The position numbers were made by a program, and so were the translations under genes. Below, piece by piece: positions 1 through 64,000 of a stretch of DNA of 64,000 nucleotides. The stretch comes from Bacteroidales bacterium (GTDB lineage Bacteria > Bacteroidota > Bacteroidia > Bacteroidales > Marinilabiliaceae). The stretch spans positions 1 through 64,000 of the forward strand of contig JAKSLH010000005.1 in the NCBI GenBank assembly GCA_024401335.1. The letters are read 5' to 3'. The notes beneath the pieces are model-generated. The model ran no database searches, was not told where the DNA came from, and saw only the letters and a list, made by a program, of their open reading frames with translations. Within the stretch, counting starts at the first letter, position 1, and the number at the start of each line of letters is the position of its first letter.

Positions 1-101
1 ACGTTGAGATGATGGGCTTCCTCGGCATTGGTAACAACCCAATGGTAGGTTGCTCTGTAGCTTGCGCCGTTAACGTTGACCTCGCACTCAACAAGAAGTA
101 A
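1..101 (+). CDS. 3' end of an unidentified gene (partial, cut by window start)
   Basis: The last 32 codons before a TAA at 99-101 read ...GFLGIGNNPMVGC... and end in ALNKK. Codon choice (GTT, CTC, AAC, AAG) resembles the highly expressed glyS in this window, so the parent gene may be strongly expressed (inference). I do not recognise the family from this tail. The same sequence recurs exactly at 14022-14125. Whether this copy belongs to the intact gene cannot be decided, because the window starts inside it. Confidence 0.6.
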   Translation, partial: VEMMGFLGIGNNPMVGCSVACAVNVDLALNKK

Positions 102-104
102 TCT
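1..104 (+). repeat. Direct repeat copy A flanking the fructan locus
   Basis: Bases 1-104 are identical, base for base, to 14022-14125. The match covers the last 32 codons, the stop and three bases after it, and ends abruptly at 104 (next base G here, C in copy B). The left limit is unknown because copy A begins at the window edge, so 104 bp is a minimum length. Confidence 0.97.
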
Positions 105-130
105 GACTTAGAGCAGTTTTACATACTATA

Positions 131-166
131 AATAGCCTTTGGTTACATATCGTACCAAAGGCTATT
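131..166 (+). terminator. Rho-independent terminator after the partial gene
   Basis: A perfect 12-bp stem (AATAGCCTTTGG at 131-142 with its complement at 155-166) closes a 12-base loop and ends in a T run. It lies about 30 bp after the stop at 101. It differs completely from the terminator that follows repeat copy B. It faces the end of the fructan operon and could also stop minus-strand transcripts. The rest of 167-323 shows nothing I can name. Confidence 0.85.
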
Positions 167-323
167 TTTTGTATTCACCAACTACCTTACCTTGCTTGAG
201 CATCGTATCAAGATGATGACATTGCCGTTGAGTATACTTAATTACTATCTGCATCAAAGATAAAAAGAAGGCCATACTTGCATCGCTACAAATACGGCCT
301 AACAAACAAACTAACCGAAGCTT

Positions 324-1220
324 TTATATAGTATGCGGGTTGTATGCTGGCATAGCACCATTCTGTGTGCAGACGAATGCTGACACCTTAACTGCAGTCT
401 TGTGAGCCTCTTCGATGGTCTTGCCGTTGAGCAGAGAGGCGATGAACGAACCAGTGAACGAGTCGCCTGCACCGACAGTATCGGCCACGGTCACCTTAGG
501 CGTTGGCTGGAACGAGAACTTGCCATCGGCCGAGAAGACATAGCTGCCATCGGTGCCACAGGTGAGGATAAGCATCTTGATGCCATAGCGACGTATCATG
601 TCGTTGCATATCTCCTTCACCTCATCATCGAGCATATCATCGGCGCACTCCTTGCCAGTAAGCATCTGGCTGACGACAACAAGCTCCTCATCGTTGATCT
701 TGAGTATGTCGCACATCTCAAACGACTTTTCGATAATCTCTTTGGTATAGAACGACTGGCGGAGATTGATGTCGAACACCTTGAGCGAATCGGCAGGCAT
801 CGAGGCGATGAACTTGCTGATGGTGTTGCGACTCACCTCGTTGCGCTGAGCAAGCGATCCCCAACATACGGCACGTGTCTGGCTAGCAAGGGTGGCAAGC
901 TCATCGGTGAAAGGAATGTTGTCCCACGCCACGTTTTGCATTATGTCGTATTGCGGAATGCCCTGCTTGTCGAGCTTCACCTGCACTGTGCCAGTAGGGT
1001 ATGGGACAACAGAGAGACGGTTGTTGACATTCTTCGAAGCAAAGACATCGACTATCTCACGACCGAGGTCATCGTCGCCAATAGCGCTAACGGCACAACC
1101 ATTGAGGCCAAACTGAGAGACATGATATGCGAAGTTGGCAGGAGCACCACCTATCTTACGACCTTCAGGCAAGCAATCCCAGAGTGCTTCACCTATACCT
1201 ACAACAATATTATTATTCAT
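324..1220 (-). CDS. Fructokinase, PfkB/ribokinase family
   Basis: This predicted 298-residue cytoplasmic sugar kinase would phosphorylate the fructose released by the fructanases. The N-terminal PfkB signature GGAPANF is at about residues 24-30. The C-terminal signature DTVGAGDSF is at 247-255, with catalytic base Asp253. I chose the start at 1220 (MNNNIVVGIGE); a longer frame exists but would run well into the permease gene. With this start it overlaps the 3' end of the permease by 8 bp, which suggests translational coupling. It is the last gene of the fructan operon. Its place next to the permease matches BT1757 in the B. thetaiotaomicron fructan locus. The fructose preference is inferred from context. 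Confidence 0.93.
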   Translation of the reverse strand: MNNNIVVGIGEALWDCLPEGRKIGGAPANFAYHVSQFGLNGCAVSAIGDDDLGREIVDVFASKNVNNRLSVVPYPTGTVQVKLDKQGIPQYDIMQNVAWDNIPFTDELATLASQTRAVCWGSLAQRNEVSRNTISKFIASMPADSLKVFDINLRQSFYTKEIIEKSFEMCDILKINDEELVVVSQMLTGKECADDMLDDEVKEICNDMIRRYGIKMLILTCGTDGSYVFSADGKFSFQPTPKVTVADTVGAGDSFTGSFIASLLNGKTIEEAHKTAVKVSAFVCTQNGAMPAYNPHTI

Positions 1221-2370
1221 TAGTTTCTGATTTGAGAGAGTAAAACAAAAGATAGACAACACCCAACGTCATCACGAGCACAGCGCCAATTTGGCCTATA
1301 GCATCGCTTGCGAAGCCCATTATGAGTGGGAACACTGTGCCGCCAAAGATGCCCGTAATCATAAGTCCGGAAATCTCGTTCTGACTGCTTGGCTTAGAGA
1401 GTATGGCACGCGAGAAGCAGATGGAGAACACATTGGAGTTGCCGAAACCTACGAGCGCTATGGCTGCATAGAGCACTGCCTTGCTCTCTCCTATCGCCAT
1501 GCCTATCATAGAGAGAAGCATAGCCACAACACTGATTATGAGGAATGTGCGACCTGATATCTTACTGAGAATGAATGAACCCGAGAAGCATCCTGCTGTG
1601 CGGAAGATGAAGTAGAGGCTTGTGGCAAAACCTGCCTCATTGAGCGACATGCCCAGACGCTCGATAAGCAGCTTAGGAGCTGTAGTGTTTGTGCCTACGT
1701 CGATGCCCACATGGCACATGATGCCGAAGAAGCAGAGCAGCACAAACTTATCGCCAAGCAGCTTGAAGCAGTCGGCCACACCCGAAGCCTTAGTCTGCTG
1801 GTCTTCATTGATGCTCGTAGCACCGAGAGCAATGATGGCGATGATAGCTATCACCATATAGACAGGGAACAGCACTCGCCAGTCGAGACCAAAAGAAGGT
1901 ATGGCATGAGTGGCACCCCACATGGCGATATATGGCGCTAGGAACGATGCTATGGCTTTCACAAACTGACCGAAAGTGAGCGTGCTGGCATAGCGTTCGC
2001 CACCGACGATGTTGTTGACCAGCGGATTGAGCGACGTCTGCATAAGTGCGTTGCCAATGCCGAGCAGAGAGAAAGCGATGAGCATTGTCGTATATCCATT
2101 GTCGAAAATAGGAATGAGCAACGAAAGGAAAGTCATCACAAGGCTGAGCACAACGGTGTTCTTACGTCCTATCTTGTTCATGAGCAAGCCCGTAGGCACT
2201 GCAAAGAGCAGGAACCAGAAGAAGACGAGAGAAGGGAATATGTTGGCCTGAGCATCGGTCAGACTGAGATCGGCCTTCACATAGTTGGACGCAATGCCGA
2301 CAAGGTCGACAAATCCCATGACGAAGAAACAAAGCATCACAGGGATTATTGCAAGTCTGTTAGTTTTCAT
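1213..2370 (-). CDS. MFS hexose (probable fructose) permease, FucP/GluP type
   Basis: This 385-residue protein has about 12 hydrophobic segments and belongs to the fucose/glucose-galactose:H+ symporter branch of the MFS. It has the loop MNKIGRKNT after the second helix and conserved NEISGLMITGIFGG near the C terminus. It probably imports fructose across the inner membrane for the kinase that follows. Its start codon overlaps the stop of the upstream GH32 gene (ATGA, 2367-2370), a sign of tight translational coupling. Synteny matches BT1758. A truncated paralogue of its C-terminal third is at 43062-43400. Confidence 0.92.
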   Translation of the reverse strand: MKTNRLAIIPVMLCFFVMGFVDLVGIASNYVKADLSLTDAQANIFPSLVFFWFLLFAVPTGLLMNKIGRKNTVVLSLVMTFLSLLIPIFDNGYTTMLIAFSLLGIGNALMQTSLNPLVNNIVGGERYASTLTFGQFVKAIASFLAPYIAMWGATHAIPSFGLDWRVLFPVYMVIAIIAIIALGATSINEDQQTKASGVADCFKLLGDKFVLLCFFGIMCHVGIDVGTNTTAPKLLIERLGMSLNEAGFATSLYFIFRTAGCFSGSFILSKISGRTFLIISVVAMLLSMIGMAIGESKAVLYAAIALVGFGNSNVFSICFSRAILSKPSSQNEISGLMITGIFGGTVFPLIMGFASDAIGQIGAVLVMTLGVVYLLFYSLKSETNE

Positions 2371-4028
2371 AGTTTCTCAATTTTTACGTTTTTGAGTGGA
2401 GAATTTGGGAATACAAGGCTTGTCATCACCACTTCACCATTGTTGCCAAACAGCTCGATTGAACTGTTATCGATGAATATGCGGAGTGAAGTAAGCTTGT
2501 TGCGTACTGGTGCTACAGCGTTGACATCGAAGTCAGCGCTGAAGTCTTTGATGCCGCTCTTGCTGCGGTCGCAAGTGAGGGTCATGGCTTTCTGGTCGTA
2601 AGTGAAGACCATCTCCTGTCCCTCGTCGTTGGAAAGACGTATCTTGCAGCTGCCTTTTATCTTTACGTTCTTGTCCAAGCCCTTATTATCATATTCTGGC
2701 GACGGACGGCTTCCCATATATAGCTGCTTGTCTGCACCATAGTAGAGGAAAGGCTCACGGGCTATGCTGTTGGCACTGCGATATTGCATTGTTGGCACAT
2801 CGTTGGCATATTGCCAGTTGCTCATCCAGGCAATCATAGTATGACGACCATCAGGTGCGTTACTAAAACTTACTGTTGCATAATGGTCTTTGCCGTAATC
2901 TTGCCACAACGAATTGCCATTTACATAGCGTGATTCTGAATCGACAGTAAATGTATGGCCATCGAAGTTGCCTATGAAATACTGTGTTGCACTGCCACCA
3001 GCAGGTCCACCAGGATTGATATTGCAGAAAAGCACCCATTTGCTTGTCTTGCCATCGAGAGTGCTTATCTTCATAAGGTCTGGACATTCCCATACGCCAC
3101 CATGGCAGCCCAATTCAGAGCCAAAGCTCGACTCCTCTTTCCAATTCTTCAAGTCGGGTGATGAGTATATACGCATCTCCTGGCCACAGGCGAGGATGAG
3201 ATTCCAAGCTTTTATATCTTCGTTCCAGAACATGTTAGGGTCGCGGAAGTCGGGTATGTCGGAAGTGAGAATAGGATTGCCTGCATATTTAGTAAATGTC
3301 TGTCCACCATCAACCGAGTAAGCAAGCGACTGGCACTGCACATCGCCAGCACTGGTATATAGTGCCACAACAGCGCCCTTGCCAAAGCCTGCAGTCCCCT
3401 CTTTGTCGACTACACACGAGCCAGAGAAGATAGAGCCAAGTGCATCGGGAGCGATAGCTATCCCTTCGTCATTCCAATTGATGAGGTCGGTACTCGTAGC
3501 GTGTGCCCAGTTCATATTGCCCCACATCGAGCCGTAAGGATTATACTGGAAGAAAAGGTGCCACTTGCCATCGAGATAGAACATGCCATTAGGGTCGTTC
3601 ATCCAGCCATAGGCAGGTGTATGGTGAAAAGCAGGGCGGAAAGCCTCTTTGTTTGATTTATCGAATGAATCGCTAAGTTTGAATTCGCTCATGCAAGCAG
3701 TCTTGGCATAGTCACCCACATGAGTTATAATAGTTATTTCGTTGCCACGGAACTCGTCAAGAAGCACTGGCATGTAATAGTCTACATGTCCCCTTGCAAG
3801 TCTGACATAGAGATTGCGTCGGAGATCGTTGTTGACGATAATCTGCATGCGAGCCTCGTCGGCCTTCTCTTCTATAGGCAGAAGGAGGTACTTGCTCTGC
3901 TCGTTGGCATCGATGCGGATGGCTATGTTGCCACCAGCAAGCGGCTCTGGACGCACGTTCTTGTCGGCTGCAAAGTTCAGCACAGAACTTAATGCGAAGC
4001 AGATTGCCACGAAAAATCTTTTATTCAT
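2367..4028 (-). CDS. GH32 fructanase with N-terminal accessory domain
   Basis: This 553-residue secreted glycoside hydrolase family 32 enzyme is expected to release fructose from fructan or sucrose-type substrates. A cleavable signal peptide (about residues 1-20, no lipobox cysteine) precedes an extra N-terminal domain of about 110 residues (21-130), as in the DUF4980-GH32 enzymes of Bacteroidetes. The five-bladed catalytic domain follows. The GH32 triad is visible: nucleophile Asp145 (WMNDPNG), transition-state stabiliser Asp263 (FRDP) and acid/base Glu314 (WECPD). The signal peptide suggests a periplasmic location, complementing the lipoprotein GH32 upstream. Linkage preference (levan or inulin, exo or endo) cannot be read from the sequence. 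Confidence 0.93.
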   Translation of the reverse strand: MNKRFFVAICFALSSVLNFAADKNVRPEPLAGGNIAIRIDANEQSKYLLLPIEEKADEARMQIIVNNDLRRNLYVRLARGHVDYYMPVLLDEFRGNEITIITHVGDYAKTACMSEFKLSDSFDKSNKEAFRPAFHHTPAYGWMNDPNGMFYLDGKWHLFFQYNPYGSMWGNMNWAHATSTDLINWNDEGIAIAPDALGSIFSGSCVVDKEGTAGFGKGAVVALYTSAGDVQCQSLAYSVDGGQTFTKYAGNPILTSDIPDFRDPNMFWNEDIKAWNLILACGQEMRIYSSPDLKNWKEESSFGSELGCHGGVWECPDLMKISTLDGKTSKWVLFCNINPGGPAGGSATQYFIGNFDGHTFTVDSESRYVNGNSLWQDYGKDHYATVSFSNAPDGRHTMIAWMSNWQYANDVPTMQYRSANSIAREPFLYYGADKQLYMGSRPSPEYDNKGLDKNVKIKGSCKIRLSNDEGQEMVFTYDQKAMTLTCDRSKSGIKDFSADFDVNAVAPVRNKLTSLRIFIDNSSIELFGNNGEVVMTSLVFPNSPLKNVKIEKL

Positions 4029-4055
4029 AACGGTATAGTTTGATTGTTTGTTTTT

Positions 4056-5576
4056 TTATTTCCAAATGCCTTCAAGTGTGCGGAAACTGCCAATATTGGC
4101 GTTGCCGTCGACCTTAACAGCATTATAGATAGAGCTTGGGAATACGAGGTTTGTCAGACTCGTTGTTCCATCTTCGGTAATTACCTCAACAGACGACCTG
4201 TCGATGAAAATGTCGATTGTCAGTTCTGATGCAGCAGATCGGATTGGTGCCTGGGCTGCAGGTATAGAGAACGAGCCATTGAACGAGCTTGCACCTGTCT
4301 GCGCATTGCGACGTGCTATCAACAAGCGAGCAACACCCTTGACATCTATATCAAAGTGCTCTCCTTGCCCATTGGCAAGTTGAATAGTGTGATTAGAGGC
4401 CATATCAACCGTCACCTTCACATGATAGGCTTGAGCTGATGGCAGATTGCCGTCTATTGCCTTCCAATCACTTGCAATGGCATCTATTTCGCCAACTACC
4501 TTACTGCACAGATAGTTGTTGCCATCTATGTTGGTAAGTGAGAGTTCGCGTGGTAGTGTCATTGCCGATCGCCATGGGTCGCAAGGTACATCGCCTGCAT
4601 AGTTCCAATTGTTCATCCAGCCTATAAGCACTTTTCTGTCGCCTGTATTCGACCATGTGACACCTGCATAGTTGTCCATTCCATAGTCGAGCCACATAGG
4701 GTATTCAGAAGGGTCGGCAACAAACTGTTCGCCATCGAAATCGCCTATGAAATACATTGTGCCGCTACCACTAACAGGACCTCCTGGATTGGTGCTGACA
4801 ATGAGCACCCACTTGTCACCCAGCTTTATCAAGTCGGGACATTCCCATTGGCCTTTGTTGCAACGTACATACTCTGGAGTATTGAATGAACTTAAGAAAT
4901 GCCAACTCTTGAGGTCGTTGGAAGCATAGAAATCTATCGCATACTGCCATCCACGAGCGAGCGACATAATCCATTGCTTTGAGTCGGCATGCCAGAACAC
5001 TTTTGGGTCGCGGAAGTCGTCCTTATCGGTATTAGCGATGATAGGGTTGCCTGCAAACACATTGAACGTCTTACCATGATCTGTGCTATAAGCCATCGAC
5101 TGCTGCTGACGACTGCCACTGCTTGTATAGAGACAGACCATAGCATCCTTGCCAAAGCCAGCCGTACCTTCATGGTCGATTACTGCACTGCCCGAGAAGA
5201 TGTCGCCAAGTTTGTCGCGTGTCAGAGCTACATCCTGCTCATTCCAATGGATGAGGTCGGTGCTCGTCGCATGGCCCCACGACATATTGCCCCAGTTGTT
5301 AGCGTAGGGATTATACTGATAAAACAGATGCCATGTGCCGTTGTCATATACCATGCCGTTAGGATCGTTCATCCAGTTTTTAGCTGGAGTGAAATGCACC
5401 TGTGGTCTATATTTGTCGGTATAGAGATTAGGCTTTTCTACCTGTGTGGTAGTGTCGGTGGCCTCTGAGTTATTGATATCGATGGGTTCAGTAGTGCCAC
5501 TATCATCCTTACAGCCAGTCTGCATCATGATGCAACATGCTGCTATAGACAATATTCGATAAGAGGTCATGTTCAT
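4056..5576 (-). CDS. GH32 fructanase, probable surface lipoprotein
   Basis: This 506-residue lipoprotein fructanase has a signal peptide ending in MMQTGC (lipid-bearing Cys22) and a spacer rich in Asp, Ser and Thr. The GH32 catalytic domain carries nucleophile Asp71 (WMNDPNG), stabiliser Asp190 (FRDP) and acid/base Glu245 (WECPD), and a C-terminal beta-sandwich follows. I placed the start at 5576 (MNMTSY), which gives a normal lipoprotein signal; an in-frame extension further upstream lacks one. It sits next to the surface glycan-binding gene, like the surface endo-levanase BT1760, so endo action at the cell surface is the likely role (inference). It shares much sequence with the GH32 downstream but lacks that enzyme's N-terminal domain. 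Confidence 0.92.
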   Translation of the reverse strand: MNMTSYRILSIAACCIMMQTGCKDDSGTTEPIDINNSEATDTTTQVEKPNLYTDKYRPQVHFTPAKNWMNDPNGMVYDNGTWHLFYQYNPYANNWGNMSWGHATSTDLIHWNEQDVALTRDKLGDIFSGSAVIDHEGTAGFGKDAMVCLYTSSGSRQQQSMAYSTDHGKTFNVFAGNPIIANTDKDDFRDPKVFWHADSKQWIMSLARGWQYAIDFYASNDLKSWHFLSSFNTPEYVRCNKGQWECPDLIKLGDKWVLIVSTNPGGPVSGSGTMYFIGDFDGEQFVADPSEYPMWLDYGMDNYAGVTWSNTGDRKVLIGWMNNWNYAGDVPCDPWRSAMTLPRELSLTNIDGNNYLCSKVVGEIDAIASDWKAIDGNLPSAQAYHVKVTVDMASNHTIQLANGQGEHFDIDVKGVARLLIARRNAQTGASSFNGSFSIPAAQAPIRSAASELTIDIFIDRSSVEVITEDGTTSLTNLVFPSSIYNAVKVDGNANIGSFRTLEGIWK

Positions 5577-5654
5577 TGTGGTTAGTTTTGTTTGTTGTTT
5601 ATGGGCAAGACAGGTTTCACTCACCTGTCTTGCCACAATAAACACATTCTTCTT

Positions 5655-7160
5655 TTATCTTGTCTTCAGGTACTCGAGTGAGTTCTTGGCCAACTGAAGA
5701 ACATTATCCTGATATGGATTGTTCTTTGGATAAGCGCTCTTGTCTGGTGTTCCGTCAGCATTCTTGAGCGAGAACTCGCAACCACCATTACCAACGCAGA
5801 GTATAGTACCCTTGAAATCTGTGTCGCCCTGACGAGCTTCCCAGATGTTGAGCTGGCTTACCCAATCGATCTGACTATCCCATGTCGCAAGAGGATAGAT
5901 GCCATAGACCTCAGTGAGAGTGTTGTAGCAAGCCTCTTCCTGATTGCCAATGCCTGTGAGAGCCGATGGGTAGTTAAAGAACAGACAGTTGTGGTCTTCG
6001 GTCCAACCTGCACCCTTCATAGCGATGAGCTTGGTACGATCTGTCGTCTCAACTTCAAGACCGCGATATATAGGGTGATCAGAAAAATCCTTCTTGAAAC
6101 GGCTACCAGGATGGAGAGCAACTGCCATCTTCCATGTATCTGGGTTCCATCCGCCTTCTCCTGTACCTATGGCATGATCGTTACCAACAATAGAGCCTTC
6201 AGGAATACGACCAAGAGTCTCTACCCATGGCATTGCATGGCTCCAAAGGAGAAGTGAACCTCCATTCTTATACCATTCGCTTACCGCAGGAGTAGCTGCT
6301 TTAACGACATCTGGCATATTGAGCACTTCGCCTTCACCAACACCTTCGAGGTCGCGAAGCCAGAAGAGAACACGGAATGGAGCAAGGTCTTCGGCGCTCT
6401 CTATGTCGCTGAAGCTGACGTAGCGTGCTGTTGGATATTCGCTGTGGAGCCAAAGCCATGCACTTGCTTCATCGTCATCACCATCAGCTACACACTCGTC
6501 GGCAGTAGCGTAGACACCGAGGAAACCGATAAGCGTCTTACCTATCTTAAGCGATGTTGCAGTAGAGAGCGACGAACCCTTGGCATTCTTGGCAACCAAT
6601 GTCACTGTCCACTCCTCACCATCGATAACATCGGAGATGATGTAGCTTGTTGCTGTGCCGCTTATTGTCTCGTTTATTGTACGTCCCTTGCCATTGTCTG
6701 CTGTCAGGATGATATTGTCGGTCTCCGATGGCTGAGCCCATTCAACCTTGGCATCGTAACCATTTGCCTTGTCGAGCTGGCTCATGCCCAAACCACTGAT
6801 CATATCAGCACCCTCACGCTTATACTTGACGATAGAACCATTAGAGAGATTTATACCGTCGGTCACCTTGAGAACATATGTGAAGTCGATGTTAGTATTG
6901 ACAGTAGAATGAACATACTGATTGCCGTCTACGACTACCGAACCGTCATTAGTCTCTCCCTTATAGCGAGTAACCTGCATCTGAAGGCCATTGCTGAGTG
7001 CAGGCCATGAGAGGATGTAGTCGTCGCCTACAAGCTTTCCCTCGATTGTAGAGGCGTCGATGCTGCTGAGAATCATCTCTGAGCGCTCGTAGTCTTTGTC
7101 CTGGCACGATGACAGACAAACTGCTGCCAATGCCAGAATATATAATGATATCTTTTTCAT
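5655..7160 (-). CDS. Surface glycan-binding lipoprotein (DUF4960-like, BT1761 position)
   Basis: This 501-residue lipoprotein has signal peptide and lipobox CLSSC (Cys19). The N-terminal half looks like SusE-type or fibronectin-like beta domains (about residues 30-200; motifs such as DYILSWPAL and AKVEWAQPS). The C-terminal half (about 205-500) has Trp-rich and Gly-rich blocks (VLFWLRDLEG, GSLLLWSHAMPW, CVGNGGCEF) resembling DUF4960 proteins. It lies 18 bp after susD, the place held by the levan-binding protein BT1761. It probably captures fructan at the cell surface for SusCD. Family assignment is from memory of the motifs and synteny. No catalytic motif was seen. Confidence 0.8.
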   Translation of the reverse strand: MKKISLYILALAAVCLSSCQDKDYERSEMILSSIDASTIEGKLVGDDYILSWPALSNGLQMQVTRYKGETNDGSVVVDGNQYVHSTVNTNIDFTYVLKVTDGINLSNGSIVKYKREGADMISGLGMSQLDKANGYDAKVEWAQPSETDNIILTADNGKGRTINETISGTATSYIISDVIDGEEWTVTLVAKNAKGSSLSTATSLKIGKTLIGFLGVYATADECVADGDDDEASAWLWLHSEYPTARYVSFSDIESAEDLAPFRVLFWLRDLEGVGEGEVLNMPDVVKAATPAVSEWYKNGGSLLLWSHAMPWVETLGRIPEGSIVGNDHAIGTGEGGWNPDTWKMAVALHPGSRFKKDFSDHPIYRGLEVETTDRTKLIAMKGAGWTEDHNCLFFNYPSALTGIGNQEEACYNTLTEVYGIYPLATWDSQIDWVSQLNIWEARQGDTDFKGTILCVGNGGCEFSLKNADGTPDKSAYPKNNPYQDNVLQLAKNSLEYLKTR

Positions 7161-7178
7161 GATTTGAATATTAAACTA

Positions 7179-8921
7179 TTAGTATCCCTTGTTTTGAGTG
7201 TAGAGACCTGGAACATAGAACATCTGGTTGTATGGAAGTGGCCAATACTCGTTCTTGCCAGCTGTAAAATGTGCGTCCTTATAGTACTTGGCATATTCCT
7301 GACCATCGTAGTTGTCGTTAACTTCCGACTCAAAGAACTTGTTGAGTGTCTCTGATGCCATGCCCCAACGGCGAAGGTCGAAGAAACGGCTGCTCTCCAT
7401 GCCGAGTTCAATACGACGCTCCCAACGAAGAGCCTGACGAGCATAATCCTTGTTAGGGAAGTCGGTATAGGTTGCAATGTCGCAATAGTCTTGAGCATAG
7501 GCGATATGCTTCATGATTGAGTTCTTAGCACGCATGCGAATATCGTTGATGATAGAGCGAGCGTCGTTGAGATTGTCTGTCTCGATAAGTGCCTCTGCAC
7601 GCATAAGCATCACATCGCTGAAACGGAAGATATAGTCGTTCATTGCAAATGACTGCCATGTGTTCTCCACGTAGGTCTCACCCTGTGAGCGCATTGGCAC
7701 TTCCTTAATTGAAGTATAGTAGCCGTATGTGCTTGGGTTACGCGAGTTGTCCTTTGTCATTGTGAGGTTCTCCTCATATTTGTATGGCCAGCTTGGCATA
7801 CCTACTGTGTGGAACAGACGTGGGTCATACTTCTGAGCTGATGCGACGCCACGCACTGGATATGAGTTATGCTCCTTGTCGTAGTCGTTGAACATTGGCA
7901 GACCATCCTGTGTCTTGAACGCGTTGACGAGGTTCTGTGATGGCTTATGGAAATCCCAGCCCTTCGACCAGATACCCCAGCAGCCGTTGAGAGTGTTCGA
8001 CCAGTTAGCACGTCCCTTCACTGTGTTATCTTCTGTGTAGTGAGATGTCTGAACTGCAAAGACACTCTCCTTAGAGTTCTTGTACTCTGGCAAGAATATG
8101 TCGCCATAGTCTTCGAGATAGCCAAACTGCGAGTTTGCAACTACATCTGTATACTCGATAACCTTGTTCATGTGAGCCTTGTCGACCTTTGAGTAGCCAG
8201 TAGTTGCCTCGTAGCCGTCGCCGTACGCCATATAGAGATGGCACTTAGCCAAGTAGGCTGCCGCTGCAATCTTTGTCACACGACCGCCATCGGTCTGAGT
8301 GGCTGGCAATACGTTATATGCCTCTTCAAAGTCGGCAACAATCTTCTGCATGAGCTGATCGTGAGTCAATTCATCGTTGCGTGTGCTTTCTACGAGGTCG
8401 TTGAGCATAACCGACTCATCGCACCAAGGTACCTGATAGAAGAGTTCGGCAAGCTTGAAGTAGAAGTGTGCACGGATAAATTTCATCTCACCAATTCGCT
8501 GCTTGGTAGTCTCGCTACCGAGCTTGCTGTCGCCATACTGATCGAGAGATACCAATGCTCTGTTGCAACGAGAGATTGCGCAGTAGAGATGATACCAGAG
8601 TTCATCGTTGTGGTCTGGGTTGGCAGCCGTAAGGTTGCTCCAAACCTCTACGCTGTGCCAGTTGGTGTCGTTGGTACCACTACCGCCCTTGAATGCGTCG
8701 TCGCTGGCTACGTCGCCAAATGGCCAGAGGTTGAATGGGTATGTATACCAGCAGTCGCCAAGCATTGCGTATGCCGATGTGCAGAGCTTCTCTGGTTCGC
8801 TGTATGCGAGTTCGTCGTTGATGACACCTGTAGGCGGAACGTCTATGAAGTCATCGCAGCTTGTCAGCGCACCCATGCCGAGCATCGCTGCTGCCATATA
8901 GATATATCTTGTCTTGTTCAT
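7179..8921 (-). CDS. susD: SusD-like outer-membrane glycan-binding lipoprotein
   Basis: This 580-residue RagB/SusD family protein has a signal peptide with lipobox ALTSC (Cys22) followed by DDFIDVPPTG, typical of mature SusD N termini. TPR-like helices follow (for example AISRCNRALVSLDQYG and MKFIRAHFYFKLAELF). The C-terminal signature region includes RFSDVMLMRAEALIE, a long run to RWERRIELGMESSRFFDLRRWG and a final WPLPYNQM. It caps the SusC barrel and presents fructan oligosaccharides for import. It starts 26 bp after susC ends, in the same operon. Confidence 0.95.
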   Translation of the reverse strand: MNKTRYIYMAAAMLGMGALTSCDDFIDVPPTGVINDELAYSEPEKLCTSAYAMLGDCWYTYPFNLWPFGDVASDDAFKGGSGTNDTNWHSVEVWSNLTAANPDHNDELWYHLYCAISRCNRALVSLDQYGDSKLGSETTKQRIGEMKFIRAHFYFKLAELFYQVPWCDESVMLNDLVESTRNDELTHDQLMQKIVADFEEAYNVLPATQTDGGRVTKIAAAAYLAKCHLYMAYGDGYEATTGYSKVDKAHMNKVIEYTDVVANSQFGYLEDYGDIFLPEYKNSKESVFAVQTSHYTEDNTVKGRANWSNTLNGCWGIWSKGWDFHKPSQNLVNAFKTQDGLPMFNDYDKEHNSYPVRGVASAQKYDPRLFHTVGMPSWPYKYEENLTMTKDNSRNPSTYGYYTSIKEVPMRSQGETYVENTWQSFAMNDYIFRFSDVMLMRAEALIETDNLNDARSIINDIRMRAKNSIMKHIAYAQDYCDIATYTDFPNKDYARQALRWERRIELGMESSRFFDLRRWGMASETLNKFFESEVNDNYDGQEYAKYYKDAHFTAGKNEYWPLPYNQMFYVPGLYTQNKGY

Positions 8922-8947
8922 ATTATCTTTTCATTATCGCTTCGTCA

Positions 8948-11900
8948 TTAGAAGCCAAGTTGAACACCGAATGTGAATGAAGTTGTTGTTGGATATGCCC
9001 AGTTTGGATTCTCAGGATCTGAGCATGTCAAGCTGTTCGACTTGAAGGTGAGCAAGTTCTGACCGCTGACATAAACACGAGCCTTTGAAGCATGAATCTT
9101 ATCCATTACACCCTTTGGCATATTGTAGCCAAGCTGAAGAGTACGAAGCTTGAGGTACGATCCGTTTTCTACGTAGTACGAACTTGCGCGTCCCTCATCG
9201 GCAGTGTTGCTTGTTGTAAGGGCAGGAATCTTAGAGTTCTTGTTGTCCATTGTCCAAGCCTTGAGCATACGGTTGCCCTTGTTGCTACCTGCATCGGTGA
9301 TGCTCCAGAAGTCGGTCTGGAATTTCTGGTTGTTATATACATCCTGTCCGGCAACACCCTGCCAGAACATTGTCAAATCAACATTCTTATACGACATCTC
9401 AATGTTCACACCGTATGAGAAGTCTGGCACTGGATTGAAGATCCATGTCTGGTCGTCTGAATTGATGACGCCGTTGCCATCGAGGTCGGCATACTTAAGA
9501 CCACCTACACGAGCACCTGGCTGGCCACTTGCCAACACCTCTTCTTTCGACTGGAACAATCCGTCGGCTACATATCCTACGATAGAACCGTATGGCTTCT
9601 TTGCCTCGATGAGGTTCTCCTTTGAAGTGTGAACATACGAACCTGTTGTTGTAGCAGGGAGGTATGTTACAGTGTTGCGGAAGAAGTCGAGATTGCCGCT
9701 TACCTTGTATGCGAAGCCCGATTCCAACTCATCACGCCAACCGAGGTTCATTTCGAAACCTTTGTTCTTGAGCGATGGACCGTTGATCCAGCTTGCTCCA
9801 CCCTCACCCTTCGAACCGAGGTATGCTGGCGAGATAAGCATATCTGTAATCTCCTTCACGTAGTAATCGGCATTACCGAAGAGGTGATTGTCAATGAGCG
9901 AGAAGTCGATACCGATATTGCTCTGAGTTGTTGTTTCCCACTTGAGGTTAGGGTTTGCCGACTGAGTTGTGCGGAAACCACTTGGGAATATGCCCGAACC
10001 CTGCAAATAGAGGTCGTATGCTGTAGATGTCACACGGTCGTCACCATAGTCTGCGATGAAGATGCTGTAGCGTGCTGTGTTTGATATCTCCTGGTTACCT
10101 GTTCTACCCCACGAGTAACGTACTTTGAGGTCGTTGATCCAGTCGATGCTTTCAAGATGACGGCTTACACGATAGCCGAGGGTTGCTGCTGGGAAGTTAC
10201 CATACTTGTGGTTTTCACCGAAACGGCTTGAACCGTCATGACGAATGGTGAACGATGCAAGTACAAGGTCGTCGAAATTATAGTCGAGCTTGCCAAAGAA
10301 CGAAGCAAGAGCATAACCATGTTCTGCACCATTTACACGCATTGTTCCTGTTGCTGCATCTGGCCACATGTAATCGAGAGTCTCCATTGCGAACTCCTCT
10401 GCATAGCCACTCCAGTCGGTTCTCTTCTGACGATAGATTTCTACACCACCAAGGACATTGGCATGATGAATGTCGGCGAAGTCAACATTGTAAGTGACGG
10501 TGTTCGACCAGTTGATTCGCAAATCATTTGCGTTGCTGAGTGTCGTCGTTGGTGTATTGCTCTGGATGATGTCTGAGTAGAAGGTCTTAGATATCGAGTG
10601 AATGAATGAAGTGTCGAAGTCGATACCAAAATTAGAACGGATTGTAAGTCCCTTGAGAGGAGTGAGGTCAACGAATGCGTTGCCGAAGACTCTCCAGATG
10701 CCGAGCGAGTTGTCTTTGTTCCACACAAGCTCACGCAATGGGTTCTGACGGTCTGACATACCTCCTACAGGACCAGAGAATGTCTTGCCGTCTTCTTCAT
10801 ATACTGGAAGGACTGGAGCCATCTTGAGGGCATTCTCCATTGGAGAGCATCCTACCTGATCGGTATGAGTGATTGTAAGGTTCTCACCGATTGTAAACAC
10901 GTCGTTTACCTTATAGTCGCTATTTAGTCGTGCCGAGAGATTCTGGAAATTGGTATGTTTTAAGATACCATCGTTACGCTTATAGCCGAAAGAGAACATT
11001 GTGCTGCCGTTGTCCGAACCACGACTAAATGTCACATCGTAATTCTGGATAAGACCTGTGCGCGATATTGCATCGAGCCAGTCTGTATCGCTAAAACGCA
11101 TTGTCTTTTTCTGGTTCATGAAGCCATCGTAAAGGCCATTGACTGTGTAGCTGACATACTGGCTTGTCTTAGGGTCGAAAGCCTTAATCTGAGTGCCTGT
11201 CGATGCATTGAGGTCCAAGCCATATACTGCTGCATACTGCACAGGATCCATACCATCGTTGAGCGCTGCCTGAGCCATTGCTGTAGCATATTCGCTTGTG
11301 TTGCTCAGATTCATCATTGTCTGCTTGTTGTAGGTCTGAGCTGTGACATTGGCGTTGACCTCTACATTGACCTTGCCATTGCTCTTCTTGCCTTTCTTGG
11401 TTGTGATGATAATCACACCATTGGCTGCACGGCTACCATATATAGATGCTGAAGCAGCATCCTTGAGCACCTGTATGCTCTCGATATCGGCCGAATTGAG
11501 TGAGTTGAGCGTCTGAGTTGTAGGCATGCCATCGATTACATACAATGGGTCCTGACTTGCGTTGAACGAACCAAAACCACGAATGCGAATCGTTCCTGTG
11601 CCCGATGGTGAACCATCTGTTGTGATTGTCACACCCGAGATACGGCCCTGAAGTGCTCGCATCGGATCTGGGTCGGATGCAGTTGCCAGTGTCTTAGTGT
11701 CAACCACGGCTACCGCACCTGTCAAGTCAGCCTTACGCTGCACCTGATAGCCTGTCACTACCACATCCTCAAGAATGAACTCGTCGACAAGGACGATCTT
11801 CATGTCTGTACCTGGCTGAAGAACCTGGTTCTCGAAGCCTACAAATGATACTGTAATAGTGCTACCTTCTTTTACTTCAAAACTGAAGTTTCCATCGAAA

Positions 11901-12067
11901 TCGGTAACTGTTCCGTTACCAGTTCCTGTTTCAAGGATTGCCGCACCTGGAAGAGGCTGGCCATCCGACTGTGATGTTACGTTTCCGTTGACTTTTATTG
12001 TCTGTCCTGCGACATCACATATAAAGCAAAGGAAAAACGCAACTGTGATTAGAATCGTTTTTTTCAT
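8948..12067 (-). CDS. susC: SusC-like TonB-dependent outer-membrane transporter
   Basis: This 1039-residue SusC/RagA protein has a signal peptide (MKKTILITV...), a carboxypeptidase-like regulatory domain (about residues 30-105), a TonB-box region (EDVVVTGYQVQ), a plug with LQGRISGVTI and PLYVIDGMP, and a long beta-barrel ending in FTFGVQLGF. A terminal phenylalanine is usual for outer-membrane barrels. The start is placed at 12067; the longer in-frame option at 12100 would put a promoter element inside the coding region and spoil the signal peptide. It is the first gene of the fructan operon and should import fructo-oligosaccharides with SusD. Confidence 0.96.
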   Translation of the reverse strand: MKKTILITVAFFLCFICDVAGQTIKVNGNVTSQSDGQPLPGAAILETGTGNGTVTDFDGNFSFEVKEGSTITVSFVGFENQVLQPGTDMKIVLVDEFILEDVVVTGYQVQRKADLTGAVAVVDTKTLATASDPDPMRALQGRISGVTITTDGSPSGTGTIRIRGFGSFNASQDPLYVIDGMPTTQTLNSLNSADIESIQVLKDAASASIYGSRAANGVIIITTKKGKKSNGKVNVEVNANVTAQTYNKQTMMNLSNTSEYATAMAQAALNDGMDPVQYAAVYGLDLNASTGTQIKAFDPKTSQYVSYTVNGLYDGFMNQKKTMRFSDTDWLDAISRTGLIQNYDVTFSRGSDNGSTMFSFGYKRNDGILKHTNFQNLSARLNSDYKVNDVFTIGENLTITHTDQVGCSPMENALKMAPVLPVYEEDGKTFSGPVGGMSDRQNPLRELVWNKDNSLGIWRVFGNAFVDLTPLKGLTIRSNFGIDFDTSFIHSISKTFYSDIIQSNTPTTTLSNANDLRINWSNTVTYNVDFADIHHANVLGGVEIYRQKRTDWSGYAEEFAMETLDYMWPDAATGTMRVNGAEHGYALASFFGKLDYNFDDLVLASFTIRHDGSSRFGENHKYGNFPAATLGYRVSRHLESIDWINDLKVRYSWGRTGNQEISNTARYSIFIADYGDDRVTSTAYDLYLQGSGIFPSGFRTTQSANPNLKWETTTQSNIGIDFSLIDNHLFGNADYYVKEITDMLISPAYLGSKGEGGASWINGPSLKNKGFEMNLGWRDELESGFAYKVSGNLDFFRNTVTYLPATTTGSYVHTSKENLIEAKKPYGSIVGYVADGLFQSKEEVLASGQPGARVGGLKYADLDGNGVINSDDQTWIFNPVPDFSYGVNIEMSYKNVDLTMFWQGVAGQDVYNNQKFQTDFWSITDAGSNKGNRMLKAWTMDNKNSKIPALTTSNTADEGRASSYYVENGSYLKLRTLQLGYNMPKGVMDKIHASKARVYVSGQNLLTFKSNSLTCSDPENPNWAYPTTTSFTFGVQLGF

Positions 12068-12093
12068 TCGATAAATTAATTTGATTACTGATG

Positions 12094-12101
12094 CAAACAT
12101 A
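12094..12101 (-). promoter_or_regulatory. Bacteroidetes -7 box of the fructan operon
   Basis: On the minus strand this reads TATGTTTG, matching the Bacteroidetes -7 consensus TAnnTTTG, 27 bp before the susC start codon. That predicts a transcription start near 12087 and a leader of about 20 nt. No convincing -33 TTTG was found, as expected of an activator-dependent promoter. Confidence 0.65.
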
Positions 12102-12131
12102 TAAAGGATGTTAAAGGATGGCTAAAAGTAT

Positions 12132-12188
12132 TGTTTCATCCATTGTCAAAATTGTTTCAATGAAACATTACTGATAGTAAATGAAACA
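12132..12188. promoter_or_regulatory. Four-heptamer symmetric operator upstream of susC
   Basis: Plus-strand heptamers TGTTTCA at 12132-12138 and 12153-12159, and their complements TGAAACA at 12161-12167 and 12182-12188, form one large dyad centred on 12160. The inner pair makes a perfect 15-bp palindrome with a single central base. Each outer heptamer is 21 bp from its inner neighbour, two helical turns. The array spans roughly -45 to -101 from the predicted start, a typical activator position. The AraC-domain regulator encoded just upstream is the likely ligand (inference). Confidence 0.75.
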
Positions 12189-12218
12189 TCTGTTATAGAA
12201 AGCAGCCAGTAACTATTA

Positions 12219-12248
12219 AAAAAGCATGCCTGATGGTGCATGCTTTTT
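12219..12248 (-). terminator. Terminator of the fructan regulator gene
   Basis: A perfect 11-bp stem (AAAAAGCATGC at 12219-12229, complement at 12238-12248) with an 8-base loop lies 8 bp beyond the regulator's stop codon. On the minus strand it is followed by a short T-rich tail. It separates the regulator transcript from the susC operon, so the two are separate transcription units. Confidence 0.85.
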
Positions 12249-12256
12249 ATGTTTTT

Positions 12257-13846
12257 TTATTTTCTCAATGACTCTGTTGGGTTGTGACCGAAGTAATCTT
12301 TATAGCATTTTGCGAAATATGATGGCGACGAAAAGCCTACCTCATAGGCAACTTCGCTAATCGACTTGTCTGTTTCGCGCAACATCTTATATGCTTTGTT
12401 GAGTCGACGGGCTCTGAGCGCTTCATTCGGACTCAATCCGCACGATGCTTTTGTTCGGCGATAGAGCTGCACTCGGCTCAACCCCATCTCTGCTCCTATC
12501 ATCTCGACAGTAAGCTCAGAATTGTCGATGTTCTCATCAAACACTTTGTTGAGCCTATCCATGAAGAAGTTTGTCTCATCTTCTATCGTTGTCTTATCCT
12601 CCTCACCATGCTCCTCACATCCTTGCGCCTCTATCAGTTTGTCGCGCTCTGCTTCAAGCTGGTCTCGTTGGCGTTCAAGTTTCTCTTTCTGCTCCGAGAG
12701 CTCATTTTTTTGTATCTCTAGCACCTCTTTCTGCATCTCGAGCTGGTCGTTGAGCCTTGTCTTGGCATTATAGGCTGTTATTGACACAAAGAGCAGTATG
12801 CACACCAGCACTGTTATGATAATGAATGTAACTAGCACTATACGCTGCGACTCATAATCCTTGAAGAAGTCATCGAGCTTGCTGTTCAGAAACTCTATCT
12901 TGCCATTCTGCTCGTCGATATGACCGGCGTGTATGTTCATCAGATGCACATTCGACTTATTGACGACACTCGTCTGGAATATATTGTCGCGCTCGTATGG
13001 CTTGCCCGACAAGATGCAATCGGCTATGAATATGGCCTTGTCTCCACCTGTCTGATAGAGAAACGAAGCGTTGAGCGTGCCATCGGCTATGCGGCTTATG
13101 CCTATGCGCTCATCGAGCAAGGCGTCAACGCCTATATATGGTATCTGCGCATTGTTGCCTCCTCGTTTCAAAGCTGATTTTTTTGCTCCTATAGCCATCC
13201 TGTCGTTATAGGCAAAGACAAGGTCTACATCACCTATCGCTTCACCGATGCTGTCCATTATAGCCTCGGCCTTGTCTTCCTGCCAGTCGGCACAGAAGCT
13301 GCTGACGATATTGATATCGTCATATTTGTCTATCACCTCATGAAAACCCTTATGACGTTCTTGCGATGATGAAGAACCATACAATCCCTCTATTTCAACT
13401 ATTCGGCCTTTGCCCTTAAGCAGTTCTGCTACATAGTTGCCGGCCAACCGACCTACTTCTACGTTATCTCCACCGATAAACGCTGTGTATTTGTTACTGT
13501 TTATCTTTCGGTCAATCAGCACTACGGGTATGCCTGCATCAAATGCCTTCTCTATAACTGGGCGCAACGGCTCAGCCTCATTAGGCGCTACGACTATCAG
13601 ATCTACCTTGCGGCTTATGAATTGCTCGATGACATCTATCTGTTCCTGCGAATTGTCCGACGTAGAATGTATCTCTACCTCCATGTCATTGTGAAAGAAG
13701 GCTTCGCGTAGCATCTCGTTGTTCATCTGTGTGCGCCACTCGTCGACACTGCATTGAGAGACGGCCACTATCTTCTTAGGCGTAGGCGTGCACGAAGTAA
13801 GAATGGCTAATATTAAAAGAGTTATCAGAAGGGCTATTCTATTCAT
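12257..13846 (-). CDS. Transmembrane sugar-sensing AraC-family regulator (PBP-TM-AraC)
   Basis: This 529-residue one-component regulator has a signal or lipobox-like N terminus (ILTSC, Cys19) and a type I periplasmic sugar-binding domain of the RbsB/LacI kind (about 25-315; motifs VDLIVVAPNE, GIPVVLIDRKI, AFIGGDN and FAYNDRMAIGA). A single membrane helix (336-358), a charged coiled coil (about 365-409) and an AraC double helix-turn-helix (about 430-529, ending YFAKCYKDYFGHNP) follow. There is no histidine kinase or receiver, unlike the hybrid two-component regulator BT1754 of the comparable B. thetaiotaomicron locus. Sugar binding outside the membrane could be passed through the coiled coil to the DNA-binding dimer. 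It very likely activates the adjacent fructan operon. Confidence 0.9.
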   Translation of the reverse strand: MNRIALLITLLILAILTSCTPTPKKIVAVSQCSVDEWRTQMNNEMLREAFFHNDMEVEIHSTSDNSQEQIDVIEQFISRKVDLIVVAPNEAEPLRPVIEKAFDAGIPVVLIDRKINSNKYTAFIGGDNVEVGRLAGNYVAELLKGKGRIVEIEGLYGSSSSQERHKGFHEVIDKYDDINIVSSFCADWQEDKAEAIMDSIGEAIGDVDLVFAYNDRMAIGAKKSALKRGGNNAQIPYIGVDALLDERIGISRIADGTLNASFLYQTGGDKAIFIADCILSGKPYERDNIFQTSVVNKSNVHLMNIHAGHIDEQNGKIEFLNSKLDDFFKDYESQRIVLVTFIIITVLVCILLFVSITAYNAKTRLNDQLEMQKEVLEIQKNELSEQKEKLERQRDQLEAERDKLIEAQGCEEHGEEDKTTIEDETNFFMDRLNKVFDENIDNSELTVEMIGAEMGLSRVQLYRRTKASCGLSPNEALRARRLNKAYKMLRETDKSISEVAYEVGFSSPSYFAKCYKDYFGHNPTESLRK

Positions 13847-14021
13847 CTGTGAACAATTATGTGTTTGAACAGCAATTTACATTATTTTTTGCCTTTAATT
13901 GCAAAGTGACATGCAAAAAAAACGAGGCTACCTATTAGAAAGATCGCATCGCTTCAAGTTCGTATTTTTATACGCAAGAGCTCTGATGCACAATTCACCG
14001 GCTTTTCATTAGTTCCTGCAC
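13847..14021. other. Intergenic left part of a 370-bp gap
   Basis: The gap between the regulator and the next gene runs from 13847 to 14216. A weak -7-like TCACTTTG on the minus strand at 13902-13909 could serve the regulator. In the frame of repeat copy B, codons stay open from 13910 up to the repeat, so the gene remnant may extend further left than the 104 bp that can be compared. No other gene or site was recognised here. Confidence 0.4.
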
Positions 14022-14125
14022 ACGTTGAGATGATGGGCTTCCTCGGCATTGGTAACAACCCAATGGTAGGTTGCTCTGTAGCTTGCGCCGTTAACGTTGA
14101 CCTCGCACTCAACAAGAAGTAATCT
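14022..14125 (+). repeat. Direct repeat copy B (3' gene remnant) at the far end of the fructan locus
   Basis: Identical to bases 1-104, same orientation, 14021 bp away. It contains the last 32 codons and stop (14120-14122) of the same unidentified gene, with no visible start, so here it appears to be a non-functional remnant unless the reading frame extends upstream. The divergence point is three bases past the stop codon. It marks the right boundary of the fructan region. A direct repeat made of a gene's 3' end is the usual footprint of site-specific integration, though no integrase is present. Confidence 0.95.
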
Positions 14126-14148
14126 CTGAATAGAGACTATTGATATGA

Positions 14149-14172
14149 GCCTTCACTCTTCCGAGTGAGGGC
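14149..14172 (+). terminator. Terminator after repeat copy B
   Basis: A 10-bp stem with one G-T pair (GCCTTCACTC at 14149-14158, partner at 14163-14172), a 4-base loop and a long T run. It lies 27 bp after the stop in copy B. If copy B marks the old end of the parent gene, this would be its original terminator. Confidence 0.85.
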
Positions 14173-14195
14173 ATTTTTTTTACAAAAACAAAGAG

Positions 14196-14203
14196 TATCT
14201 TTG
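14196..14203 (+). promoter_or_regulatory. Bacteroidetes -7 box
   Basis: TATCTTTG, a perfect TAnnTTTG match followed by CATC, about 14-22 bp before the possible start codons of the beta-propeller lipoprotein. Confidence 0.7.
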
Positions 14204-14225
14204 CATCATAACCAAAATGACGAGC

Positions 14226-15389
14226 ATGAAAAAATACACGACATTAGCCCTCATGCTAGCATGCATGGCATGCAGCGAGGAAAAAGCAAACGACAGCACA
14301 CTGACAAAGCTAAAAATCAAGGACCTAGAGCACGAAGAAACAATAGAGTTCTCTGAGCTATTCTCCGACGAGAGATTAGTATGCCTTGAAACAAACGACA
14401 ACGGTCTCATTGGAGAAGACATCCAAGGCATACGATTAATCAACGACAAGATCTACATCTTCGACTGGAGCAAAATCCTAATCTTCGACAAAGATGGTCA
14501 TTACCTAAACAACATAGACAAACGCGGACAAGGGCCAGAAGAATACACCAACATCTTCGACTTCGAAGTAAACAGCAATGGTGACATAATAGTATTGCCC
14601 GGAAGCAAAAAGCTAATGTTCTATGATGCAGACGGTCATTTCAAGAGAAGCATCGACCTCAAACTTAACGCATCGTCGTTGCAGCTCATCAACGACAACG
14701 AGGCGCTACTATACCATGATGTGGTCACGAACCTCGCTGATGACACACTTAAAACAGTTGTCACAAAGCTCAACTTCACAACAGGAGAAAGCATAACATG
14801 CAAAACAGGAGGAATGGGTGGCATAAGAGACTTCCTAGTTGTCGTAGGAGGTTCAAAATTCAAGAAAAGCACAAGCAATAGCAATGTATATCTGTCAGAC
14901 ACAATGTGCGACACATTATTCTTACTGCAAGACGACAAAATGGTTCCTTATATATACTTCGATTATGACGGCAAGAATTTCCCATTTTCGAAATACGGAA
15001 GTGAGAATATCGGGGAATACATAGAAAACATAAATCAGGGAACATGGCCAAATGGGACAGCATTGTTCTTCAGCGAGACAGAAGACCAATACATGTACAC
15101 ATACAGACACAAAGACACGCCCCATTTCGTATGCTATCCCAAATCGGGAACAAACATCCGCAACTTCTCTAACGTCAAGGACAGCAAATACCTGTTTGGC
15201 ATGGACAGCCTCGCATATAACGGCATACATTCAAACAACGACTTCGTGATAATATCATTGCAACCATATGCCATCGAAGATTATGCACAGAACAACCTGA
15301 CCAACAGACAAAAAGAAGAGCTGATGAAAAGAATTAACTATACAGGCGACGATCAGAATCCTGTGCTTCTAATAGCCAAAATAAAGTAA
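14226..15389 (+). CDS. Predicted 6-bladed beta-propeller lipoprotein
   Basis: This protein of about 387 residues has a short lipoprotein signal (MKKYTTLALMLACMAC). Repeated beta-strand blocks of propeller type follow, such as DKIYIFDWSKILIFDKDGHYLNNIDKRG-like blades and the RGQGPEEYTNI motif typical of the '6-bladed beta-propeller' proteins of Bacteroidetes (often in outer-membrane regulation loci). An alternative start three codons upstream (14217) is equally possible. The molecular function of this family is unknown to me. It has its own promoter and lies just outside the fructan repeat boundary. Confidence 0.75.
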   Translation: MKKYTTLALMLACMACSEEKANDSTLTKLKIKDLEHEETIEFSELFSDERLVCLETNDNGLIGEDIQGIRLINDKIYIFDWSKILIFDKDGHYLNNIDKRGQGPEEYTNIFDFEVNSNGDIIVLPGSKKLMFYDADGHFKRSIDLKLNASSLQLINDNEALLYHDVVTNLADDTLKTVVTKLNFTTGESITCKTGGMGGIRDFLVVVGGSKFKKSTSNSNVYLSDTMCDTLFLLQDDKMVPYIYFDYDGKNFPFSKYGSENIGEYIENINQGTWPNGTALFFSETEDQYMYTYRHKDTPHFVCYPKSGTNIRNFSNVKDSKYLFGMDSLAYNGIHSNNDFVIISLQPYAIEDYAQNNLTNRQKEELMKRINYTGDDQNPVLLIAKIK

Positions 15390-15424
15390 CATAATTCACA
15401 TTATTCAAAAATAAGTAGAATTTG

Positions 15425-15456
15425 TTTGGAGGAAACGAAAAAACTCTCTATCTTTG
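15425..15456 (+). promoter_or_regulatory. Promoter of the initiator tRNA
   Basis: A -33 element TTTG at 15425-15428 and a -7 box TATCTTTG at 15449-15456, separated by 20 bp, form a full Bacteroidetes vegetative promoter about 40 bp before the tRNA. Confidence 0.8.
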
Positions 15457-15500
15457 CATCGCAATTCAGAAGTAACCTACTTCGGTAGACAAAGATACAT

Positions 15501-15573
15501 TGCGGGGTGGAGCAGTTGGCAGCTCGTTGGGCTCATAACCCAAAGGTCATTCGTTCGAGTCGGGTCCCCGCTA
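15501..15573 (+). tRNA. tRNA-fMet (CAT), initiator
   Basis: A cloverleaf with anticodon CAT in loop CTCATAA. Initiator features are visible: bases 1 and 72 do not pair (T15501 and T15572) and three G-C pairs (GGG/CCC) close the anticodon loop. The acceptor stem G2-G7 pairs with C66-C71, and the T arm is closed by two G-T pairs around TTCGAGT. CCA is not encoded. Confidence 0.93.
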
Positions 15574-15577
15574 CTAC

Positions 15578-15601
15578 AGAGAATCACGAAAGTGGTTCTC
15601 T
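15578..15601 (+). terminator. Terminator after tRNA-fMet
   Basis: A 10-bp stem capped by a GAAA tetraloop (15588-15591) and followed by a run of T, starting 4 bp after the tRNA. Confidence 0.9.
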
Positions 15602-15638
15602 TTTTTTGTTTTCACTTGGTGGAATAGCATAAATATAC

Positions 15639-15646
15639 TAATTTTG
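15639..15646 (+). promoter_or_regulatory. Bacteroidetes -7 box of the pseudokinase operon
   Basis: TAATTTTG matches TAnnTTTG. It lies so close to the first possible start codons (TTG 15644, ATG 15656) that the ATG at 15668 is the better start for the following gene. Confidence 0.6.
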
Positions 15647-15667
15647 CGCCAGCATATGCTCTTTCCC

Positions 15668-17392
15668 ATGAAGGTATTCAAGAAAATACTAGTGATGTTT
15701 GCCAGTTCCAACGACGAGGACCTGGCTGCAGAGGAGAACTTCCAGGTCTCGTTCTCCAATGTCGTCAATTTCCTATTGCTAGTATATAGCCTCATAAGCG
15801 GTCTTCACGCATTATTAATAGAGAACATTGGCATGGCCGTGTCCAACATGGCCTTCAGCTTGTTGTTCCTGTTGTATTTCCTTTCACACTACCTCACTAA
15901 ACGAAGCCTGATTGTAACCGCAATAGACCGTATGGTTATATTCTCTCAGTTCATTGTGGCCTACATGAACGGAAGCGCTCTCGGATCTGCAGGTGTCACT
16001 TTGTTGGTATATCCATTCATCGCGATCATCCTCCATGGCCGTAGGTTTGGTGTCGCTCTCTCAATAATTCAGATATTCATTTGTGCCGCATATACTGCCC
16101 TATGCAGATATGGAGTATTGCCGATTCCTTTTATGTACTCCAACATTGAACTGTTCATTCTGGCATCAATACAGGCGGTATGCATATTTGTATATTACGT
16201 GGCTATCAGATGGCTTTCTTCGCTTATATACGACAGAATCACCGAGGTGAGCCAGCTCAACGAAGCATTGGGCATCAAGACAGAATTGGTAAACACTGTC
16301 ACTGGCAAACTCAAGTCTCAGCTGAACGAAATATACAACATGTCAGAAAAACTCTCTCACGAGAGAATGAATCCACGTCAGGTTGAGATGGTGGCGACAC
16401 TAAGAGCGGTAGCCTCGAATCTTTTAGATTCGGTAGAGATGGTATCCACATCATCAGAACACAACATCAGACCGATAGAGAAGGAGGAGATAGAAGTCAA
16501 TGTGTTCAATCTGATTTCAAATGTGTTGGTTCTCTACAGCAAGCAGTCCGACAACGGAGGCAACATACACTCAGTCAACGTGTCTGCATCTGTGCCACAG
16601 CATATCCTAGGCAATAGCCAGCTGACACGACAGATATTCCTGACATCATTCGATGCATTGGATAGGAAGTTCGACCTATCTAAGACTCCGCTTAAAGTGT
16701 CTGTGTCAATGAACGACGTGACAACAGAGAGGATGATGCTCAACTTCATCATTTCATCTAAGAAGAGCATTGAGCTAGACCGTCGCGACCTCACATCATC
16801 AGAATCGAAGCTTCTCTACCAGTTGCAGCTCGACGCCACACAGCGTCTTGTAAAGGCGGCAGGCGGCGAATTCTATGTTGAGATAACAGATGAAGACTCG
16901 CTGGTAATCGATTTCACACTTCCTTTCAGAGATACTATTCTGAAAAACGACGACAACGAGAACATCACCAACCTGATAAACATAGCTGCACTCGCAACGC
17001 CTATCAACGTAGAGGATATGCGCATACTGTTGGTTGAAGACAATATCGAAATATGTGATGACATAAGAGAGATATTGCAAGGCAAAGTAAAAAGCATAAC
17101 TATTGTAGACAACGGCAAGGCCGCCCTGAAGAAGTTTGAAAACAGCCACTTCGACTGCATATTGGTGGATGTTGACACTGCAGAGGTTGACGGCGTTACT
17201 TTCATACGAAAAGCAAGAGATGTAGAGTCGGGCTATGGCGCCGGTGTGCCTATATTTGCACTTACAGGCAAAGACAACAAAGACATTGAGAGAAATACAT
17301 CTATAAAGATAGATGGCGTCATAAGCAAACCTTTCGACACACGCAACATCTTGGATATAATAAAAGATGCCATCAACTGCAACCAGGCATAG
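15668..17392 (+). CDS. Six-helix membrane pseudokinase with C-terminal receiver domain
   Basis: This 574-residue protein has six predicted membrane helices (about residues 29-186), a region aligned with a histidine-kinase dimerisation helix, a degenerate ATPase region and a receiver domain (about 450-574). In the H-box the canonical NMSHELRTPLN aligns with NTVTGKLKSQLN, so the phospho-accepting His is Gly and Pro is Gln. The N-box asparagine and the G-box (DTGxG) are also missing. The receiver keeps all key residues: acidic VEDN, phospho-site Asp in ILVDVD, Thr in LTG and Lys in SKPF. It probably senses through the membrane and takes phosphate from another kinase, or works by binding. Its ligand and partner are unknown. 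It leads a likely operon with DPP7 and a coiled-coil protein. Confidence 0.85.
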   Translation: MKVFKKILVMFASSNDEDLAAEENFQVSFSNVVNFLLLVYSLISGLHALLIENIGMAVSNMAFSLLFLLYFLSHYLTKRSLIVTAIDRMVIFSQFIVAYMNGSALGSAGVTLLVYPFIAIILHGRRFGVALSIIQIFICAAYTALCRYGVLPIPFMYSNIELFILASIQAVCIFVYYVAIRWLSSLIYDRITEVSQLNEALGIKTELVNTVTGKLKSQLNEIYNMSEKLSHERMNPRQVEMVATLRAVASNLLDSVEMVSTSSEHNIRPIEKEEIEVNVFNLISNVLVLYSKQSDNGGNIHSVNVSASVPQHILGNSQLTRQIFLTSFDALDRKFDLSKTPLKVSVSMNDVTTERMMLNFIISSKKSIELDRRDLTSSESKLLYQLQLDATQRLVKAAGGEFYVEITDEDSLVIDFTLPFRDTILKNDDNENITNLINIAALATPINVEDMRILLVEDNIEICDDIREILQGKVKSITIVDNGKAALKKFENSHFDCILVDVDTAEVDGVTFIRKARDVESGYGAGVPIFALTGKDNKDIERNTSIKIDGVISKPFDTRNILDIIKDAINCNQA

Positions 17393-17429
17393 AGACACTC
17401 AATCCACACAAGGACCTAACACACATATT

Positions 17430-19583
17430 ATGAAAAAAGCATTTATTACACTAGCATTAATCATCGTTTCTGCTTTCCCTGCAAAGGCAGACGAGGGCAT
17501 GTGGATGTTAACCATGCTCGATAAGCTAAACATCAAGACAATGCAGGAGATGGGCTGTAAACTTACAGCGGAAGACATATACAGCATCAACAACAACTCT
17601 ATCAAGGACGCTGTCATCATCTTCGGTGGCGGATGTACAGGAGAGATAGTTTCTGAGAACGGACTTATCTTCACCAATCACCATTGCGGATATGAGTCTA
17701 TACAGAAGTTGTCTAGCGTAGAGCATAACTATCTGAAGAACGGATTCTGGTCGAAGTCGTTTGAGGAGGATCTGCCTGTTGACGGACTCAAGGTTAAATT
17801 CGTAAAACGCATAGAAGAATACACCGATTCTGTCCTTGCCGGAACAACAGAGAATATGGCTTTCTCAAAACGCGACGAAGTCATAGCAGATAATATAGAT
17901 AAGATTGAAAAGGCTCTCAACTCAGCGGCAGACGAATACCATCAGTTCATGATAGAGTCATTCTTTGGTGGCAACCAGTATTTCTTGATAGAATATGAAG
18001 TTTACAAGGATATTCGCCTTGTAGGTACACCACCAGAATCAATTGGCAAGTTCGGCCATGACACTGACAACTGGATGTGGCCACGACACACTGGCGACTT
18101 CTCTATCTTCAGAGTATATGCCGACAAAGACGGCAAGCCAAGCAACTTCAGCAATAACAACAAGCCTCTTAAGCCAAAGCATTTCCTCCCAGTAAGCATC
18201 AAGGGTGTTAAGCAGGGCGATTTTGCTATGACAATGGGCTTCCCAGGATCAACCGACAGATACCTCACATCATTCGGCATAAAGAACAGAATGGACATAG
18301 TAAACCAGGCTATGATCGGACCACGAGGTGTTAAGCAGGATATATGGTTGGCATCCATGCACGCATCAGAGAAGGTAAATATCCAATATGCTTCTAAATA
18401 TGCTCGTAGCACAAACTACTGGAAGAATAGCATTGGAATGAACAACGGTCTTGAGCGACTCGGTGTCGTTGCACAGAAAGAGTCGTTGGAATCCGACTTT
18501 GAAGCATGGGTAAAGGCCGACAAGGATAGAGAAGCTAGATATGACAAGGTGCTCGCGTCATTGAAGAAGGCCTACAATAAGTACGCACCTGTCTGCAAGG
18601 CACAGAGATATCTGTATGAATGTCAACTCTCAGGTCCTGAGGTGTTCCGATTCGCAATGAGCTTCTTCTCTTTGGAAACAGCTCTTAAGAACAACAACGA
18701 GAAGAGTATAGCAACAATAACAAGCGGTCTTAAGGAAACAGCAAGGAAATTCTACAAGGACTATGATGCCGCGACCGACAAAAAGGTCATCGCTGCTCTT
18801 GGTGAGTTCTACAGCCAGAACATCGACAAGGCATACTGGCCAGAATATTTCAACATTGTCAACAAGAAATACAAGGCATCATTTGACAAATACGCTGAGG
18901 ATATCTACAATAAGTCTATTTTTGCCGACTCAACAAAACTGATGAAGTTCCTTAACAAGCCTTCATATAAGACTCTTAGCAAGGATATCGCCTTCAAAGC
19001 AGCAAAGGCACTTCAGGTATTGTGGAGTGAATTATACTACAGCTCAACAGATATCACTACTGACATCGACAACTACAACAGACTGTTCATAAAGGGTCTG
19101 ATGGAGATGCAGCAGGACAAGGTGTTCTATTCTGACGCCAACTTCACTATCCGTCTCAGCTACGGTAGCGTGGGCGACTACGAGTCACGCGATGCTGTTC
19201 ACTACAAGCATTTCACAACACTCAAGGGTGTTATGGAGAAGGAAGATCCTAACAACTGGGAGTTTGTAGTATCTCCAAAGCTCAAAGAGCTTTACAACAA
19301 TAAGGACTTTGGTCGATATGCAGATGAAGACGGAACAATGCACGTATGCTTCACAACAAACAACGATATCACTGGCGGCAACAGCGGTAGTCCTGTAATC
19401 AACGGCAATGGCGAACTCATTGGCTTGGCATTCGACGGCAACTGGGAGGCCATGAGCGGCGATATCGCATTCGAGACAGAACTCCAGAAGTGTATCTGCG
19501 TTGACATTCGATATGTATTGTTCATCATAGAGAAATACGGAGAGGCAAAGAACATCATAGACGAACTGAAGATTATTGACTAA
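17430..19583 (+). CDS. S46 family dipeptidyl-peptidase, DPP7 type
   Basis: This 717-residue secreted serine peptidase removes dipeptides from the N terminus of peptides, probably in the periplasm. It has a signal peptide (about 1-20), the S46 start ADEGMW, a catalytic His in FTNHHCG (84-85) and nucleophile Ser652 in GGNSGSP. The residue 18 after that serine is Gly (FDGNWEAMSGD). At this S1-subsite position DPP7 has Gly (hydrophobic P1) and DPP11 has Arg (Asp/Glu P1), so DPP7-like specificity is predicted. Length agrees with the family (about 710). It begins 37 bp after the pseudokinase gene on the same strand. Amino-acid fermenting Bacteroidales use such enzymes to feed on peptides. Confidence 0.95.
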   Translation: MKKAFITLALIIVSAFPAKADEGMWMLTMLDKLNIKTMQEMGCKLTAEDIYSINNNSIKDAVIIFGGGCTGEIVSENGLIFTNHHCGYESIQKLSSVEHNYLKNGFWSKSFEEDLPVDGLKVKFVKRIEEYTDSVLAGTTENMAFSKRDEVIADNIDKIEKALNSAADEYHQFMIESFFGGNQYFLIEYEVYKDIRLVGTPPESIGKFGHDTDNWMWPRHTGDFSIFRVYADKDGKPSNFSNNNKPLKPKHFLPVSIKGVKQGDFAMTMGFPGSTDRYLTSFGIKNRMDIVNQAMIGPRGVKQDIWLASMHASEKVNIQYASKYARSTNYWKNSIGMNNGLERLGVVAQKESLESDFEAWVKADKDREARYDKVLASLKKAYNKYAPVCKAQRYLYECQLSGPEVFRFAMSFFSLETALKNNNEKSIATITSGLKETARKFYKDYDAATDKKVIAALGEFYSQNIDKAYWPEYFNIVNKKYKASFDKYAEDIYNKSIFADSTKLMKFLNKPSYKTLSKDIAFKAAKALQVLWSELYYSSTDITTDIDNYNRLFIKGLMEMQQDKVFYSDANFTIRLSYGSVGDYESRDAVHYKHFTTLKGVMEKEDPNNWEFVVSPKLKELYNNKDFGRYADEDGTMHVCFTTNNDITGGNSGSPVINGNGELIGLAFDGNWEAMSGDIAFETELQKCICVDIRYVLFIIEKYGEAKNIIDELKIID

Positions 19584-19618
19584 CAACAAGTAATACGTGT
19601 CTATATAATTATACGAAA

Positions 19619-20485
19619 GTGACAAAGACTCAGAAAATTATAGCTGGAATTGCGGGAGTAGTTATCGCGATATTTGGCGGCCTGCTCATCAAGAGTCATC
19701 TGGACATGCAGGAGATGGTAGAAGTGATAAGCGAAGAGAAAGAGACATTGCTTGTTGAATACCAGGACTTATATCTTGACTATGACTCATTGCGCAGATA
19801 TGATACCGACCTCAATGAGAAGCTTGACCAGGAACGCGAGAGAGTAGCGCAGCTCACAGAGGAACTGAAGACTGTCAAGGCTACCAACGCTCGCCGAATC
19901 AAGGAACTACAGGGTGAGCTCACTACAATGAGAACTGTGATGGTGTCATTCGTAAAACAGATTGACTCGCTTAACCAGACCAATATCAGACTCACAGCCG
20001 AGAATGATGAGATGAAGAGTGAAGTGAGACGAGTTAAACAGTCATACAACGCACTTCAGAACGAGAACAAGACACTTTCAGAACAAGTTGAGATAGCCAG
20101 CCGTCTCGAAGCTACAGGCATAAAGGCTGAAGGCTTGAACCACAACGAGAGGAAGGCTACTTCTGCCTCTAAGATAAGCAAGGTCAAGGTCGACTTCACC
20201 ATTGAGAAGAATGCAACTGCTCAGGTGGGCATGAGGAAGGTCTATCTGAGAATAACAAGACCAGACGGAGAACTGCTCATGCACTCAAAAAGCGATGTCT
20301 TTAAGTACGAAGACTCTATGATCAACTATTCTGCAGCTAGAGATGTCGAATATGGTGGAGAAGCTATGCAGAGCTATGTTGTATATAAAGTAGATACAGG
20401 AGAACTTATGGCCGGAACATACGACATAGAGCTTTTCTGTGGCGGAGACATTATCGGCAAAGGTAGTTGGACTATAAAGGGCTAA
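19619..20485 (+). CDS. Membrane-anchored coiled-coil protein of unknown function
   Basis: This 288-residue protein starts with GTG. An N-terminal membrane helix (about 7-25, IIAGIAGVVIAIFGGLLI) is followed by a long heptad-rich coiled coil (about 30-165) and a C-terminal beta-rich domain (about 185-288; VYLRITRPDGELL, GTYDIELFCGG) that resembles a small Ig-like fold. Similar proteins occur widely in Bacteroidetes without assigned function. It lies 35 bp after DPP7 and probably shares its mRNA. A strong terminator follows. Confidence 0.75.
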   Translation: MTKTQKIIAGIAGVVIAIFGGLLIKSHLDMQEMVEVISEEKETLLVEYQDLYLDYDSLRRYDTDLNEKLDQERERVAQLTEELKTVKATNARRIKELQGELTTMRTVMVSFVKQIDSLNQTNIRLTAENDEMKSEVRRVKQSYNALQNENKTLSEQVEIASRLEATGIKAEGLNHNERKATSASKISKVKVDFTIEKNATAQVGMRKVYLRITRPDGELLMHSKSDVFKYEDSMINYSAARDVEYGGEAMQSYVVYKVDTGELMAGTYDIELFCGGDIIGKGSWTIKG

Positions 20486-20526
20486 CAAACCACTGACTTA
20501 CAAATACATAAGCGATATCCAACACA

Positions 20527-20553
20527 CCCCCACGCAAGAACACTTGCTGGGGG
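20527..20553 (+). terminator. Terminator after the coiled-coil gene
   Basis: CCCCCA/TGGGGG outer stem and GCAAG/CTTGC inner stem with one bulged C, a 4-base loop and a T5 tail. Confidence 0.88.
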
Positions 20554-20631
20554 TTTTTCTTTATGGATGTTAAATATTCCACATATAATAAATATTATAA
20601 CAATTAGCATTGTATATTCATTCATTATTTA

Positions 20632-20639
20632 TACCTTTG
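20632..20639 (+). promoter_or_regulatory. Bacteroidetes -7 box of lysC
   Basis: TACCTTTG, 67 bp before the lysC start, predicts a leader of about 60 nt. No riboswitch (such as the lysine class) is recognisable in so short a leader. Confidence 0.7.
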
Positions 20640-20706
20640 CATGCGATTCAAAATAGATATGAATCATACACAAGAACAGTAATAAAACAGATAAAGTATT
20701 AGTAAA

Positions 20707-22017
20707 ATGAAAGTACTTAAGTTTGGTGGTACATCGGTAGGAAGTGCCGAGAGAATGAAGAATGTGGCTAAGCTTGTGCTTAACGGCGAACAGAATCTCG
20801 TTGTATTGTCTGCAATGAGCGGCACAACAAACAGCTTGGTAGAAATATCAAACTATCTCTATAAGAAGAATTCTGATGGCGCTAATGATGTTATTAGCAA
20901 ACTTGAAATCAAATATGCTAACGAAGTAAACGACCTCTACTCTTCAGACGAATACAAGCAGAAGGGTATGGAGCTCATCCGCGAGCGTTTCAACTACATC
21001 AAGTCGTTTGCCAACAATATCTTTACAGTATTTGAGGAGAAGATCATTCTCGCACAGGGTGAGCTTATCTCAACTGGCATGTTCAACTTGTATCTTCAGG
21101 AGCAGGGTGTTAAGTCTATCTTGTTGCCTGCACTCGACTATATGCGCATCGACAAGAACAACGAGCCAGATACTGCATTCATCCGTGAGAACCTCAATGC
21201 AATACTCGACAAGAACAAGGGTTACGAGATATATGTAACACAGGGTTATATCTGCCGCAACGCATTTGGCGAGGTTGATAACCTTCAGAGAGGTGGTTCC
21301 GACTACACAGCATCACTCATTGGTGCAGCTATTCTTGCCGATGAGATCCAGATTTGGACTGACATCGACGGTATGCACAACAACGACCCTCGCTTCGTTG
21401 AGGGCACTAAGCCTGTACACGACCTCTCATTCGACGAGGCTGCAGAACTGGCTTATTTCGGCGCTAAGATCCTTCACCCAACATGTGTGTTGCCAGCAAA
21501 GGTCAACAACATCCCTGTACGCATCCTCAACACAATGGAGCCTACTGCTTACGGTACACTCATCAGTGGCAAGCAGTGTTCTAACAGAGTTGCCGCGATT
21601 GCAGCTAAGGACAACATCACTGCTATCAAGATCAAGTCTGGTCGTATGCTTCTCGCTTATGGGTTCTTGCGTAAGGTGTTCGAGATCTTCGAAAGCTACA
21701 AGACTCCTATCGATATGATAACAACAAGTGAAGTGGGTGTTTCAGTAACTATCGACAACAGCCGTCACCTCTATGATATCGTAGAAGACCTCAAGAAGTA
21801 CGCAACAGTAGAAGTTGACGAGAACCAGGTTATCATCTGTATCGTTGGCGATTTCGTAGCATCATCTAAGGGTTATGCAAGCCAGATATTCGATGCTTTG
21901 AAGGAGGTGCCTATCAGAATGATATCTTACGGCGGAAGCTCACACAACGTATCAGTACTTATCAATGCAGAGGACAAGGCTAATGCATTGAAGGCATTGA
22001 GCGCTAAACTTTTCTAA
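20707..22017 (+). CDS. lysC: Aspartate kinase (monofunctional)
   Basis: This 436-residue enzyme phosphorylates L-aspartate, the first step toward lysine, threonine and methionine. The catalytic domain begins with MKVLKFGGTSVG (ATP/substrate loop), continues with LVVLSAMSGTTN, and has GGSDYTASLIGAA and IWTDIDGMHNNDPR. Two ACT-type regulatory segments follow from about residue 300 (IDMITTSEVGVSVTI; ISYGGSSHNVSVLI). The sequence stops after the ACT domains, so it is not fused to homoserine dehydrogenase. lysA follows 79 bp later, so this copy probably serves the lysine/diaminopimelate branch (inference). Confidence 0.96.
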   Translation: MKVLKFGGTSVGSAERMKNVAKLVLNGEQNLVVLSAMSGTTNSLVEISNYLYKKNSDGANDVISKLEIKYANEVNDLYSSDEYKQKGMELIRERFNYIKSFANNIFTVFEEKIILAQGELISTGMFNLYLQEQGVKSILLPALDYMRIDKNNEPDTAFIRENLNAILDKNKGYEIYVTQGYICRNAFGEVDNLQRGGSDYTASLIGAAILADEIQIWTDIDGMHNNDPRFVEGTKPVHDLSFDEAAELAYFGAKILHPTCVLPAKVNNIPVRILNTMEPTAYGTLISGKQCSNRVAAIAAKDNITAIKIKSGRMLLAYGFLRKVFEIFESYKTPIDMITTSEVGVSVTIDNSRHLYDIVEDLKKYATVEVDENQVIICIVGDFVASSKGYASQIFDALKEVPIRMISYGGSSHNVSVLINAEDKANALKALSAKLF

Positions 22018-22044
22018 TTTGACATTTATCCAAAAATGAAAATA

Positions 22045-22072
22045 AGAGAGGCGCGTCAAGATGTGCCTCTCT
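22045..22072 (+). terminator. Terminator or attenuator between lysC and lysA
   Basis: A perfect 8-bp stem (AGAGAGGC at 22045-22052, GCCTCTCT at 22065-22072), a 12-base loop and a T run. It would stop or reduce transcription from lysC into lysA unless read-through is regulated. I saw no -7 box between it and lysA. Confidence 0.75.
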
Positions 22073-22096
22073 TTTTGGTTACTAAAAATACATACC

Positions 22097-23242
22097 ATGA
22101 CAAACTTTCCAATAAACAAGCTTAAAGGACTTCAGACTCCTTTGTACTATTATGACATAGAACTTCTCAAGAAGACGCTCAACGAGGTCAAAGAGTACCA
22201 GAACAAGTGGGGATATCACGTACACTATGCCATGAAGGCTAATGCCAATGCAAGACTATTGGAAGAGATTCGCAAGGCTGGTCTTGGCATCGACTGTGTC
22301 AGCGGTAATGAAGTGCAGCACGCAGTAAACGAAGGTTTCGACGCCAAGAAGATTGTATATGCCGGTGTTGGTAAGGCTGATTGGGAGATAAAGCTTGCTC
22401 TTGAGGCTGGAATAGGCTGCTTTAACGTAGAGAGCTATCCTGAGGCAGAGGTGATCAACGAGATTGCTGGAAGCATGAACAAGATTGCCAAGATCGCCCT
22501 CAGAATCAATCCTAATGTAGACGCACATACACATGCCTACATAACAACAGGTCTTGAGGAGAATAAGTTTGGCATCGGTCTCACTGAGATAGAGTCGGTT
22601 GTAGAGAAGGTTAAGACTTTGCGCAACATAGAACTCTGTGGTATGCATTTCCATATCGGTTCACAGATCACTGACATGGGCGCTTTTGTTGCTCTCTGTA
22701 TCAGAGTAAACGAACTGATGCATTGGATGGAGGCACACCATGTTGATATAAAGATTGTCAACGTGGGTGGCGGTCTTGGCATCGACTACGAACACCCTGA
22801 TGTTGCTGACGTGCCTAACTTCAAGGAATACTTCGAGACTTTCCATAAGCACCTTGAACTGCGCGATGGCCAGGAGTTGCATTTCGAACTTGGTCGTGCG
22901 ATAGTGGCACAGTGCGGCACATTGATCACAAAGGTTCTCTATGTCAAGGAGGGCCGCAAGAAGAAGTTTGCTATCGTTGATGCCGGCATGAACGACTTGA
23001 TCCGTCCTGCATTGTATCATGCTTACCACAAGATTGAGAATATCACATCGACAGAGGCTAATGAGATGTATGACGTCGTTGGTCCTGTATGCGAAAGCTC
23101 TGACTGCTTCGGTCAGGAAGTGGTATTGCCAAAGACTAAGCGCGGCGACATCATCGCTATCCGATCAGCTGGTGCCTACGGCGAAGTAATGGCAAGCAAA
23201 TACAACCTCAGAGAGTTTGCCAACAAGGTATATTCTATCTAA
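22097..23242 (+). CDS. lysA: Diaminopimelate decarboxylase
   Basis: This 381-residue PLP enzyme catalyses the last step of lysine synthesis, meso-diaminopimelate to lysine and CO2. The PLP lysine is Lys47 in HYAMKANAN. The fold-III decarboxylase motifs HFHIGSQI, NVGGGLGIDY, FELGRAIV and GPVCESSDCF are present in order. An upstream ATG in the same frame would start inside the terminator hairpin, so the start at 22097 (MTNFPINK) is preferred. It follows lysC. Confidence 0.95.
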   Translation: MTNFPINKLKGLQTPLYYYDIELLKKTLNEVKEYQNKWGYHVHYAMKANANARLLEEIRKAGLGIDCVSGNEVQHAVNEGFDAKKIVYAGVGKADWEIKLALEAGIGCFNVESYPEAEVINEIAGSMNKIAKIALRINPNVDAHTHAYITTGLEENKFGIGLTEIESVVEKVKTLRNIELCGMHFHIGSQITDMGAFVALCIRVNELMHWMEAHHVDIKIVNVGGGLGIDYEHPDVADVPNFKEYFETFHKHLELRDGQELHFELGRAIVAQCGTLITKVLYVKEGRKKKFAIVDAGMNDLIRPALYHAYHKIENITSTEANEMYDVVGPVCESSDCFGQEVVLPKTKRGDIIAIRSAGAYGEVMASKYNLREFANKVYSI

Positions 23243-23263
23243 CAGAGGTCATTTGTTGACACA

Positions 23264-25744
23264 ATGAGAGGTATGAGAAGTACAATAGGCATAAGATTAG
23301 CAATAGTCAACCTGCTGATGTACATAATGCCTGTTGTTGCCTCTGCACAGACGAAGTCAATAAAACAACAAATAAAGGAATCCGTACTGATATCAATTCT
23401 CGAAGGTGAGCATTGGTACAGTACGGATTCTATTGTTTTAAACAGTGCTGTCGAATCCGACAAGAATATCAGAATCAGGTTCAACAAGACTGCAGCAACT
23501 GTCTTGGTGAGTCAAGACAAGCTCAATGCCATGTCCGACTCTGTAAGGGGGTGGACTGGTCTCAAGGGTGGCAATATCACGTTCTATGCTGAGCAGAGGC
23601 CATTGGCATCATTGCTTCCTAACAAATGGAAGATGGCTACAGCAAAGGGCAACATTGTTGACAGAAGCATTGAATATGGTGAGCCTGGAGAACTGGCCGG
23701 AAGGGTATATGCTCTCTGGAATTCGCATGGCAGATACTACGAGAAGAACCTTGACAGGTGGGAATGGCAGAGAGCACGACTATTCACTACTGTAGAAGAT
23801 CTGTTATCTTCGAGCTTTATGCTACCCTTCTTAGCGCCTATGCTTGAGAATGCTGGTGCTAATGTCTTACTACCGAGAGAGCGTGATACGCAGAGCAACA
23901 TAAGCATAGCCTCCAATGACGGCACGGGCAATATACACTCTGAGGTGCCGCAAGAGGGCGACTACGGAGTATTTGTGAAGTACGAAGATAACCATAACGG
24001 CAAGGTCACTTACAAGGTGAACCATGCCGGCGGAGCTAGCAGATATGCTGTTGATCAGTCGCAGGGCTACGACATGTGGATATACCTTGGCACTCACCAT
24101 TTCACTAAAGGATGGAGCGTAGATATAGAGGGCACTGACGACAAGACAAAAGAGATAAGGCTGGGTGGAGGCAAGGGTTCCATTGCACGATATGGCAAAA
24201 CTAGCGGCTTGCCGACTTGGATGGAATGTGCAAGATACTACCTGGAGTCCGACGGCTTTGATGCGAAGACTGTATATACTCTCAGCGACGGAGCCAATGA
24301 CTATACAGACGATGTGAACTGCAGGGGCGAATGGGTCAATGCATTAAAGAATAAGAAGAATATACATGTAGATGCCTCGATAGCACTGCATACTGATGCC
24401 GGCTTTGCTAAGGATGACACTACTATCGGCACTTTGACCATAGTGAGCACCAACAATGGCAACGGCAAATACAGTGACGGACGTAGCAAGATGATGGCTT
24501 TCGACTTGGCACGGACTATAGAGCAGCAGATAACGGGCGACATAAGGGCTACATGGGACAGCAACTGGAGCGAGAGGGGCATCTGGGATAAGGGATACGC
24601 TGAAGCTAGAAGGCAAGATGTTCCTTCTGTACTGGTGGAACTGTTGTCGCACCAGAATATCAACGACATTCATCTGGCTCTTCATCCGCAGTTCAGATTT
24701 GACGCCTGCAGAGCTATTTACAAGGGTATCTTGAGGTTTTTCAACGGCGACAGCGCAACGGTCACTCCATTGCCTGTCAAGGCATTTGGAATAAGGCAGA
24801 CGGGCGAAGAAACGATTACGCTTGAGTGGGAAGAGTCTATAGACCCGCTGGAGAATAGCGCAAAAGCCGATATCTTTTATATATATGCCAACGGATGTTT
24901 CATAGCAAAGACTACTGACAACAAGATAGAGCTGTCTCAGAAGGCTGACGGGAAGATTGTTGCCTATCATGTGGTGGCGGGCAACAAGGGTGGCATCTCG
25001 TTCCCATCGCAGACTCTTGCTGCTAGGCTTATATCTAACGCTCCCAAAGCTTTGTTCGTCGATGGCTTCAACAGAGTAGCCGCACCAGATGTCGTTGACG
25101 AGGAGCATTTCAGAGGTGTTCTGTCAGAAATAGAGCCTGGAGTGGCATGGGGAGAAGACTTGTTCAGCACTGGAGCTCAATACGACTTCGATCCCAAAAG
25201 CATGTGGCTTGACGATGATGCTCCTGGCTGTGGAGCTTCGTTTGCTGACAAAGAGGGAGGCGTGACCATAGGTAGTCACAGAAACTGCGTTCCACAGGCT
25301 GCCATGGAGTTGGCGGACAATGGCTACTCTTTCGTGTCACAGAGCAAAGAATACTTTGAGAGGGACTCGGCAAAGCATGATAAGCTCTATATACGCATTT
25401 GGCTGGACAGGCAGAGAAGCACGTGGTATGGAGATATGCCGCAAAGACATGCTATATATTCTGAGGGCTTTTTAGACAGGATAGAAGCACTAAAGATGTG
25501 TGCTGACAAGATATACATATCAGGCTCATATATAGGCACGGACATCAAGGATGCTGTAACAGCGAAGCGTGTGGCAGAGGTGCTTGGATTCACCCATATC
25601 ACCAATCATGCGTCGAAGACAATCGACGGAGTGCATCCTGATGGCATAAAGCCTGCCAAAGGTGCCAGCACAATAGAGAAATACAAGGACACAGACATAT
25701 CAGCAACAATAAGATATGGCAATGTCACAGTAAGTGGATATTAG
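23264..25744 (+). CDS. Secreted amidase-like protein with golvesin-type and FN3 domains
   Basis: This 826-residue exported protein has a signal peptide ending near ASAQT. The amidase-3-type region is split. One part carries NSHGRYYEKN and the other GGKGSIARYGKTSG, SIALHTDAG (metal-ligand-like His) and VPSVLVELLSHQ (conserved Glu), with a golvesin-like beta domain between them (about 210-290; TYKVNHAGG, MWIYLGTHHF). A fibronectin-III-like domain (about 500-590) and a C-terminal mixed domain complete it. Such proteins are often labelled xanthan lyase or golvesin-domain proteins. Peptidoglycan amidase activity is plausible but unproven. A 21-bp gap from lysA suggests co-transcription. Confidence 0.75.
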   Translation: MRGMRSTIGIRLAIVNLLMYIMPVVASAQTKSIKQQIKESVLISILEGEHWYSTDSIVLNSAVESDKNIRIRFNKTAATVLVSQDKLNAMSDSVRGWTGLKGGNITFYAEQRPLASLLPNKWKMATAKGNIVDRSIEYGEPGELAGRVYALWNSHGRYYEKNLDRWEWQRARLFTTVEDLLSSSFMLPFLAPMLENAGANVLLPRERDTQSNISIASNDGTGNIHSEVPQEGDYGVFVKYEDNHNGKVTYKVNHAGGASRYAVDQSQGYDMWIYLGTHHFTKGWSVDIEGTDDKTKEIRLGGGKGSIARYGKTSGLPTWMECARYYLESDGFDAKTVYTLSDGANDYTDDVNCRGEWVNALKNKKNIHVDASIALHTDAGFAKDDTTIGTLTIVSTNNGNGKYSDGRSKMMAFDLARTIEQQITGDIRATWDSNWSERGIWDKGYAEARRQDVPSVLVELLSHQNINDIHLALHPQFRFDACRAIYKGILRFFNGDSATVTPLPVKAFGIRQTGEETITLEWEESIDPLENSAKADIFYIYANGCFIAKTTDNKIELSQKADGKIVAYHVVAGNKGGISFPSQTLAARLISNAPKALFVDGFNRVAAPDVVDEEHFRGVLSEIEPGVAWGEDLFSTGAQYDFDPKSMWLDDDAPGCGASFADKEGGVTIGSHRNCVPQAAMELADNGYSFVSQSKEYFERDSAKHDKLYIRIWLDRQRSTWYGDMPQRHAIYSEGFLDRIEALKMCADKIYISGSYIGTDIKDAVTAKRVAEVLGFTHITNHASKTIDGVHPDGIKPAKGASTIEKYKDTDISATIRYGNVTVSGY

Positions 25745-25767
25745 ACAGTATATATTAGAAAAAAAAT

Positions 25768-25806
25768 AGGAGGTGGTCGCCTAACAAGATTTTTAGACGA
25801 CCTCCT
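25768..25806. terminator. Bidirectional terminator between convergent genes
   Basis: An AGGAGGT/ACCTCCT-based stem with A-rich left and T-rich right flanks lies between the amidase-like gene (plus) and rubrerythrin (minus), so it can serve both. Confidence 0.8.
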
Positions 25807-25829
25807 CTTTTTATATACAATAAGAATGT

Positions 25830-26396
25830 TTACTTCTTGAAGTAGCGGTTGAACAAGCCCTGGAAGCCAGCGCCATGACGAGCCTCATCCTTTGCCATCT
25901 CATGAACAGTGTCATGTATTGCGTCGAGGTTAAGCTTCTTGGCAGCAGCGGCGATATCCATCTTAGCGGCGCAAGCACCCTCTTCTGCCATCATACGCTT
26001 CTGAACATTTGTCTTTGTATCCCAAACGAGTTCACCGAGAAGCTCTGCAAACTTAGCAGCATGCTCTGCCTCTTCCAAAGCATAACGCTTGAAAGCCTCA
26101 GCTATTTCTGGGTAGCCCTCACGGTCAGCCTGACGAGACATAGCAAGGTACATACCAACCTCAGAACATTCACCTGCGAAATGATCCTTAAGACCCTGAA
26201 GAACAAAAGCACCTTCTTCGTTGTTAGGAATCTCCTTTGCTACACCGATAACGTGCTCAGTAGCAAAGTTAAGAGCAGCCTCAACATACTCCTTGAACTT
26301 TGAACCAGGAACATTACACTGTGGGCACTTTGCTGGTGCATCTTCGCCCTCATGCACATATCCACATACTGGGCATATCCACTTTTTAGTTGCCAT
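25830..26396 (-). CDS. rbr: Rubrerythrin with N-terminal rubredoxin domain
   Basis: This 188-residue cytoplasmic non-haem iron protein reduces hydrogen peroxide in anaerobes. The rubredoxin centre is at the N terminus (CPVCGY at 9-12 and CPQCN at about 24-27), the reverse of classical rubrerythrin. A four-helix ferritin-like domain follows, with di-iron ligands in [23 protein letters not shown] and DEARHGAGF. It starts 23 bp after the esterase-like gene ends, with no obvious promoter in the gap, so it may be read from the upstream unit or from a promoter inside that gene. Confidence 0.95.
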
Positions 26397-26419
26397 ATAT
26401 CAATTATTGGTTTATGTTA

Positions 26420-28456
26420 TTAATTTTCAAGTTTAGGGGTTGTCATGAACGACTCCGCAGGAAGCATCTCACTGTTGTAAATGACTCCTGAAGAACAGTT
26501 ACGATAAACATAACGCACATAGAGCGGATTTGGAACAGCATAAGAGAAGAGAGAGATGGTGTTGTTATGAATGACTGTTGACGCTGTAAAGAAACGTTCA
26601 TCCTCTCCAGCTATCTCAAATGCAGCGTAATCAACAGGAGAGATCTGCAATTCCTCTGCATTGTCGAATGTCAGATTAAGGAACTGACCCAACGTATTGA
26701 CGTCACGAAGCACCGGACCAGACGGAGTGATATGCTTGAATCCATAGTTATGGTGAAGAGCCAGACGAGCGAATCGTTGACCTTCGATATCCTTATGAGA
26801 AGGATGAGGTGTTCGTGGTTCAGATATATCTACCGTAGAGAACATGGCAACATTAGGCACTTCGGCTGCCACTTGGCGCTGAGCTTCACGTATGCTGGCA
26901 AGAGAGGTGCTGTCGCAATGGTTATATTGCCATGAAGATGTCTGCGCAAAATAGAATGGCAGGTTAGGCGAGTTAAACGCCTTACGGAAGCTCTTTATGA
27001 GGAGAGGAAATGTTTCGCGATACTGAGTAGCATGGTTTACATTGGCCTCACCCTGGTTCCATATTATGCCTGATATCGAATATTTAGATATCGGATAGAC
27101 CATGCCGTAGAAGAGTGCCGATGGAGAACGGTGAGTCAAGAAGAGCGAAGGTGTAGGACGTGAAATGAACACATCGCCTACTGGGTCAAACAAGACAAGA
27201 TTGTCTTCATAGAACTCACCCGCTGGACGGAATTTCCATGGTCCCTCGAGAGATACCACCTCACTTCCCTGTTGAAGACACATACCCTTGTCGTCAAGCG
27301 TGCCGGCGAAACCACCCTCGCCACCTGTATCTGTGACACGTACTGCTATAACAACAGATGTGCTCTTTACATATCTCGCAGGGATGTTATATGCACGCTG
27401 AACAGCATATTCGCCGCTGTGGTTGTGTTCGCCTATGCAGATGCCGTTGGCGTATGTCTTGTCACAGTCATCTATAGCACCGAGATGAACTGAGATGTTC
27501 TTGCCTACCCAACTCTCTGGTATCGCTACCTCCTTAACAAACCACACTATACCATCAAAGTCACCCAGCACATCCTCATCCCAATACTTAGGCAGATTCA
27601 TCTCACTCCACGAATCGTATTGTGGCATGGCAAGGGTCACAAACTCGTCGTTGACATCGATAGCTGCAAGACGTCGTTCGTGGTCGTAATTGTTAGGTAT
27701 CTTGATGTATGGCAGAGAACGCAGCCAGCTGACATATTGATCCATGCCATTGGCGAGGGCATTGAGATCGGTCACCTTATGTCCGAAATCTACACTCTCC
27801 TTAAGCATATCGTCCGACACCCATGCTTCACATGGTGTGCTGCCTACGCTGTTGTTTATTATGCCTACTGGCACATTGAGACTATCACGAAGTGTCTTTG
27901 CGAAGAAGTAGGCTGCGGCACCAAACATCTCGGCATTTTCAGGAGTAGTAGGCTTCCACTCACCCCTTATTTCAAACTCCTTGCGCCATGAGATGCGACG
28001 GTCCATATCAAACATACGGAGATACTTGTCGTTAGCCTCAGCTATATACTTTGCGGAATTTGCTATGGTATCAAGACCCCAGCCGAGCAGAGGCATGCGC
28101 ATATTGTCCTGACCACTGGCGAGCCATACTTCACCAAGAAGAATGTCATTGATGACGATAGCTGTGTCTGATGTTGAGATGGCTATCTGATGAGGCTTAT
28201 TGTCGGCTGCTTTAGTTGGGAACGACACACTCCATACACTATCAGGCGATGCAGTAGCTGTAACAGTGATATCCCAGTCGGTATGAATGGTCACATAAGC
28301 TCCTGGCAATGCCCTACCCCAAAATGTCATGTTTGAATTCTGCTGGATAACCATACCGTCGGAGATGATGGCCGGTAGCTGTAGGCGAGACTCATGAGCA
28401 CAAGCCACAGAAAGCATAGCCAATGCAACACTAACAATATAATGCTTAATTCTCAT
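26420..28456 (-). CDS. Sialate O-acetylesterase homologue lacking the serine nucleophile
   Basis: This 678-residue exported SGNH-type protein of the SASA family has a signal peptide with a possible lipobox (VAC, Cys19), an N-terminal beta domain (QLPAIISDGMVIQQ), an SGNH block I, an inserted beta-sandwich (about 280-420) and a C-terminal SGNH part (GIIWNQGEANV; late His in TPHPSHKD). In block I the family motif GQSNM reads GQDNM, with Asp117 in place of the catalytic Ser; the codon is gac on the minus strand. The normal O-deacetylation therefore seems lost or altered. The start at 28456 gives a clean signal peptide; 28474 is also in frame. Confidence 0.85.
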   Translation of the reverse strand: MRIKHYIVSVALAMLSVACAHESRLQLPAIISDGMVIQQNSNMTFWGRALPGAYVTIHTDWDITVTATASPDSVWSVSFPTKAADNKPHQIAISTSDTAIVINDILLGEVWLASGQDNMRMPLLGWGLDTIANSAKYIAEANDKYLRMFDMDRRISWRKEFEIRGEWKPTTPENAEMFGAAAYFFAKTLRDSLNVPVGIINNSVGSTPCEAWVSDDMLKESVDFGHKVTDLNALANGMDQYVSWLRSLPYIKIPNNYDHERRLAAIDVNDEFVTLAMPQYDSWSEMNLPKYWDEDVLGDFDGIVWFVKEVAIPESWVGKNISVHLGAIDDCDKTYANGICIGEHNHSGEYAVQRAYNIPARYVKSTSVVIAVRVTDTGGEGGFAGTLDDKGMCLQQGSEVVSLEGPWKFRPAGEFYEDNLVLFDPVGDVFISRPTPSLFLTHRSPSALFYGMVYPISKYSISGIIWNQGEANVNHATQYRETFPLLIKSFRKAFNSPNLPFYFAQTSSWQYNHCDSTSLASIREAQRQVAAEVPNVAMFSTVDISEPRTPHPSHKDIEGQRFARLALHHNYGFKHITPSGPVLRDVNTLGQFLNLTFDNAEELQISPVDYAAFEIAGEDERFFTASTVIHNNTISLFSYAVPNPLYVRYVYRNCSSGVIYNSEMLPAESFMTTPKLEN

Positions 28457-28590
28457 CTTCGTTCTATAAGTCATTAAGGATCGAACGTGTAATTTGACGA
28501 CAGCACACGATTCAAGGGAGAAAGATACAACTTTCTTGCCAAATAGACAATAGCAATTGCTACCTGAATGAGATTTTTTAGACGATCAGG

Positions 28591-29100
28591 CTAGATCAGG
28601 GCCTCTTTGGCCTGCTGGATACCGAAATCGAGGTATGGATATAAATACTGAGCCAGATCCTTGATGTAGGAATAGAATATAGAGCGTGACGACTCGTCTT
28701 CCCCAAAGAGGTTGATCACATCGCCAACGAAATAGTTGACTATACTGATGAAACAGCTGACGAAGAATAGGTTTTTTGCCACAGCAAACAGCCCCCCGAG
28801 GAGCTTGTTTGGAAGACTGAGAAGGGTCATCCCGACAGCTCGGTTGATGACTGCAGAGAGAAAATGAACACCCACTACTATCAGTGCCAGCGTGATGCAG
28901 AAGCTTATTACACCAACACCTTGTAAATCAGGGAAATGCTCTGTGATGACCGATTCGGTATAACTACTGAATTTCACGGCTCCATAAACACCAATCACAT
29001 AGCCTAGAAAACCGGAAAGCTCCTTGATTAGACCTTTGAACATGCCTATGATGAAAGAAGCGATAGCAATGATGATGATGATGATATCGAAAGTACTCAT
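28591..29100 (-). CDS. CvpA family membrane protein
   Basis: This protein of about 169 residues has four hydrophobic helices (about 5-25, 28-48, 60-85, 100-125) and the CvpA pattern FKGLIKELSGFLGYVIGVYGA near the N terminus. The family is named after the E. coli colicin V production gene and is conserved in bacteria; its exact role is uncertain. Start MSTFDIII at 29100 fits the family; MNIPM at 29112 is possible. It lies just downstream of tRNA-Arg, on the same strand. Confidence 0.85.
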   Translation of the reverse strand: MSTFDIIIIIIAIASFIIGMFKGLIKELSGFLGYVIGVYGAVKFSSYTESVITEHFPDLQGVGVISFCITLALIVVGVHFLSAVINRAVGMTLLSLPNKLLGGLFAVAKNLFFVSCFISIVNYFVGDVINLFGEDESSRSIFYSYIKDLAQYLYPYLDFGIQQAKEALI

Positions 29101-29118
29101 GGGGATATTCATTTGAAG

Positions 29119-29190
29119 TGGCTCCACCGAGACTCGAACTCGGATTTAAAGTTTAGGAAACTTCCGTTCTATCCCTTGAACTATGGGGCC
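29119..29190 (-). tRNA. tRNA-Arg (CCT)
   Basis: A minus-strand cloverleaf: D stem GTTC/GAAC, anticodon stem GAAGT/ACTTT with loop TTCCTAA (anticodon CCT), T stem CCGAG/CTCGG with loop TTCGAGT. The acceptor stem GGCCCCA/TGGAGCC holds one C-A mismatch at the fourth pair. The discriminator is A, and CCA is not encoded. It decodes AGG. Confidence 0.9.
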
Positions 29191-29420
29191 CTACGACTAT
29201 TGCTATAACGCAACCGCGTAAATCGAGTGCAAAGATATAAAAAAGTTTTAAGAATTAAGAGATTTGATTTTTTAGTTGGAAAGTTTTACGTCGCATGCCA
29301 GTCAACGGCGTTGCCTATCGTCTGCCGTTATTAACTTAACACACAATTGGACACAATGAATGATGCTGGCATATACATTGAAAGCAAAAACTATTATTTT
29401 TGCTGAAAAATAGAGTTACA

Positions 29421-30728
29421 ATGAATTGGAACGAACTGCTTACGCCCCAGAGGACAGGACAACCTGTCGAGAAGACCAACCACAACAGGACAGAGTTTCA
29501 GAGAGATTATGACAGACTTATCTTTTCGGCGCCGTTCAGAAGAATGCAGAACAAGACCCAGGTGTTTCCATTGCCAGGTGCGATATTTGTGCATAACAGA
29601 CTGACACATAGTCTTGAGGTGTCGAGTGTAGGCAGATCATTGGGCAACAACATTGCGAGAAAGATAGTAGAAAGTGGCGAAGCCCAGGGTAATGAATATG
29701 TAGAAGAGATTGGTTCGATTGTGGCCTCGGCTTGCTTGGCTCACGATATGGGCAATCCGCCTTTCGGTCATTCTGGAGAGAGTGCCATATCGCATTACTT
29801 CACCAACGGTGAAGGTCGAGGATATCTTGACGGACTTACGGAGGCTGAGAAAGGCGACCTCATCAACTTCGACGGCAATGCCAACACATTCAGAATACTG
29901 ACACATTCGTTCAAAGGACGCAGAGACGGCGGCTTTGCATTGACGCTGCCAACGGTAGCTTCGATAGTCAAATATCCGAGAGCGTCGGTAGGTGTGAAGA
30001 AGTTCGGTTATTTCCAGCAGGACAAGGAGGCGTTCGAACATGTGATGCAGAGTCTGAATGTGAGCAAGAGCGAGAATGGGGAATATGTAAGATATCCGTT
30101 GGTATATCTTGTAGAGGCAGCGGATGACATCTGCTATCAGGTGATGGATGTAGAGGATGCGTACAGGCTAGGGATATTGTCGTATGACGAGACGAGAGAA
30201 TTGCTCATGTCGTTCTTTGACAAGGAGACAGAGGTCCATGTATATGACAATCTGGAGAAAGTGTGCAGAACGGTAACGGACAAGCATGAGCAGGTAGCGT
30301 ATATGAGGTCGATAGTGATAGGCAAGCTAGTAGGGATATGCACAGAAACATTCTGGAGAAACAGAGAATCGATAATGGAAGGGAGTTATAGGAACACATT
30401 GATAAAAGACCTTCCGGAGACCGAAACAAGAGCAATGGAGATAGTGAAGAAGCTATCATTTGAGCAGATATACAAGCATCAGAGTGTGGTAGAGATAGAG
30501 CTGAGTGGTTTCACCATCATAGGCACTCTGCTAGACAAATTCATCAAAGCCATAGAAGAGCCAGACCTATATTATTCAAGACTGCTCAAGCCATTCATTC
30601 CAGAGCAGTTCCAGGTAGCGAAGGATGCAACGATGTATGACAAGTTGATTTCGGCTGTAGATCTTGTTGCGGGAATGACGGACCTGTACGCCTTGGATCT
30701 GTTCAAGAAGATAAAGGGAACTATTTAA
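29421..30728 (+). CDS. dgt: dGTP triphosphohydrolase (HD domain)
   Basis: This 435-residue cytoplasmic HD-superfamily enzyme hydrolyses dGTP (or related dNTPs) to nucleoside and triphosphate. Typical motifs are YDRLIFSAPFRRMQNKTQVFPL, HNRLTHSLEVS (first metal His), CLAHDMGNPPFGHSGE (HD pair) and YLVEAADDICYQVMDVEDAY (late Asp). The start is ATG 29421 (MNWNELL). An AGCAAAAA/TTTTTGCT hairpin at 29383-29404 sits just upstream. The gap 29191-29382 shows nothing else I can name. Confidence 0.93.
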   Translation: MNWNELLTPQRTGQPVEKTNHNRTEFQRDYDRLIFSAPFRRMQNKTQVFPLPGAIFVHNRLTHSLEVSSVGRSLGNNIARKIVESGEAQGNEYVEEIGSIVASACLAHDMGNPPFGHSGESAISHYFTNGEGRGYLDGLTEAEKGDLINFDGNANTFRILTHSFKGRRDGGFALTLPTVASIVKYPRASVGVKKFGYFQQDKEAFEHVMQSLNVSKSENGEYVRYPLVYLVEAADDICYQVMDVEDAYRLGILSYDETRELLMSFFDKETEVHVYDNLEKVCRTVTDKHEQVAYMRSIVIGKLVGICTETFWRNRESIMEGSYRNTLIKDLPETETRAMEIVKKLSFEQIYKHQSVVEIELSGFTIIGTLLDKFIKAIEEPDLYYSRLLKPFIPEQFQVAKDATMYDKLISAVDLVAGMTDLYALDLFKKIKGTI

Positions 30729-30745
30729 TCATAACACATAATACC

Positions 30746-32461
30746 ATGAATCGGTCATTAATATTATCAGCGATGCTCACTGCAAGCATGAGCGTCTGGG
30801 CGCAAGAAGTACAAACGACAGAGACAGCGCAAGAAGCAGTCAAGAACATGGGCCTAGGATGGAATCTGGGCAACACACTCGACGCCAACAATACGTCATC
30901 GACACCAGATGATGACGCGTATTGGGGAGCGGCAGACCTTACTTCGGAGACTTGCTGGGGACAGCCTGTGACAAAGGCTGATCTGATAACCATGATGAAG
31001 AACGCAGGCATTGGAGCGATAAGAGTGCCAGTGACATGGTATAACCATATGGACGAGGACGGCAATGTAGATGAAGCATGGATGAAGAGAGTGCATACAG
31101 TTGTAGATTATGTGATAGACAACGACATGTATTGTATCATCAACGTACATCATGACACAGGAGCCGACAGTGACAGCCATCATTCATGGATAAAAGCCGA
31201 CGAAGAGAACTACACACAGAACAAGACACGCTTTGAGCACTTATGGGCACAGATAGCTGAGGAGTTTAAAGACTATGGCGATAAGCTGCTTTTCGAGGGC
31301 TACAACGAGATGCTAGACAAGTTGAATTCGTGGTGTTATGCTTCATTTAACGCCCAAGGACAGTACGACGCAGCAGTAGCGAAGTCGGCATATAAAGGGC
31401 TCAACAGCTATGCGAAAAGCTTTGTAGAGACAGTCAGAGCAACAGGAGGCAACAATGCCACACGCAACCTTATAGTGAACACCTACGCTGCAGCCAATGG
31501 ATCGGGCAACTGGAAAACATATCTGACAGATCCTCTGACAGAGATGGAAATGCCAGAGGCGGCAGGGCATATAATATTTGAGGTACACTGCTACCCTAGC
31601 ATAGCCAACAACGGTCTGAGCCGAAGCATAACAGAGATAAAGAGAGATGTAGATGACATCATAGACAAAGTGAACACACACCTTGTAGCCAAGGGAGCTC
31701 CAGTAATCTTTGGAGAATGGGGCACGAGTGGAGTAGACGCAGGTGCAGGAGCCACAGACTATGATTTAAGAAGAGAGTTGATGCTTCAATTCTGTGACTA
31801 CTTCGTTAGCCAGTCAAAAGCAAATGACATAGCCACATTCTATTGGATGGGATTGTCGGACGGCATTACACGAAGCATACCAGCCTTCAGCCAGGCAGAC
31901 CTAGCAGAGACATTAGCCAAGGCATATCACGGCAGTGACTTTGAAGGAGAGTATCCTGTGATGGAGCACATGGCCTCGTATGAATGCCTAAGCGAAGAGA
32001 AGCCACTTGAGTGGGGCAATGGAATAACGATAAATTCCGACATATTCAGGAACATAGGGAATTCATTCATGGTAGAGTTGACATACACATACAAGCCAGA
32101 TGAGGACGACATTCAGTTATTTTACGCAGACTGGTCAGTAAAGCCAAGTTTCTATGTAGATGGCAAAGAGTATGAAGGCGACTACAATCCAAGCCAAGAG
32201 GTAGGAGAAGACGGTGGTGAGAAGACAGTGAGCATAACCTTTGACAAAGCGACAAATGAGTTATTGCTTAAGAAAGGACTCGTCATACACGGCAATGACG
32301 TGACACTAAGTAAAGTCATTGTATATGGACATGCCGAGTCGCCAATAAAACACATAACAAGCGACAGAAGAGAGGATGCCGTGTATAACCTACAAGGTCA
32401 GCGCATGACAGAAGCCCAAGGGATGTGCATAGTGAACGGCAAACTAGTATACGTGAAATAG
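30746..32461 (+). CDS. GH5 endo-beta-glucanase, GH5_4-like, secreted
   Basis: This 571-residue enzyme should cleave beta-1,4-glucan, xyloglucan or mixed-linkage glucan chains. It has a cleavable signal peptide (ends ...SVWAQ, no lipobox). The GH5 domain (about 25-380) starts with MGLGWNLGNTLDA, typical of subfamily 4, has acid/base Glu in FEGYNEML and nucleophile Glu in IFGEWGTS. A beta-sandwich module (about 400-530) and a tail VYNLQGQRM...GMCIVNGKLVYVK follow. That tail resembles C-terminal sorting-type tails of secreted Prevotella proteins. It follows dgt by 17 bp; whether they share an mRNA is unknown. Confidence 0.93.
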   Translation: MNRSLILSAMLTASMSVWAQEVQTTETAQEAVKNMGLGWNLGNTLDANNTSSTPDDDAYWGAADLTSETCWGQPVTKADLITMMKNAGIGAIRVPVTWYNHMDEDGNVDEAWMKRVHTVVDYVIDNDMYCIINVHHDTGADSDSHHSWIKADEENYTQNKTRFEHLWAQIAEEFKDYGDKLLFEGYNEMLDKLNSWCYASFNAQGQYDAAVAKSAYKGLNSYAKSFVETVRATGGNNATRNLIVNTYAAANGSGNWKTYLTDPLTEMEMPEAAGHIIFEVHCYPSIANNGLSRSITEIKRDVDDIIDKVNTHLVAKGAPVIFGEWGTSGVDAGAGATDYDLRRELMLQFCDYFVSQSKANDIATFYWMGLSDGITRSIPAFSQADLAETLAKAYHGSDFEGEYPVMEHMASYECLSEEKPLEWGNGITINSDIFRNIGNSFMVELTYTYKPDEDDIQLFYADWSVKPSFYVDGKEYEGDYNPSQEVGEDGGEKTVSITFDKATNELLLKKGLVIHGNDVTLSKVIVYGHAESPIKHITSDRREDAVYNLQGQRMTEAQGMCIVNGKLVYVK

Positions 32462-32478
32462 AGATCACACGCGGGAGG

Positions 32479-33453
32479 ATGATAAATATTGACAACATAC
32501 GTCAGTTTGACTTCATAGAATTTGAGAAGCATTGTCAGGGAGTGCCATATTACATCATGCCACGTGCATTGTACACTCCAGAGATGCTGTTCGACAAATA
32601 CGACTTGAACAGGCCCGAGGAGTCGTTCAAGGAGTGCTATGACACGCGAGTGTACAAGCATGTCGTAGCAACGGGCAAGGTGGCTACCGAGGAATATGAG
32701 ATTGGTTCGCGAGCCCTGCATGACGCCTCGATAAGGCGAGTATTGATGGAGCACTACAAACAAGTGGACAGAGACCGCATTGTAGGCATCATGGGAGGGC
32801 ATCAGCTAGCTAGAGGAGACTCCTATTACCGTCAGGTAGTAGATATAGCCAAGAGACTGACAGAGAGTGGTCATATCATGATAAGCGGAGGTGGTCCAGG
32901 TGCCATGGAAGCGACACATGTAGGAGCGTGGATGGCAGGCAGGAGCAAGAAAGAGGTAGATGAAGCCATAGCCATACTTGCAGAAGCGCCCACATATCAG
33001 GACAAAGGATGGTTTGCCCAAGCCTACAGAGCGCGAGAGCGATTTCCGCTAACGACAGGATATAAGAGTCTAGCCATTCCGACATTCTTCTACGGGCATG
33101 AGCCGCCAACGATATTTGCGACACACATAGCCAAATTCTTTGACAACAGCCAGCGAGAAGACCTCATCCTCACGGCAGCATTTGGAGGTTTGATATTCAT
33201 GCCAGGCAGTGCTGGCACGCTACAGGAGGTATTTCAGGAGATAGTGCAAGACCATTATCTTGTCTATGGAGAATCGTCGCCTATGGTCTTTGTCGGCAAA
33301 GAGTTTTGGACGAAAGAAGTGCCCGTTGTTCCATTCATAAAACACATGACAAAAAACGGGAGATACAAGAACCTAAGTGTCAGTGTATATGACAGGACTA
33401 GCGAGGTAGTGAAAGCCATAACAAGCAATAAAACAACAAAACAAACAAAATAA
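32479..33453 (+). CDS. LOG-like Rossmann-fold nucleotide-binding protein
   Basis: This 324-residue protein has a C-terminal LOG/TIGR00725-type domain: IVGIMGGHQLARGD, a nucleotide loop ISGGGPGAMEATHVGAW and the LOG signature MPGSAGTLQEVFQE (usually PGGxGTxxE). Classical LOG enzymes release a base from nucleoside 5'-monophosphates. Here the first Gly of PGGxGT is replaced by Ser and the N-terminal 100 residues are an extra region, so the substrate is unclear. The start is ATG 32479, right after a GGGAGG stretch, which is unusually close for a ribosome site. It lies 17 bp after GH5 and 9 bp before the flavodoxin-like gene. Confidence 0.82.
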   Translation: MINIDNIRQFDFIEFEKHCQGVPYYIMPRALYTPEMLFDKYDLNRPEESFKECYDTRVYKHVVATGKVATEEYEIGSRALHDASIRRVLMEHYKQVDRDRIVGIMGGHQLARGDSYYRQVVDIAKRLTESGHIMISGGGPGAMEATHVGAWMAGRSKKEVDEAIAILAEAPTYQDKGWFAQAYRARERFPLTTGYKSLAIPTFFYGHEPPTIFATHIAKFFDNSQREDLILTAAFGGLIFMPGSAGTLQEVFQEIVQDHYLVYGESSPMVFVGKEFWTKEVPVVPFIKHMTKNGRYKNLSVSVYDRTSEVVKAITSNKTTKQTK

Positions 33454-33462
33454 AAAGGAATT

Positions 33463-34083
33463 ATGAAAGTACTGTTGATAAACGGAAGTCCACGCAAGGA
33501 AGGCAACACATATACAGCGTTGAGCGAATGTGCAAAGCAGCTTGAGAAGAACGGCATTGAGGTCGAGATAGCATGGTTAGGTGTAAAGCCAGTCAGAGGC
33601 TGCATAGCATGTGGCAAATGCAAAGAGAACGGCAACAGCCGCTGTGTGTTCGATGACGACGTATGCAACGAGGTCATCGCGAAGGCAGAGAAGAGCGACG
33701 CTATCATCATAGGTGCTCCCGTATATTGGGGCCAGCCAGCGTCGCAAGCCATGGCGTTGCAGCAGCGTATGCTATATGCTGGAGGACCGGCGTTCAAGGG
33801 CAAGCCTGCGGCTGCGGTCTGTGTATGCCGACGAGGAGGCGCCTCAGCTGCATTCCAGACACTACAGATGCCATTCCAGATGTGCAATATGCCTATCGTA
33901 ACATCACAGTACTGGAACATAGCCTACGGACGTGAGCCAGGCCAGTCGGCACTCGACATAGAAGGCATGCAGACCATGCGAACACTTGCCAACAATATGT
34001 CGGTCATGCTCAAGATGTATGCCACAGGCAAGGCAGAGAAGCCAGAGGCAGAGGCCTGGACACCAATGAACTACATCAGATAA
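33463..34083 (+). CDS. Flavodoxin-fold NAD(P)H/FMN oxidoreductase
   Basis: This 206-residue protein is of the NADPH-dependent FMN reductase / iron-sulfur flavoprotein type. The FMN phosphate loop is NGSPRKEGNTYTAL. A cysteine cluster GCIACGKCKENGNSRC (about residues 46-61) could bind an Fe-S centre. AIIIGAPVYWGQP and CVCRRGGASAAF complete the flavin site. It is probably a cytoplasmic redox enzyme; substrate unknown. It is the last gene of the dgt-to-flavodoxin run, and a terminator follows. Confidence 0.9.
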   Translation: MKVLLINGSPRKEGNTYTALSECAKQLEKNGIEVEIAWLGVKPVRGCIACGKCKENGNSRCVFDDDVCNEVIAKAEKSDAIIIGAPVYWGQPASQAMALQQRMLYAGGPAFKGKPAAAVCVCRRGGASAAFQTLQMPFQMCNMPIVTSQYWNIAYGREPGQSALDIEGMQTMRTLANNMSVMLKMYATGKAEKPEAEAWTPMNYIR

Positions 34084-34147
34084 TCTCAACCGTAGCACAA
34101 TTGACAAATCCGATCACTGCATGAAAAACTCTCATTAAACGAAAAAT

Positions 34148-34179
34148 GCCCAGCAAGGATTGTGCATCCTCGGCTGGGC
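34148..34179. terminator. Terminator between convergent genes
   Basis: GCCCAGC (34148-34154) pairs with GCTGGGC (34173-34179), with an inner GGAT/ATCC extension. T-rich after it, A-rich before it. It is shared by the flavodoxin-like gene (plus) and the MetE-like gene (minus). Confidence 0.8.
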
Positions 34180-34201
34180 GTTCTTCATATAGAGAACGAA
34201 A

Positions 34202-35281
34202 CTATTTGCCCCATACCTCGTCGGCTATCTCCCTGACGAGAGCAATCTTAGCCCACTGCTGATCGACAGACAGCTTATTGCCAACGGCGCATGAAGCGAA
34301 GCCGCATTGAGGAGAAAGAGAAAGACGCTCAAGCGGTATGTATTTAGCAGCCTCGTGGATGCGGCTGATGATGGTCTGCTTATCCTCCAACTCTGGTGTC
34401 TTGGTAGTTATAAGACCCAACACTACATGCTTGTCGGCACTCACCTTTGCTAAAGGCTCAAAGCCTCCGGAACGCTCGTCATCATATTCGAGGAAGAGCG
34501 CATCGACATTCTCACGTGCAAATACCCAGTCAGCTACAGAGTCATAGGCACCGCTACTGAACCATGTAGAGTGATAGTTGCCACGACAAATATGAGAAGC
34601 CACAAAGAGATCGGCTGGCCTGCCTTCAAGTGAGAGGTTGTTGACTTTAAGAAGCTGATCCTTCACATCGTCAAGATTAGGACTCAGATTACGATATCTC
34701 TGTGCCGCAGCCTCACCTACCACTGCCCCCCATGTGCAATCGTCAAGCTGCAAGAAACGACCTCCTGCATTATAGAACTGCTGAATGAAATCGCGATAGA
34801 CTGCTGCTATATCGGCAATCAGGTCGTTGAGGTCAGGATAGAAGGCACGTGTAGAAAGGAAATTCTGAGGTATGGTAAGCTGCTGGAAGAACTGTGCTGG
34901 AGCAGGTACAGTAAGCTTAGCGACGACATCATTGCCTGCATATCTAGCCACACGCTTGAAGGCATCAATAAAAGGATGAGGCTGAGGCGTGAGCTTTCCT
35001 GTCAGATACACCTTATCAAGACGAGCTGTCTCTCCATTGAAGGTGACGTCGCCTCCTGCCTCATGAGCCACACCACCAAAGCCCCAGAAGAAGTCAAGAT
35101 GCCAAAATGTGCGGTTGAACTCTCCATCGGTGACTATCTGAAAGCCTGCCTTACGCTGAGCACTTACCAATTCACTAACATAACGGTCGGCATTTTCAGC
35201 ATTCAAATCCTTGGGACGAAGGAAACTGCCAACAAGATTAGCCCTTTGTGGAATAGAGATGTTATTTATTGTCTTAGTCAT
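34202..35281 (-). CDS. MetE C-terminal-like methyltransferase (YxjG type)
   Basis: This 359-residue protein corresponds to the catalytic half of cobalamin-independent methionine synthase. Zinc and homocysteine ligands are visible: His and Cys in SHICRGN, Glu in LFLEYDDE and Cys in SPQCGFAS. The N terminus has the RANLVGSFLRP start typical of stand-alone MetE-like proteins, and GEFNRTFWHLDFF. Lacking the MetE N-terminal folate-binding half, it probably uses another methyl donor such as S-methylmethionine or methylcobalamin-type carriers (inference). It diverges from an Lrp-type regulator gene, which may control it. Confidence 0.88.
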   Translation of the reverse strand: MTKTINNISIPQRANLVGSFLRPKDLNAENADRYVSELVSAQRKAGFQIVTDGEFNRTFWHLDFFWGFGGVAHEAGGDVTFNGETARLDKVYLTGKLTPQPHPFIDAFKRVARYAGNDVVAKLTVPAPAQFFQQLTIPQNFLSTRAFYPDLNDLIADIAAVYRDFIQQFYNAGGRFLQLDDCTWGAVVGEAAAQRYRNLSPNLDDVKDQLLKVNNLSLEGRPADLFVASHICRGNYHSTWFSSGAYDSVADWVFARENVDALFLEYDDERSGGFEPLAKVSADKHVVLGLITTKTPELEDKQTIISRIHEAAKYIPLERLSLSPQCGFASCAVGNKLSVDQQWAKIALVREIADEVWGK

Positions 35282-35354
35282 TTCTTTGTGTTTTTACCTT
35301 GGCAGCTAAAGCTACCCGTATGTTTTACATGTTATACCGTTGGAATTCCGAATA

Positions 35355-35362
35355 CAAAGTTA
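35355..35362 (-). promoter_or_regulatory. -7 box of the MetE-like gene
   Basis: On the minus strand TAACTTTG matches TAnnTTTG, 73 bp upstream of the start codon, giving a leader of about 65 nt. No SAM-riboswitch motif is recognisable. Confidence 0.55.
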
Positions 35363-35478
35363 GTGCATAAATACATTTGGTAGGATATCATTTTGTGAAA
35401 TGCGGAAATTATACTTTATTTGCAAGCATATTTACAAATAATGACGAATATCATTCGGCATATCAAGTAATATCAAAA

Positions 35479-35949
35479 ATGGAATACGGCGATTTAGATA
35501 CCATAGACAAGAACATTCTTGGACAGCTACAGAAACATTCAGACCTCACGGTGAAAGAGCTCGCCGCTGCGGTGAACCTTTCGAACTCGGCAACATTCGA
35601 CCGACAGAAGCGACTAGAGAGGGAGGGCTTCATCAAAGGCTATAAGGCTGTGCTTGACACTAAACGCATGGGGCTCGGCATAACCGTATTGTGCAACATG
35701 CGACTGAAGCAACACTCGCAACAGTATATGGATGCGTTCATGCAAGCGGTGCAGAACATTGACGAGATAACAGAATGTTACAACACTAGCGGAGAATATG
35801 ACTTCACACTGAAGATACACACACGCGACATGGATTCGTATCAGGAGTTCATGCGCACACGACTGGGAAACATAGAGTGCGTCGGCTCGTTCCACAGCGT
35901 CTTTGTGATGAGCGAGGTGAAGAATACACATGGAGTACCTATACTGTGA
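35479..35949 (+). CDS. Lrp/AsnC family transcriptional regulator
   Basis: This 156-residue protein has an N-terminal winged helix (DTIDKNILGQLQKHSDLTVKELAAAVNLS...ATFDRQKRLEREGFI) and a C-terminal RAM ligand domain (about 70-150; ITECYNTSGEYDFTLKIHTRD). It should bind an amino acid or related ligand and act as an oligomer on DNA. It is divergently placed from the MetE-like methyltransferase, which suggests control of methionine metabolism (inference). I chose ATG 35479, MEYGDLDTID; a longer frame begins upstream but lacks family similarity. Confidence 0.93.
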   Translation: MEYGDLDTIDKNILGQLQKHSDLTVKELAAAVNLSNSATFDRQKRLEREGFIKGYKAVLDTKRMGLGITVLCNMRLKQHSQQYMDAFMQAVQNIDEITECYNTSGEYDFTLKIHTRDMDSYQEFMRTRLGNIECVGSFHSVFVMSEVKNTHGVPIL

Positions 35950-36031
35950 TAACGCAGAAGGAGAACAAATAAGGCCAACTTATTGACTTGTTGTGCAATT
36001 TGACTATATTAGCCATATAAACATAAAACAC

Positions 36032-37357
36032 ATGAAAATCATAAAGAAGATCCTCAAATGGATAGGCATCATACTACTTACATTGGTGCTTACGTTAGTC
36101 ATTCTGCTTATTTACATCAACTCGCAGAGCAAGCCATCAGTGAGCAAGGGCGAAAATATTTCACACATCACTGCCTATACGCAGGTAGGTGACGCTGCTC
36201 TCGAAGTATATGGATTTGACATCATAGTGAAAGATGCGTCTCAGATTGCCGATCTTAAGGCAGAAGATTTCGACATCATAAACAACACCGTCACCAACTG
36301 GGTAGATCCACAGACAGGCAAGACTCCCGAGGAGTATGCCGACGACGAGATAACACTAGAGGTAGCAGGCGACACGCTCAAGCTGCGTGCAAGACCATTT
36401 GCTATGCCAGGCAAGGCCTTCTTCATGGTGATGCACAAGCCATGGGAGGTGCACTGCACAAACATCGGCCTAGAGTTCTCGGCCAATGACATTGACGACA
36501 AACACATCGCTGTCATTGACGACTGTATCTACGGACAGCACACATACGCAGGCATCACCCGAGAATACCTGATGCACCTGCCAAAGGACGAGAACGGCGA
36601 GTATGTCAAGAATGTACCTATCATGATATGGAACATCGGCGGCTCGGAATACGAAATGCCTATCAAGGATGCCGTACTTACTGACCGCAGTGTGGTGTCA
36701 ATGGCAACTGCCGGCGTACAGTGTGCCACACTCAAATTCGGCATAGCCAACCCTAACTACCTCTTCAGCGCATCTCTTGATCCTGAAAAGATAAAGCTCA
36801 TCGACCGCAACAATGCTGTGCAGATGTCACTCATCGATTCACTGATCAACGTGGGCATAGTCGATTCTACGAGAGTATATTGTTGCGGAGCATCGAGCGG
36901 AGGAGGAGCAACAATGCGTTTCTGCATGCAGTTTCCCGACCGCCTGGCTGCCGCCATACCTTGCTGCTCTATGGACCCTATAGTACCGATACATCAGGTA
37001 AAGGAGCAATATGAAGGTCAGTTTGTCGCCGATCTCAAGACTGCATTCCAGGGCGAGGTGTATAAATGGAACGGAACTGACATGACACTGGCACCTATCG
37101 ACCAGGAGGCGTTCTTGAAGTTGCCTATATGCTTTGCACACGCGGAGGCCGACAATGTATGTAAGGTGACCAGCTCACTCAGCATGTTTGAGGCACGTAA
37201 GCAACTCGGCGCAACAGACGACCGTCTGACAGTATATTCACCAGAAGAGATGAAGGCCTATGGCGAAGGCGGACTGATCTTTTCGCATTTCTCATGGGTG
37301 CGCGTGCTGAACGACTGGACAGAAGACAGCCCTATGAAGTGGATGCTAAGCAAATAA
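36032..37357 (+). CDS. Membrane-anchored alpha/beta hydrolase
   Basis: This 441-residue protein has an N-terminal membrane helix (about 9-28) or uncleaved signal, then a beta domain and an alpha/beta-hydrolase domain. The nucleophile elbow is CGASSGGGATMRF, with the serine in GxSxG; ICFAHAEADNVC offers the acid and HFSW a candidate His. It resembles esterases or PHB-depolymerase-like peptidases. Substrate unknown. The active site would face the periplasm. It starts 82 bp after the Lrp gene. Confidence 0.75.
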   Translation: MKIIKKILKWIGIILLTLVLTLVILLIYINSQSKPSVSKGENISHITAYTQVGDAALEVYGFDIIVKDASQIADLKAEDFDIINNTVTNWVDPQTGKTPEEYADDEITLEVAGDTLKLRARPFAMPGKAFFMVMHKPWEVHCTNIGLEFSANDIDDKHIAVIDDCIYGQHTYAGITREYLMHLPKDENGEYVKNVPIMIWNIGGSEYEMPIKDAVLTDRSVVSMATAGVQCATLKFGIANPNYLFSASLDPEKIKLIDRNNAVQMSLIDSLINVGIVDSTRVYCCGASSGGGATMRFCMQFPDRLAAAIPCCSMDPIVPIHQVKEQYEGQFVADLKTAFQGEVYKWNGTDMTLAPIDQEAFLKLPICFAHAEADNVCKVTSSLSMFEARKQLGATDDRLTVYSPEEMKAYGEGGLIFSHFSWVRVLNDWTEDSPMKWMLSK

Positions 37358-37375
37358 CAAAACGACAAAACAACA

Positions 37376-37406
37376 CATGGAATCGAAGATAGATTGAGAT
37401 TCCATG
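37376..37406. other. Hairpin after the hydrolase gene
   Basis: A perfect 9-bp inverted repeat CATGGAATC / GATTCCATG with a 13-base loop, 18 bp past the hydrolase stop and 7 bp before a second, larger hairpin. No T run follows. Confidence 0.6.
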
Positions 37407-37413
37407 AGAAACA

Positions 37414-37451
37414 AATAATGCCTATAGGTCATCCCACCTATAGGCATTATT
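37414..37451. terminator. Bidirectional terminator, 16-bp perfect stem
   Basis: AATAATGCCTATAGGT (37414-37429) pairs perfectly with 37436-37451 around a 6-base loop. It lies between the convergent hydrolase and DUF4380-like genes. The T and A tails are weak, but the stem is long and perfect. Confidence 0.75.
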
Positions 37452-37494
37452 GTATTCAGAGTCATCATCAGATGACGAAAGTAACTTTTAATTT

Positions 37495-38373
37495 TTAATT
37501 CTCTAAGATCTTCCCGATCACCTCCCTATTAACTTCTCCCTCCAAAGGCATGAGATACCAACGCACGCTCCAATCGAGAGACTGGCCAGGCTGAAGTTCA
37601 GTATAAGCACCTTGGCTCTCAATCTCGACATACATCTTGCCTTGATGAACATATACCTGAATCTCAGCTTCACCAGGAGCAGGCTGAGAAGGGTCGAGGT
37701 CAGGGAAACGCTTTACAAGGAGAAGACCATTGTTGACATATCCGAGCCAGCCCTTACCATCAGCATTAATCTTACGATTCTGGCCCTCGACATGATCGAT
37801 TTCATACCATGCAAGGTCATTCTTCTTAATGAAAGGCATGAGGCCTGCAGGAGTGATAGACTCGACATCAGCATCGAAGAAGACTATACCTTCGCTTGGG
37901 ACGCGAGTTATTTCCCATGGAGCCACACGTCGAGTAGCGTCGGATTCGTTGATGATAGAATAAGTAACAACAATACAGCCCTCATTCTCATCCTTAGAGA
38001 AAGACTTGCGTATGCGGAGAGGGAGTTTCTGCGACAGCTGGCTAGTCATAACGAAGCCGTCGTCGGTTTTAACAACATCATAGAGAGCAGAGTCGTGTTC
38101 GCGTACAGGAGGCCAGTTCCATTCACTCTGAGGGCTAGTCCAGAACGTGCTGCCATACATATTAGGCATCTTCAGTTGTGAGAGCACCTCAGTTCCATCG
38201 TACTTGAGAGATATGATACGTCCGCCACGTTCAGCAGCGATACGCATAGACATTTTCCCTACAGAGAGATCATAGATCTGGTCTTCATGGAGATCAGGTT
38301 CTTTCCACTGCCACTGAGCAAAGCAAGAGCTACCGGCAAAAGCAGAAAGGATGAGAGATACAAATCGTTTCAT
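37495..38373 (-). CDS. Secreted DUF4380-like (galactose-mutarotase-fold) protein
   Basis: This 292-residue protein has a cleavable signal (ends CFAQ). The body has beta-rich blocks typical of mutarotase-like folds: AAERGGRIISLKYDG, STFWTSPQSEWNWPP and APWEITRVPSEG. This matches proteins labelled DUF4380 in Bacteroidetes. No enzyme activity is established to my knowledge. A carbohydrate-related periplasmic role is only an inference from the fold. It has its own promoter and is convergent with the hydrolase. Confidence 0.75.
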   Translation of the reverse strand: MKRFVSLILSAFAGSSCFAQWQWKEPDLHEDQIYDLSVGKMSMRIAAERGGRIISLKYDGTEVLSQLKMPNMYGSTFWTSPQSEWNWPPVREHDSALYDVVKTDDGFVMTSQLSQKLPLRIRKSFSKDENEGCIVVTYSIINESDATRRVAPWEITRVPSEGIVFFDADVESITPAGLMPFIKKNDLAWYEIDHVEGQNRKINADGKGWLGYVNNGLLLVKRFPDLDPSQPAPGEAEIQVYVHQGKMYVEIESQGAYTELQPGQSLDWSVRWYLMPLEGEVNREVIGKILEN

Positions 38374-38413
38374 ATGTTTTCTATGCTTTAATGTGAAATG
38401 GTTTTAATAAAAA

Positions 38414-38421
38414 CAAAGATA
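38414..38421 (-). promoter_or_regulatory. -7 box of the DUF4380-like gene
   Basis: TATCTTTG on the minus strand, about 41 bp upstream of the start codon. Confidence 0.65.
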
Positions 38422-38552
38422 GACAAATTTGTTCAGTTTGATCCCACAGAAAGAAAAGACATATAAAAAGAGACTTATATGAGAGTCAGAACTGATAGAT
38501 ACGAGAATCATCGGTCAGTAAAAAAAGCATACAGACAGAGGAAAATATTGCA

Positions 38553-38600
38553 GTATTCGGAATACCCATTTGGATAAATACATGTTTTAGATTATCATTG
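38553..38600 (+). promoter_or_regulatory. Palindrome and promoter of the ThiD-AraC gene
   Basis: A perfect palindrome GTATTC-G-GAATAC (38553-38565) lies immediately before a -33 TTTG (38569-38572). A -7-like TATCATTG (38593-38600) follows at 20-bp spacing, 14 bp before the start codon. The palindrome is well placed for an activator or autoregulator; the protein encoded next is the natural candidate (inference). Confidence 0.6.
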
Positions 38601-38614
38601 CAAAAAAAAGAGAG

Positions 38615-39682
38615 ATGAACACCGTTCTCTGCATAAACGGCTCTGACAGCATGGGGCATTCGGGCATACAGGCCGACATACGCACAATAAAAGACCTTGG
38701 CGGATATGCGGTAACAGCTGTCACGTCGGTCACCATACAGAATTCACAGGAGATAATGGATGTGCACGAGCTTCCATCGGACCTTGTTGTAGGGCAAGTG
38801 AAAGCCATATATGAAGAGACGCTGCCCCAAGTCATCAAAATAGGACTTATAAACACGCCCAAGACCATCAGCGCCATAAGACATGAGATTGTCGGTTGTC
38901 AGAACATCGTATGCTCACCCGTCGTCCTCGCATCATACGGTGGACTACTGATGTCGAACGAATCTATACGGACATACAGCAAGTACCTTATACCTATCAG
39001 TAAGGTGTTGATAATAAAATGTATCGATGCAGAGATAATACTCGGTCAACGGATATGCACAGAAGACGACATGCGAAACGCGGCAGAAAGACTGCACGAC
39101 ATGGGAGCAGAGTGGGTTCTGCTCAGAGGTGGCACATATACCGAGGGACGAGTTAACGCACTACTGTCGGGCGAAGGATATAAGCAGTTCTTCTCATCTG
39201 TAAACATACAAGGTTGGCAACGTCATGGAGTAGGAGGCACGCTTTCGACAGCCATAGCCGCACGAATAGCGCAAGGAGACGATGTGCCACAAGCAGTAAG
39301 CAATGCACATAACTACCTACACAGCCAAGTGGTTTACGCCTCAGCCAAGCCCCTAGCACTGCAAACACACAACATATATAACAAATTCATATCTCTGTTG
39401 TCAGACCGTTATGCCTCGGCGCATGATGTGACATACTATGCCAATGAATTGTCGATATCGACACGATATCTGTCGCAGATAACAAACAGCGTATGCGGTC
39501 GTTCGCCTAAGCAGATTATCGACGACTACCTGATCAGAGAGAGCGAGAAACTCATAACCACGACATCACATACCATACAGCAGATTGCCTATCAGATGGG
39601 GTTCTCATCGCAGATGGCTTTTGCCAAATTCTTCAAAGGGAAGAAGGGATGTGCACCGACGGAGTGTCGGAGAGGGAGGTAG
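38615..39682 (+). CDS. ThiD/PdxK-like kinase domain fused to AraC DNA-binding domain
   Basis: This 355-residue protein has an N-terminal ribokinase-fold domain of the HMP(-P)/pyridoxal kinase kind (about 1-245; GSDSMGHSGIQADIRTI, AVTAVTSVTIQNS, VLLRGG) and a C-terminal AraC domain (about 255-353; HTIQQIAYQMGFSSQMAFAKFFKGKKG). The catalytic anion-hole loop, GTGCT in active ThiD, reads GVGGT at 205-209, so the catalytic Cys is missing. The domain is therefore probably a sensor of a pyrimidine or pyridoxine vitamer rather than an enzyme. The target could be a thiamine or B6 gene, but none lies nearby. A promoter with a palindrome precedes it. Confidence 0.88.
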   Translation: MNTVLCINGSDSMGHSGIQADIRTIKDLGGYAVTAVTSVTIQNSQEIMDVHELPSDLVVGQVKAIYEETLPQVIKIGLINTPKTISAIRHEIVGCQNIVCSPVVLASYGGLLMSNESIRTYSKYLIPISKVLIIKCIDAEIILGQRICTEDDMRNAAERLHDMGAEWVLLRGGTYTEGRVNALLSGEGYKQFFSSVNIQGWQRHGVGGTLSTAIAARIAQGDDVPQAVSNAHNYLHSQVVYASAKPLALQTHNIYNKFISLLSDRYASAHDVTYYANELSISTRYLSQITNSVCGRSPKQIIDDYLIRESEKLITTTSHTIQQIAYQMGFSSQMAFAKFFKGKKGCAPTECRRGR

Positions 39683-39768
39683 TTTTTTCGCTAGATTTGT
39701 ATTGTTATCCGAATTTGTGGTATATTGCATTGAGAAACAAAAAGCGGAGTATTATTTACTATTGACAT

Positions 39769-40539
39769 ATGGCATTATCCAACATAGAGAAGCATTACAA
39801 CAAACACCCTGAAGACAAGCGATTGCTGAGAAGGCATGGCATAGTGGAGTTTGAAACCACAATGCATCATTTGCATCGTTATTTACAATCAGACCACTAT
39901 ATACTTGACATTGGTGCAGGGACAGGGCGATATACCTCTGCGCTGATGGCGGAAGGATATAAGGTTAAGGCTGTAGAACTTGTGCGTCGCAACATAGAAG
40001 TATTCTTGAAACGCGAACCAACGGCCGACGTTGTGCAAGGAGATGCGAGGAATATGCCATTCCTACCAACAGGCTTAGCCGACATAACACTTCTGCTCGG
40101 ACCACTCTATCATCTTATAGGTGACGAGGAGAAAGTCAAAGCACTGGCAGAAGCCAAGCGAGTGACCAAACCAGGAGGACTGATATTCGTGGCCTATCTG
40201 ATGAATGAATATAGCATATTATCCTATTGCTTTGACGAAGAGAGGATAGGAGATCTGATGGCAAAAGGAGCTGTTGACAAGGACTATCACATACAGACAC
40301 AAGAGGGAGAACTATACGACTACGTTCGCATAGAGGATATCAACCGCTTTAATGAAAAAGCAGGATTGGAGCGAGTAACAATCTTCTCACCTGACGGAGC
40401 CGCAGACTATATGCGAACACGCCTCAACCAGATGGGTGACAAAACATTCGCACGCTTCATCGAGTACCAGAAATGCATATCAGAGCGACAAGACCTCATC
40501 GGTGCAGGAAGTCACGTTGTGGATGTAGTGAGATGCTAA
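39769..40539 (+). CDS. Class I SAM-dependent methyltransferase
   Basis: This 256-residue protein has a Rossmann-type methyltransferase fold: motif I ILDIGAGTGRYTSAL, acidic end of strand 2 (KAVELV), QGDARNMPF and the motif IV region TLLLGPLYHL, then VTKPGGLIFVAYL. The substrate cannot be read from the sequence. It lies 3 bp before the ThpR-like gene, so the two are co-transcribed. Confidence 0.9.
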   Translation: MALSNIEKHYNKHPEDKRLLRRHGIVEFETTMHHLHRYLQSDHYILDIGAGTGRYTSALMAEGYKVKAVELVRRNIEVFLKREPTADVVQGDARNMPFLPTGLADITLLLGPLYHLIGDEEKVKALAEAKRVTKPGGLIFVAYLMNEYSILSYCFDEERIGDLMAKGAVDKDYHIQTQEGELYDYVRIEDINRFNEKAGLERVTIFSPDGAADYMRTRLNQMGDKTFARFIEYQKCISERQDLIGAGSHVVDVVRC

Positions 40540-40542
40540 TAT

Positions 40543-41037
40543 ATGGCACGCATATTCATAGCAATAAGGTTCGATGACGAGTTCAAGAAGAGGCTCGTTG
40601 AAGTACAAGACACCTTGAAAGCCAGAGGCGTGAAAGGGAACTATTGCTCATACAACAACCTGCACATGACACTGGCCTTCATTGGCGAGAGATATGACCT
40701 GCCGGCTATACGTAAGGCAGTGAGTGAGGTGACCGTTGAACCATTTAACATGACCCTTGGCAAACTCGGAAGTTTCCCGACAAAAGCCGGCGTGATATGG
40801 TGTGGAGTGAGAGATGGGCAAGCTGCCACCACTTTAGCCAACCAGCTGCGAGAGCGACTGACAGAATATGGCATCAAATTTAGCGAACTAGGGTTTATCC
40901 CTCATATATCATTGGTGCAACATCCATCATCAATAGTCACAGACATTGCCGTGCCAGAAGCCTCGCTGCAGGTTGAGAAGATCTATGTGATGAAATCGGA
41001 ACGCATTGATGGAGAACTGATTTATTCTGAAATATAA
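40543..41037 (+). CDS. thpR: RNA 2',3'-cyclic phosphodiesterase / 2'-5' RNA ligase family
   Basis: This 164-residue 2H phosphoesterase has two HxTx-type motifs: HMTLAF (about 41-46) and HISLVQ (about 126-131; Ser replaces Thr, which is common). It opens or forms 2'-5' and cyclic phosphodiester bonds in RNA. It directly follows the methyltransferase gene with a 3-bp gap. Confidence 0.93.
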   Translation: MARIFIAIRFDDEFKKRLVEVQDTLKARGVKGNYCSYNNLHMTLAFIGERYDLPAIRKAVSEVTVEPFNMTLGKLGSFPTKAGVIWCGVRDGQAATTLANQLRERLTEYGIKFSELGFIPHISLVQHPSSIVTDIAVPEASLQVEKIYVMKSERIDGELIYSEI

Positions 41038-41053
41038 AGAGCATATATTGAGC

Positions 41054-41779
41054 ATGAAAAAAATATCATTTATTATTGCAATAGTACTTCTACTGACTGG
41101 ATGTATCAAAAACACGTCGAATAAAGATTTGACTGAAGAAGAAAACATATTTCAAACATCTAGACTATTGACGGAAGACAGTTACAGAAACCATTTATGT
41201 GATAGTGTCGGGCTGAAAAACTTCTATACTCTTATTACCAGTTTTTGGGGAGCGCAGAGGTCATCAGAAGAGTTTGCCAAGGCAAGTGAACTAATAAAGA
41301 ATGATGACAAGATACAAAGAATGATGACAATAATAAATGAGGGATTAAATGTCATACCAGGGAAACATTACATTGACATCTCAGGCATAGATATCACAAG
41401 TGGCGACACCATAACAATTGGAGAATTTATCAACCAAGGGAAGCCATTACTCGTTGATTTCTGGGCTTCATGGTGTGGTCCATGTAAACAAGAAATAAAA
41501 GAGCACCTCCTAGACATTGCCAAAGAGGGGAAAGTAAATATCGTTGGCGTCGCAGTGTGGGAAGATAGAATTGAGGCCACACAGGAATCAGCAAAGGCTC
41601 TTGGCATAAGCTGGCCTGTAATATATACAGGGGGCAGAGACTGTTCGCCAGCAACCAGTTATGGCTTAATAAGTATCCCAACACTCTTCTTTATCGCTCC
41701 TGATGGAACTATATTAGGATCAGGGCACAAAGTCTCTGAGATACCTGCCATTAAAGAATATACTGGGAATGATGAGTAA
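41054..41779 (+). CDS. TlpA-like thioredoxin-fold lipoprotein
   Basis: This 241-residue lipoprotein has signal MKKISFIIAIVLLLTGC (Cys17). After a non-conserved region of about 90 residues, a TlpA/ResA-type thioredoxin domain follows (about 115-240) with redox motif WASWCGPCKQE and the cis-Pro segment GLISIPTLFFIAPDG. It should act in the periplasm as a disulfide reductase or isomerase. The start is ATG 41054, 16 bp after thpR. Confidence 0.92.
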   Translation: MKKISFIIAIVLLLTGCIKNTSNKDLTEEENIFQTSRLLTEDSYRNHLCDSVGLKNFYTLITSFWGAQRSSEEFAKASELIKNDDKIQRMMTIINEGLNVIPGKHYIDISGIDITSGDTITIGEFINQGKPLLVDFWASWCGPCKQEIKEHLLDIAKEGKVNIVGVAVWEDRIEATQESAKALGISWPVIYTGGRDCSPATSYGLISIPTLFFIAPDGTILGSGHKVSEIPAIKEYTGNDE

Positions 41780-41840
41780 AGGCTAAACAAATGACTGACA
41801 AACGATAAAACGCAAACATCAAATCATACAATAATCAGAC

Positions 41841-43058
41841 ATGAACAGCAATTATCTAGAACGACGCAATATGACCATCGACCTGCTCAGAGCATTAACG
41901 ATGGCGACAATGCTTATGGTCAATGACTTCTGGTCGGTCAACGGCATTCCACATTGGATGGAACATGCAGCATCGGGCGAAGACATGCTGGGATTTTCTG
42001 ATATAGTGTTCCCTACGTTCCTGTTTTGTGTTGGTCTATCTATTCCATACGCCATTTCAGCAATGCACAGAAAGGGCAAAAGCGAAGGAGACATAATACG
42101 ACATATCCTTGAGCGATCTTTCGCCCTCATATTGATGGGTGCTTTCATATGCAACTATGAATATGGCATAGATACATCAGTAGGATACAGCCAAAGCACA
42201 TATAGCATACTTATGACCATTGCATTCTTTTTGCTATTTAATCATTATCAGAGCAAAGAATGGTGGGTCAAGATATGCAAATGCGCGGGATGGGCGGTTC
42301 TACTTTTCTTGCTTATAACCTCTCGAAGTCCAGAAGGTAACAGATTCTACCCATACTGGTGGGGCATATTAGGCCTTATTGGCTGGGCATATATATTCTG
42401 CGCACTTGTATATGCATTGACATCGCGCACTACCACACGCGTCATCGTATGGCTATCAATGTTTGCAATATGCCTCTGTTGCACAGAGACAGCACCTTAT
42501 TCGCCACTTAATGGACAATCTATAATATCCATGAAGAGTCCGAACATTGTTGAACTCATACTCTCTAATCTGCATATAGACAATGCATCTTGTCATCTTC
42601 TAGTCATGAGCGGTGTGCTCTTTTCTTCCATATATCTGAGAGCCTCAGACAAATGGAACCTAAAGCAGAAAACATACAGGACATTACTGTTAGCATCGGG
42701 GTGTTTTGCTATAGCGTTGTTATCGCACCAGCTATTCATCACATCAAAGCTTATCGGGACATTGCCTTGGATATTCTATACACTCGCTATAGACTTAGCA
42801 TTATATGTCATGTTAGACTGGATTGTGAGCATAGGCAAAGGCAATATGTTGCAGTTCCTCAAGCCTGCAGGAACAGCGACACTCACATGCTATATGATAG
42901 CATATATTCTATATCCAACTATTTCCATGACAATAGGATGGGACTGGTCATACGCCATTCCAGCACCATTAGGCATCTTAAAATGCATGACTTTCTCTGC
43001 CTCATGTATTGCCATAGCATGGGTATTAAACAAATATGGTATAAAGCTGAAGATATAG
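41841..43058 (+). CDS. Multi-helix membrane protein, DUF5009 / HGSNAT-like acyltransferase
   Basis: This 405-residue integral membrane protein has about 10-11 helices. The start RRNMTIDLLRALTMATMLMVND and FSDIVFPTFLFCVGLSIPYA match DUF5009 proteins related to lysosomal heparan-alpha-glucosaminide N-acetyltransferase. Those move acetyl groups across membranes to sugar amines. Here the acceptor is unknown. It ends 3 bp from the convergent permease remnant, suggesting that both once belonged to a carbohydrate locus (inference). Confidence 0.8.
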   Translation: MNSNYLERRNMTIDLLRALTMATMLMVNDFWSVNGIPHWMEHAASGEDMLGFSDIVFPTFLFCVGLSIPYAISAMHRKGKSEGDIIRHILERSFALILMGAFICNYEYGIDTSVGYSQSTYSILMTIAFFLLFNHYQSKEWWVKICKCAGWAVLLFLLITSRSPEGNRFYPYWWGILGLIGWAYIFCALVYALTSRTTTRVIVWLSMFAICLCCTETAPYSPLNGQSIISMKSPNIVELILSNLHIDNASCHLLVMSGVLFSSIYLRASDKWNLKQKTYRTLLLASGCFAIALLSHQLFITSKLIGTLPWIFYTLAIDLALYVMLDWIVSIGKGNMLQFLKPAGTATLTCYMIAYILYPTISMTIGWDWSYAIPAPLGILKCMTFSASCIAIAWVLNKYGIKLKI

Positions 43059-43061
43059 ATG

Positions 43062-43400
43062 CTATCTTATCTTAAGAGTATAAAATAGCAGATAGACGAC
43101 ACCCAGTGCCATAACCAATACGGCACCTATCTGCCCTACTGCATCACTGGCGAGTCCCATCATAAGCGGGAATAGAGTGCCACCGAAGATGCCCATGATC
43201 ATAAGACCGGATATCTCGTTCTGCTTATTGGGCATTGACAACAAGGCACGCGAGAAGCAGACAGAAAACACATTGGAGTTGCCCAAGCCGACAAGGGCAA
43301 TAGCGACATATAAAGCAGGCAACGATTGACCTAATGACAGTCCTGCCATTGACAATGCCATCATAATAACGCTTATAAGCATAAAAGCCTTGGCCGACAT
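43062..43400 (-). pseudogene. C-terminal remnant of an MFS hexose permease
   Basis: About 112 codons align throughout with the last third of the fructan-locus permease (1213-2370): NSNVFS(V/I)CFSRA, NEISGLMI-GIFGGT and IGQIGAVLVM-LGVVYLLFY. Homology starts at SAKAFMLISV (about residue 275 of the intact protein). Upstream, at 43401-43460, the frame continues with unrelated residues, so the first two thirds, including all N-terminal helices, are gone. DNA similarity to the intact copy is only moderate by eye, so it is an old paralogue, not a fresh copy. The following gap, 43461-43674, holds nothing I can name. Confidence 0.85.
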
Positions 43401-43674
43401 ACAAAAGTAAGTATTAATCTCAATAATGAAAAATATAATGCCTTGTAATTTAAAGTTCACAACAGCACCACTCTTAGCAAACGCTCTTCATATAGATACA
43501 TAACGCATCACAATATACTCCAAACACGTACTTTCGATTATAACGTAAGCATACAACAAGCTACCAATAGGCATACTATCAGTCTATAACACGCAACTTG
43601 TCAATATAAAATTTGTATATCTGAAGAAAAAGAACGAAGTTTACGAATAAATGAACAAAGTATAGGAAATAACG

Positions 43675-44859
43675 ATGAGAAATTTCAATTACTACGCCCC
43701 TACACAGGTGGTTTTCGGAAAAAACAAAGAGACAAAAGTAGGTGAACTCGTAAAGAAATATGGTGGCACAAAGGTGCTCCTTCACTATGGTGGCCAGAGT
43801 GCAATCAAATCAGGACTGCTCGCTAAAGTAGAAGAGAGCCTCAAGAACGAAGGCATAGAGTATGTAAAGCTCGGTGGCGTTGTGCCAAACCCTAGATTGT
43901 CACTTGTACGTGAAGGTTTAGAGATCTGCAAGAAAGAGAACATAGACTTCCTCCTTGCTGTAGGCGGTGGCTCTGTTATTGACTCATGCAAGGCCATAAG
44001 CTCAGGCAGATATTTCGATGGCGACGTATGGGACCTCTACCTCAAGAAGGCCGTAGCAACACAATATATGCCTATAGGCTGCGTGCTCACCATCCCTGCT
44101 GCCGGTAGCGAGATGAGCGACGGCTCGGTAATAACCAACGAAGAGGGCTGGCTCAAGAAGGACTATTGCACCGACGACTTCCGTCCAAAATTCTCTATCA
44201 TGAACCCAGAACTCACTTACAGCCTACCTGCTTGGCAGACTGCTTGCGGAGCCGTAGATATCATGATGCACACCATGGAGCGCTATTTCTCTAAGGATGA
44301 CGACATGGAGATTACCGACAATATAGCTGAAGCACTTCTCCGAACAGTAAAAGACGAAGTCAAGAAGGTTCTCAAGAACCCTACCGACTACAGCAGCCGA
44401 GCTCAGATAATGTGGGCAGGAAGCCTTGCGCACAACGGACTGACAGGCTGCGGCACAAGCGGTGACTGGGCTACCCACAACCTCGAACATGAACTTAGCG
44501 GCATGTGGGACGTGAGCCATGGTGCCGGTCTTGCTGCCATGTGGGGTAGCTGGGCTCGCTATACATGCAAAGAGAACATCACACGCTTCGCTCGTTTTGC
44601 AGTCAACGTCATGGGCGTCACTCAGAACTTCCGATCGGCAGAAGAGACAGCCGAAGCCGGCATCGTAGCTATGGAACAATTCTACCACTCTATCGGAATG
44701 CCTACAAGCATACCAGAACTTATCGGTAAGCAGGCTACTGACAAGGAGATAGAAGAGATGGCCAACAAATGTAGCAACAACGGCACACAGACCATCGGTT
44801 GCCTCAAGCCACTCAGCAAGGCCGACATGATCGCCATTTACAAAATGGCCAACAAATAA
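43675..44859 (+). CDS. Iron-containing alcohol dehydrogenase (NADPH-dependent butanol-dehydrogenase type)
   Basis: This 394-residue group III alcohol dehydrogenase of the BdhA/YqhD subgroup reduces aldehydes to alcohols. The cofactor loop is AVGGGSVIDSCKAIS. Metal ligands are Asp and His in AVDIMMHTMERYF, plus His in HNLEHELSG and in DVSHGAGLA. It is a cytoplasmic enzyme of full family length. No partner gene is linked. glyS follows 96 bp later with its own promoter. Confidence 0.94.
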   Translation: MRNFNYYAPTQVVFGKNKETKVGELVKKYGGTKVLLHYGGQSAIKSGLLAKVEESLKNEGIEYVKLGGVVPNPRLSLVREGLEICKKENIDFLLAVGGGSVIDSCKAISSGRYFDGDVWDLYLKKAVATQYMPIGCVLTIPAAGSEMSDGSVITNEEGWLKKDYCTDDFRPKFSIMNPELTYSLPAWQTACGAVDIMMHTMERYFSKDDDMEITDNIAEALLRTVKDEVKKVLKNPTDYSSRAQIMWAGSLAHNGLTGCGTSGDWATHNLEHELSGMWDVSHGAGLAAMWGSWARYTCKENITRFARFAVNVMGVTQNFRSAEETAEAGIVAMEQFYHSIGMPTSIPELIGKQATDKEIEEMANKCSNNGTQTIGCLKPLSKADMIAIYKMANK

Positions 44860-44906
44860 GTGTTTACGAAAGAAAGAGTTATCATTGCTATGTTGATTTT
44901 TATTTG

Positions 44907-44914
44907 TAATTTTG
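44907..44914 (+). promoter_or_regulatory. -7 box of glyS
   Basis: TAATTTTG, a TAnnTTTG match, 41 bp before the glyS start codon. Confidence 0.7.
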
Positions 44915-44955
44915 CGCCCAAAACAAGAAATAACAAATAAAACAAGATAAAAGAA

Positions 44956-46494
44956 ATGGCTGAAGACGTTTTCAAGAAGCTGGTTTCGCACTGTAAGGAA
45001 TATGGTTTTGTATTCCCTTCAAGCGAGATATATGATGGTCTCGGTGCAGTTTATGACTATGGTCAGAACGGCGTTGAGCTCAAGAACAACATTAAGAAGT
45101 ACTGGTGGGATGCAATGGTGAAGCTCAACGACAATGTTGTCGGTATCGACTCATCTATCTTTATGCACCCAACCATCTGGAAGGCTTCTGGACACGTTGA
45201 TGCATTCAACGATCCACTGATAGACAACAAGGATTCAAAGAAGCGCTACCGTGCCGACGTACTCATCGAAGAGCAGCTAGCAAAGTACGACGAGAAGATC
45301 GAGAAGGAAATCGAGAAGGCTAAGAAGAAGTTCGGCGAATCATTCGACGAGGCTAAGTTCCGTGAGACTAACCCACGCGTACAGGAGAACCAGGCTAAGC
45401 GCGACGCTCTACATGCACGATTTGCAAAGGCTCTCAACGACAACAACCTTGAGGAGCTCCGTCAGATCATCCTTGATGAAGAGATCGTTTGTCCTATCAG
45501 CGGCACACGCAACTGGACTGAGGTTCGTCAGTTCAACCTCATGTTTACAACAGAGATGGGTTCTACAGCCGATGGCGCCATGAAGATCTATCTTCGTCCA
45601 GAAACAGCTCAGGGTATCTTCGTTAACTTCCTCAACGTACAGAAGACTGGCCGTATGAAGGTGCCTTTTGGTATCGCTCAGATCGGTAAGGCTTTCCGTA
45701 ACGAGATCGTAGCACGTCAGTTCATCTTCCGTATGCGTGAGTTCGAACAGATGGAGATGCAGTTCTTCGTTCGTCCAGGCGAGGAGATGAAGTGGTTTGA
45801 ATACTGGAAGCAGTTCCGTATGAAGTGGCACCAGGCTCTCGGCATGGGTGCAGAAAACTATCAGTTCCACGACCACGACAAGCTCGCACACTACGCTAAC
45901 GCAGCTACAGATATCGAGTTCCGTATGCCATTTGGCTTCAAGGAAGTAGAGGGTATCCACTCTCGTACCGACTTCGACCTCTCGCAGCATGCTAAGTACT
46001 CAGGCAAGAAAGTTGAATACTTCGACCCTGAGCTCAACAAGAGCTACACTCCATACGTTATCGAGACATCTATCGGTGTTGACCGTATGTTCCTTTCAAC
46101 TCTTGCTGGTGCATACACAGAGGAGCAGCTCGAAGGTGGTGATAGCCGCGTAGTATTGAAGTTGCCTGCAACATTGGCTCCAGTCAAGCTCGCTGTCATG
46201 CCACTCGTGAAGAAGGACGGTCTCCCAGAAAAGGCACGCGAGATACTCAACACAATGAAGCTCGAGTTCAACTGCCAGTATGACGAGAAGGATTCTATCG
46301 GTAAGCGCTACCGTCGTCAGGACGCTATCGGTACTCCATTCTGCGTAACTGTTGACCATCAGACAATCGAGGACAACACAGTTACAGTACGTTACCGCGA
46401 CACAATGCAGCAGGAACGCATCTCTGTCGATGACCTCCATGCAATGATCTCAAAGAACGTAAACAACTACGAGCTCTTCAAGCAACTTGTATAA
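44956..46494 (+). CDS. glyS: Glycyl-tRNA synthetase (homodimeric, class II)
   Basis: This 512-residue enzyme charges tRNA-Gly. It belongs to the alpha2 type found in Bacteroidetes, archaea and eukaryotes, not the E. coli alpha2beta2 type. Class II motifs: motif 1 region PSSEIYDGLGAVYDYG, motif 2 GIAQIGKAFRNEI...FRMREFEQMEMQFF and motif 3 ETSIGVDRMFLSTL. An internal lysine-rich coiled insertion (about 105-165) and the C-terminal anticodon-binding domain (about 405-512) are present. Codon use is strongly biased to AAG, CTC and GTT-type codons, as in the 3' gene tail repeated at 1-104. Confidence 0.97.
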   Translation: MAEDVFKKLVSHCKEYGFVFPSSEIYDGLGAVYDYGQNGVELKNNIKKYWWDAMVKLNDNVVGIDSSIFMHPTIWKASGHVDAFNDPLIDNKDSKKRYRADVLIEEQLAKYDEKIEKEIEKAKKKFGESFDEAKFRETNPRVQENQAKRDALHARFAKALNDNNLEELRQIILDEEIVCPISGTRNWTEVRQFNLMFTTEMGSTADGAMKIYLRPETAQGIFVNFLNVQKTGRMKVPFGIAQIGKAFRNEIVARQFIFRMREFEQMEMQFFVRPGEEMKWFEYWKQFRMKWHQALGMGAENYQFHDHDKLAHYANAATDIEFRMPFGFKEVEGIHSRTDFDLSQHAKYSGKKVEYFDPELNKSYTPYVIETSIGVDRMFLSTLAGAYTEEQLEGGDSRVVLKLPATLAPVKLAVMPLVKKDGLPEKAREILNTMKLEFNCQYDEKDSIGKRYRRQDAIGTPFCVTVDHQTIEDNTVTVRYRDTMQQERISVDDLHAMISKNVNNYELFKQLV

Positions 46495-46517
46495 GTTCTG
46501 AAACCAAGTAGATAAAA

Positions 46518-46550
46518 CAGCGGCATTGAGACTACAAATCTTTATGCCGC
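46518..46550 (+). terminator. Terminator after glyS
   Basis: AGCGGCAT pairs with ATGCCGCT around a 17-base loop, followed by TTGTTTT. Confidence 0.7.
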
Positions 46551-46667
46551 TTTGTTTTAATGCCACATTAGAATATGTTATACATGATTTATTACGTAAT
46601 AAAGGACAGGGCAAAAAACTTATAAATCGCAACAGAGATAATACACCAACAAAAGCCATCGTAACAA

Positions 46668-48041
46668 ATGAAAAGAATAGTATTATATATAGCACTGATT
46701 GCATGTGGTATATGTCATGCGCAAGAGATACCCCAGATATCACTCACATATGACGAATTATCTTCTGACTCATTCAACGATGGCACATTAACACTAAAAG
46801 AAGGCGAAGAGAACACTACCTACAATATAAAGATACGACGCAGAGGGGCTATTTCACAAAGCTATGACAAGCCATCATACGCCATCAAACTCGTAAACGA
46901 ACTCGGAGACAAACTCAATGCGTCACTACTAGGAATGCGCGACGACAACTATTGGATTCTTGACGCAATGGCTCCTGACAAGGCAAGAATGCGCAACCGT
47001 GTTTCTATGGATCTGTGGCTTGCATTCTCTCATCGACCATGGTATAACGACTTAGAGCCTAAATGCATTAACGGATATAACGGGCGATTTGTAGAAATAT
47101 ATGTAAACAACACTTGTCAAGGTATTTACTGTCTATCAGAACGTGTAGACCGCAAACAACTGAAACTCAAGAAATATAGCGAAAAGCAAGGTATTCGAGG
47201 GGCACTTTACAACACTATAACATGGGCAGGAACTGCTAGTTTCAAAGCGCCACAAACAACCCCTGACAATCAAAACAGCACATGGGATGCTTGGGAATTG
47301 AAATATCCAGACATAAAAGATGAGGAACCCATCACATGGCAACCTCTATACGACCTATTGACATTCGTAAACGAATCTGACCCAGAAACGTTTTCCGATG
47401 AAATTGAGAATCGTATAGACCTCCCTGTTTACATAGACTATATTCTATTTTGCCAACTTATTTCCGCACGAGACAACACAGCAAAAAATGTTTATTTGAG
47501 CTTTTATGACATAAACAACGAAAAGGCCCTATTCACCCCTTGGGACCTAGACCATTCTTGGGGCAGGCAATACAATGGTTCTATAGAAGCAACCACAACG
47601 ATTCTTTTTGAAGGAAATAACCTCACCGACCGACTTTACACCGACTTCCCTGATTTCGAAAACATAGTAAATACTCGATGGGCAGAACTTCGCGAAACAT
47701 ATTTCAACATCGAATATATCGACAATATATTCGCCCAATACTTCACTTTGTTTTCTGAAAACAACGCAGATATGACAGAGAAGGAAATATGGAACAATCA
47801 CAACAGCCTGTCTATCAACATTTCCGACGAGCAAGAATACATCCACAATTGGACTATCGAACGCTTACAGTTTCTTGACAGACTATACAATTATATCTCA
47901 GAACAAGAGCCCACAAAGGTCACAAGCCATCATTTGAACAACAATCCTGGAAATAAAATAATCGATAACGGGCAGCTGCTTATAATAAAAGATGGCATAA
48001 GGTTCGACCTTCGCGGACGTCGCATCCCAGATGGCCAATAA
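46668..48041 (+). CDS. CotH-kinase family secreted protein
   Basis: This 457-residue exported protein (signal ends CHAQ) has a CotH domain: KIRRRGAISQSYDKPSYAIKL, VEIYVNNTCQGIYCLSERVD and the metal-binding-type FTPWDLDHSWG. Spore-coat CotH proteins are atypical protein kinases. Bacteroidetes homologues are secreted, and their target is unknown. The C terminus (NGQLLIIKDGIRFDLRGRR) resembles the conserved tails of many exported Bacteroidales proteins. It ends 1 bp from the convergent acyltransferase gene. Confidence 0.85.
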   Translation: MKRIVLYIALIACGICHAQEIPQISLTYDELSSDSFNDGTLTLKEGEENTTYNIKIRRRGAISQSYDKPSYAIKLVNELGDKLNASLLGMRDDNYWILDAMAPDKARMRNRVSMDLWLAFSHRPWYNDLEPKCINGYNGRFVEIYVNNTCQGIYCLSERVDRKQLKLKKYSEKQGIRGALYNTITWAGTASFKAPQTTPDNQNSTWDAWELKYPDIKDEEPITWQPLYDLLTFVNESDPETFSDEIENRIDLPVYIDYILFCQLISARDNTAKNVYLSFYDINNEKALFTPWDLDHSWGRQYNGSIEATTTILFEGNNLTDRLYTDFPDFENIVNTRWAELRETYFNIEYIDNIFAQYFTLFSENNADMTEKEIWNNHNSLSINISDEQEYIHNWTIERLQFLDRLYNYISEQEPTKVTSHHLNNNPGNKIIDNGQLLIIKDGIRFDLRGRRIPDGQ

Positions 48042-48042
48042 C

Positions 48043-48933
48043 TCATCTTCCCTTCTGCCGTTCAATCCATTGCTCCTTTGTTCTACGCCAACGTTTGTGG
48101 GTCCACAGCCACAGATGAGGACAGCCTTTTATATCCTCTTCAAGTAATTTCATAAACAGATCGGTCAGATAGTACTCTTCGGTCTCCACAGGATTATCGC
48201 TTAGAGGGAACATGTGACAATGGTAATAACCTCGTTTAGGACGAGTGACTTTGGCATACATCACAAAGCCGCCAAACTTACGAGCCAACTGCTCTGTGCC
48301 GGTAAACACAGCTGTATCGCGATTGAGAAACTCAGTGAAATGATGAATAGACTTCCACTGGGGCAGCTGGTCCGCTATGAGACCTACAACAACACTCTTC
48401 CCCTCATTTCGGAGAGCCACCAGACGGCGCAAGGTCGTTTGCATAGGAATACACTCCGAACCACTACGCTGACGAGTTTTAAGAATTATGCGGTCGGCCG
48501 TCTTATTTCTCAATGGATGGTATATCTGCGTACAGTGGGCAAAAGGCATCCAATATCCGTAGGTTGCAAGCCACTCCCAGTTGCCATAATGCCCTAGATA
48601 GCAAAACATAATCTTTTTACCCTCAGAAAACTGGCTTTCTATATAATCTATACCACTAAAAGTGGTGCGACGCATCATCTCCTCTTCAGATATTGACATG
48701 GCCTTCAGGTCCTCAACAAGCATATCGGCAAAGAAATGATAGAATCGGCGTTCTATGTCCGCCAATTCCTTGTTCGACTTATCGGGGAACGAACCCTGGA
48801 GGTTTTCTTCGACAACACTCTTACGATAAAAAAGACGAACAAAGGGATATATGAGGTAATCAGACACAAAATAAAGCACACACAACGGGAGCAACGACAA
48901 CAGATATAATATAGGATATACAATATAATACAT
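48043..48933 (-). CDS. LpxL/HtrB-type lysophospholipid acyltransferase
   Basis: This 296-residue protein has an N-terminal membrane helix (about 5-28) and the HX4E acyltransferase motif HYGNWEW, typical of lipid A late acyltransferases. IADQLPQWKSIHHFTEFLNRDTAVFTG and HLWLWTHKRWR fit the same family. It should add an acyl chain to lipid A or another lipid at the inner membrane. The start is at 48933 (MYYIVYP). It follows the GT90-like gene by 17 bp, so both may act on the cell envelope. Confidence 0.92.
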   Translation of the reverse strand: MYYIVYPILYLLSLLPLCVLYFVSDYLIYPFVRLFYRKSVVEENLQGSFPDKSNKELADIERRFYHFFADMLVEDLKAMSISEEEMMRRTTFSGIDYIESQFSEGKKIMFCYLGHYGNWEWLATYGYWMPFAHCTQIYHPLRNKTADRIILKTRQRSGSECIPMQTTLRRLVALRNEGKSVVVGLIADQLPQWKSIHHFTEFLNRDTAVFTGTEQLARKFGGFVMYAKVTRPKRGYYHCHMFPLSDNPVETEEYYLTDLFMKLLEEDIKGCPHLWLWTHKRWRRTKEQWIERQKGR

Positions 48934-48950
48934 AGTGGAAGGAGAACGAA

Positions 48951-49925
48951 CTAATTGGTCATCTTGAAATATCTCTGAAGAACACAAAGAGAAATGACTG
49001 TCTCACGCTTAGTGTCGCGGAACTGATTTACAAACTCATGATTGTGCTCAATTATAGCACAGGCTTCGTCGGGATGTGATATGTAGTACCTCAATCTCTC
49101 TTCAAGGTCGGAATAGTCATCACTTATGCACACATAATGATAATCTGGCACAAGAGTCGATTCCATAAACCATGTTTCAAACTTAGGCTTGGGCATTACC
49201 GGTAACGAATTGGATGACATGACCCATTTGAGATTTGAAGCCACGTCATGCCCTTCAATGCAAAGTATGAACTTGTATTTGAGATGCTCCCCTATCGGCA
49301 TCTTAGGCTTAAGATATCGAGGATCGTGGAGATTATGCCTGTTTATCTGACCCAGGTCACACATAGGATGGTCGAAATACATCTGAATAAACCTCTCGCG
49401 CTGAGGTTGCACGACAACAGAGCGCCCAACAAGCATATCCTTCTTCTCGCTCCATGAATATGGGTCGTTGATAAAGTTGAAGTGGCGTATCTTGTTAAGG
49501 CACAGAAGCACAGAGTTCTCATTACGCGATGCATCCTCACATATTGGCCGGCTCTTAACAAGAGAAGGCACATCTGGCACATAATTCACATCTCCAAAGC
49601 AAGGCACAAAACGGCAGTCACCATCAAAGTGACGAAGATGTTCATAAGCATCAATATAATAAGGAGTATTACGTGGCTTATGAGGCACCTTAGGTGGAAT
49701 CTCAAAAGCAGATACAGACAATGAATCTGATGGCAGAATAACAGGTGATGTCAAGCGACAATAATGGTTCACTCTGGCATTAACATACTCGCGTTCATCC
49801 GGATGTTTGATGAGATAGGAATCTACAATCGAATGTGCGTTTCGACATAACATACGAGGCCAATGCATAATGAAAAAGCCACGTAGATAATAAAAAAACT
49901 TGTTATTATGATAGAGGAACTCCAT
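48951..49925 (-). CDS. GT90/CAP10-like glycosyltransferase
   Basis: This 324-residue protein has the C-terminal signature of CAP10/GT90 enzymes: YKFILCIEGHDVASNLKWVMSSNS, then KPKFETWFMESTLVPDYHYVCISDDYSDLEERL. GT90 enzymes move xylose, glucose or similar residues, and bacterial relatives are often labelled LPS-modifying. There is no signal peptide, so it is probably cytoplasmic or peripheral. It is coupled with an LpxL-type acyltransferase, which favours lipopolysaccharide or glycolipid synthesis (inference). The start is at 49925 (MEFLYHNN). Confidence 0.85.
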   Translation of the reverse strand: MEFLYHNNKFFYYLRGFFIMHWPRMLCRNAHSIVDSYLIKHPDEREYVNARVNHYCRLTSPVILPSDSLSVSAFEIPPKVPHKPRNTPYYIDAYEHLRHFDGDCRFVPCFGDVNYVPDVPSLVKSRPICEDASRNENSVLLCLNKIRHFNFINDPYSWSEKKDMLVGRSVVVQPQRERFIQMYFDHPMCDLGQINRHNLHDPRYLKPKMPIGEHLKYKFILCIEGHDVASNLKWVMSSNSLPVMPKPKFETWFMESTLVPDYHYVCISDDYSDLEERLRYYISHPDEACAIIEHNHEFVNQFRDTKRETVISLCVLQRYFKMTN

Positions 49926-50017
49926 GACTAACAGGCGACAGTAAAAAACGCACAATAAATAGTGTATAAAGATACATAATTTTTAAAACATACGAATACA
50001 CGTATCTATCTTTTACT

Positions 50018-50025
50018 TATCTTTG
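50018..50025 (+). promoter_or_regulatory. -7 box of the SLC13-type transporter gene
   Basis: TATCTTTG followed by CACG, 52 bp before the start codon. Confidence 0.7.
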
Positions 50026-50077
50026 CACGTCAAAAAAACGCAAGACTAAAAAACTAAAAAGTAAGTAATAAAGTAAA

Positions 50078-51514
50078 ATGGACAAGAAAAAAGCAATCAG
50101 GCTTATTATTTGTATTGCGGTGCTCCTCACGTTATGGAACATACCAGCATCATTCCTCGGAATGCCTGATTTGACAATTATTGAGCAGCGTGTAATAGCA
50201 TTGTTTGCGTTCACTGCATTGATGTGGATTCTCGAAACAATTCCTATTTGGACAACATCTGTGATGACAATGGTTTTGATGCTGTTGACAGTTTCAAACA
50301 AGTCGCTGATATTCCTTCAGGCAGGTGACATTCCAGCAGAGCTCTACGGCAATGCCGTTTCTTACAAAGCTATCATGGCCTCATTTGCCGATCCTATCAT
50401 CATGCTCTTCCTTGGTGGATTTGCATTGGCAATGGCAGCAACGAAGGTAGGCCTTGACATCAACCTTGCACGAGTTCTCCTCAAGCCTTTCGGCACTCGA
50501 AGCGAAATCGTGGTTTTGGGCTTTATGCTCGTTACAGCCGTCTTCTCAATGTTCATGAGTAATACAGCAACAGCTGCCATGATGCTTGCTATCGTAGCAC
50601 CTGTGCTCCGCTCACTTCCAGCCGACGGCAAGGGTAAAGTTGCCCTCGCATTATCTATTCCTGTAGGAGCAAATGTCGGTGGTATCGGAACACCTATCGG
50701 AACACCTCCTAACATGATCGCATTGAAGTATATGAACGAGAGTGGTCTTGGTACAATCAGCTTCTCTCAGTGGATGCTCATCATGGTTCCATTCGTAATC
50801 GTAATCTTGGCATTCGGTTGGTTCCTTCTCATAAAGATGTACCCATTCAAGCAGAAGAACATCGAGATATCTATCAACGGTGAATTCAAGAAAGACACAA
50901 AGTCAATCATCGTCTATATAACATTCGCTATCACAGTACTCCTCTGGATGCTTGATGACAAGACAGGTTTGGATGCCAACATCGTAGCCCTTATCCCATT
51001 GGCAGTCTTCAGCTGCACAGGTGTAATTGGCAAAGATGACTTGAAGTCGATATCATGGGATGTACTCTGGCTTGTAGCTGGTGGTTTCGCACTCGGCGTT
51101 GGTCTTGACAAGAGTGGTCTTGCAAAGCATATCGTTGAAGCTATTCCATTCGACACATGGTCGCCAATCATGGTATTCATCGGTTCTGGTCTCGTTTGCT
51201 ACCTCATGGCAACATTCATGAGCCACACTGCAACAGCCAACCTCTTGATGCCTATCCTCGGCGCTTTGGCTATGGGTATGAAAGATACTATTGCACCATA
51301 CGGTGGAGCAGTAACAATGCTCGTTGGTGTAGCTATCGCATCATCACTTGCAATGGCAATGCCAATCAGTACTCCTCCTAACGCCCTTGCACATGCAACA
51401 GGTGTGACAGAGCAGCGAGATCTTGCACGCATCGGTGTTCCTATCGGTATTGTAGGTATCATCCTCGCATACGTATTGCTCATCAGCCTTGGCAACATGG
51501 GTATATTTGCATAA
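50078..51514 (+). CDS. DASS (SLC13) family sodium:dicarboxylate symporter
   Basis: This 478-residue inner-membrane protein has about 11-12 helices and the two inverted-repeat Ser-Asn-Thr-type motifs of the family: FMSNTATAAMMLAI and FMSHTATANLLMP (the second has His for Asn). IGTPPNMIAL and ISTPPNALAHATG are the paired substrate loops. It probably moves succinate, fumarate or related acids with Na+. Direction and substrate cannot be told from sequence. It is a single gene with its own promoter and a strong terminator. Confidence 0.93.
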   Translation: MDKKKAIRLIICIAVLLTLWNIPASFLGMPDLTIIEQRVIALFAFTALMWILETIPIWTTSVMTMVLMLLTVSNKSLIFLQAGDIPAELYGNAVSYKAIMASFADPIIMLFLGGFALAMAATKVGLDINLARVLLKPFGTRSEIVVLGFMLVTAVFSMFMSNTATAAMMLAIVAPVLRSLPADGKGKVALALSIPVGANVGGIGTPIGTPPNMIALKYMNESGLGTISFSQWMLIMVPFVIVILAFGWFLLIKMYPFKQKNIEISINGEFKKDTKSIIVYITFAITVLLWMLDDKTGLDANIVALIPLAVFSCTGVIGKDDLKSISWDVLWLVAGGFALGVGLDKSGLAKHIVEAIPFDTWSPIMVFIGSGLVCYLMATFMSHTATANLLMPILGALAMGMKDTIAPYGGAVTMLVGVAIASSLAMAMPISTPPNALAHATGVTEQRDLARIGVPIGIVGIILAYVLLISLGNMGIFA

Positions 51515-51540
51515 GCAAAACACTATCCCTATAATAAAAG

Positions 51541-51570
51541 AGCCCTTGAAGAGAGTCATCTTCAAGGGCT
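51541..51570 (+). terminator. Terminator after the SLC13-type gene
   Basis: A perfect 12-bp stem (AGCCCTTGAAGA and complement), a 6-base loop and a T run. Confidence 0.92.
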
Positions 51571-51714
51571 TTTTCTTTACATACAGTTCCACCTCAATAT
51601 ATGATAATCCAAACATCAACTTTAGAATATCATGACAATCTAAAGTACAACCTTAGACTATCATATTTCAGAGACAGAAATATATAACCATAAAACACTA
51701 CATGCTATAAAAAA

Positions 51715-51746
51715 ACCGCCGCAGATCTTCACAAACCTACGACGGT
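51715..51746 (-). terminator. Terminator of the outer-membrane barrel gene
   Basis: On the minus strand a stem ACCGTCGTAG / CTGCGGCGGT (with mismatch and wobble pairs) is followed by TTTTTTT. It lies 21 bp past the stop codon of the barrel gene. Confidence 0.75.
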
Positions 51747-51767
51747 AACTTTTATATTAGTATACCC

Positions 51768-54134
51768 CTATTGTATCAATATATTTGTAATGCTGGCATT
51801 GTCGTCTTCCCTGTTGATGACATCACTGTCTATTGTTCTCTGACGTTGCGATTTCTGCTTCAGACTACCTATCTGGAAACTAACTGTACACATTACAGAG
51901 CGCATATTAACGCTTGAATTTGACACGCTAGTGAAGTCGTGAGCAGTAGTTGTTGTGTTAATCTTCATCGTATCCTTGAATGGGCTTATACAGTTGACAC
52001 TAACGTTGAGTTTCTTGTCAAGGAAAGCACGGCTAAGACCCAACGTGTGCATACTCATGCCGGCCGACTTACCCTGAAGAGACACCCTGTCGGAATTACC
52101 AAAATACGAAGCGCTCAACTTCAACTCCCAAGGAAGTTCTTGCTGCAGGCTTGCCATGAAATTACCCTGCCAGCCGCTATTGTGATAACCGAGAGTTGAC
52201 GACTTAAGGTCAATATATGATACCGTAGTGTTGAGCATCAAGCGTGTTCCCTTGAAGAGCGTGCAATTGAGAAATACATTAAGCGATGTATTCTTACTCT
52301 TGCCTACATTATCGTATGTCGTATATGTAATATTGTCTTCGTTATAGCTATAGCTCTCAATGCTATTGTTTATGAATGAATACTTGAGAGTTGCGTTAAG
52401 CATAACTTTCTGGCTGAAAAGACTATATGTTGCCTGCAAATTGTGAGCCTTCTCTACATCGAGATTAGGATTACCATACGTCACACTTGTCAAACTCTGG
52501 GTATTTCTGTATGGATTAAGATATGTTATACCCGGACGGCTGAGACGCATATTGTAGCCAAGGCCCAGAGTCTGAGTAAACCCTATGCTATAGCTGAGAG
52601 ATGCGGAAGGCACCCAATTGTCATAAGTCGTTTCAAAATTCTCACCATTGCCTTTCTTATACGTCACTTCTTGATTAGTATGTTCATATCGCATACCTGC
52701 TTTCAGCCCCAGAGGATTAGCTCGTAAACTATAAGAAACGTATGCACCTGTAATGCTACTCTCATGATTATAATCTAGTGAGATACTACTACTGCTGTTG
52801 TTGCGATTAATATATTTAGCACCCAATTCAAAGCTATTCTTATCGTTGACAGGCAACGCATAGTCAATCTGTGCAGTCTGTTCGGTCATGTTACTCTTAT
52901 CCGTCTGGTTATAGTCTGCCATACCCGGAAGCGTATAACTACTTCTAGCATCGGTCTCACGAGGCTGAGTGTTAATTCTATATGCAAGAGTAATATTGTG
53001 ATTCTTATTGCTACCAAAAATATGCATATAATCAACACTACCATTTAGCGACTTGCTCGTGACATCATTGTCTGTATTTGTTTCGTAGCCATATTCACCG
53101 TTGTCGCCAATCATAAGTGTAGACATATCGTTGTCAATATCCTGCTTACCATGGCTAAGCCCTACATTGACTGACACAGAATTGAGAGAATCGAGTTCAT
53201 AACCAAAATCAACGCTCGCTCTAGCATTGTTCATCTTACCATCACTCTTGACACCATACTCCATGCGATTACCATTTGCCTCTTCTCTATAACCTGTTGT
53301 AGATGTCTCTGGAGTGTTGATTACCATATCAGTAACATTAGCACTTATCGTAGCCTTACCCTTCTGAGCCATTGCATGAACACCACCACCATTGACAAGA
53401 GTACCACCCATGGCATAGATACTTGCTGTATAGCCACTCATATCCGAATTTTGCTCGGTCAAAATATTAAGGATACCGCCAACACCTTCAGCATCATACT
53501 TTGCACCCGGATTGGTAAGAACCGCTATCGACTTTATGCCCGTTGCAGGCATTGCCCTAAGTGTCTCCTTAGGGTTAGCGCTAAGCATAGCATTAGGCTT
53601 GCCGTTGACATACACCTGAAAACTACTGCTACCATTTACGCTGATATTGTCTTCGCCATCAACAGTTACCATTGGAACCTTGCGGAGCATCTCAAGGACT
53701 GTATTTGTCTTTGAATCGGGGTCATCCTTCACACTATATTCAATTCTATCGATATCCATCTTGACCAATGGCTTTGTCGCCACTACTTCAACACCTTCAA
53801 TCTTCTTGGCATCATCTGATATATATAGTATGCCGAGATCGACATTGCCACCATTATTATCAAACAGCTTTACTACAGGAGTCTTGCCTACAGAAGATGC
53901 CCTGAAAACATATTTGCCTTTCTCCTTCAGATTAATGCTGAATTTACCGTCAATATCGGAAACACTTGAAGCGACCACCTTTTCTGGCGAGTTCTGTTTT
54001 GCTATCCATAAAGTAGCGTATGGTTCGCCCTGTTGTGAAAGAGAATCAAGCAACACTCCTCTTACCTCTGTCTGTGCAATTGCTGTGACGCTCATAATGG
54101 CAATCAGCAGCGTAAAGAAAAATCTTTTCATCAT
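51768..54134 (-). CDS. Outer-membrane beta-barrel protein (TonB-receptor-like, OMP_b-brl_3 type)
   Basis: This protein of about 788 residues has a signal peptide (ends AIAQ), an N-terminal carboxypeptidase-like domain (about 22-105; GEPYATLWIAK, GKFSINL), a plug-like domain (KIEGVEVVATKPLVKMD, VLEMLRKVPMVTVDG, GGILNILTEQ) and a long beta-barrel to about 735. The last 50 residues are polar rather than a terminal strand. No SusD partner is linked, so it is not a classical glycan SusC. The ligand is unknown. The divergent neighbour is a membrane LytTR regulator, and three repeated sites lie between them, which suggests dedicated control. Confidence 0.85.
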   Translation of the reverse strand: MMKRFFFTLLIAIMSVTAIAQTEVRGVLLDSLSQQGEPYATLWIAKQNSPEKVVASSVSDIDGKFSINLKEKGKYVFRASSVGKTPVVKLFDNNGGNVDLGILYISDDAKKIEGVEVVATKPLVKMDIDRIEYSVKDDPDSKTNTVLEMLRKVPMVTVDGEDNISVNGSSSFQVYVNGKPNAMLSANPKETLRAMPATGIKSIAVLTNPGAKYDAEGVGGILNILTEQNSDMSGYTASIYAMGGTLVNGGGVHAMAQKGKATISANVTDMVINTPETSTTGYREEANGNRMEYGVKSDGKMNNARASVDFGYELDSLNSVSVNVGLSHGKQDIDNDMSTLMIGDNGEYGYETNTDNDVTSKSLNGSVDYMHIFGSNKNHNITLAYRINTQPRETDARSSYTLPGMADYNQTDKSNMTEQTAQIDYALPVNDKNSFELGAKYINRNNSSSSISLDYNHESSITGAYVSYSLRANPLGLKAGMRYEHTNQEVTYKKGNGENFETTYDNWVPSASLSYSIGFTQTLGLGYNMRLSRPGITYLNPYRNTQSLTSVTYGNPNLDVEKAHNLQATYSLFSQKVMLNATLKYSFINNSIESYSYNEDNITYTTYDNVGKSKNTSLNVFLNCTLFKGTRLMLNTTVSYIDLKSSTLGYHNSGWQGNFMASLQQELPWELKLSASYFGNSDRVSLQGKSAGMSMHTLGLSRAFLDKKLNVSVNCISPFKDTMKINTTTTAHDFTSVSNSSVNMRSVMCTVSFQIGSLKQKSQRQRTIDSDVINREDDNASITNILIQ

Positions 54135-54158
54135 TGTTACGTTTTTGTTTTCTGCAAG

Positions 54159-54190
54159 CAAATTTATGTGGTGTATATGTTGTAATCAAA
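54159..54190 (-). promoter_or_regulatory. Promoter of the outer-membrane barrel gene
   Basis: On the minus strand a -33 TTTG (54190-54187) and a -7 TAAATTTG (54166-54159), separated by 20 bp, lie 25 bp before the start codon. Confidence 0.72.
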
Positions 54191-54196
54191 AAACTA

Positions 54197-54246
54197 CGAC
54201 CAAACGCCAATATCATTCGACCAAATCCTCTTTACGTCCGACAAAA
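54197..54246. promoter_or_regulatory. Three direct repeats at 21-bp spacing, probable LytTR operator
   Basis: CGACCAAA at 54197-54204, CGACCAAA at 54218-54225 and the variant CGACAAAA at 54239-54246 are each exactly 21 bp apart in the same orientation. LytTR regulators typically bind pairs of short direct repeats about 21-22 bp apart. The array sits just upstream of the barrel gene's -33 element and just before the -7 box of the LytTR gene, so it could activate the first and repress the second (inference). Confidence 0.7.
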
Positions 54247-54250
54247 TAAT

Positions 54251-54258
54251 TATTTTTG
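54251..54258 (+). promoter_or_regulatory. -7 box of the LytTR gene
   Basis: TATTTTTG matches TAnnTTTG but ends only 4 bp before the ATG at 54263, so the transcript would be leaderless or nearly so if this start is right. Confidence 0.5.
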
Positions 54259-54262
54259 TTGT

Positions 54263-55102
54263 ATGAATAAGTTGAGCAGAAACTCTCACATAATAACACA
54301 AGTGTTCATCTGGATGCTTGTCTTTATTACTCCATACGGATATTTTCTGGCAGAGGGGTTTGGAGTCGTTGATTCATTAAAATTCATGGTGCCATTTCTT
54401 CCTATGTTTTTCATGTGGATGATTGGTTTCTATCTCAGCTATTTTCTCTTCATTCCTAAGTTATACCTAATGAAGAAATACCTCCTCTTTTTTATCATAG
54501 TCTTTGTTGTCTACTATCTTCTAGGTTATCTCACGGGCAAGATATCGCAATGGATGTTCATGCCAGACAACATCAATCTGGAGGATGTTCACATAAAGAG
54601 TGGAACGATATGGATTGGAACAATGACGCAGGTTTTTGTCAACCTACTCCTGATAATGACAGCCATCGCCATACGCGTTCAACGTGAACAGAACATGGCA
54701 TATCTACAGCAAGAGACAGAAAAGCAAAGCGAGGTATCAACAGCACAACTGACAACGGAAGTAGCAACACCGGCAGTAGCTTCGCAGAATACGCCAAACT
54801 ACATATTCGTAAAATGCGAGTATAAGCAAGTGCGTATTGACCTTGATGACATCATGTATATAAGTGGCATGAAAGATTATGTGCGTATCAGACTAGTAAG
54901 TCAGCCACTGCCTATCACCGCACTCAGCACATTAAAGGCTATAGAAGAGAAACTGCCTGACGACAGATTCTGCCGTGTTCATCGCTCACATATTGTTGCC
55001 ATTGACAAGATAGAATCAGTAGAAAACAACCGAATAAAAATAGCCGATCAGCTGATACCAATATCTGAAACATATCAAGATCGTTTCAATGGACGACTAT
55101 AG
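54263..55102 (+). CDS. Membrane-embedded LytTR transcriptional regulator
   Basis: This 279-residue protein has four predicted membrane helices (about 11-31, 41-63, 72-91, 117-137), a short linker with coiled character (about 138-175) and a LytTR DNA-binding domain (about 179-279; YIFVKCEYKQVRIDLDDIMYI, VRIRL, FCRVHRSHIVAIDKIESV, LIPISETY). The membrane part resembles the sensor half of LytS-type kinases, but no kinase or receiver is present; the sensor is joined directly to the DNA-binding domain. It is divergent from an outer-membrane barrel gene, which it probably regulates, along with itself, through the repeats between them. Confidence 0.88.
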   Translation: MNKLSRNSHIITQVFIWMLVFITPYGYFLAEGFGVVDSLKFMVPFLPMFFMWMIGFYLSYFLFIPKLYLMKKYLLFFIIVFVVYYLLGYLTGKISQWMFMPDNINLEDVHIKSGTIWIGTMTQVFVNLLLIMTAIAIRVQREQNMAYLQQETEKQSEVSTAQLTTEVATPAVASQNTPNYIFVKCEYKQVRIDLDDIMYISGMKDYVRIRLVSQPLPITALSTLKAIEEKLPDDRFCRVHRSHIVAIDKIESVENNRIKIADQLIPISETYQDRFNGRL

Positions 55103-55178
55103 ATAACTGTTATATAGATTATCTGCTTTTTTGCCTACAAAAAACTCCCAGATTCATTGTAGATATAAAAACAATTAC

Positions 55179-55186
55179 TACCTTTG
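55179..55186 (+). promoter_or_regulatory. -7 box of tRNA-Cys
   Basis: TACCTTTG, 18 bp before the tRNA. The surrounding 301-bp gap (55103-55403) holds only this promoter, the tRNA and two terminators. Confidence 0.7.
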
Positions 55187-55204
55187 CACTCGAAATCAAA
55201 TGAT

Positions 55205-55275
55205 GGTCGGTTGGCCGATAGGTTAGGTAACGGTCTGCAAAACCGTCTAGAGCGGTTCGATTCCGCTACCGACCT
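55205..55275 (+). tRNA. tRNA-Cys (GCA)
   Basis: Acceptor GGTCGGT/ACCGACC, anticodon GCA in loop CTGCAAA, and discriminator T, the usual cysteine identity base. CCA is not encoded. Confidence 0.95.
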
Positions 55276-55279
55276 CAGA

Positions 55280-55305
55280 AGAGTCACTCAGAAATGAGTG
55301 ACTCT
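55280..55305 (+). terminator. Terminator after tRNA-Cys
   Basis: A perfect 11-bp stem (AGAGTCACTCA and complement) with a GAAA loop and T7 tail. Confidence 0.92.
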
Positions 55306-55343
55306 TTTTTTATATACCTACTATAGCTCTATCATACAAGAAA

Positions 55344-55373
55344 AGGCCCGTCAGAACGAATTCTGCCGGACCT
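55344..55373 (-). terminator. Terminator of the xylan operon
   Basis: On the minus strand a 13-bp stem with one mismatch is capped by a TTCG tetraloop and followed by TTTTC, 30 bp past the GH43 stop. Confidence 0.8.
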
Positions 55374-55403
55374 CATCATTATTATATAAGTTGACGATAC
55401 TTA

Positions 55404-56441
55404 TTATTTGTCGATACCCTCGATAGTCTTGATCTTGCCTTCTGCGTCGAATTCAAGTTCACAAACCTTCAAGCTACGGAGCCATGACTTGCCACCTGAT
55501 GGCACAGAGTCATGGTGGAAGAGATACCACTTGCCCTCATACTGGATGATTGCATGGTGAGTTGTCCATCCAACAACAGGAGTAAGGATCACGCCCTGAT
55601 ATGTGAATGGGCCATAAACATTGTCACCAGTTGCATAGCAGAGAAGGTGGCTGTCACCTGTTGAGTATGTGAAATAATACTTACCATCCTTAATGAAAGT
55701 CCAGCTTGCCTCGAAGAAACGGTGTGGATCATCAGCCTTCAATGGGTTACCCTTCTCATCAACAACAACGATTGGACGTGGAGCCTCTGCATAGTTCATA
55801 CCGTCCTTTGTAAGACGTACGCAACGTGATGGAAGCGCATCCTGCTTACCTTCTGGCAAATATGGTGTTTCAAGATGTATATTATCCTGATAACGCTGAA
55901 GCTGACCGCCCCAGAGGCCACCGAAGTAAACATATACCTCGCCATCAGTTGGGTTCTTGAATGCGCACATATCAATGCTGTATGAGCCAGGGATAGGAGC
56001 TGCCTGTGGGATGAATGGACCCTCAGGATTGTCAGCAATAGCAGCGCCCCAATGGAACACATCATTGCGGTCCTTAAGTGGGAAATACATGATGTACTTC
56101 TTCACCTTCTTGCTATAGCCCATGCCCTGAGCCTGCTCTTCTGCATTAGTAGGAACTTCCTGTTCATACTCCTGTACGTCGCAGTCCCAAAGCTGACGTC
56201 CAGCCCATGGAATATCTTCCTGACGGAGTACACAACCGCAGTCAACAACTTTACCTGTCATTGGGTCACCATCGATGCGAAGTACGTGGTAATCCTTCAT
56301 GATATACTGGTCACCATTGTCATTCTCGACATTCGATGCCTCCCAGTCGTGAGATGGGTAGATATAGATCTTTCCGTTGAAAATGTGAACGGAAGGGTCT
56401 GCCATATAGTCGGCAGGGAACAAATAACGCTTAGTTGCCAT
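55404..56441 (-). CDS. GH43 beta-xylosidase / arabinofuranosidase
   Basis: This 345-residue five-bladed propeller enzyme has no signal peptide, so it is cytoplasmic. GH43 catalytic residues are visible: Asp15 in YMADPSV (base), Asp in SIDMCAF (pKa modulator) and Glu in RFFEASW (acid). It should hydrolyse xylo-oligosaccharides imported by the GPH symporter two genes upstream. It is the last gene of a four-gene operon, 33 bp after GH10. Xylosidase versus arabinofuranosidase activity cannot be separated here. Confidence 0.92.
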   Translation of the reverse strand: MATKRYLFPADYMADPSVHIFNGKIYIYPSHDWEASNVENDNGDQYIMKDYHVLRIDGDPMTGKVVDCGCVLRQEDIPWAGRQLWDCDVQEYEQEVPTNAEEQAQGMGYSKKVKKYIMYFPLKDRNDVFHWGAAIADNPEGPFIPQAAPIPGSYSIDMCAFKNPTDGEVYVYFGGLWGGQLQRYQDNIHLETPYLPEGKQDALPSRCVRLTKDGMNYAEAPRPIVVVDEKGNPLKADDPHRFFEASWTFIKDGKYYFTYSTGDSHLLCYATGDNVYGPFTYQGVILTPVVGWTTHHAIIQYEGKWYLFHHDSVPSGGKSWLRSLKVCELEFDAEGKIKTIEGIDK

Positions 56442-56474
56442 ATTTATTTACGTTTTTATTGATTACAGATTATA

Positions 56475-57668
56475 TTATTTCTTTTTTCCTGTTGTCTTAG
56501 ATGAGGATGCATTTGGGCAAACGAGTTCTATGATTTTCTGAACAACAGGCTTCATATTGTTGTTTCGGTCTACTAGAGTTGCATAGTCAGAACGGCCTCT
56601 GATAGGGAAGTCGTTTTTCCAAGAATTACGGTCGTTGACACACCAGAATGTAAGACGATTAATATCTTCTTTGTGAGTAATAAGCATCTTATAGAAACCG
56701 ATCCAGAACTGGTCAATCTCAGCCTGCTTATCAGCTGGCACACCATTCTTGTATGGGTCAACAGCAGGACGATATGCGAAACGATCTGTCACATTGGCGC
56801 CCGAGAAACCATATGGATTAGGGAGCACAGACAGGTCAAGTTCTGAGAAGAACGTCTTGACGCCAAGCGAAGCTATGGTCTTTATAGAATGGTCATACTG
56901 ATTGATGATATTCTGAGCTCCATCCTCGAGTATCATGTGTCCTTGCATACCTATCGCATCAATAGGAAGTCCTTTTTCAATGAGAGGGCGGAAAAAGTTG
57001 CAAACACCTTCAACCTTAGTTGCTTTGTTCATAGAGTAGTCATTGTAGTACAGCTCCACGGTTGGATCAGCCTCATGAGCATACTGGAAAGCTAATGGTA
57101 TGTAATCTTCACCCAGTATCTGATAGAAAAGGCTGTTACGCAAAGAGCCATCATCTTCAAACGCCTCATTAACCACATCCCAGGAAGACACACGTCCCTT
57201 ATAATGACCAAGAATAGTAAAGATATGCTCTTTCATTCTCTTCTTGAGCACTTCTTTGCTTACAAGATTACCATTAGCATCTTTATGGAACCATTCAGGG
57301 CACTGCGAATGCCATATAAGCACATGACCATGTACACGCTTACCAGCAGCAAGTGACTTTTCGACAAACTGGTCAGCAAGAGTGAAATCATATACTCCCT
57401 CTGCGGGATGAATGACTTCAGCCTTCATGCAATTTTCTGCTACAACAGAATTGTAGTTAGCGGCGACAACGGCCCAATCAGCTGTTTGATCAGCATCGAC
57501 AAAGCCTGTCACATCGTGTTCGTTCTTAGCATTCGCTTCGGCAGCAACCTCCCACTGGTTCACACTGACACCAGTATACCAATAGTCACGATATGCTTCA
57601 CATAACGACTGGGCACTGAGAGGCAGGCAAATAGCAGTAACGGTTGCCAGAGTCAATAACCTTCTCAT
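56475..57668 (-). CDS. GH10 endo-1,4-beta-xylanase
   Basis: This 397-residue secreted xylanase (signal ends PLSAQ, no lipobox) has a GH10 barrel with acid/base Glu168 in WDVVNEAF and nucleophile Glu276 in FFSELDLS. HGHVLIWHSQCPEWF is the conserved strand-3 region. The C terminus is basic (KTTGKKK). Start 57668 gives a proper signal peptide; a longer in-frame start is unlikely. Probably periplasmic, given no lipobox (inference). It sits between the symporter and GH43 genes in the operon. Confidence 0.94.
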   Translation of the reverse strand: MRRLLTLATVTAICLPLSAQSLCEAYRDYWYTGVSVNQWEVAAEANAKNEHDVTGFVDADQTADWAVVAANYNSVVAENCMKAEVIHPAEGVYDFTLADQFVEKSLAAGKRVHGHVLIWHSQCPEWFHKDANGNLVSKEVLKKRMKEHIFTILGHYKGRVSSWDVVNEAFEDDGSLRNSLFYQILGEDYIPLAFQYAHEADPTVELYYNDYSMNKATKVEGVCNFFRPLIEKGLPIDAIGMQGHMILEDGAQNIINQYDHSIKTIASLGVKTFFSELDLSVLPNPYGFSGANVTDRFAYRPAVDPYKNGVPADKQAEIDQFWIGFYKMLITHKEDINRLTFWCVNDRNSWKNDFPIRGRSDYATLVDRNNNMKPVVQKIIELVCPNASSSKTTGKKK

Positions 57669-57733
57669 AAAACAAGTATTACAAAGCCACACCATCTCGA
57701 ACATCAAAGATGGTGTGACACTGTCATTACAAA

Positions 57734-59155
57734 TTAATTATTTCTAGCTTCAATAGCCTTGTTGATCTCGTCAATCTTCTCGTCAGTGAGTTCATATCTA
57801 GAGATGATGAACATAGCAAGACCAAGGAGGATTGCCGGTATTACGCAAACAAGCCAGAGGATACCTTCCTGTGCTTCTGGTGTCTGTGCCTGAAGATTAT
57901 TCATGTAATATGCGCCGGCTGCATTACCTACCGACATCATTGCAAAAGCTGTAATGAAGAAGAGAGCAACAATACGCAAAGGGCGGTTGCGGAAGAACTC
58001 TGTCCAAAGGTCGCTTACCTTTACATTCTCTGTTTCCTTGCTGTCCATAACGACACGCTCCTTACACTGAGAGAAGCAGAAGATGAGAAGGGCAAGACCT
58101 ATGAGAGAGTAGATAAGCATTGTGCTGAACCATGCGTCAGAGTCTTTTGGAAGAGTGCTTGCTTCCTCTGCAGCAGCTTGGTAGCCACATATTGCAAGAA
58201 CAATACCTGGGACTACGCCACCCATTGCCATACCTGCCTTGAAGAAGATACCAGTCAGAGCATTTACGATACCAGAGATACGCTTACCAGTAGTATATTC
58301 ACCATAAGAGATAACCTCTGGGATGAGCGCCCACATATAACCTGTAGCTACAATCACACCTGTTGACTTAACAAACTGAGCAATATAGATGAGCGTCATG
58401 TTCTCTTCCATATTCATTGTCTTTGTGATAATGTAGAGCATAGCCATACCTATGATAGCTACAGAAAGGAAGATATAGAACATGTTCTTCTTGCCTACAG
58501 CCTTCTTGATTGCAGGAACAAGAGGCATGAATATGAATGATGGCAAAGAACCAAGACCCATAAAGAGAGCCATCTTGATTGGCAAATTCTCAACTTCAGT
58601 TACACCTGCCATTACAGCGACAAGGATAGGAATACCAGCAGAAACAGCAAGGCCACCTACGTTGGCCATGAACATACGTACTGATGTGAGGATTGTGATC
58701 TCATCTGTGTCGCGAGTAAGCGAGCTGTTGAGCGCGCCGTATGGCACATTGATAAGAGTGTAAAGCATTGACATGCCCACATAAGTGACATAAGCATAAA
58801 TAAGCTTAGTTGTATAATCAGCATCTGCAAATCCGTTCCAGAAGCAGAGAATAGCCAATACTGTGAGTGGCAAACCTGCAAGAACAAGATAAGAACGATA
58901 CTTACCAAGTTTAGGGTTGTGCTTGTCAACAAATGTTCCTACCAATGGATCCCAAAGGACATCGATAAGGCGTACAACGCCAAACATTGCAGCCGCGTCT
59001 CCGGCCTTGAGTCCAAAAATATCTGTGTAGAAGAACAATAAGTACATGCTTATTGTCTGATAGATAAGGTTCTGTGCCAAGTCGCCCGAGCCAAAGCCGA
59101 TACGCTGTAGCCATGAGAGCTTATAGAAGCCCTTTGATTCTTGATTGTTTTCCAT
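57734..59155 (-). CDS. GPH-family cation:xyloside symporter
   Basis: This 473-residue inner-membrane transporter of the glycoside-pentoside-hexuronide family has about 12 helices, with the N-terminal signature FGSGDLAQNLIYQ and LIDVLWDPLVGTFVDK, and the loop NVPYGALNSSLT. It probably imports xylose oligomers with Na+ or H+. It is 30 bp downstream of the GH115 gene and 65 bp upstream of GH10, in the same operon. Confidence 0.92.
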   Translation of the reverse strand: MENNQESKGFYKLSWLQRIGFGSGDLAQNLIYQTISMYLLFFYTDIFGLKAGDAAAMFGVVRLIDVLWDPLVGTFVDKHNPKLGKYRSYLVLAGLPLTVLAILCFWNGFADADYTTKLIYAYVTYVGMSMLYTLINVPYGALNSSLTRDTDEITILTSVRMFMANVGGLAVSAGIPILVAVMAGVTEVENLPIKMALFMGLGSLPSFIFMPLVPAIKKAVGKKNMFYIFLSVAIIGMAMLYIITKTMNMEENMTLIYIAQFVKSTGVIVATGYMWALIPEVISYGEYTTGKRISGIVNALTGIFFKAGMAMGGVVPGIVLAICGYQAAAEEASTLPKDSDAWFSTMLIYSLIGLALLIFCFSQCKERVVMDSKETENVKVSDLWTEFFRNRPLRIVALFFITAFAMMSVGNAAGAYYMNNLQAQTPEAQEGILWLVCVIPAILLGLAMFIISRYELTDEKIDEINKAIEARNN

Positions 59156-59185
59156 GTTTAATACTATTTGATTTTTATATTATTA

Positions 59186-61756
59186 TTACTGCTTTGAATA
59201 ATCACTTTCTGTACCGAACAGACGAGAGTCGCTATATCCTCCATAGTCCACAACGATCTTCTCAAGCACCATTCCAGGGTCAACAGGAGAAATGGTAAGA
59301 ATATGTTCGCCCGACTTTGCATCTACCGGCAACGTGGTAACCGTTTCAATAACGCGAGTCGCCACTATATCGTACATCTCCCACTGATTCTCTTCTGTAT
59401 ATCGGCCGTTATAGTTGACTTCAACAGGCTCGCCTCCATCAAACTGAACCGTATATCTATGTCCCTCCTTGCGAAGGAATGGCAAGGTGGAATTAGTAAC
59501 TACATGAAGTTTCACACTATCCACGCCCTGAGGCAAGACCATCTTATATTGAATAGACGCGTCCTTAGTTGATGATGTATATGGCATCAAAGCCATTGCC
59601 GACTTGGTACGTCCGTATGTAGGTATGTTCACCCATCTTGCCTTCGCACGGTCTTCCAATGCGTCTGCGGCATCCTTAGCAGCATAATAGTGCTCAGCTT
59701 CTATTGCCACATAACCATTGTCGGACTTGAAACAATAGCCCTTATTACCGGCTTCTGTCAATCGCTTGACAGGCAAACGGTAGTTCTTATCAGGTTGCTG
59801 CCATATTCTGTAGCCAATATGAGTCTGGTCCATCATGTGGTTCCACTTGCCATTGTTTATCGAGTGATACTCTATTGTCAACAGGCTGTCGCGGTCGAAA
59901 CACTCATCAGCCTTATCTGCCCAATAATTAGCCTCCGCGTCACCTCTCTCGTAAAGATAGTGATTTTGTGCCTGAGCATAATACATCTCATAGAGATTAG
60001 CCATGCTCTGAACAGGATAGAGGATAAGCTGGTAATATGTATCCTTATACTCATCCTTCAACGACATATACTGACGTAAAGCCTCAGCTTCGAGCGCCTT
60101 ATATTCGTTGACAACCTCCTTGAACTCACCCGACACAAGGTTGTATGTATGTGAGTTGAGGAGCTCTGGCGTAACACGACCATTAAACTGCAAGTATTTC
60201 TCAAGTATATACTGGGCCTTCTTTGCTTCGGCCTTGCCAAACACCTCTTCGCAGAATTGTGCTGTATGGTCGCGGAATGTCTGTGCGGTGAATTTTTCTG
60301 GGTTCCATGCCATCTTCATAAAGAAGTCGATAGGATATTCCATTGGCTTAAGGTCACCGACATTAAGTATCCACAGCTTATCTATTCCATACTCGTAGGT
60401 CAGACTGAGCTGTTCCCACATGTGAGCTATTGGCGTCACATTAGCCCACTTAGTATTGCGAGGAGCGCCTACATAGTCAACGTGATAGTACATACCCCAA
60501 CCACCCTTATGCTTAGTTGTTGGCACCTTGCGAACATTGCCCCAGTTGTCATCACACAGCAATATCAACACATCATCTGGCACACGAAGACCGATATCGT
60601 AGAGATGCTGAACCTCCTTATACAAAGCCCATACCTGCTGACGCTTTTCAGCCGGCTTGCCCGTCTCCTCTTTGATTATCTGACGCTGATTCTTAAAAAT
60701 CTTCTCCATCAGACGGAGGTTATACTCATCCTGGCTAACATATTCGTCATCATGACCTTCCTTTCCGCCAAGACCTGTATCGCCATCACCACGCATACCA
60801 ATCGTGATAAGATCCTCATTGTTCTTTGAACGGCGTATACCCTCACGGAAGAAATCGTCGATAACCTTCTGGTTAGTAGCATAGTCCCATGGGCCATTCT
60901 CCTTACGATGACGAGCCCACTCCTGGTGGTTGCGTGCCATTGGCTCATGATGTGATGTACCCATGATAATACCCATCTCGTCGGCCAATTCGCTGTTGCG
61001 AGAGTCGTCGGCATAGAAGGCATTACCCCACATAGCCGGCCACATATAGTTGCCCTTCAATCTAAGAATGAGTTCGAACACCTTCTCATAGAAGTTGCTG
61101 TTGAACCCCTTTGCCAATGCAGGATTGGCTGTAGGACATTCACTATCGGGGAACTTTTCGTTCACCCAACCCGAAAGGCAAGGAGCCTCGTCGTTGAGGA
61201 AGATGCCTCGGTAGCGCACCACCGGTTCACCATCAGAATATCTTCCGCTCTTGATGTATACCTCATCGTGCTTTTCTACAGGAACATCGGCCCACCAGTG
61301 CCATGGCGACACACCCAGCTGGTGAGCGAACTCATAGATGCCGTATATTGTGCCTCGCTTGTCACTACCAGCAATGACAAGTTGATGGTCGATCATCTCG
61401 ATAACATACTTCTCTGTTTTTCCATTAAGCGATTTGGCATCTATCTTCTTGCTCTTGACAAGCGACTTGATAAGATCAGATTTCTGAATGGATCCTATGA
61501 CAATCGAAGGACGCACACGAAACTCAGTAGAACAAGCATTGCCCGTCACCTCCTCAATATCGGCCATAAGAGATCTGACCGCACGAAGCACACCTGGATA
61601 ATCATCTTGAGACACAGCCACACCGACTGTCTGACCTTGAGAAATGAGGAGTTCACTGCTTGGTTCTTGTTCAAAAACCACAAAATCACCCGTTGCCTTC
61701 GCTGACACGGAAGCCAACAACAAAACGACAAGCGCAAATAGATTTTTCTTCATCAT
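59186..61756 (-). CDS. GH115 alpha-glucuronidase
   Basis: This 856-residue secreted enzyme (signal ends VSAKA) matches GH115: an N-terminal small domain, then GIYEFAHQLGVSPWHWWADVP, RYRGIFLNDEAPCLSGWV, MRGDGDTGLGGK and LLCDDNWGNVRKVP in the central barrel, and a C-terminal beta-sandwich (about 690-850). Family members remove (4-O-methyl) glucuronic acid side chains from xylan. It is the first gene of the xylan operon, with a promoter at 61800. Confidence 0.93.
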   Translation of the reverse strand: MMKKNLFALVVLLLASVSAKATGDFVVFEQEPSSELLISQGQTVGVAVSQDDYPGVLRAVRSLMADIEEVTGNACSTEFRVRPSIVIGSIQKSDLIKSLVKSKKIDAKSLNGKTEKYVIEMIDHQLVIAGSDKRGTIYGIYEFAHQLGVSPWHWWADVPVEKHDEVYIKSGRYSDGEPVVRYRGIFLNDEAPCLSGWVNEKFPDSECPTANPALAKGFNSNFYEKVFELILRLKGNYMWPAMWGNAFYADDSRNSELADEMGIIMGTSHHEPMARNHQEWARHRKENGPWDYATNQKVIDDFFREGIRRSKNNEDLITIGMRGDGDTGLGGKEGHDDEYVSQDEYNLRLMEKIFKNQRQIIKEETGKPAEKRQQVWALYKEVQHLYDIGLRVPDDVLILLCDDNWGNVRKVPTTKHKGGWGMYYHVDYVGAPRNTKWANVTPIAHMWEQLSLTYEYGIDKLWILNVGDLKPMEYPIDFFMKMAWNPEKFTAQTFRDHTAQFCEEVFGKAEAKKAQYILEKYLQFNGRVTPELLNSHTYNLVSGEFKEVVNEYKALEAEALRQYMSLKDEYKDTYYQLILYPVQSMANLYEMYYAQAQNHYLYERGDAEANYWADKADECFDRDSLLTIEYHSINNGKWNHMMDQTHIGYRIWQQPDKNYRLPVKRLTEAGNKGYCFKSDNGYVAIEAEHYYAAKDAADALEDRAKARWVNIPTYGRTKSAMALMPYTSSTKDASIQYKMVLPQGVDSVKLHVVTNSTLPFLRKEGHRYTVQFDGGEPVEVNYNGRYTEENQWEMYDIVATRVIETVTTLPVDAKSGEHILTISPVDPGMVLEKIVVDYGGYSDSRLFGTESDYSKQ

Positions 61757-61799
61757 TATTGATTATAATGCTCTTTTATACTAATACTCAATTATAACA

Positions 61800-61807
61800 C
61801 AAAGATA
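61800..61807 (-). promoter_or_regulatory. -7 box of the xylan operon
   Basis: TATCTTTG on the minus strand, 44 bp before the GH115 start codon. No clear -33 element was found, which fits regulated expression. Confidence 0.65.
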
Positions 61808-61952
61808 CATATTCAACACTTTTTAGCACCACTTGTCAGTTTCAGAGACTTTTGTCCACGTTACATCATATGCATTTTATGTGTCCAATATCTACTTATT
61901 TCGCCTTTTTACAACAGAAACAAGGGCCAAAACAACACAAACACCATTCTTG

Positions 61953-63458
61953 TCATTTCCACAACTTAGCTATTTCTTTTGCTATATCACCCGAAGTCAT
62001 ACCCATTTCGGAACTATTTCGGCAAGCCACATCACCTGCCTCACCATGCTTATATACGCCCAACAATGCAGCTTCAGCAACAGAATAACCTTGAGCCAGC
62101 AAAGCTGTCAACACGCCTGTCAACACATCACCACTCCCCCCCGTAGCCATACCCGCATTACCAGTCGGATTAAAGATCACTCTGCCATCAGGCATGCATA
62201 TTGTTGTATAAGCCCCTTTAAGTACCACTACACATTGTTTCGCCACAGCCACGCCACTAGCTCTATCTATTCTTGACATACGTGTATCATGTGGTTCTGT
62301 CAGCCTATCAAACTCCGCTTCATGAGGCGTGATCACCGCATGAGTTGGGAAATCATATATGTCATCTATTTTACCTAACAGAAACAACGCATCGGCATCA
62401 ATAACCATAGGGGTATCCTTAAACGACTCGATAAACTTCATCACAAAGTCCTTCTGATTATGTCCGCGACCAAGTCCAGGTCCGATACCGACCGCATTAT
62501 AGCGGCCACGCATTAGCTCGTCATTCCATTCCACCTCGTCTACGCCACAAACCATAGCCATAGCCTCTGGAACACCTGTCTGTATTATCTGACACCCCAC
62601 CTCTGGGATAGCCATTGTCAACAGCCCCACCCCACTTCTCATACATCCATTGGCAGCAAGTTGAGCAGCCCCCATCATACCTTTAGAACCAGCGACAATC
62701 ATTGCACGTCCTGCGCTACCTTTATGAGCATATCTGCTTCTTGGCTTGACAAGCGATGCCACAGATTCCGCATCGGTCATATAATATCGGCTCTCGATAT
62801 CCGACATAGCAGATTCATCAAGTCCAATATCCGTAACAATCAGCTTACCCACATAAGGCTCCGACTCAGGCATCAAGAATGATATTTTAGGCATCTGAAA
62901 AGTAACTGTATAGTCGGCTTTGACAACCTCACCCGACATCATACACTTCATCATCTCCTCATCACCCATTCCTGAGGGCATATCAATACTCACAACCGTA
63001 GATTCAGAAGAATTTATACATCGTATCGCATCAGCAACACGACCATCTTCAACTGGCCTAGTCAATCCTGTACCGAGCAACGCATCAACGACAAGATCAC
63101 AGTCAGACAAGTCGATATCTTCAGCATCAACGATCAACTCGACCGATGCTGGCAGCCTTTTGACATTGGATTCACAATCGTCAGAACGACGCCCTTCCCT
63201 CCCAGTGAAAGAGAACACTCGAACACTGCAGCCAATCATAGCCAAATGGCGAGCCACAACCATACCATCACCTCCATTGTTCCCCGGTCCGGCCAACACC
63301 GACACCTTATTGCCCACAGAAGTACACACGTTGCGCATCAGCCATTCACTGACTGTTATCGCAGCCCTCTCCATCAGGTCGAGTGACGAAATTCCCTGCC
63401 TGCTTATTGTCATCTGATCAATAAGTCGAATATCCTTTTGAACAAATATCTTTTGCAT
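61953..63458 (-). CDS. nnr: Bifunctional NAD(P)HX epimerase / ADP-dependent NAD(P)HX dehydratase
   Basis: This 501-residue repair enzyme restores damaged hydrated NAD(P)H. The N-terminal YjeF epimerase domain (about 1-215) contains VLAGPGNNGGDGMVVARHL and DALLGTGLTRPV. The C-terminal ribokinase-like dehydratase domain (about 225-500) contains GSAGRAMIVAGS, AVGIGPGLGRG, VIDADAL, ITPHEAEF and GNAGMATGGSGDVLTG. It is cytoplasmic. It is divergent from the CocE-like gene and upstream of the xylan operon, without functional link. Confidence 0.96.
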   Translation of the reverse strand: MQKIFVQKDIRLIDQMTISRQGISSLDLMERAAITVSEWLMRNVCTSVGNKVSVLAGPGNNGGDGMVVARHLAMIGCSVRVFSFTGREGRRSDDCESNVKRLPASVELIVDAEDIDLSDCDLVVDALLGTGLTRPVEDGRVADAIRCINSSESTVVSIDMPSGMGDEEMMKCMMSGEVVKADYTVTFQMPKISFLMPESEPYVGKLIVTDIGLDESAMSDIESRYYMTDAESVASLVKPRSRYAHKGSAGRAMIVAGSKGMMGAAQLAANGCMRSGVGLLTMAIPEVGCQIIQTGVPEAMAMVCGVDEVEWNDELMRGRYNAVGIGPGLGRGHNQKDFVMKFIESFKDTPMVIDADALFLLGKIDDIYDFPTHAVITPHEAEFDRLTEPHDTRMSRIDRASGVAVAKQCVVVLKGAYTTICMPDGRVIFNPTGNAGMATGGSGDVLTGVLTALLAQGYSVAEAALLGVYKHGEAGDVACRNSSEMGMTSGDIAKEIAKLWK

Positions 63459-63535
63459 AATACACAGAAATTGGTCGAACTGTCATTTTACCAACAAATT
63501 AACCGACTACATCAATGCAAAAATATAAAAATTAT

Positions 63536-63543
63536 TACCTTTG
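63536..63543 (+). promoter_or_regulatory. -7 box of the CocE-like gene
   Basis: TACCTTTG, 24 bp before the start codon. Confidence 0.7.
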
Positions 63544-63567
63544 TTAATTATAATTTATTTGAGTCGT

Positions 63568-64000
63568 ATGAAAAAGCTCACCCTAGTAATAATAGCTACC
63601 ATAACAATTCTTACGTCATGCAAAAAAGCAACGACAGATAACGACTGGCTAATAAAGAATTACACAAAAAGAGAGGTTCAGATTCCGATGCGTGACGGGG
63701 TGAAACTTTTCACAGCAATATATGAGCCAAAGGACAACTCTACCAAGCATCCTATTCTTCTCAACCGCACCTGTTATTCTATCGCTCCATACGGTCCCGA
63801 CTTTGCTCCATTGATGTATGAAGGAGACAAGGAATACATTAAGAACAAATATATCATCGTCTATCAAGATGTCAGAGGGAAGAATCACAGTGAGGGCATA
63901 TTCGCGGACATCCGTCCCTTCATAAGTGACAAGACCGACGGGAACGGCAATATAGACCCATCAAAAACAGATGAGGCGTCTGACGCATACGACACTGCAG
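63568..64000 (+). CDS. CocE/NonD family (X-Pro dipeptidyl-peptidase-like) hydrolase, 5' part
   Basis: Only the first 144 codons are in the window. A lipoprotein signal (MKKLTLVIIATITILTSC, Cys18) is followed by the family start VQIPMRDGVKLFTAIYEP, LLNRTCYS and YIIVYQDVRGKNHSEGIF, typical of CocE/NonD alpha/beta hydrolases. The catalytic residues lie beyond the window. It is probably a secreted ester or peptide hydrolase. Confidence 0.88.
   Translation, partial: MKKLTLVIIATITILTSCKKATTDNDWLIKNYTKREVQIPMRDGVKLFTAIYEPKDNSTKHPILLNRTCYSIAPYGPDFAPLMYEGDKEYIKNKYIIVYQDVRGKNHSEGIFADIRPFISDKTDGNGNIDPSKTDEASDAYDTA

Follow-up and report, generated by a model that had tools for sequence, protein, structure and literature searches.

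A 14-kb unit carrying fructan genes lies between two directly repeated copies of a GGGtGRT gene 3' end, at the start of a stretch of Bacteroidales DNA (64,000 nucleotides, the window, from genome G000). We consider it probable that this unit is a genomic island, inserted into the gene's 3' end by site-specific integration, and that it resembles the cis-mobilizable elements (CIME).

The direct repeat and the locus between its copies

Positions 1-104 and 14022-14125 of the window are identical and in the same orientation, and the identity ends there on the right. TAA stop codons are found at 99-101 and 14120-14122. The sequence thus bears out the preliminary description, which had reported an exact direct repeat of at least 104 bp ending three bases past a stop codon. 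Such a long exact identity at a spacing of 14 kb excludes chance. The repeated sequence belongs to the GGGtGRT gene (PF14057), of which it forms the 3' end. The right-hand copy extends leftward beyond the exact repeat, as positions 13981-14021 are also homologous to this gene, and it comprises the last ~46 codons, not the whole gene. The features of the region are the following:

1..104, +, copy A: left repeat, attL-like, GGGtGRT 3' end (exact repeat and PF14057)
36..55 (26-bp version 30-55), +, candidate crossover core of copy A (A/B pair comparison; putative role)
130..167, +, terminator-like hairpin, probably of island origin, at present located downstream of the GGGtGRT gene (folding; G008 has the start of this sequence behind its copy A, too)
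269..300, -, terminator-like site past the end of the fructan operon (pattern match)
324..1262, -, PfkB-family sugar kinase, fructokinase (Pfam)
1213..2370, -, MFS transporter, fructose being the likely substrate for uptake (Pfam)
2367..4028, -, GH32 enzyme with DUF4980 (Pfam)
4056..5645, -, GH32 enzyme (Pfam)
5655..7160, -, DUF4960 protein in the SusE/F position (Pfam)
7179..8921, -, SusD-like binding protein (Pfam)
8948..12100, -, SusC-like TonB-dependent transporter (Pfam)
12257..13846, -, regulator with periplasmic sugar-binding domain and AraC-type HTH (Pfam)
13981..14125, +, copy B: right repeat, attR-like, GGGtGRT 3' fragment (first ~30 bases diverged, last 104 equal to copy A)
14057..14076 (26-bp version 14051-14076), +, candidate crossover core of copy B (A/B pair comparison; putative role)
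14149..14172, +, terminator hairpin, apparently native to the target gene, at present right of the island (folding and alignment)
14217..15389, +, DUF5128 beta-propeller gene (Pfam)
15501..15574, +, tRNA-Met, in the first stretch that the right flank has in common with those of G008 and G009

The first base of the window is the physical end of a contig of 182,158 bp (C29), and this break cuts the direct repeat on its left side. The remainder of this gene, up to about family position 295 of 327, forms the edge of another contig of the same genome, C24. The end of C24 fits copy A if ~8 bases are missing between them, as judged by comparison with genome G009. Copy A would thus belong to a full gene, across which C24 and C29 presumably join. 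Counting the 8 unknown bases, the block shared by the two copies would be ~115 bp long.

The unit between the copies measures 14,021 bp. It had been described as a fructan regulator and operon throughout, lacking any integrase or transposase. Indeed, the eight ORFs taken as genes are all fructan genes by Pfam, and none of them is a recombinase or a transposase. We saw no remnants of ICE or IME modules among the island ORFs scanned with Pfam, which also gave no histidine kinase domain in the regulator at 12257..13846. A search with PF00589 had no match on C29 and C24, nor on the corresponding contigs of G008 (C7 and C37). The fructan-utilization locus looks complete at the sequence level.

The sequences that follow the two copies differ, and each forms a strong hairpin followed by a U-run (shuffle z of -6.0 after copy A and -4.4 after copy B). 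A simple terminator pattern scan of positions 1-400 did not list the left hairpin and gave only the minus-strand site at 300-269. Downstream of copy B, the sequence can be aligned with its counterpart in G008 (z 4.7) and, weakly, with the stretch behind the lone gene copy of G009 (z 2.2). In contrast, what follows copy A fails to align with any of the three post-gene sequences (z 1.2, 0.6, and -0.8) and is island sequence also present in G008. This agrees with the earlier proposal of an original right-hand terminator and an island-borne left-hand one, and the right-hand terminator looks like one native to the target gene. Further right, the slot of the DUF5128 gene is occupied by a short ORF in G008 and by an ion-channel-like ORF (by eye) in G009. 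Rfam and ARAGORN found three tRNAs in the window and nothing else. The tRNA-Met at 15501 was rejected as the integration target, as it lies 1.4 kb away from copy B.

The same island in a second species and an empty site in a relative

The same fructan island occupies the same site in a second species (G008, the Horse_feces93 MAG), and each species joins it to its own diverged right flank. The islands are 96.35% identical over 14,060 bp, and 98.3% over positions 87-11750, while the other stretches shared by these genomes have a median identity of 70.6% (n=44). Third-codon identity was measured in four of the seven operon genes, where it is 92-96%, and in a nearby S46 peptidase, where it is 42%. 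The comparison indicates recent sharing of the island by two species that are only distantly related. In G008, the contig bearing the full gene and copy A enters the island, with an overlap with the island contig of exactly 55 bp, and the direct repeat runs uninterrupted over 126 bp. Among 36 named regulator loci, only that of G008 (L090) has a GGGtGRT 3' end adjoining the regulator.

One might suspect an assembly artefact, i.e., a contig that happens to end in a repeat, since copy A borders a contig end in G000 and is close to one in G008. Yet copy B is internal to its contig in both species, where it is joined to species-specific flanks, and the same kind of structure occurs in a single-contig genome, G326 (see below). 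We regard this explanation as very improbable.

That the gene end merely underwent a segmental duplication seems just as improbable. This would readily make one gene the source of both copies, and the preliminary description had favored it in case relatives without the locus carried both copies or the repeat covered a whole gene. However, G009 has no close fructan regulator and shows a single GGGtGRT 3' end followed by the same right-hand neighbors, i.e., an empty site, and copy B is partial. Furthermore, the DNA between the copies shows a horizontal signal, and the extra copy is the 3' end in all five extra-copy genomes described below. Gene duplication was likewise rejected as a class, because we did not find a copy of the whole gene, or of a random part of it, present without an insert.

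Recurrent use of the GGGtGRT 3' end

The GGGtGRT gene is present in 78 of 393 Bacteroidales genomes, seven of which gave more than one match. Two of these look like split genes, and the other five (G000, G326, G277, G381, and G444) carry an extra copy, a rate (5/78) counted for the GGGtGRT gene alone. G008, found by a genus search, is a sixth such genome outside this count. In all five genomes the extra copy is 3'-terminal, in the same orientation, and downstream. The case of G381 is untidy, with a further full gene and another 3' end on its contig C9, and the fragment of G444 scores below the family cut-off.

The complete, one-contig genome G326 has a 12.6-kb insert at the GGGtGRT 3' end. The insert encodes a tyrosine recombinase of a 405-aa type (Arm-DNA-bind_5, SAM_5, and Phage_integrase domains), 345 bp after the stop codon. 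Relatives of this recombinase (67-77%) lie 0.3-0.4 kb after GGGtGRT 3' ends in four viral contigs, two of which (3300032167_005224 and 2898051414_000005) have tandem elements; in five GGGtGRT-bearing viral contigs, the 405-aa type was not seen in the part examined. G012, of the same genus, has a 71% relative cut off at a contig edge and no extra GGGtGRT copy. The specific integrase was found in neither host MAG (85% and 74% complete), and the integrase search in phages and plasmids gave a best match of 39%. The whole island had no match in plasmids and a single one in phages (149 bases, 77.8%), inside a GH32 gene. Matches to the GGGtGRT C-terminus in seven phage records were discounted, as the four inspected were unverified virome scaffolds without annotation. 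We also set aside those in ten plasmid records: in the annotated one of the two inspected, the gene was complete and the next one encoded an ordinary regulator.

At the sequence level, these cases show that tyrosine-recombinase-bearing elements use the GGGtGRT 3' end. Together with the empty site and the partial copy B, they support the earlier reading of the duplicated gene end as attL and attR. Seven A/B pairs were compared in search of a crossover core. Block 36..55 is identical between copies in all of them, and the 26-bp version (30-55) in six, with a mismatch inside the block in the seventh. The exact core may lie in this block. The mismatch speaks against site-specific integration, as does the length of the A/B repeat, which exceeds that of a tyrosine-recombinase core. 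Third-position mismatches inside and outside the 26-bp block were compared by a Fisher test (1/56 vs 32/243, p 0.007), but this was dismissed as circular, the block having been picked from those very pairs, and a 5-bp inverted repeat with an 8-bp spacer, seen by eye only, was too weak to count.

A competing explanation is homologous recombination, in which a fragment or circle carrying the GGGtGRT 3' end would recombine with the recipient gene through RecA, and the island would be shared between the G000 and G008 lineages without a site-specific enzyme. The lack of a recombinase in the island, the length of the repeats in both species, and the identity continuing past the stop codon in G277 and one viral contig would all be expected. 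The nifU-GGGtGRT operon is 94% identical between G000 and G008, at the top of the 44 comparison stretches. Moreover, window base 56 is T in both copies of G000 and A in both copies of G008, which fits homogenization within the cell by exchange or conversion, although this is a single site. But homologous recombination leaves unexplained the repeated hits on the 3' end of one gene in four families and the dedicated integrase adjoining it. We view it as a rather unlikely competitor.

Under site-specific integration, the incoming DNA would have brought its own copy of the GGGtGRT end with a terminator. The target gene would stay whole on the left, through copy A, and its displaced original end would remain on the right as copy B. 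A recombinase of the 405-aa kind presumably made this insertion. Since the island has no integrase, it would work like a CIME, movable only with a relative that bears the right integrase adjoining it or in the same cell. It may have been the passenger of a lost element or have been moved by recombination between repeats, and it may still be able to leave.

Relation to known elements and implications

According to one account (PMC5704250), CIMEs keep attL and attR, lack integration and transfer genes, derive from ICEs or IMEs by loss of modules, and move in cis after accretion. The island has attL- and attR-like ends, in a repeat block common to the integrase-bearing elements at GGGtGRT, and its eight fructan ORFs include no integration or transfer gene. 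As for CIMEs, there are integrase-bearing elements at the same site that form tandems, in other hosts (G326 and the viral contigs), not in G000. Unlike CIMEs as portrayed there, the target is a Bacteroidales protein-coding gene beside an iron-sulfur scaffold gene, the cargo is a fructan locus, and the case is known from sequence alone. We rejected an integrative and mobilizable or conjugative element, as the island has no integrase of its own, and a composite transposon, as its ends are GGGtGRT 3' ends and its ORFs include no transposase.

Further parallels come from other islands and mobile elements. Among the ssrA islands of Dehalococcoides, 15 lack an integration module and might be cis-mobilizable elements according to their authors (PMC3146451). 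They share with our island catabolic cargo, direct repeats of a 3' end, and tandem islands, but involve a serine recombinase and a tmRNA target instead of a tyrosine recombinase and a protein gene. The 10K island of Riemerella anatipestifer, whose excision was shown, resembles it in the use of a tyrosine integrase and perfect direct repeats (53 bp) as attL and attR; it differs in its tRNA-Arg target and in having its own integrase (PMC6764341). Chromosomal mobile elements of gut Bacteroidetes carry 47 loci with SusC and SusD (PMC6907783). These are likewise polysaccharide loci on mobile DNA, whereas the fructan island itself lacks mobility genes. In a limited literature search, with few subscription papers, the passages naming GGGtGRT dealt with expression, proteomics, iron response, or gene lists, and none of them mentioned integration.

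More tentatively, the GGGtGRT 3' end might serve as a permanent docking site. Cargo cassettes devoid of an integrase would then travel there as satellites of a dedicated integrase family, and a whole nutrient-use locus of ~14 kb would pass from one gut species to another as a single att-flanked cassette. The cargoes named for this speculative reading are the fructan locus, a toxin-antitoxin-like pair, an AAA ATPase, and small secreted proteins. Apart from this reading, the analysis shows a complete-looking polysaccharide-utilization locus that two species have in common as one compact unit devoid of mobility genes, and integrase-based island finders would miss such units. The analysis also names a putative attachment site in a coding gene and a recombinase group in Bacteroidales, both directly testable.

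A duplicated GGGtGRT gene end around the fructan island

The direct repeat claimed in the preliminary description is exact: window positions 1-104 equal 14022-14125 with no difference, and they code for the final residues of a GGGtGRT protein (PF14057). The features concerned are the following.

1-104: copy A, a GGGtGRT 3' end
Between the copies: eight ORFs taken as genes (Pfam), i.e., a fructokinase, an MFS transporter, two GH32 enzymes, a DUF4960 protein, SusD, SusC, and a regulator (12257-13846)
13981-14125: copy B, a GGGtGRT fragment homologous to the gene from 13981 on, diverged over its initial ca. 30 bases and identical over the remainder

As previously described, none of the eight ORFs encodes a recombinase or transposase. 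Window base 1 is also base 1 of its contig (C29), in a draft genome (G000) of 2.7 Mb, 33 contigs, and 84.6% completeness. Another contig of this genome, C24, carries positions 1-295 of the GGGtGRT family at its extreme edge, oriented toward the contig end, and comparison with G009, a genome of the same genus, indicates that about 8 bases are missing between this edge and copy A. Hence, copy A most likely represents the true GGGtGRT gene end, with the contig broken at the repeat; the fit of the two ends suggests this join. The GC content is 47.4% in the island, 44.6% in the right flank within the window, and 44.1% in sampled contigs, but this is uninformative because C24 is also at 47.1%.

In the regulator, Pfam detects a periplasmic sugar-binding domain and an AraC-type HTH but neither a kinase nor a receiver domain. 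Its two halves are matched 1.2-1.3 kb from each other in some Bacteroides, Phocaeicola, and Paraprevotella loci, as though the version in the window lacked the kinase part. The 3' end of another fructokinase, with 93.75% identity to window 324-499, lies where a further contig of this genome begins (C8 bases 1-176, L011).

Shared and empty sites within the genus

We surveyed 15 genomes of the genus, those identified being MAGs. The GGGtGRT gene was found in nine, with an extra 3' fragment in two of these (G000 and G008); in G011 it is divided between contig ends. G008 has the same island with the same ends, 96.35% identical over 14,060 bp. Identity is 98.3% over window 87-11750, 92.8% over 11751-13000, 69.4% over 13001-13500, and 88.5% over 13501-14125. 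Outside the island, the median identity between these genomes is 70.6% (64 kb of sampled contigs, in 44 alignments each 400 bp or longer). Third-codon identity is 92-96% in the four measured operon genes, 65% in the regulator, 85% in GGGtGRT, and 42% in the S46 peptidase. The island thus passed horizontally and recently between the two lineages. Homologous recombination over the repeats might have moved it, which we regard as unlikely. The highest of the 44 outside stretches is the nifU-GGGtGRT operon (94%, L010 1-1631 versus L071 150-1780), followed by two at 88%; this operon may have been exchanged along with the island, or may evolve slowly.

The 69.4% segment is the sensor part of the regulator, standing beside island DNA at 98%, and would reflect either mosaic exchange or fast change. 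The G008 contig with the full GGGtGRT gene (C7) extends into the island, where it shares exactly 55 bp with the island contig (C37), apparently a k-mer overlap left by the assembler.

The search for an empty site in a related genome, proposed earlier, was answered by G009, where GGGtGRT occurs once, hence with one repeat copy. It is followed by a different gene, then by the tRNA-Met, kinase-like, and S46 stretch of the window. In this MAG, 85% complete, the closest match to the fructan regulator reaches 36% and falls in the HTH part, so that a close regulator is absent; it represents the empty site. The sequence 3' of copy B aligns with its G008 counterpart and weakly with G009, whereas that 3' of copy A does not. 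G000, G008, and G009 each have a different gene in the interval from copy B, or the lone gene end, to tRNA-Met (window 14123-15500).

Recurrence of the site across Bacteroidales

The GGGtGRT gene is present in 78 of 393 Bacteroidales genomes, with more than one match in seven. Two (G246 and G431) were excluded, as they look like a gene divided between contig ends and a broken gene. The other five (G000 and those listed here) have an extra copy, always 3'-terminal, downstream, and in the same orientation. With G008, this makes six genomes in four families, in a survey of 3'-end duplication covering the GGGtGRT gene alone.

Content between GGGtGRT copies in four survey genomes
G326: 12.6 kb, two Phage_integrase-type genes and DUF3871
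G277: 3.2 kb, small secreted proteins (by eye)
G444: 1.8 kb, AAA_14/DUF4143 protein (extra fragment scoring under the family cut-off)
G381: 1.35 kb, toxin-antitoxin-like pair (by eye)

In G381, copy A begins at a contig edge and copy B is without the last codons. Another contig (C9, L169) has a full GGGtGRT gene sharing 109 bp with that edge (C30, L168) before a different 3' end, so the insert may follow either gene; the two contigs may come from a mixture of strains or carry two separate genes.

The block at window 30-55 is identical between copies in six of seven pairs, with mismatches immediately outside (G444, -4 and +23; G277, -7 and +23, counted from window base 33). The seventh pair, from a viral contig, has one mismatch within it; over 36-55 no pair differs. 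This block is a candidate core, an assignment that is descriptive because it was chosen from those same pairs.

When 1.73 Mb of fetched sequence, including some overlapping loci, was compared with itself for direct repeats (80 bp or longer, identity 90% or higher), two pairs exceeded 99%, both gene 3' ends, and five further pairs lay at 91-94%. One of the two is this island's; the other, in genome G001 (C17, SUWW01000001.1), duplicates the 3' end of the fructan regulator over 374 bp (373 identical), 17.8 kb apart (about L082 11983-12356 and L083 9798-10171). The insert that it encloses has YD-repeat-like genes (by eye), and fructan genes lie beyond.

Recombinases at the site and the mode of movement

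In G326, a 405-aa tyrosine recombinase begins 345 bp past the GGGtGRT stop. Among viral contigs, 11 loci have GGGtGRT and nine have a relative of this enzyme. The relative (67-77% identity) lies within 0.3-0.4 kb after the GGGtGRT 3' end in four contigs, a fifth has a 56% relative in the opposite direction, and the fetched portions of five GGGtGRT-bearing contigs have none. In two viral contigs, a GGGtGRT 3' fragment separates two of these enzymes, an arrangement read as tandem elements. Among the 393 genomes, with the best four candidates scored in most, only G326 has a close copy (next best 40%). Within the genus, a relative at 71% occurs in G012, truncated where the contig ends, and this genome has no extra GGGtGRT copy. 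At 1e-20 nothing matched in G000, and the G008 matches are all at 29-32%; in incomplete MAGs this is weak evidence that the integrase is absent.

In nine papers naming GGGtGRT, the passages concerned make no mention of integration. A table for B. thetaiotaomicron in one of these gives the GGGtGRT-NifU pair as changed with iron; elsewhere in it a tyrosine recombinase adjoins a DUF3871 gene. Comparable elements appear in excerpts of other works: catabolic islands without integrase at the ssrA 3' end (PMC3146451), a tyrosine-integrase island with direct repeats in a member of Bacteroidota (PMC6764341), and PULs carried on gut elements (PMC6907783). CIMEs (cis-mobilizable elements) and accretion are described in a passage of PMC5704250. 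The earlier reading of the repeat as attL/attR agrees with our favored one: the island is probably att-flanked, without its own integrase, and CIME-like. Such movement and homologous recombination may both have occurred, at different times.
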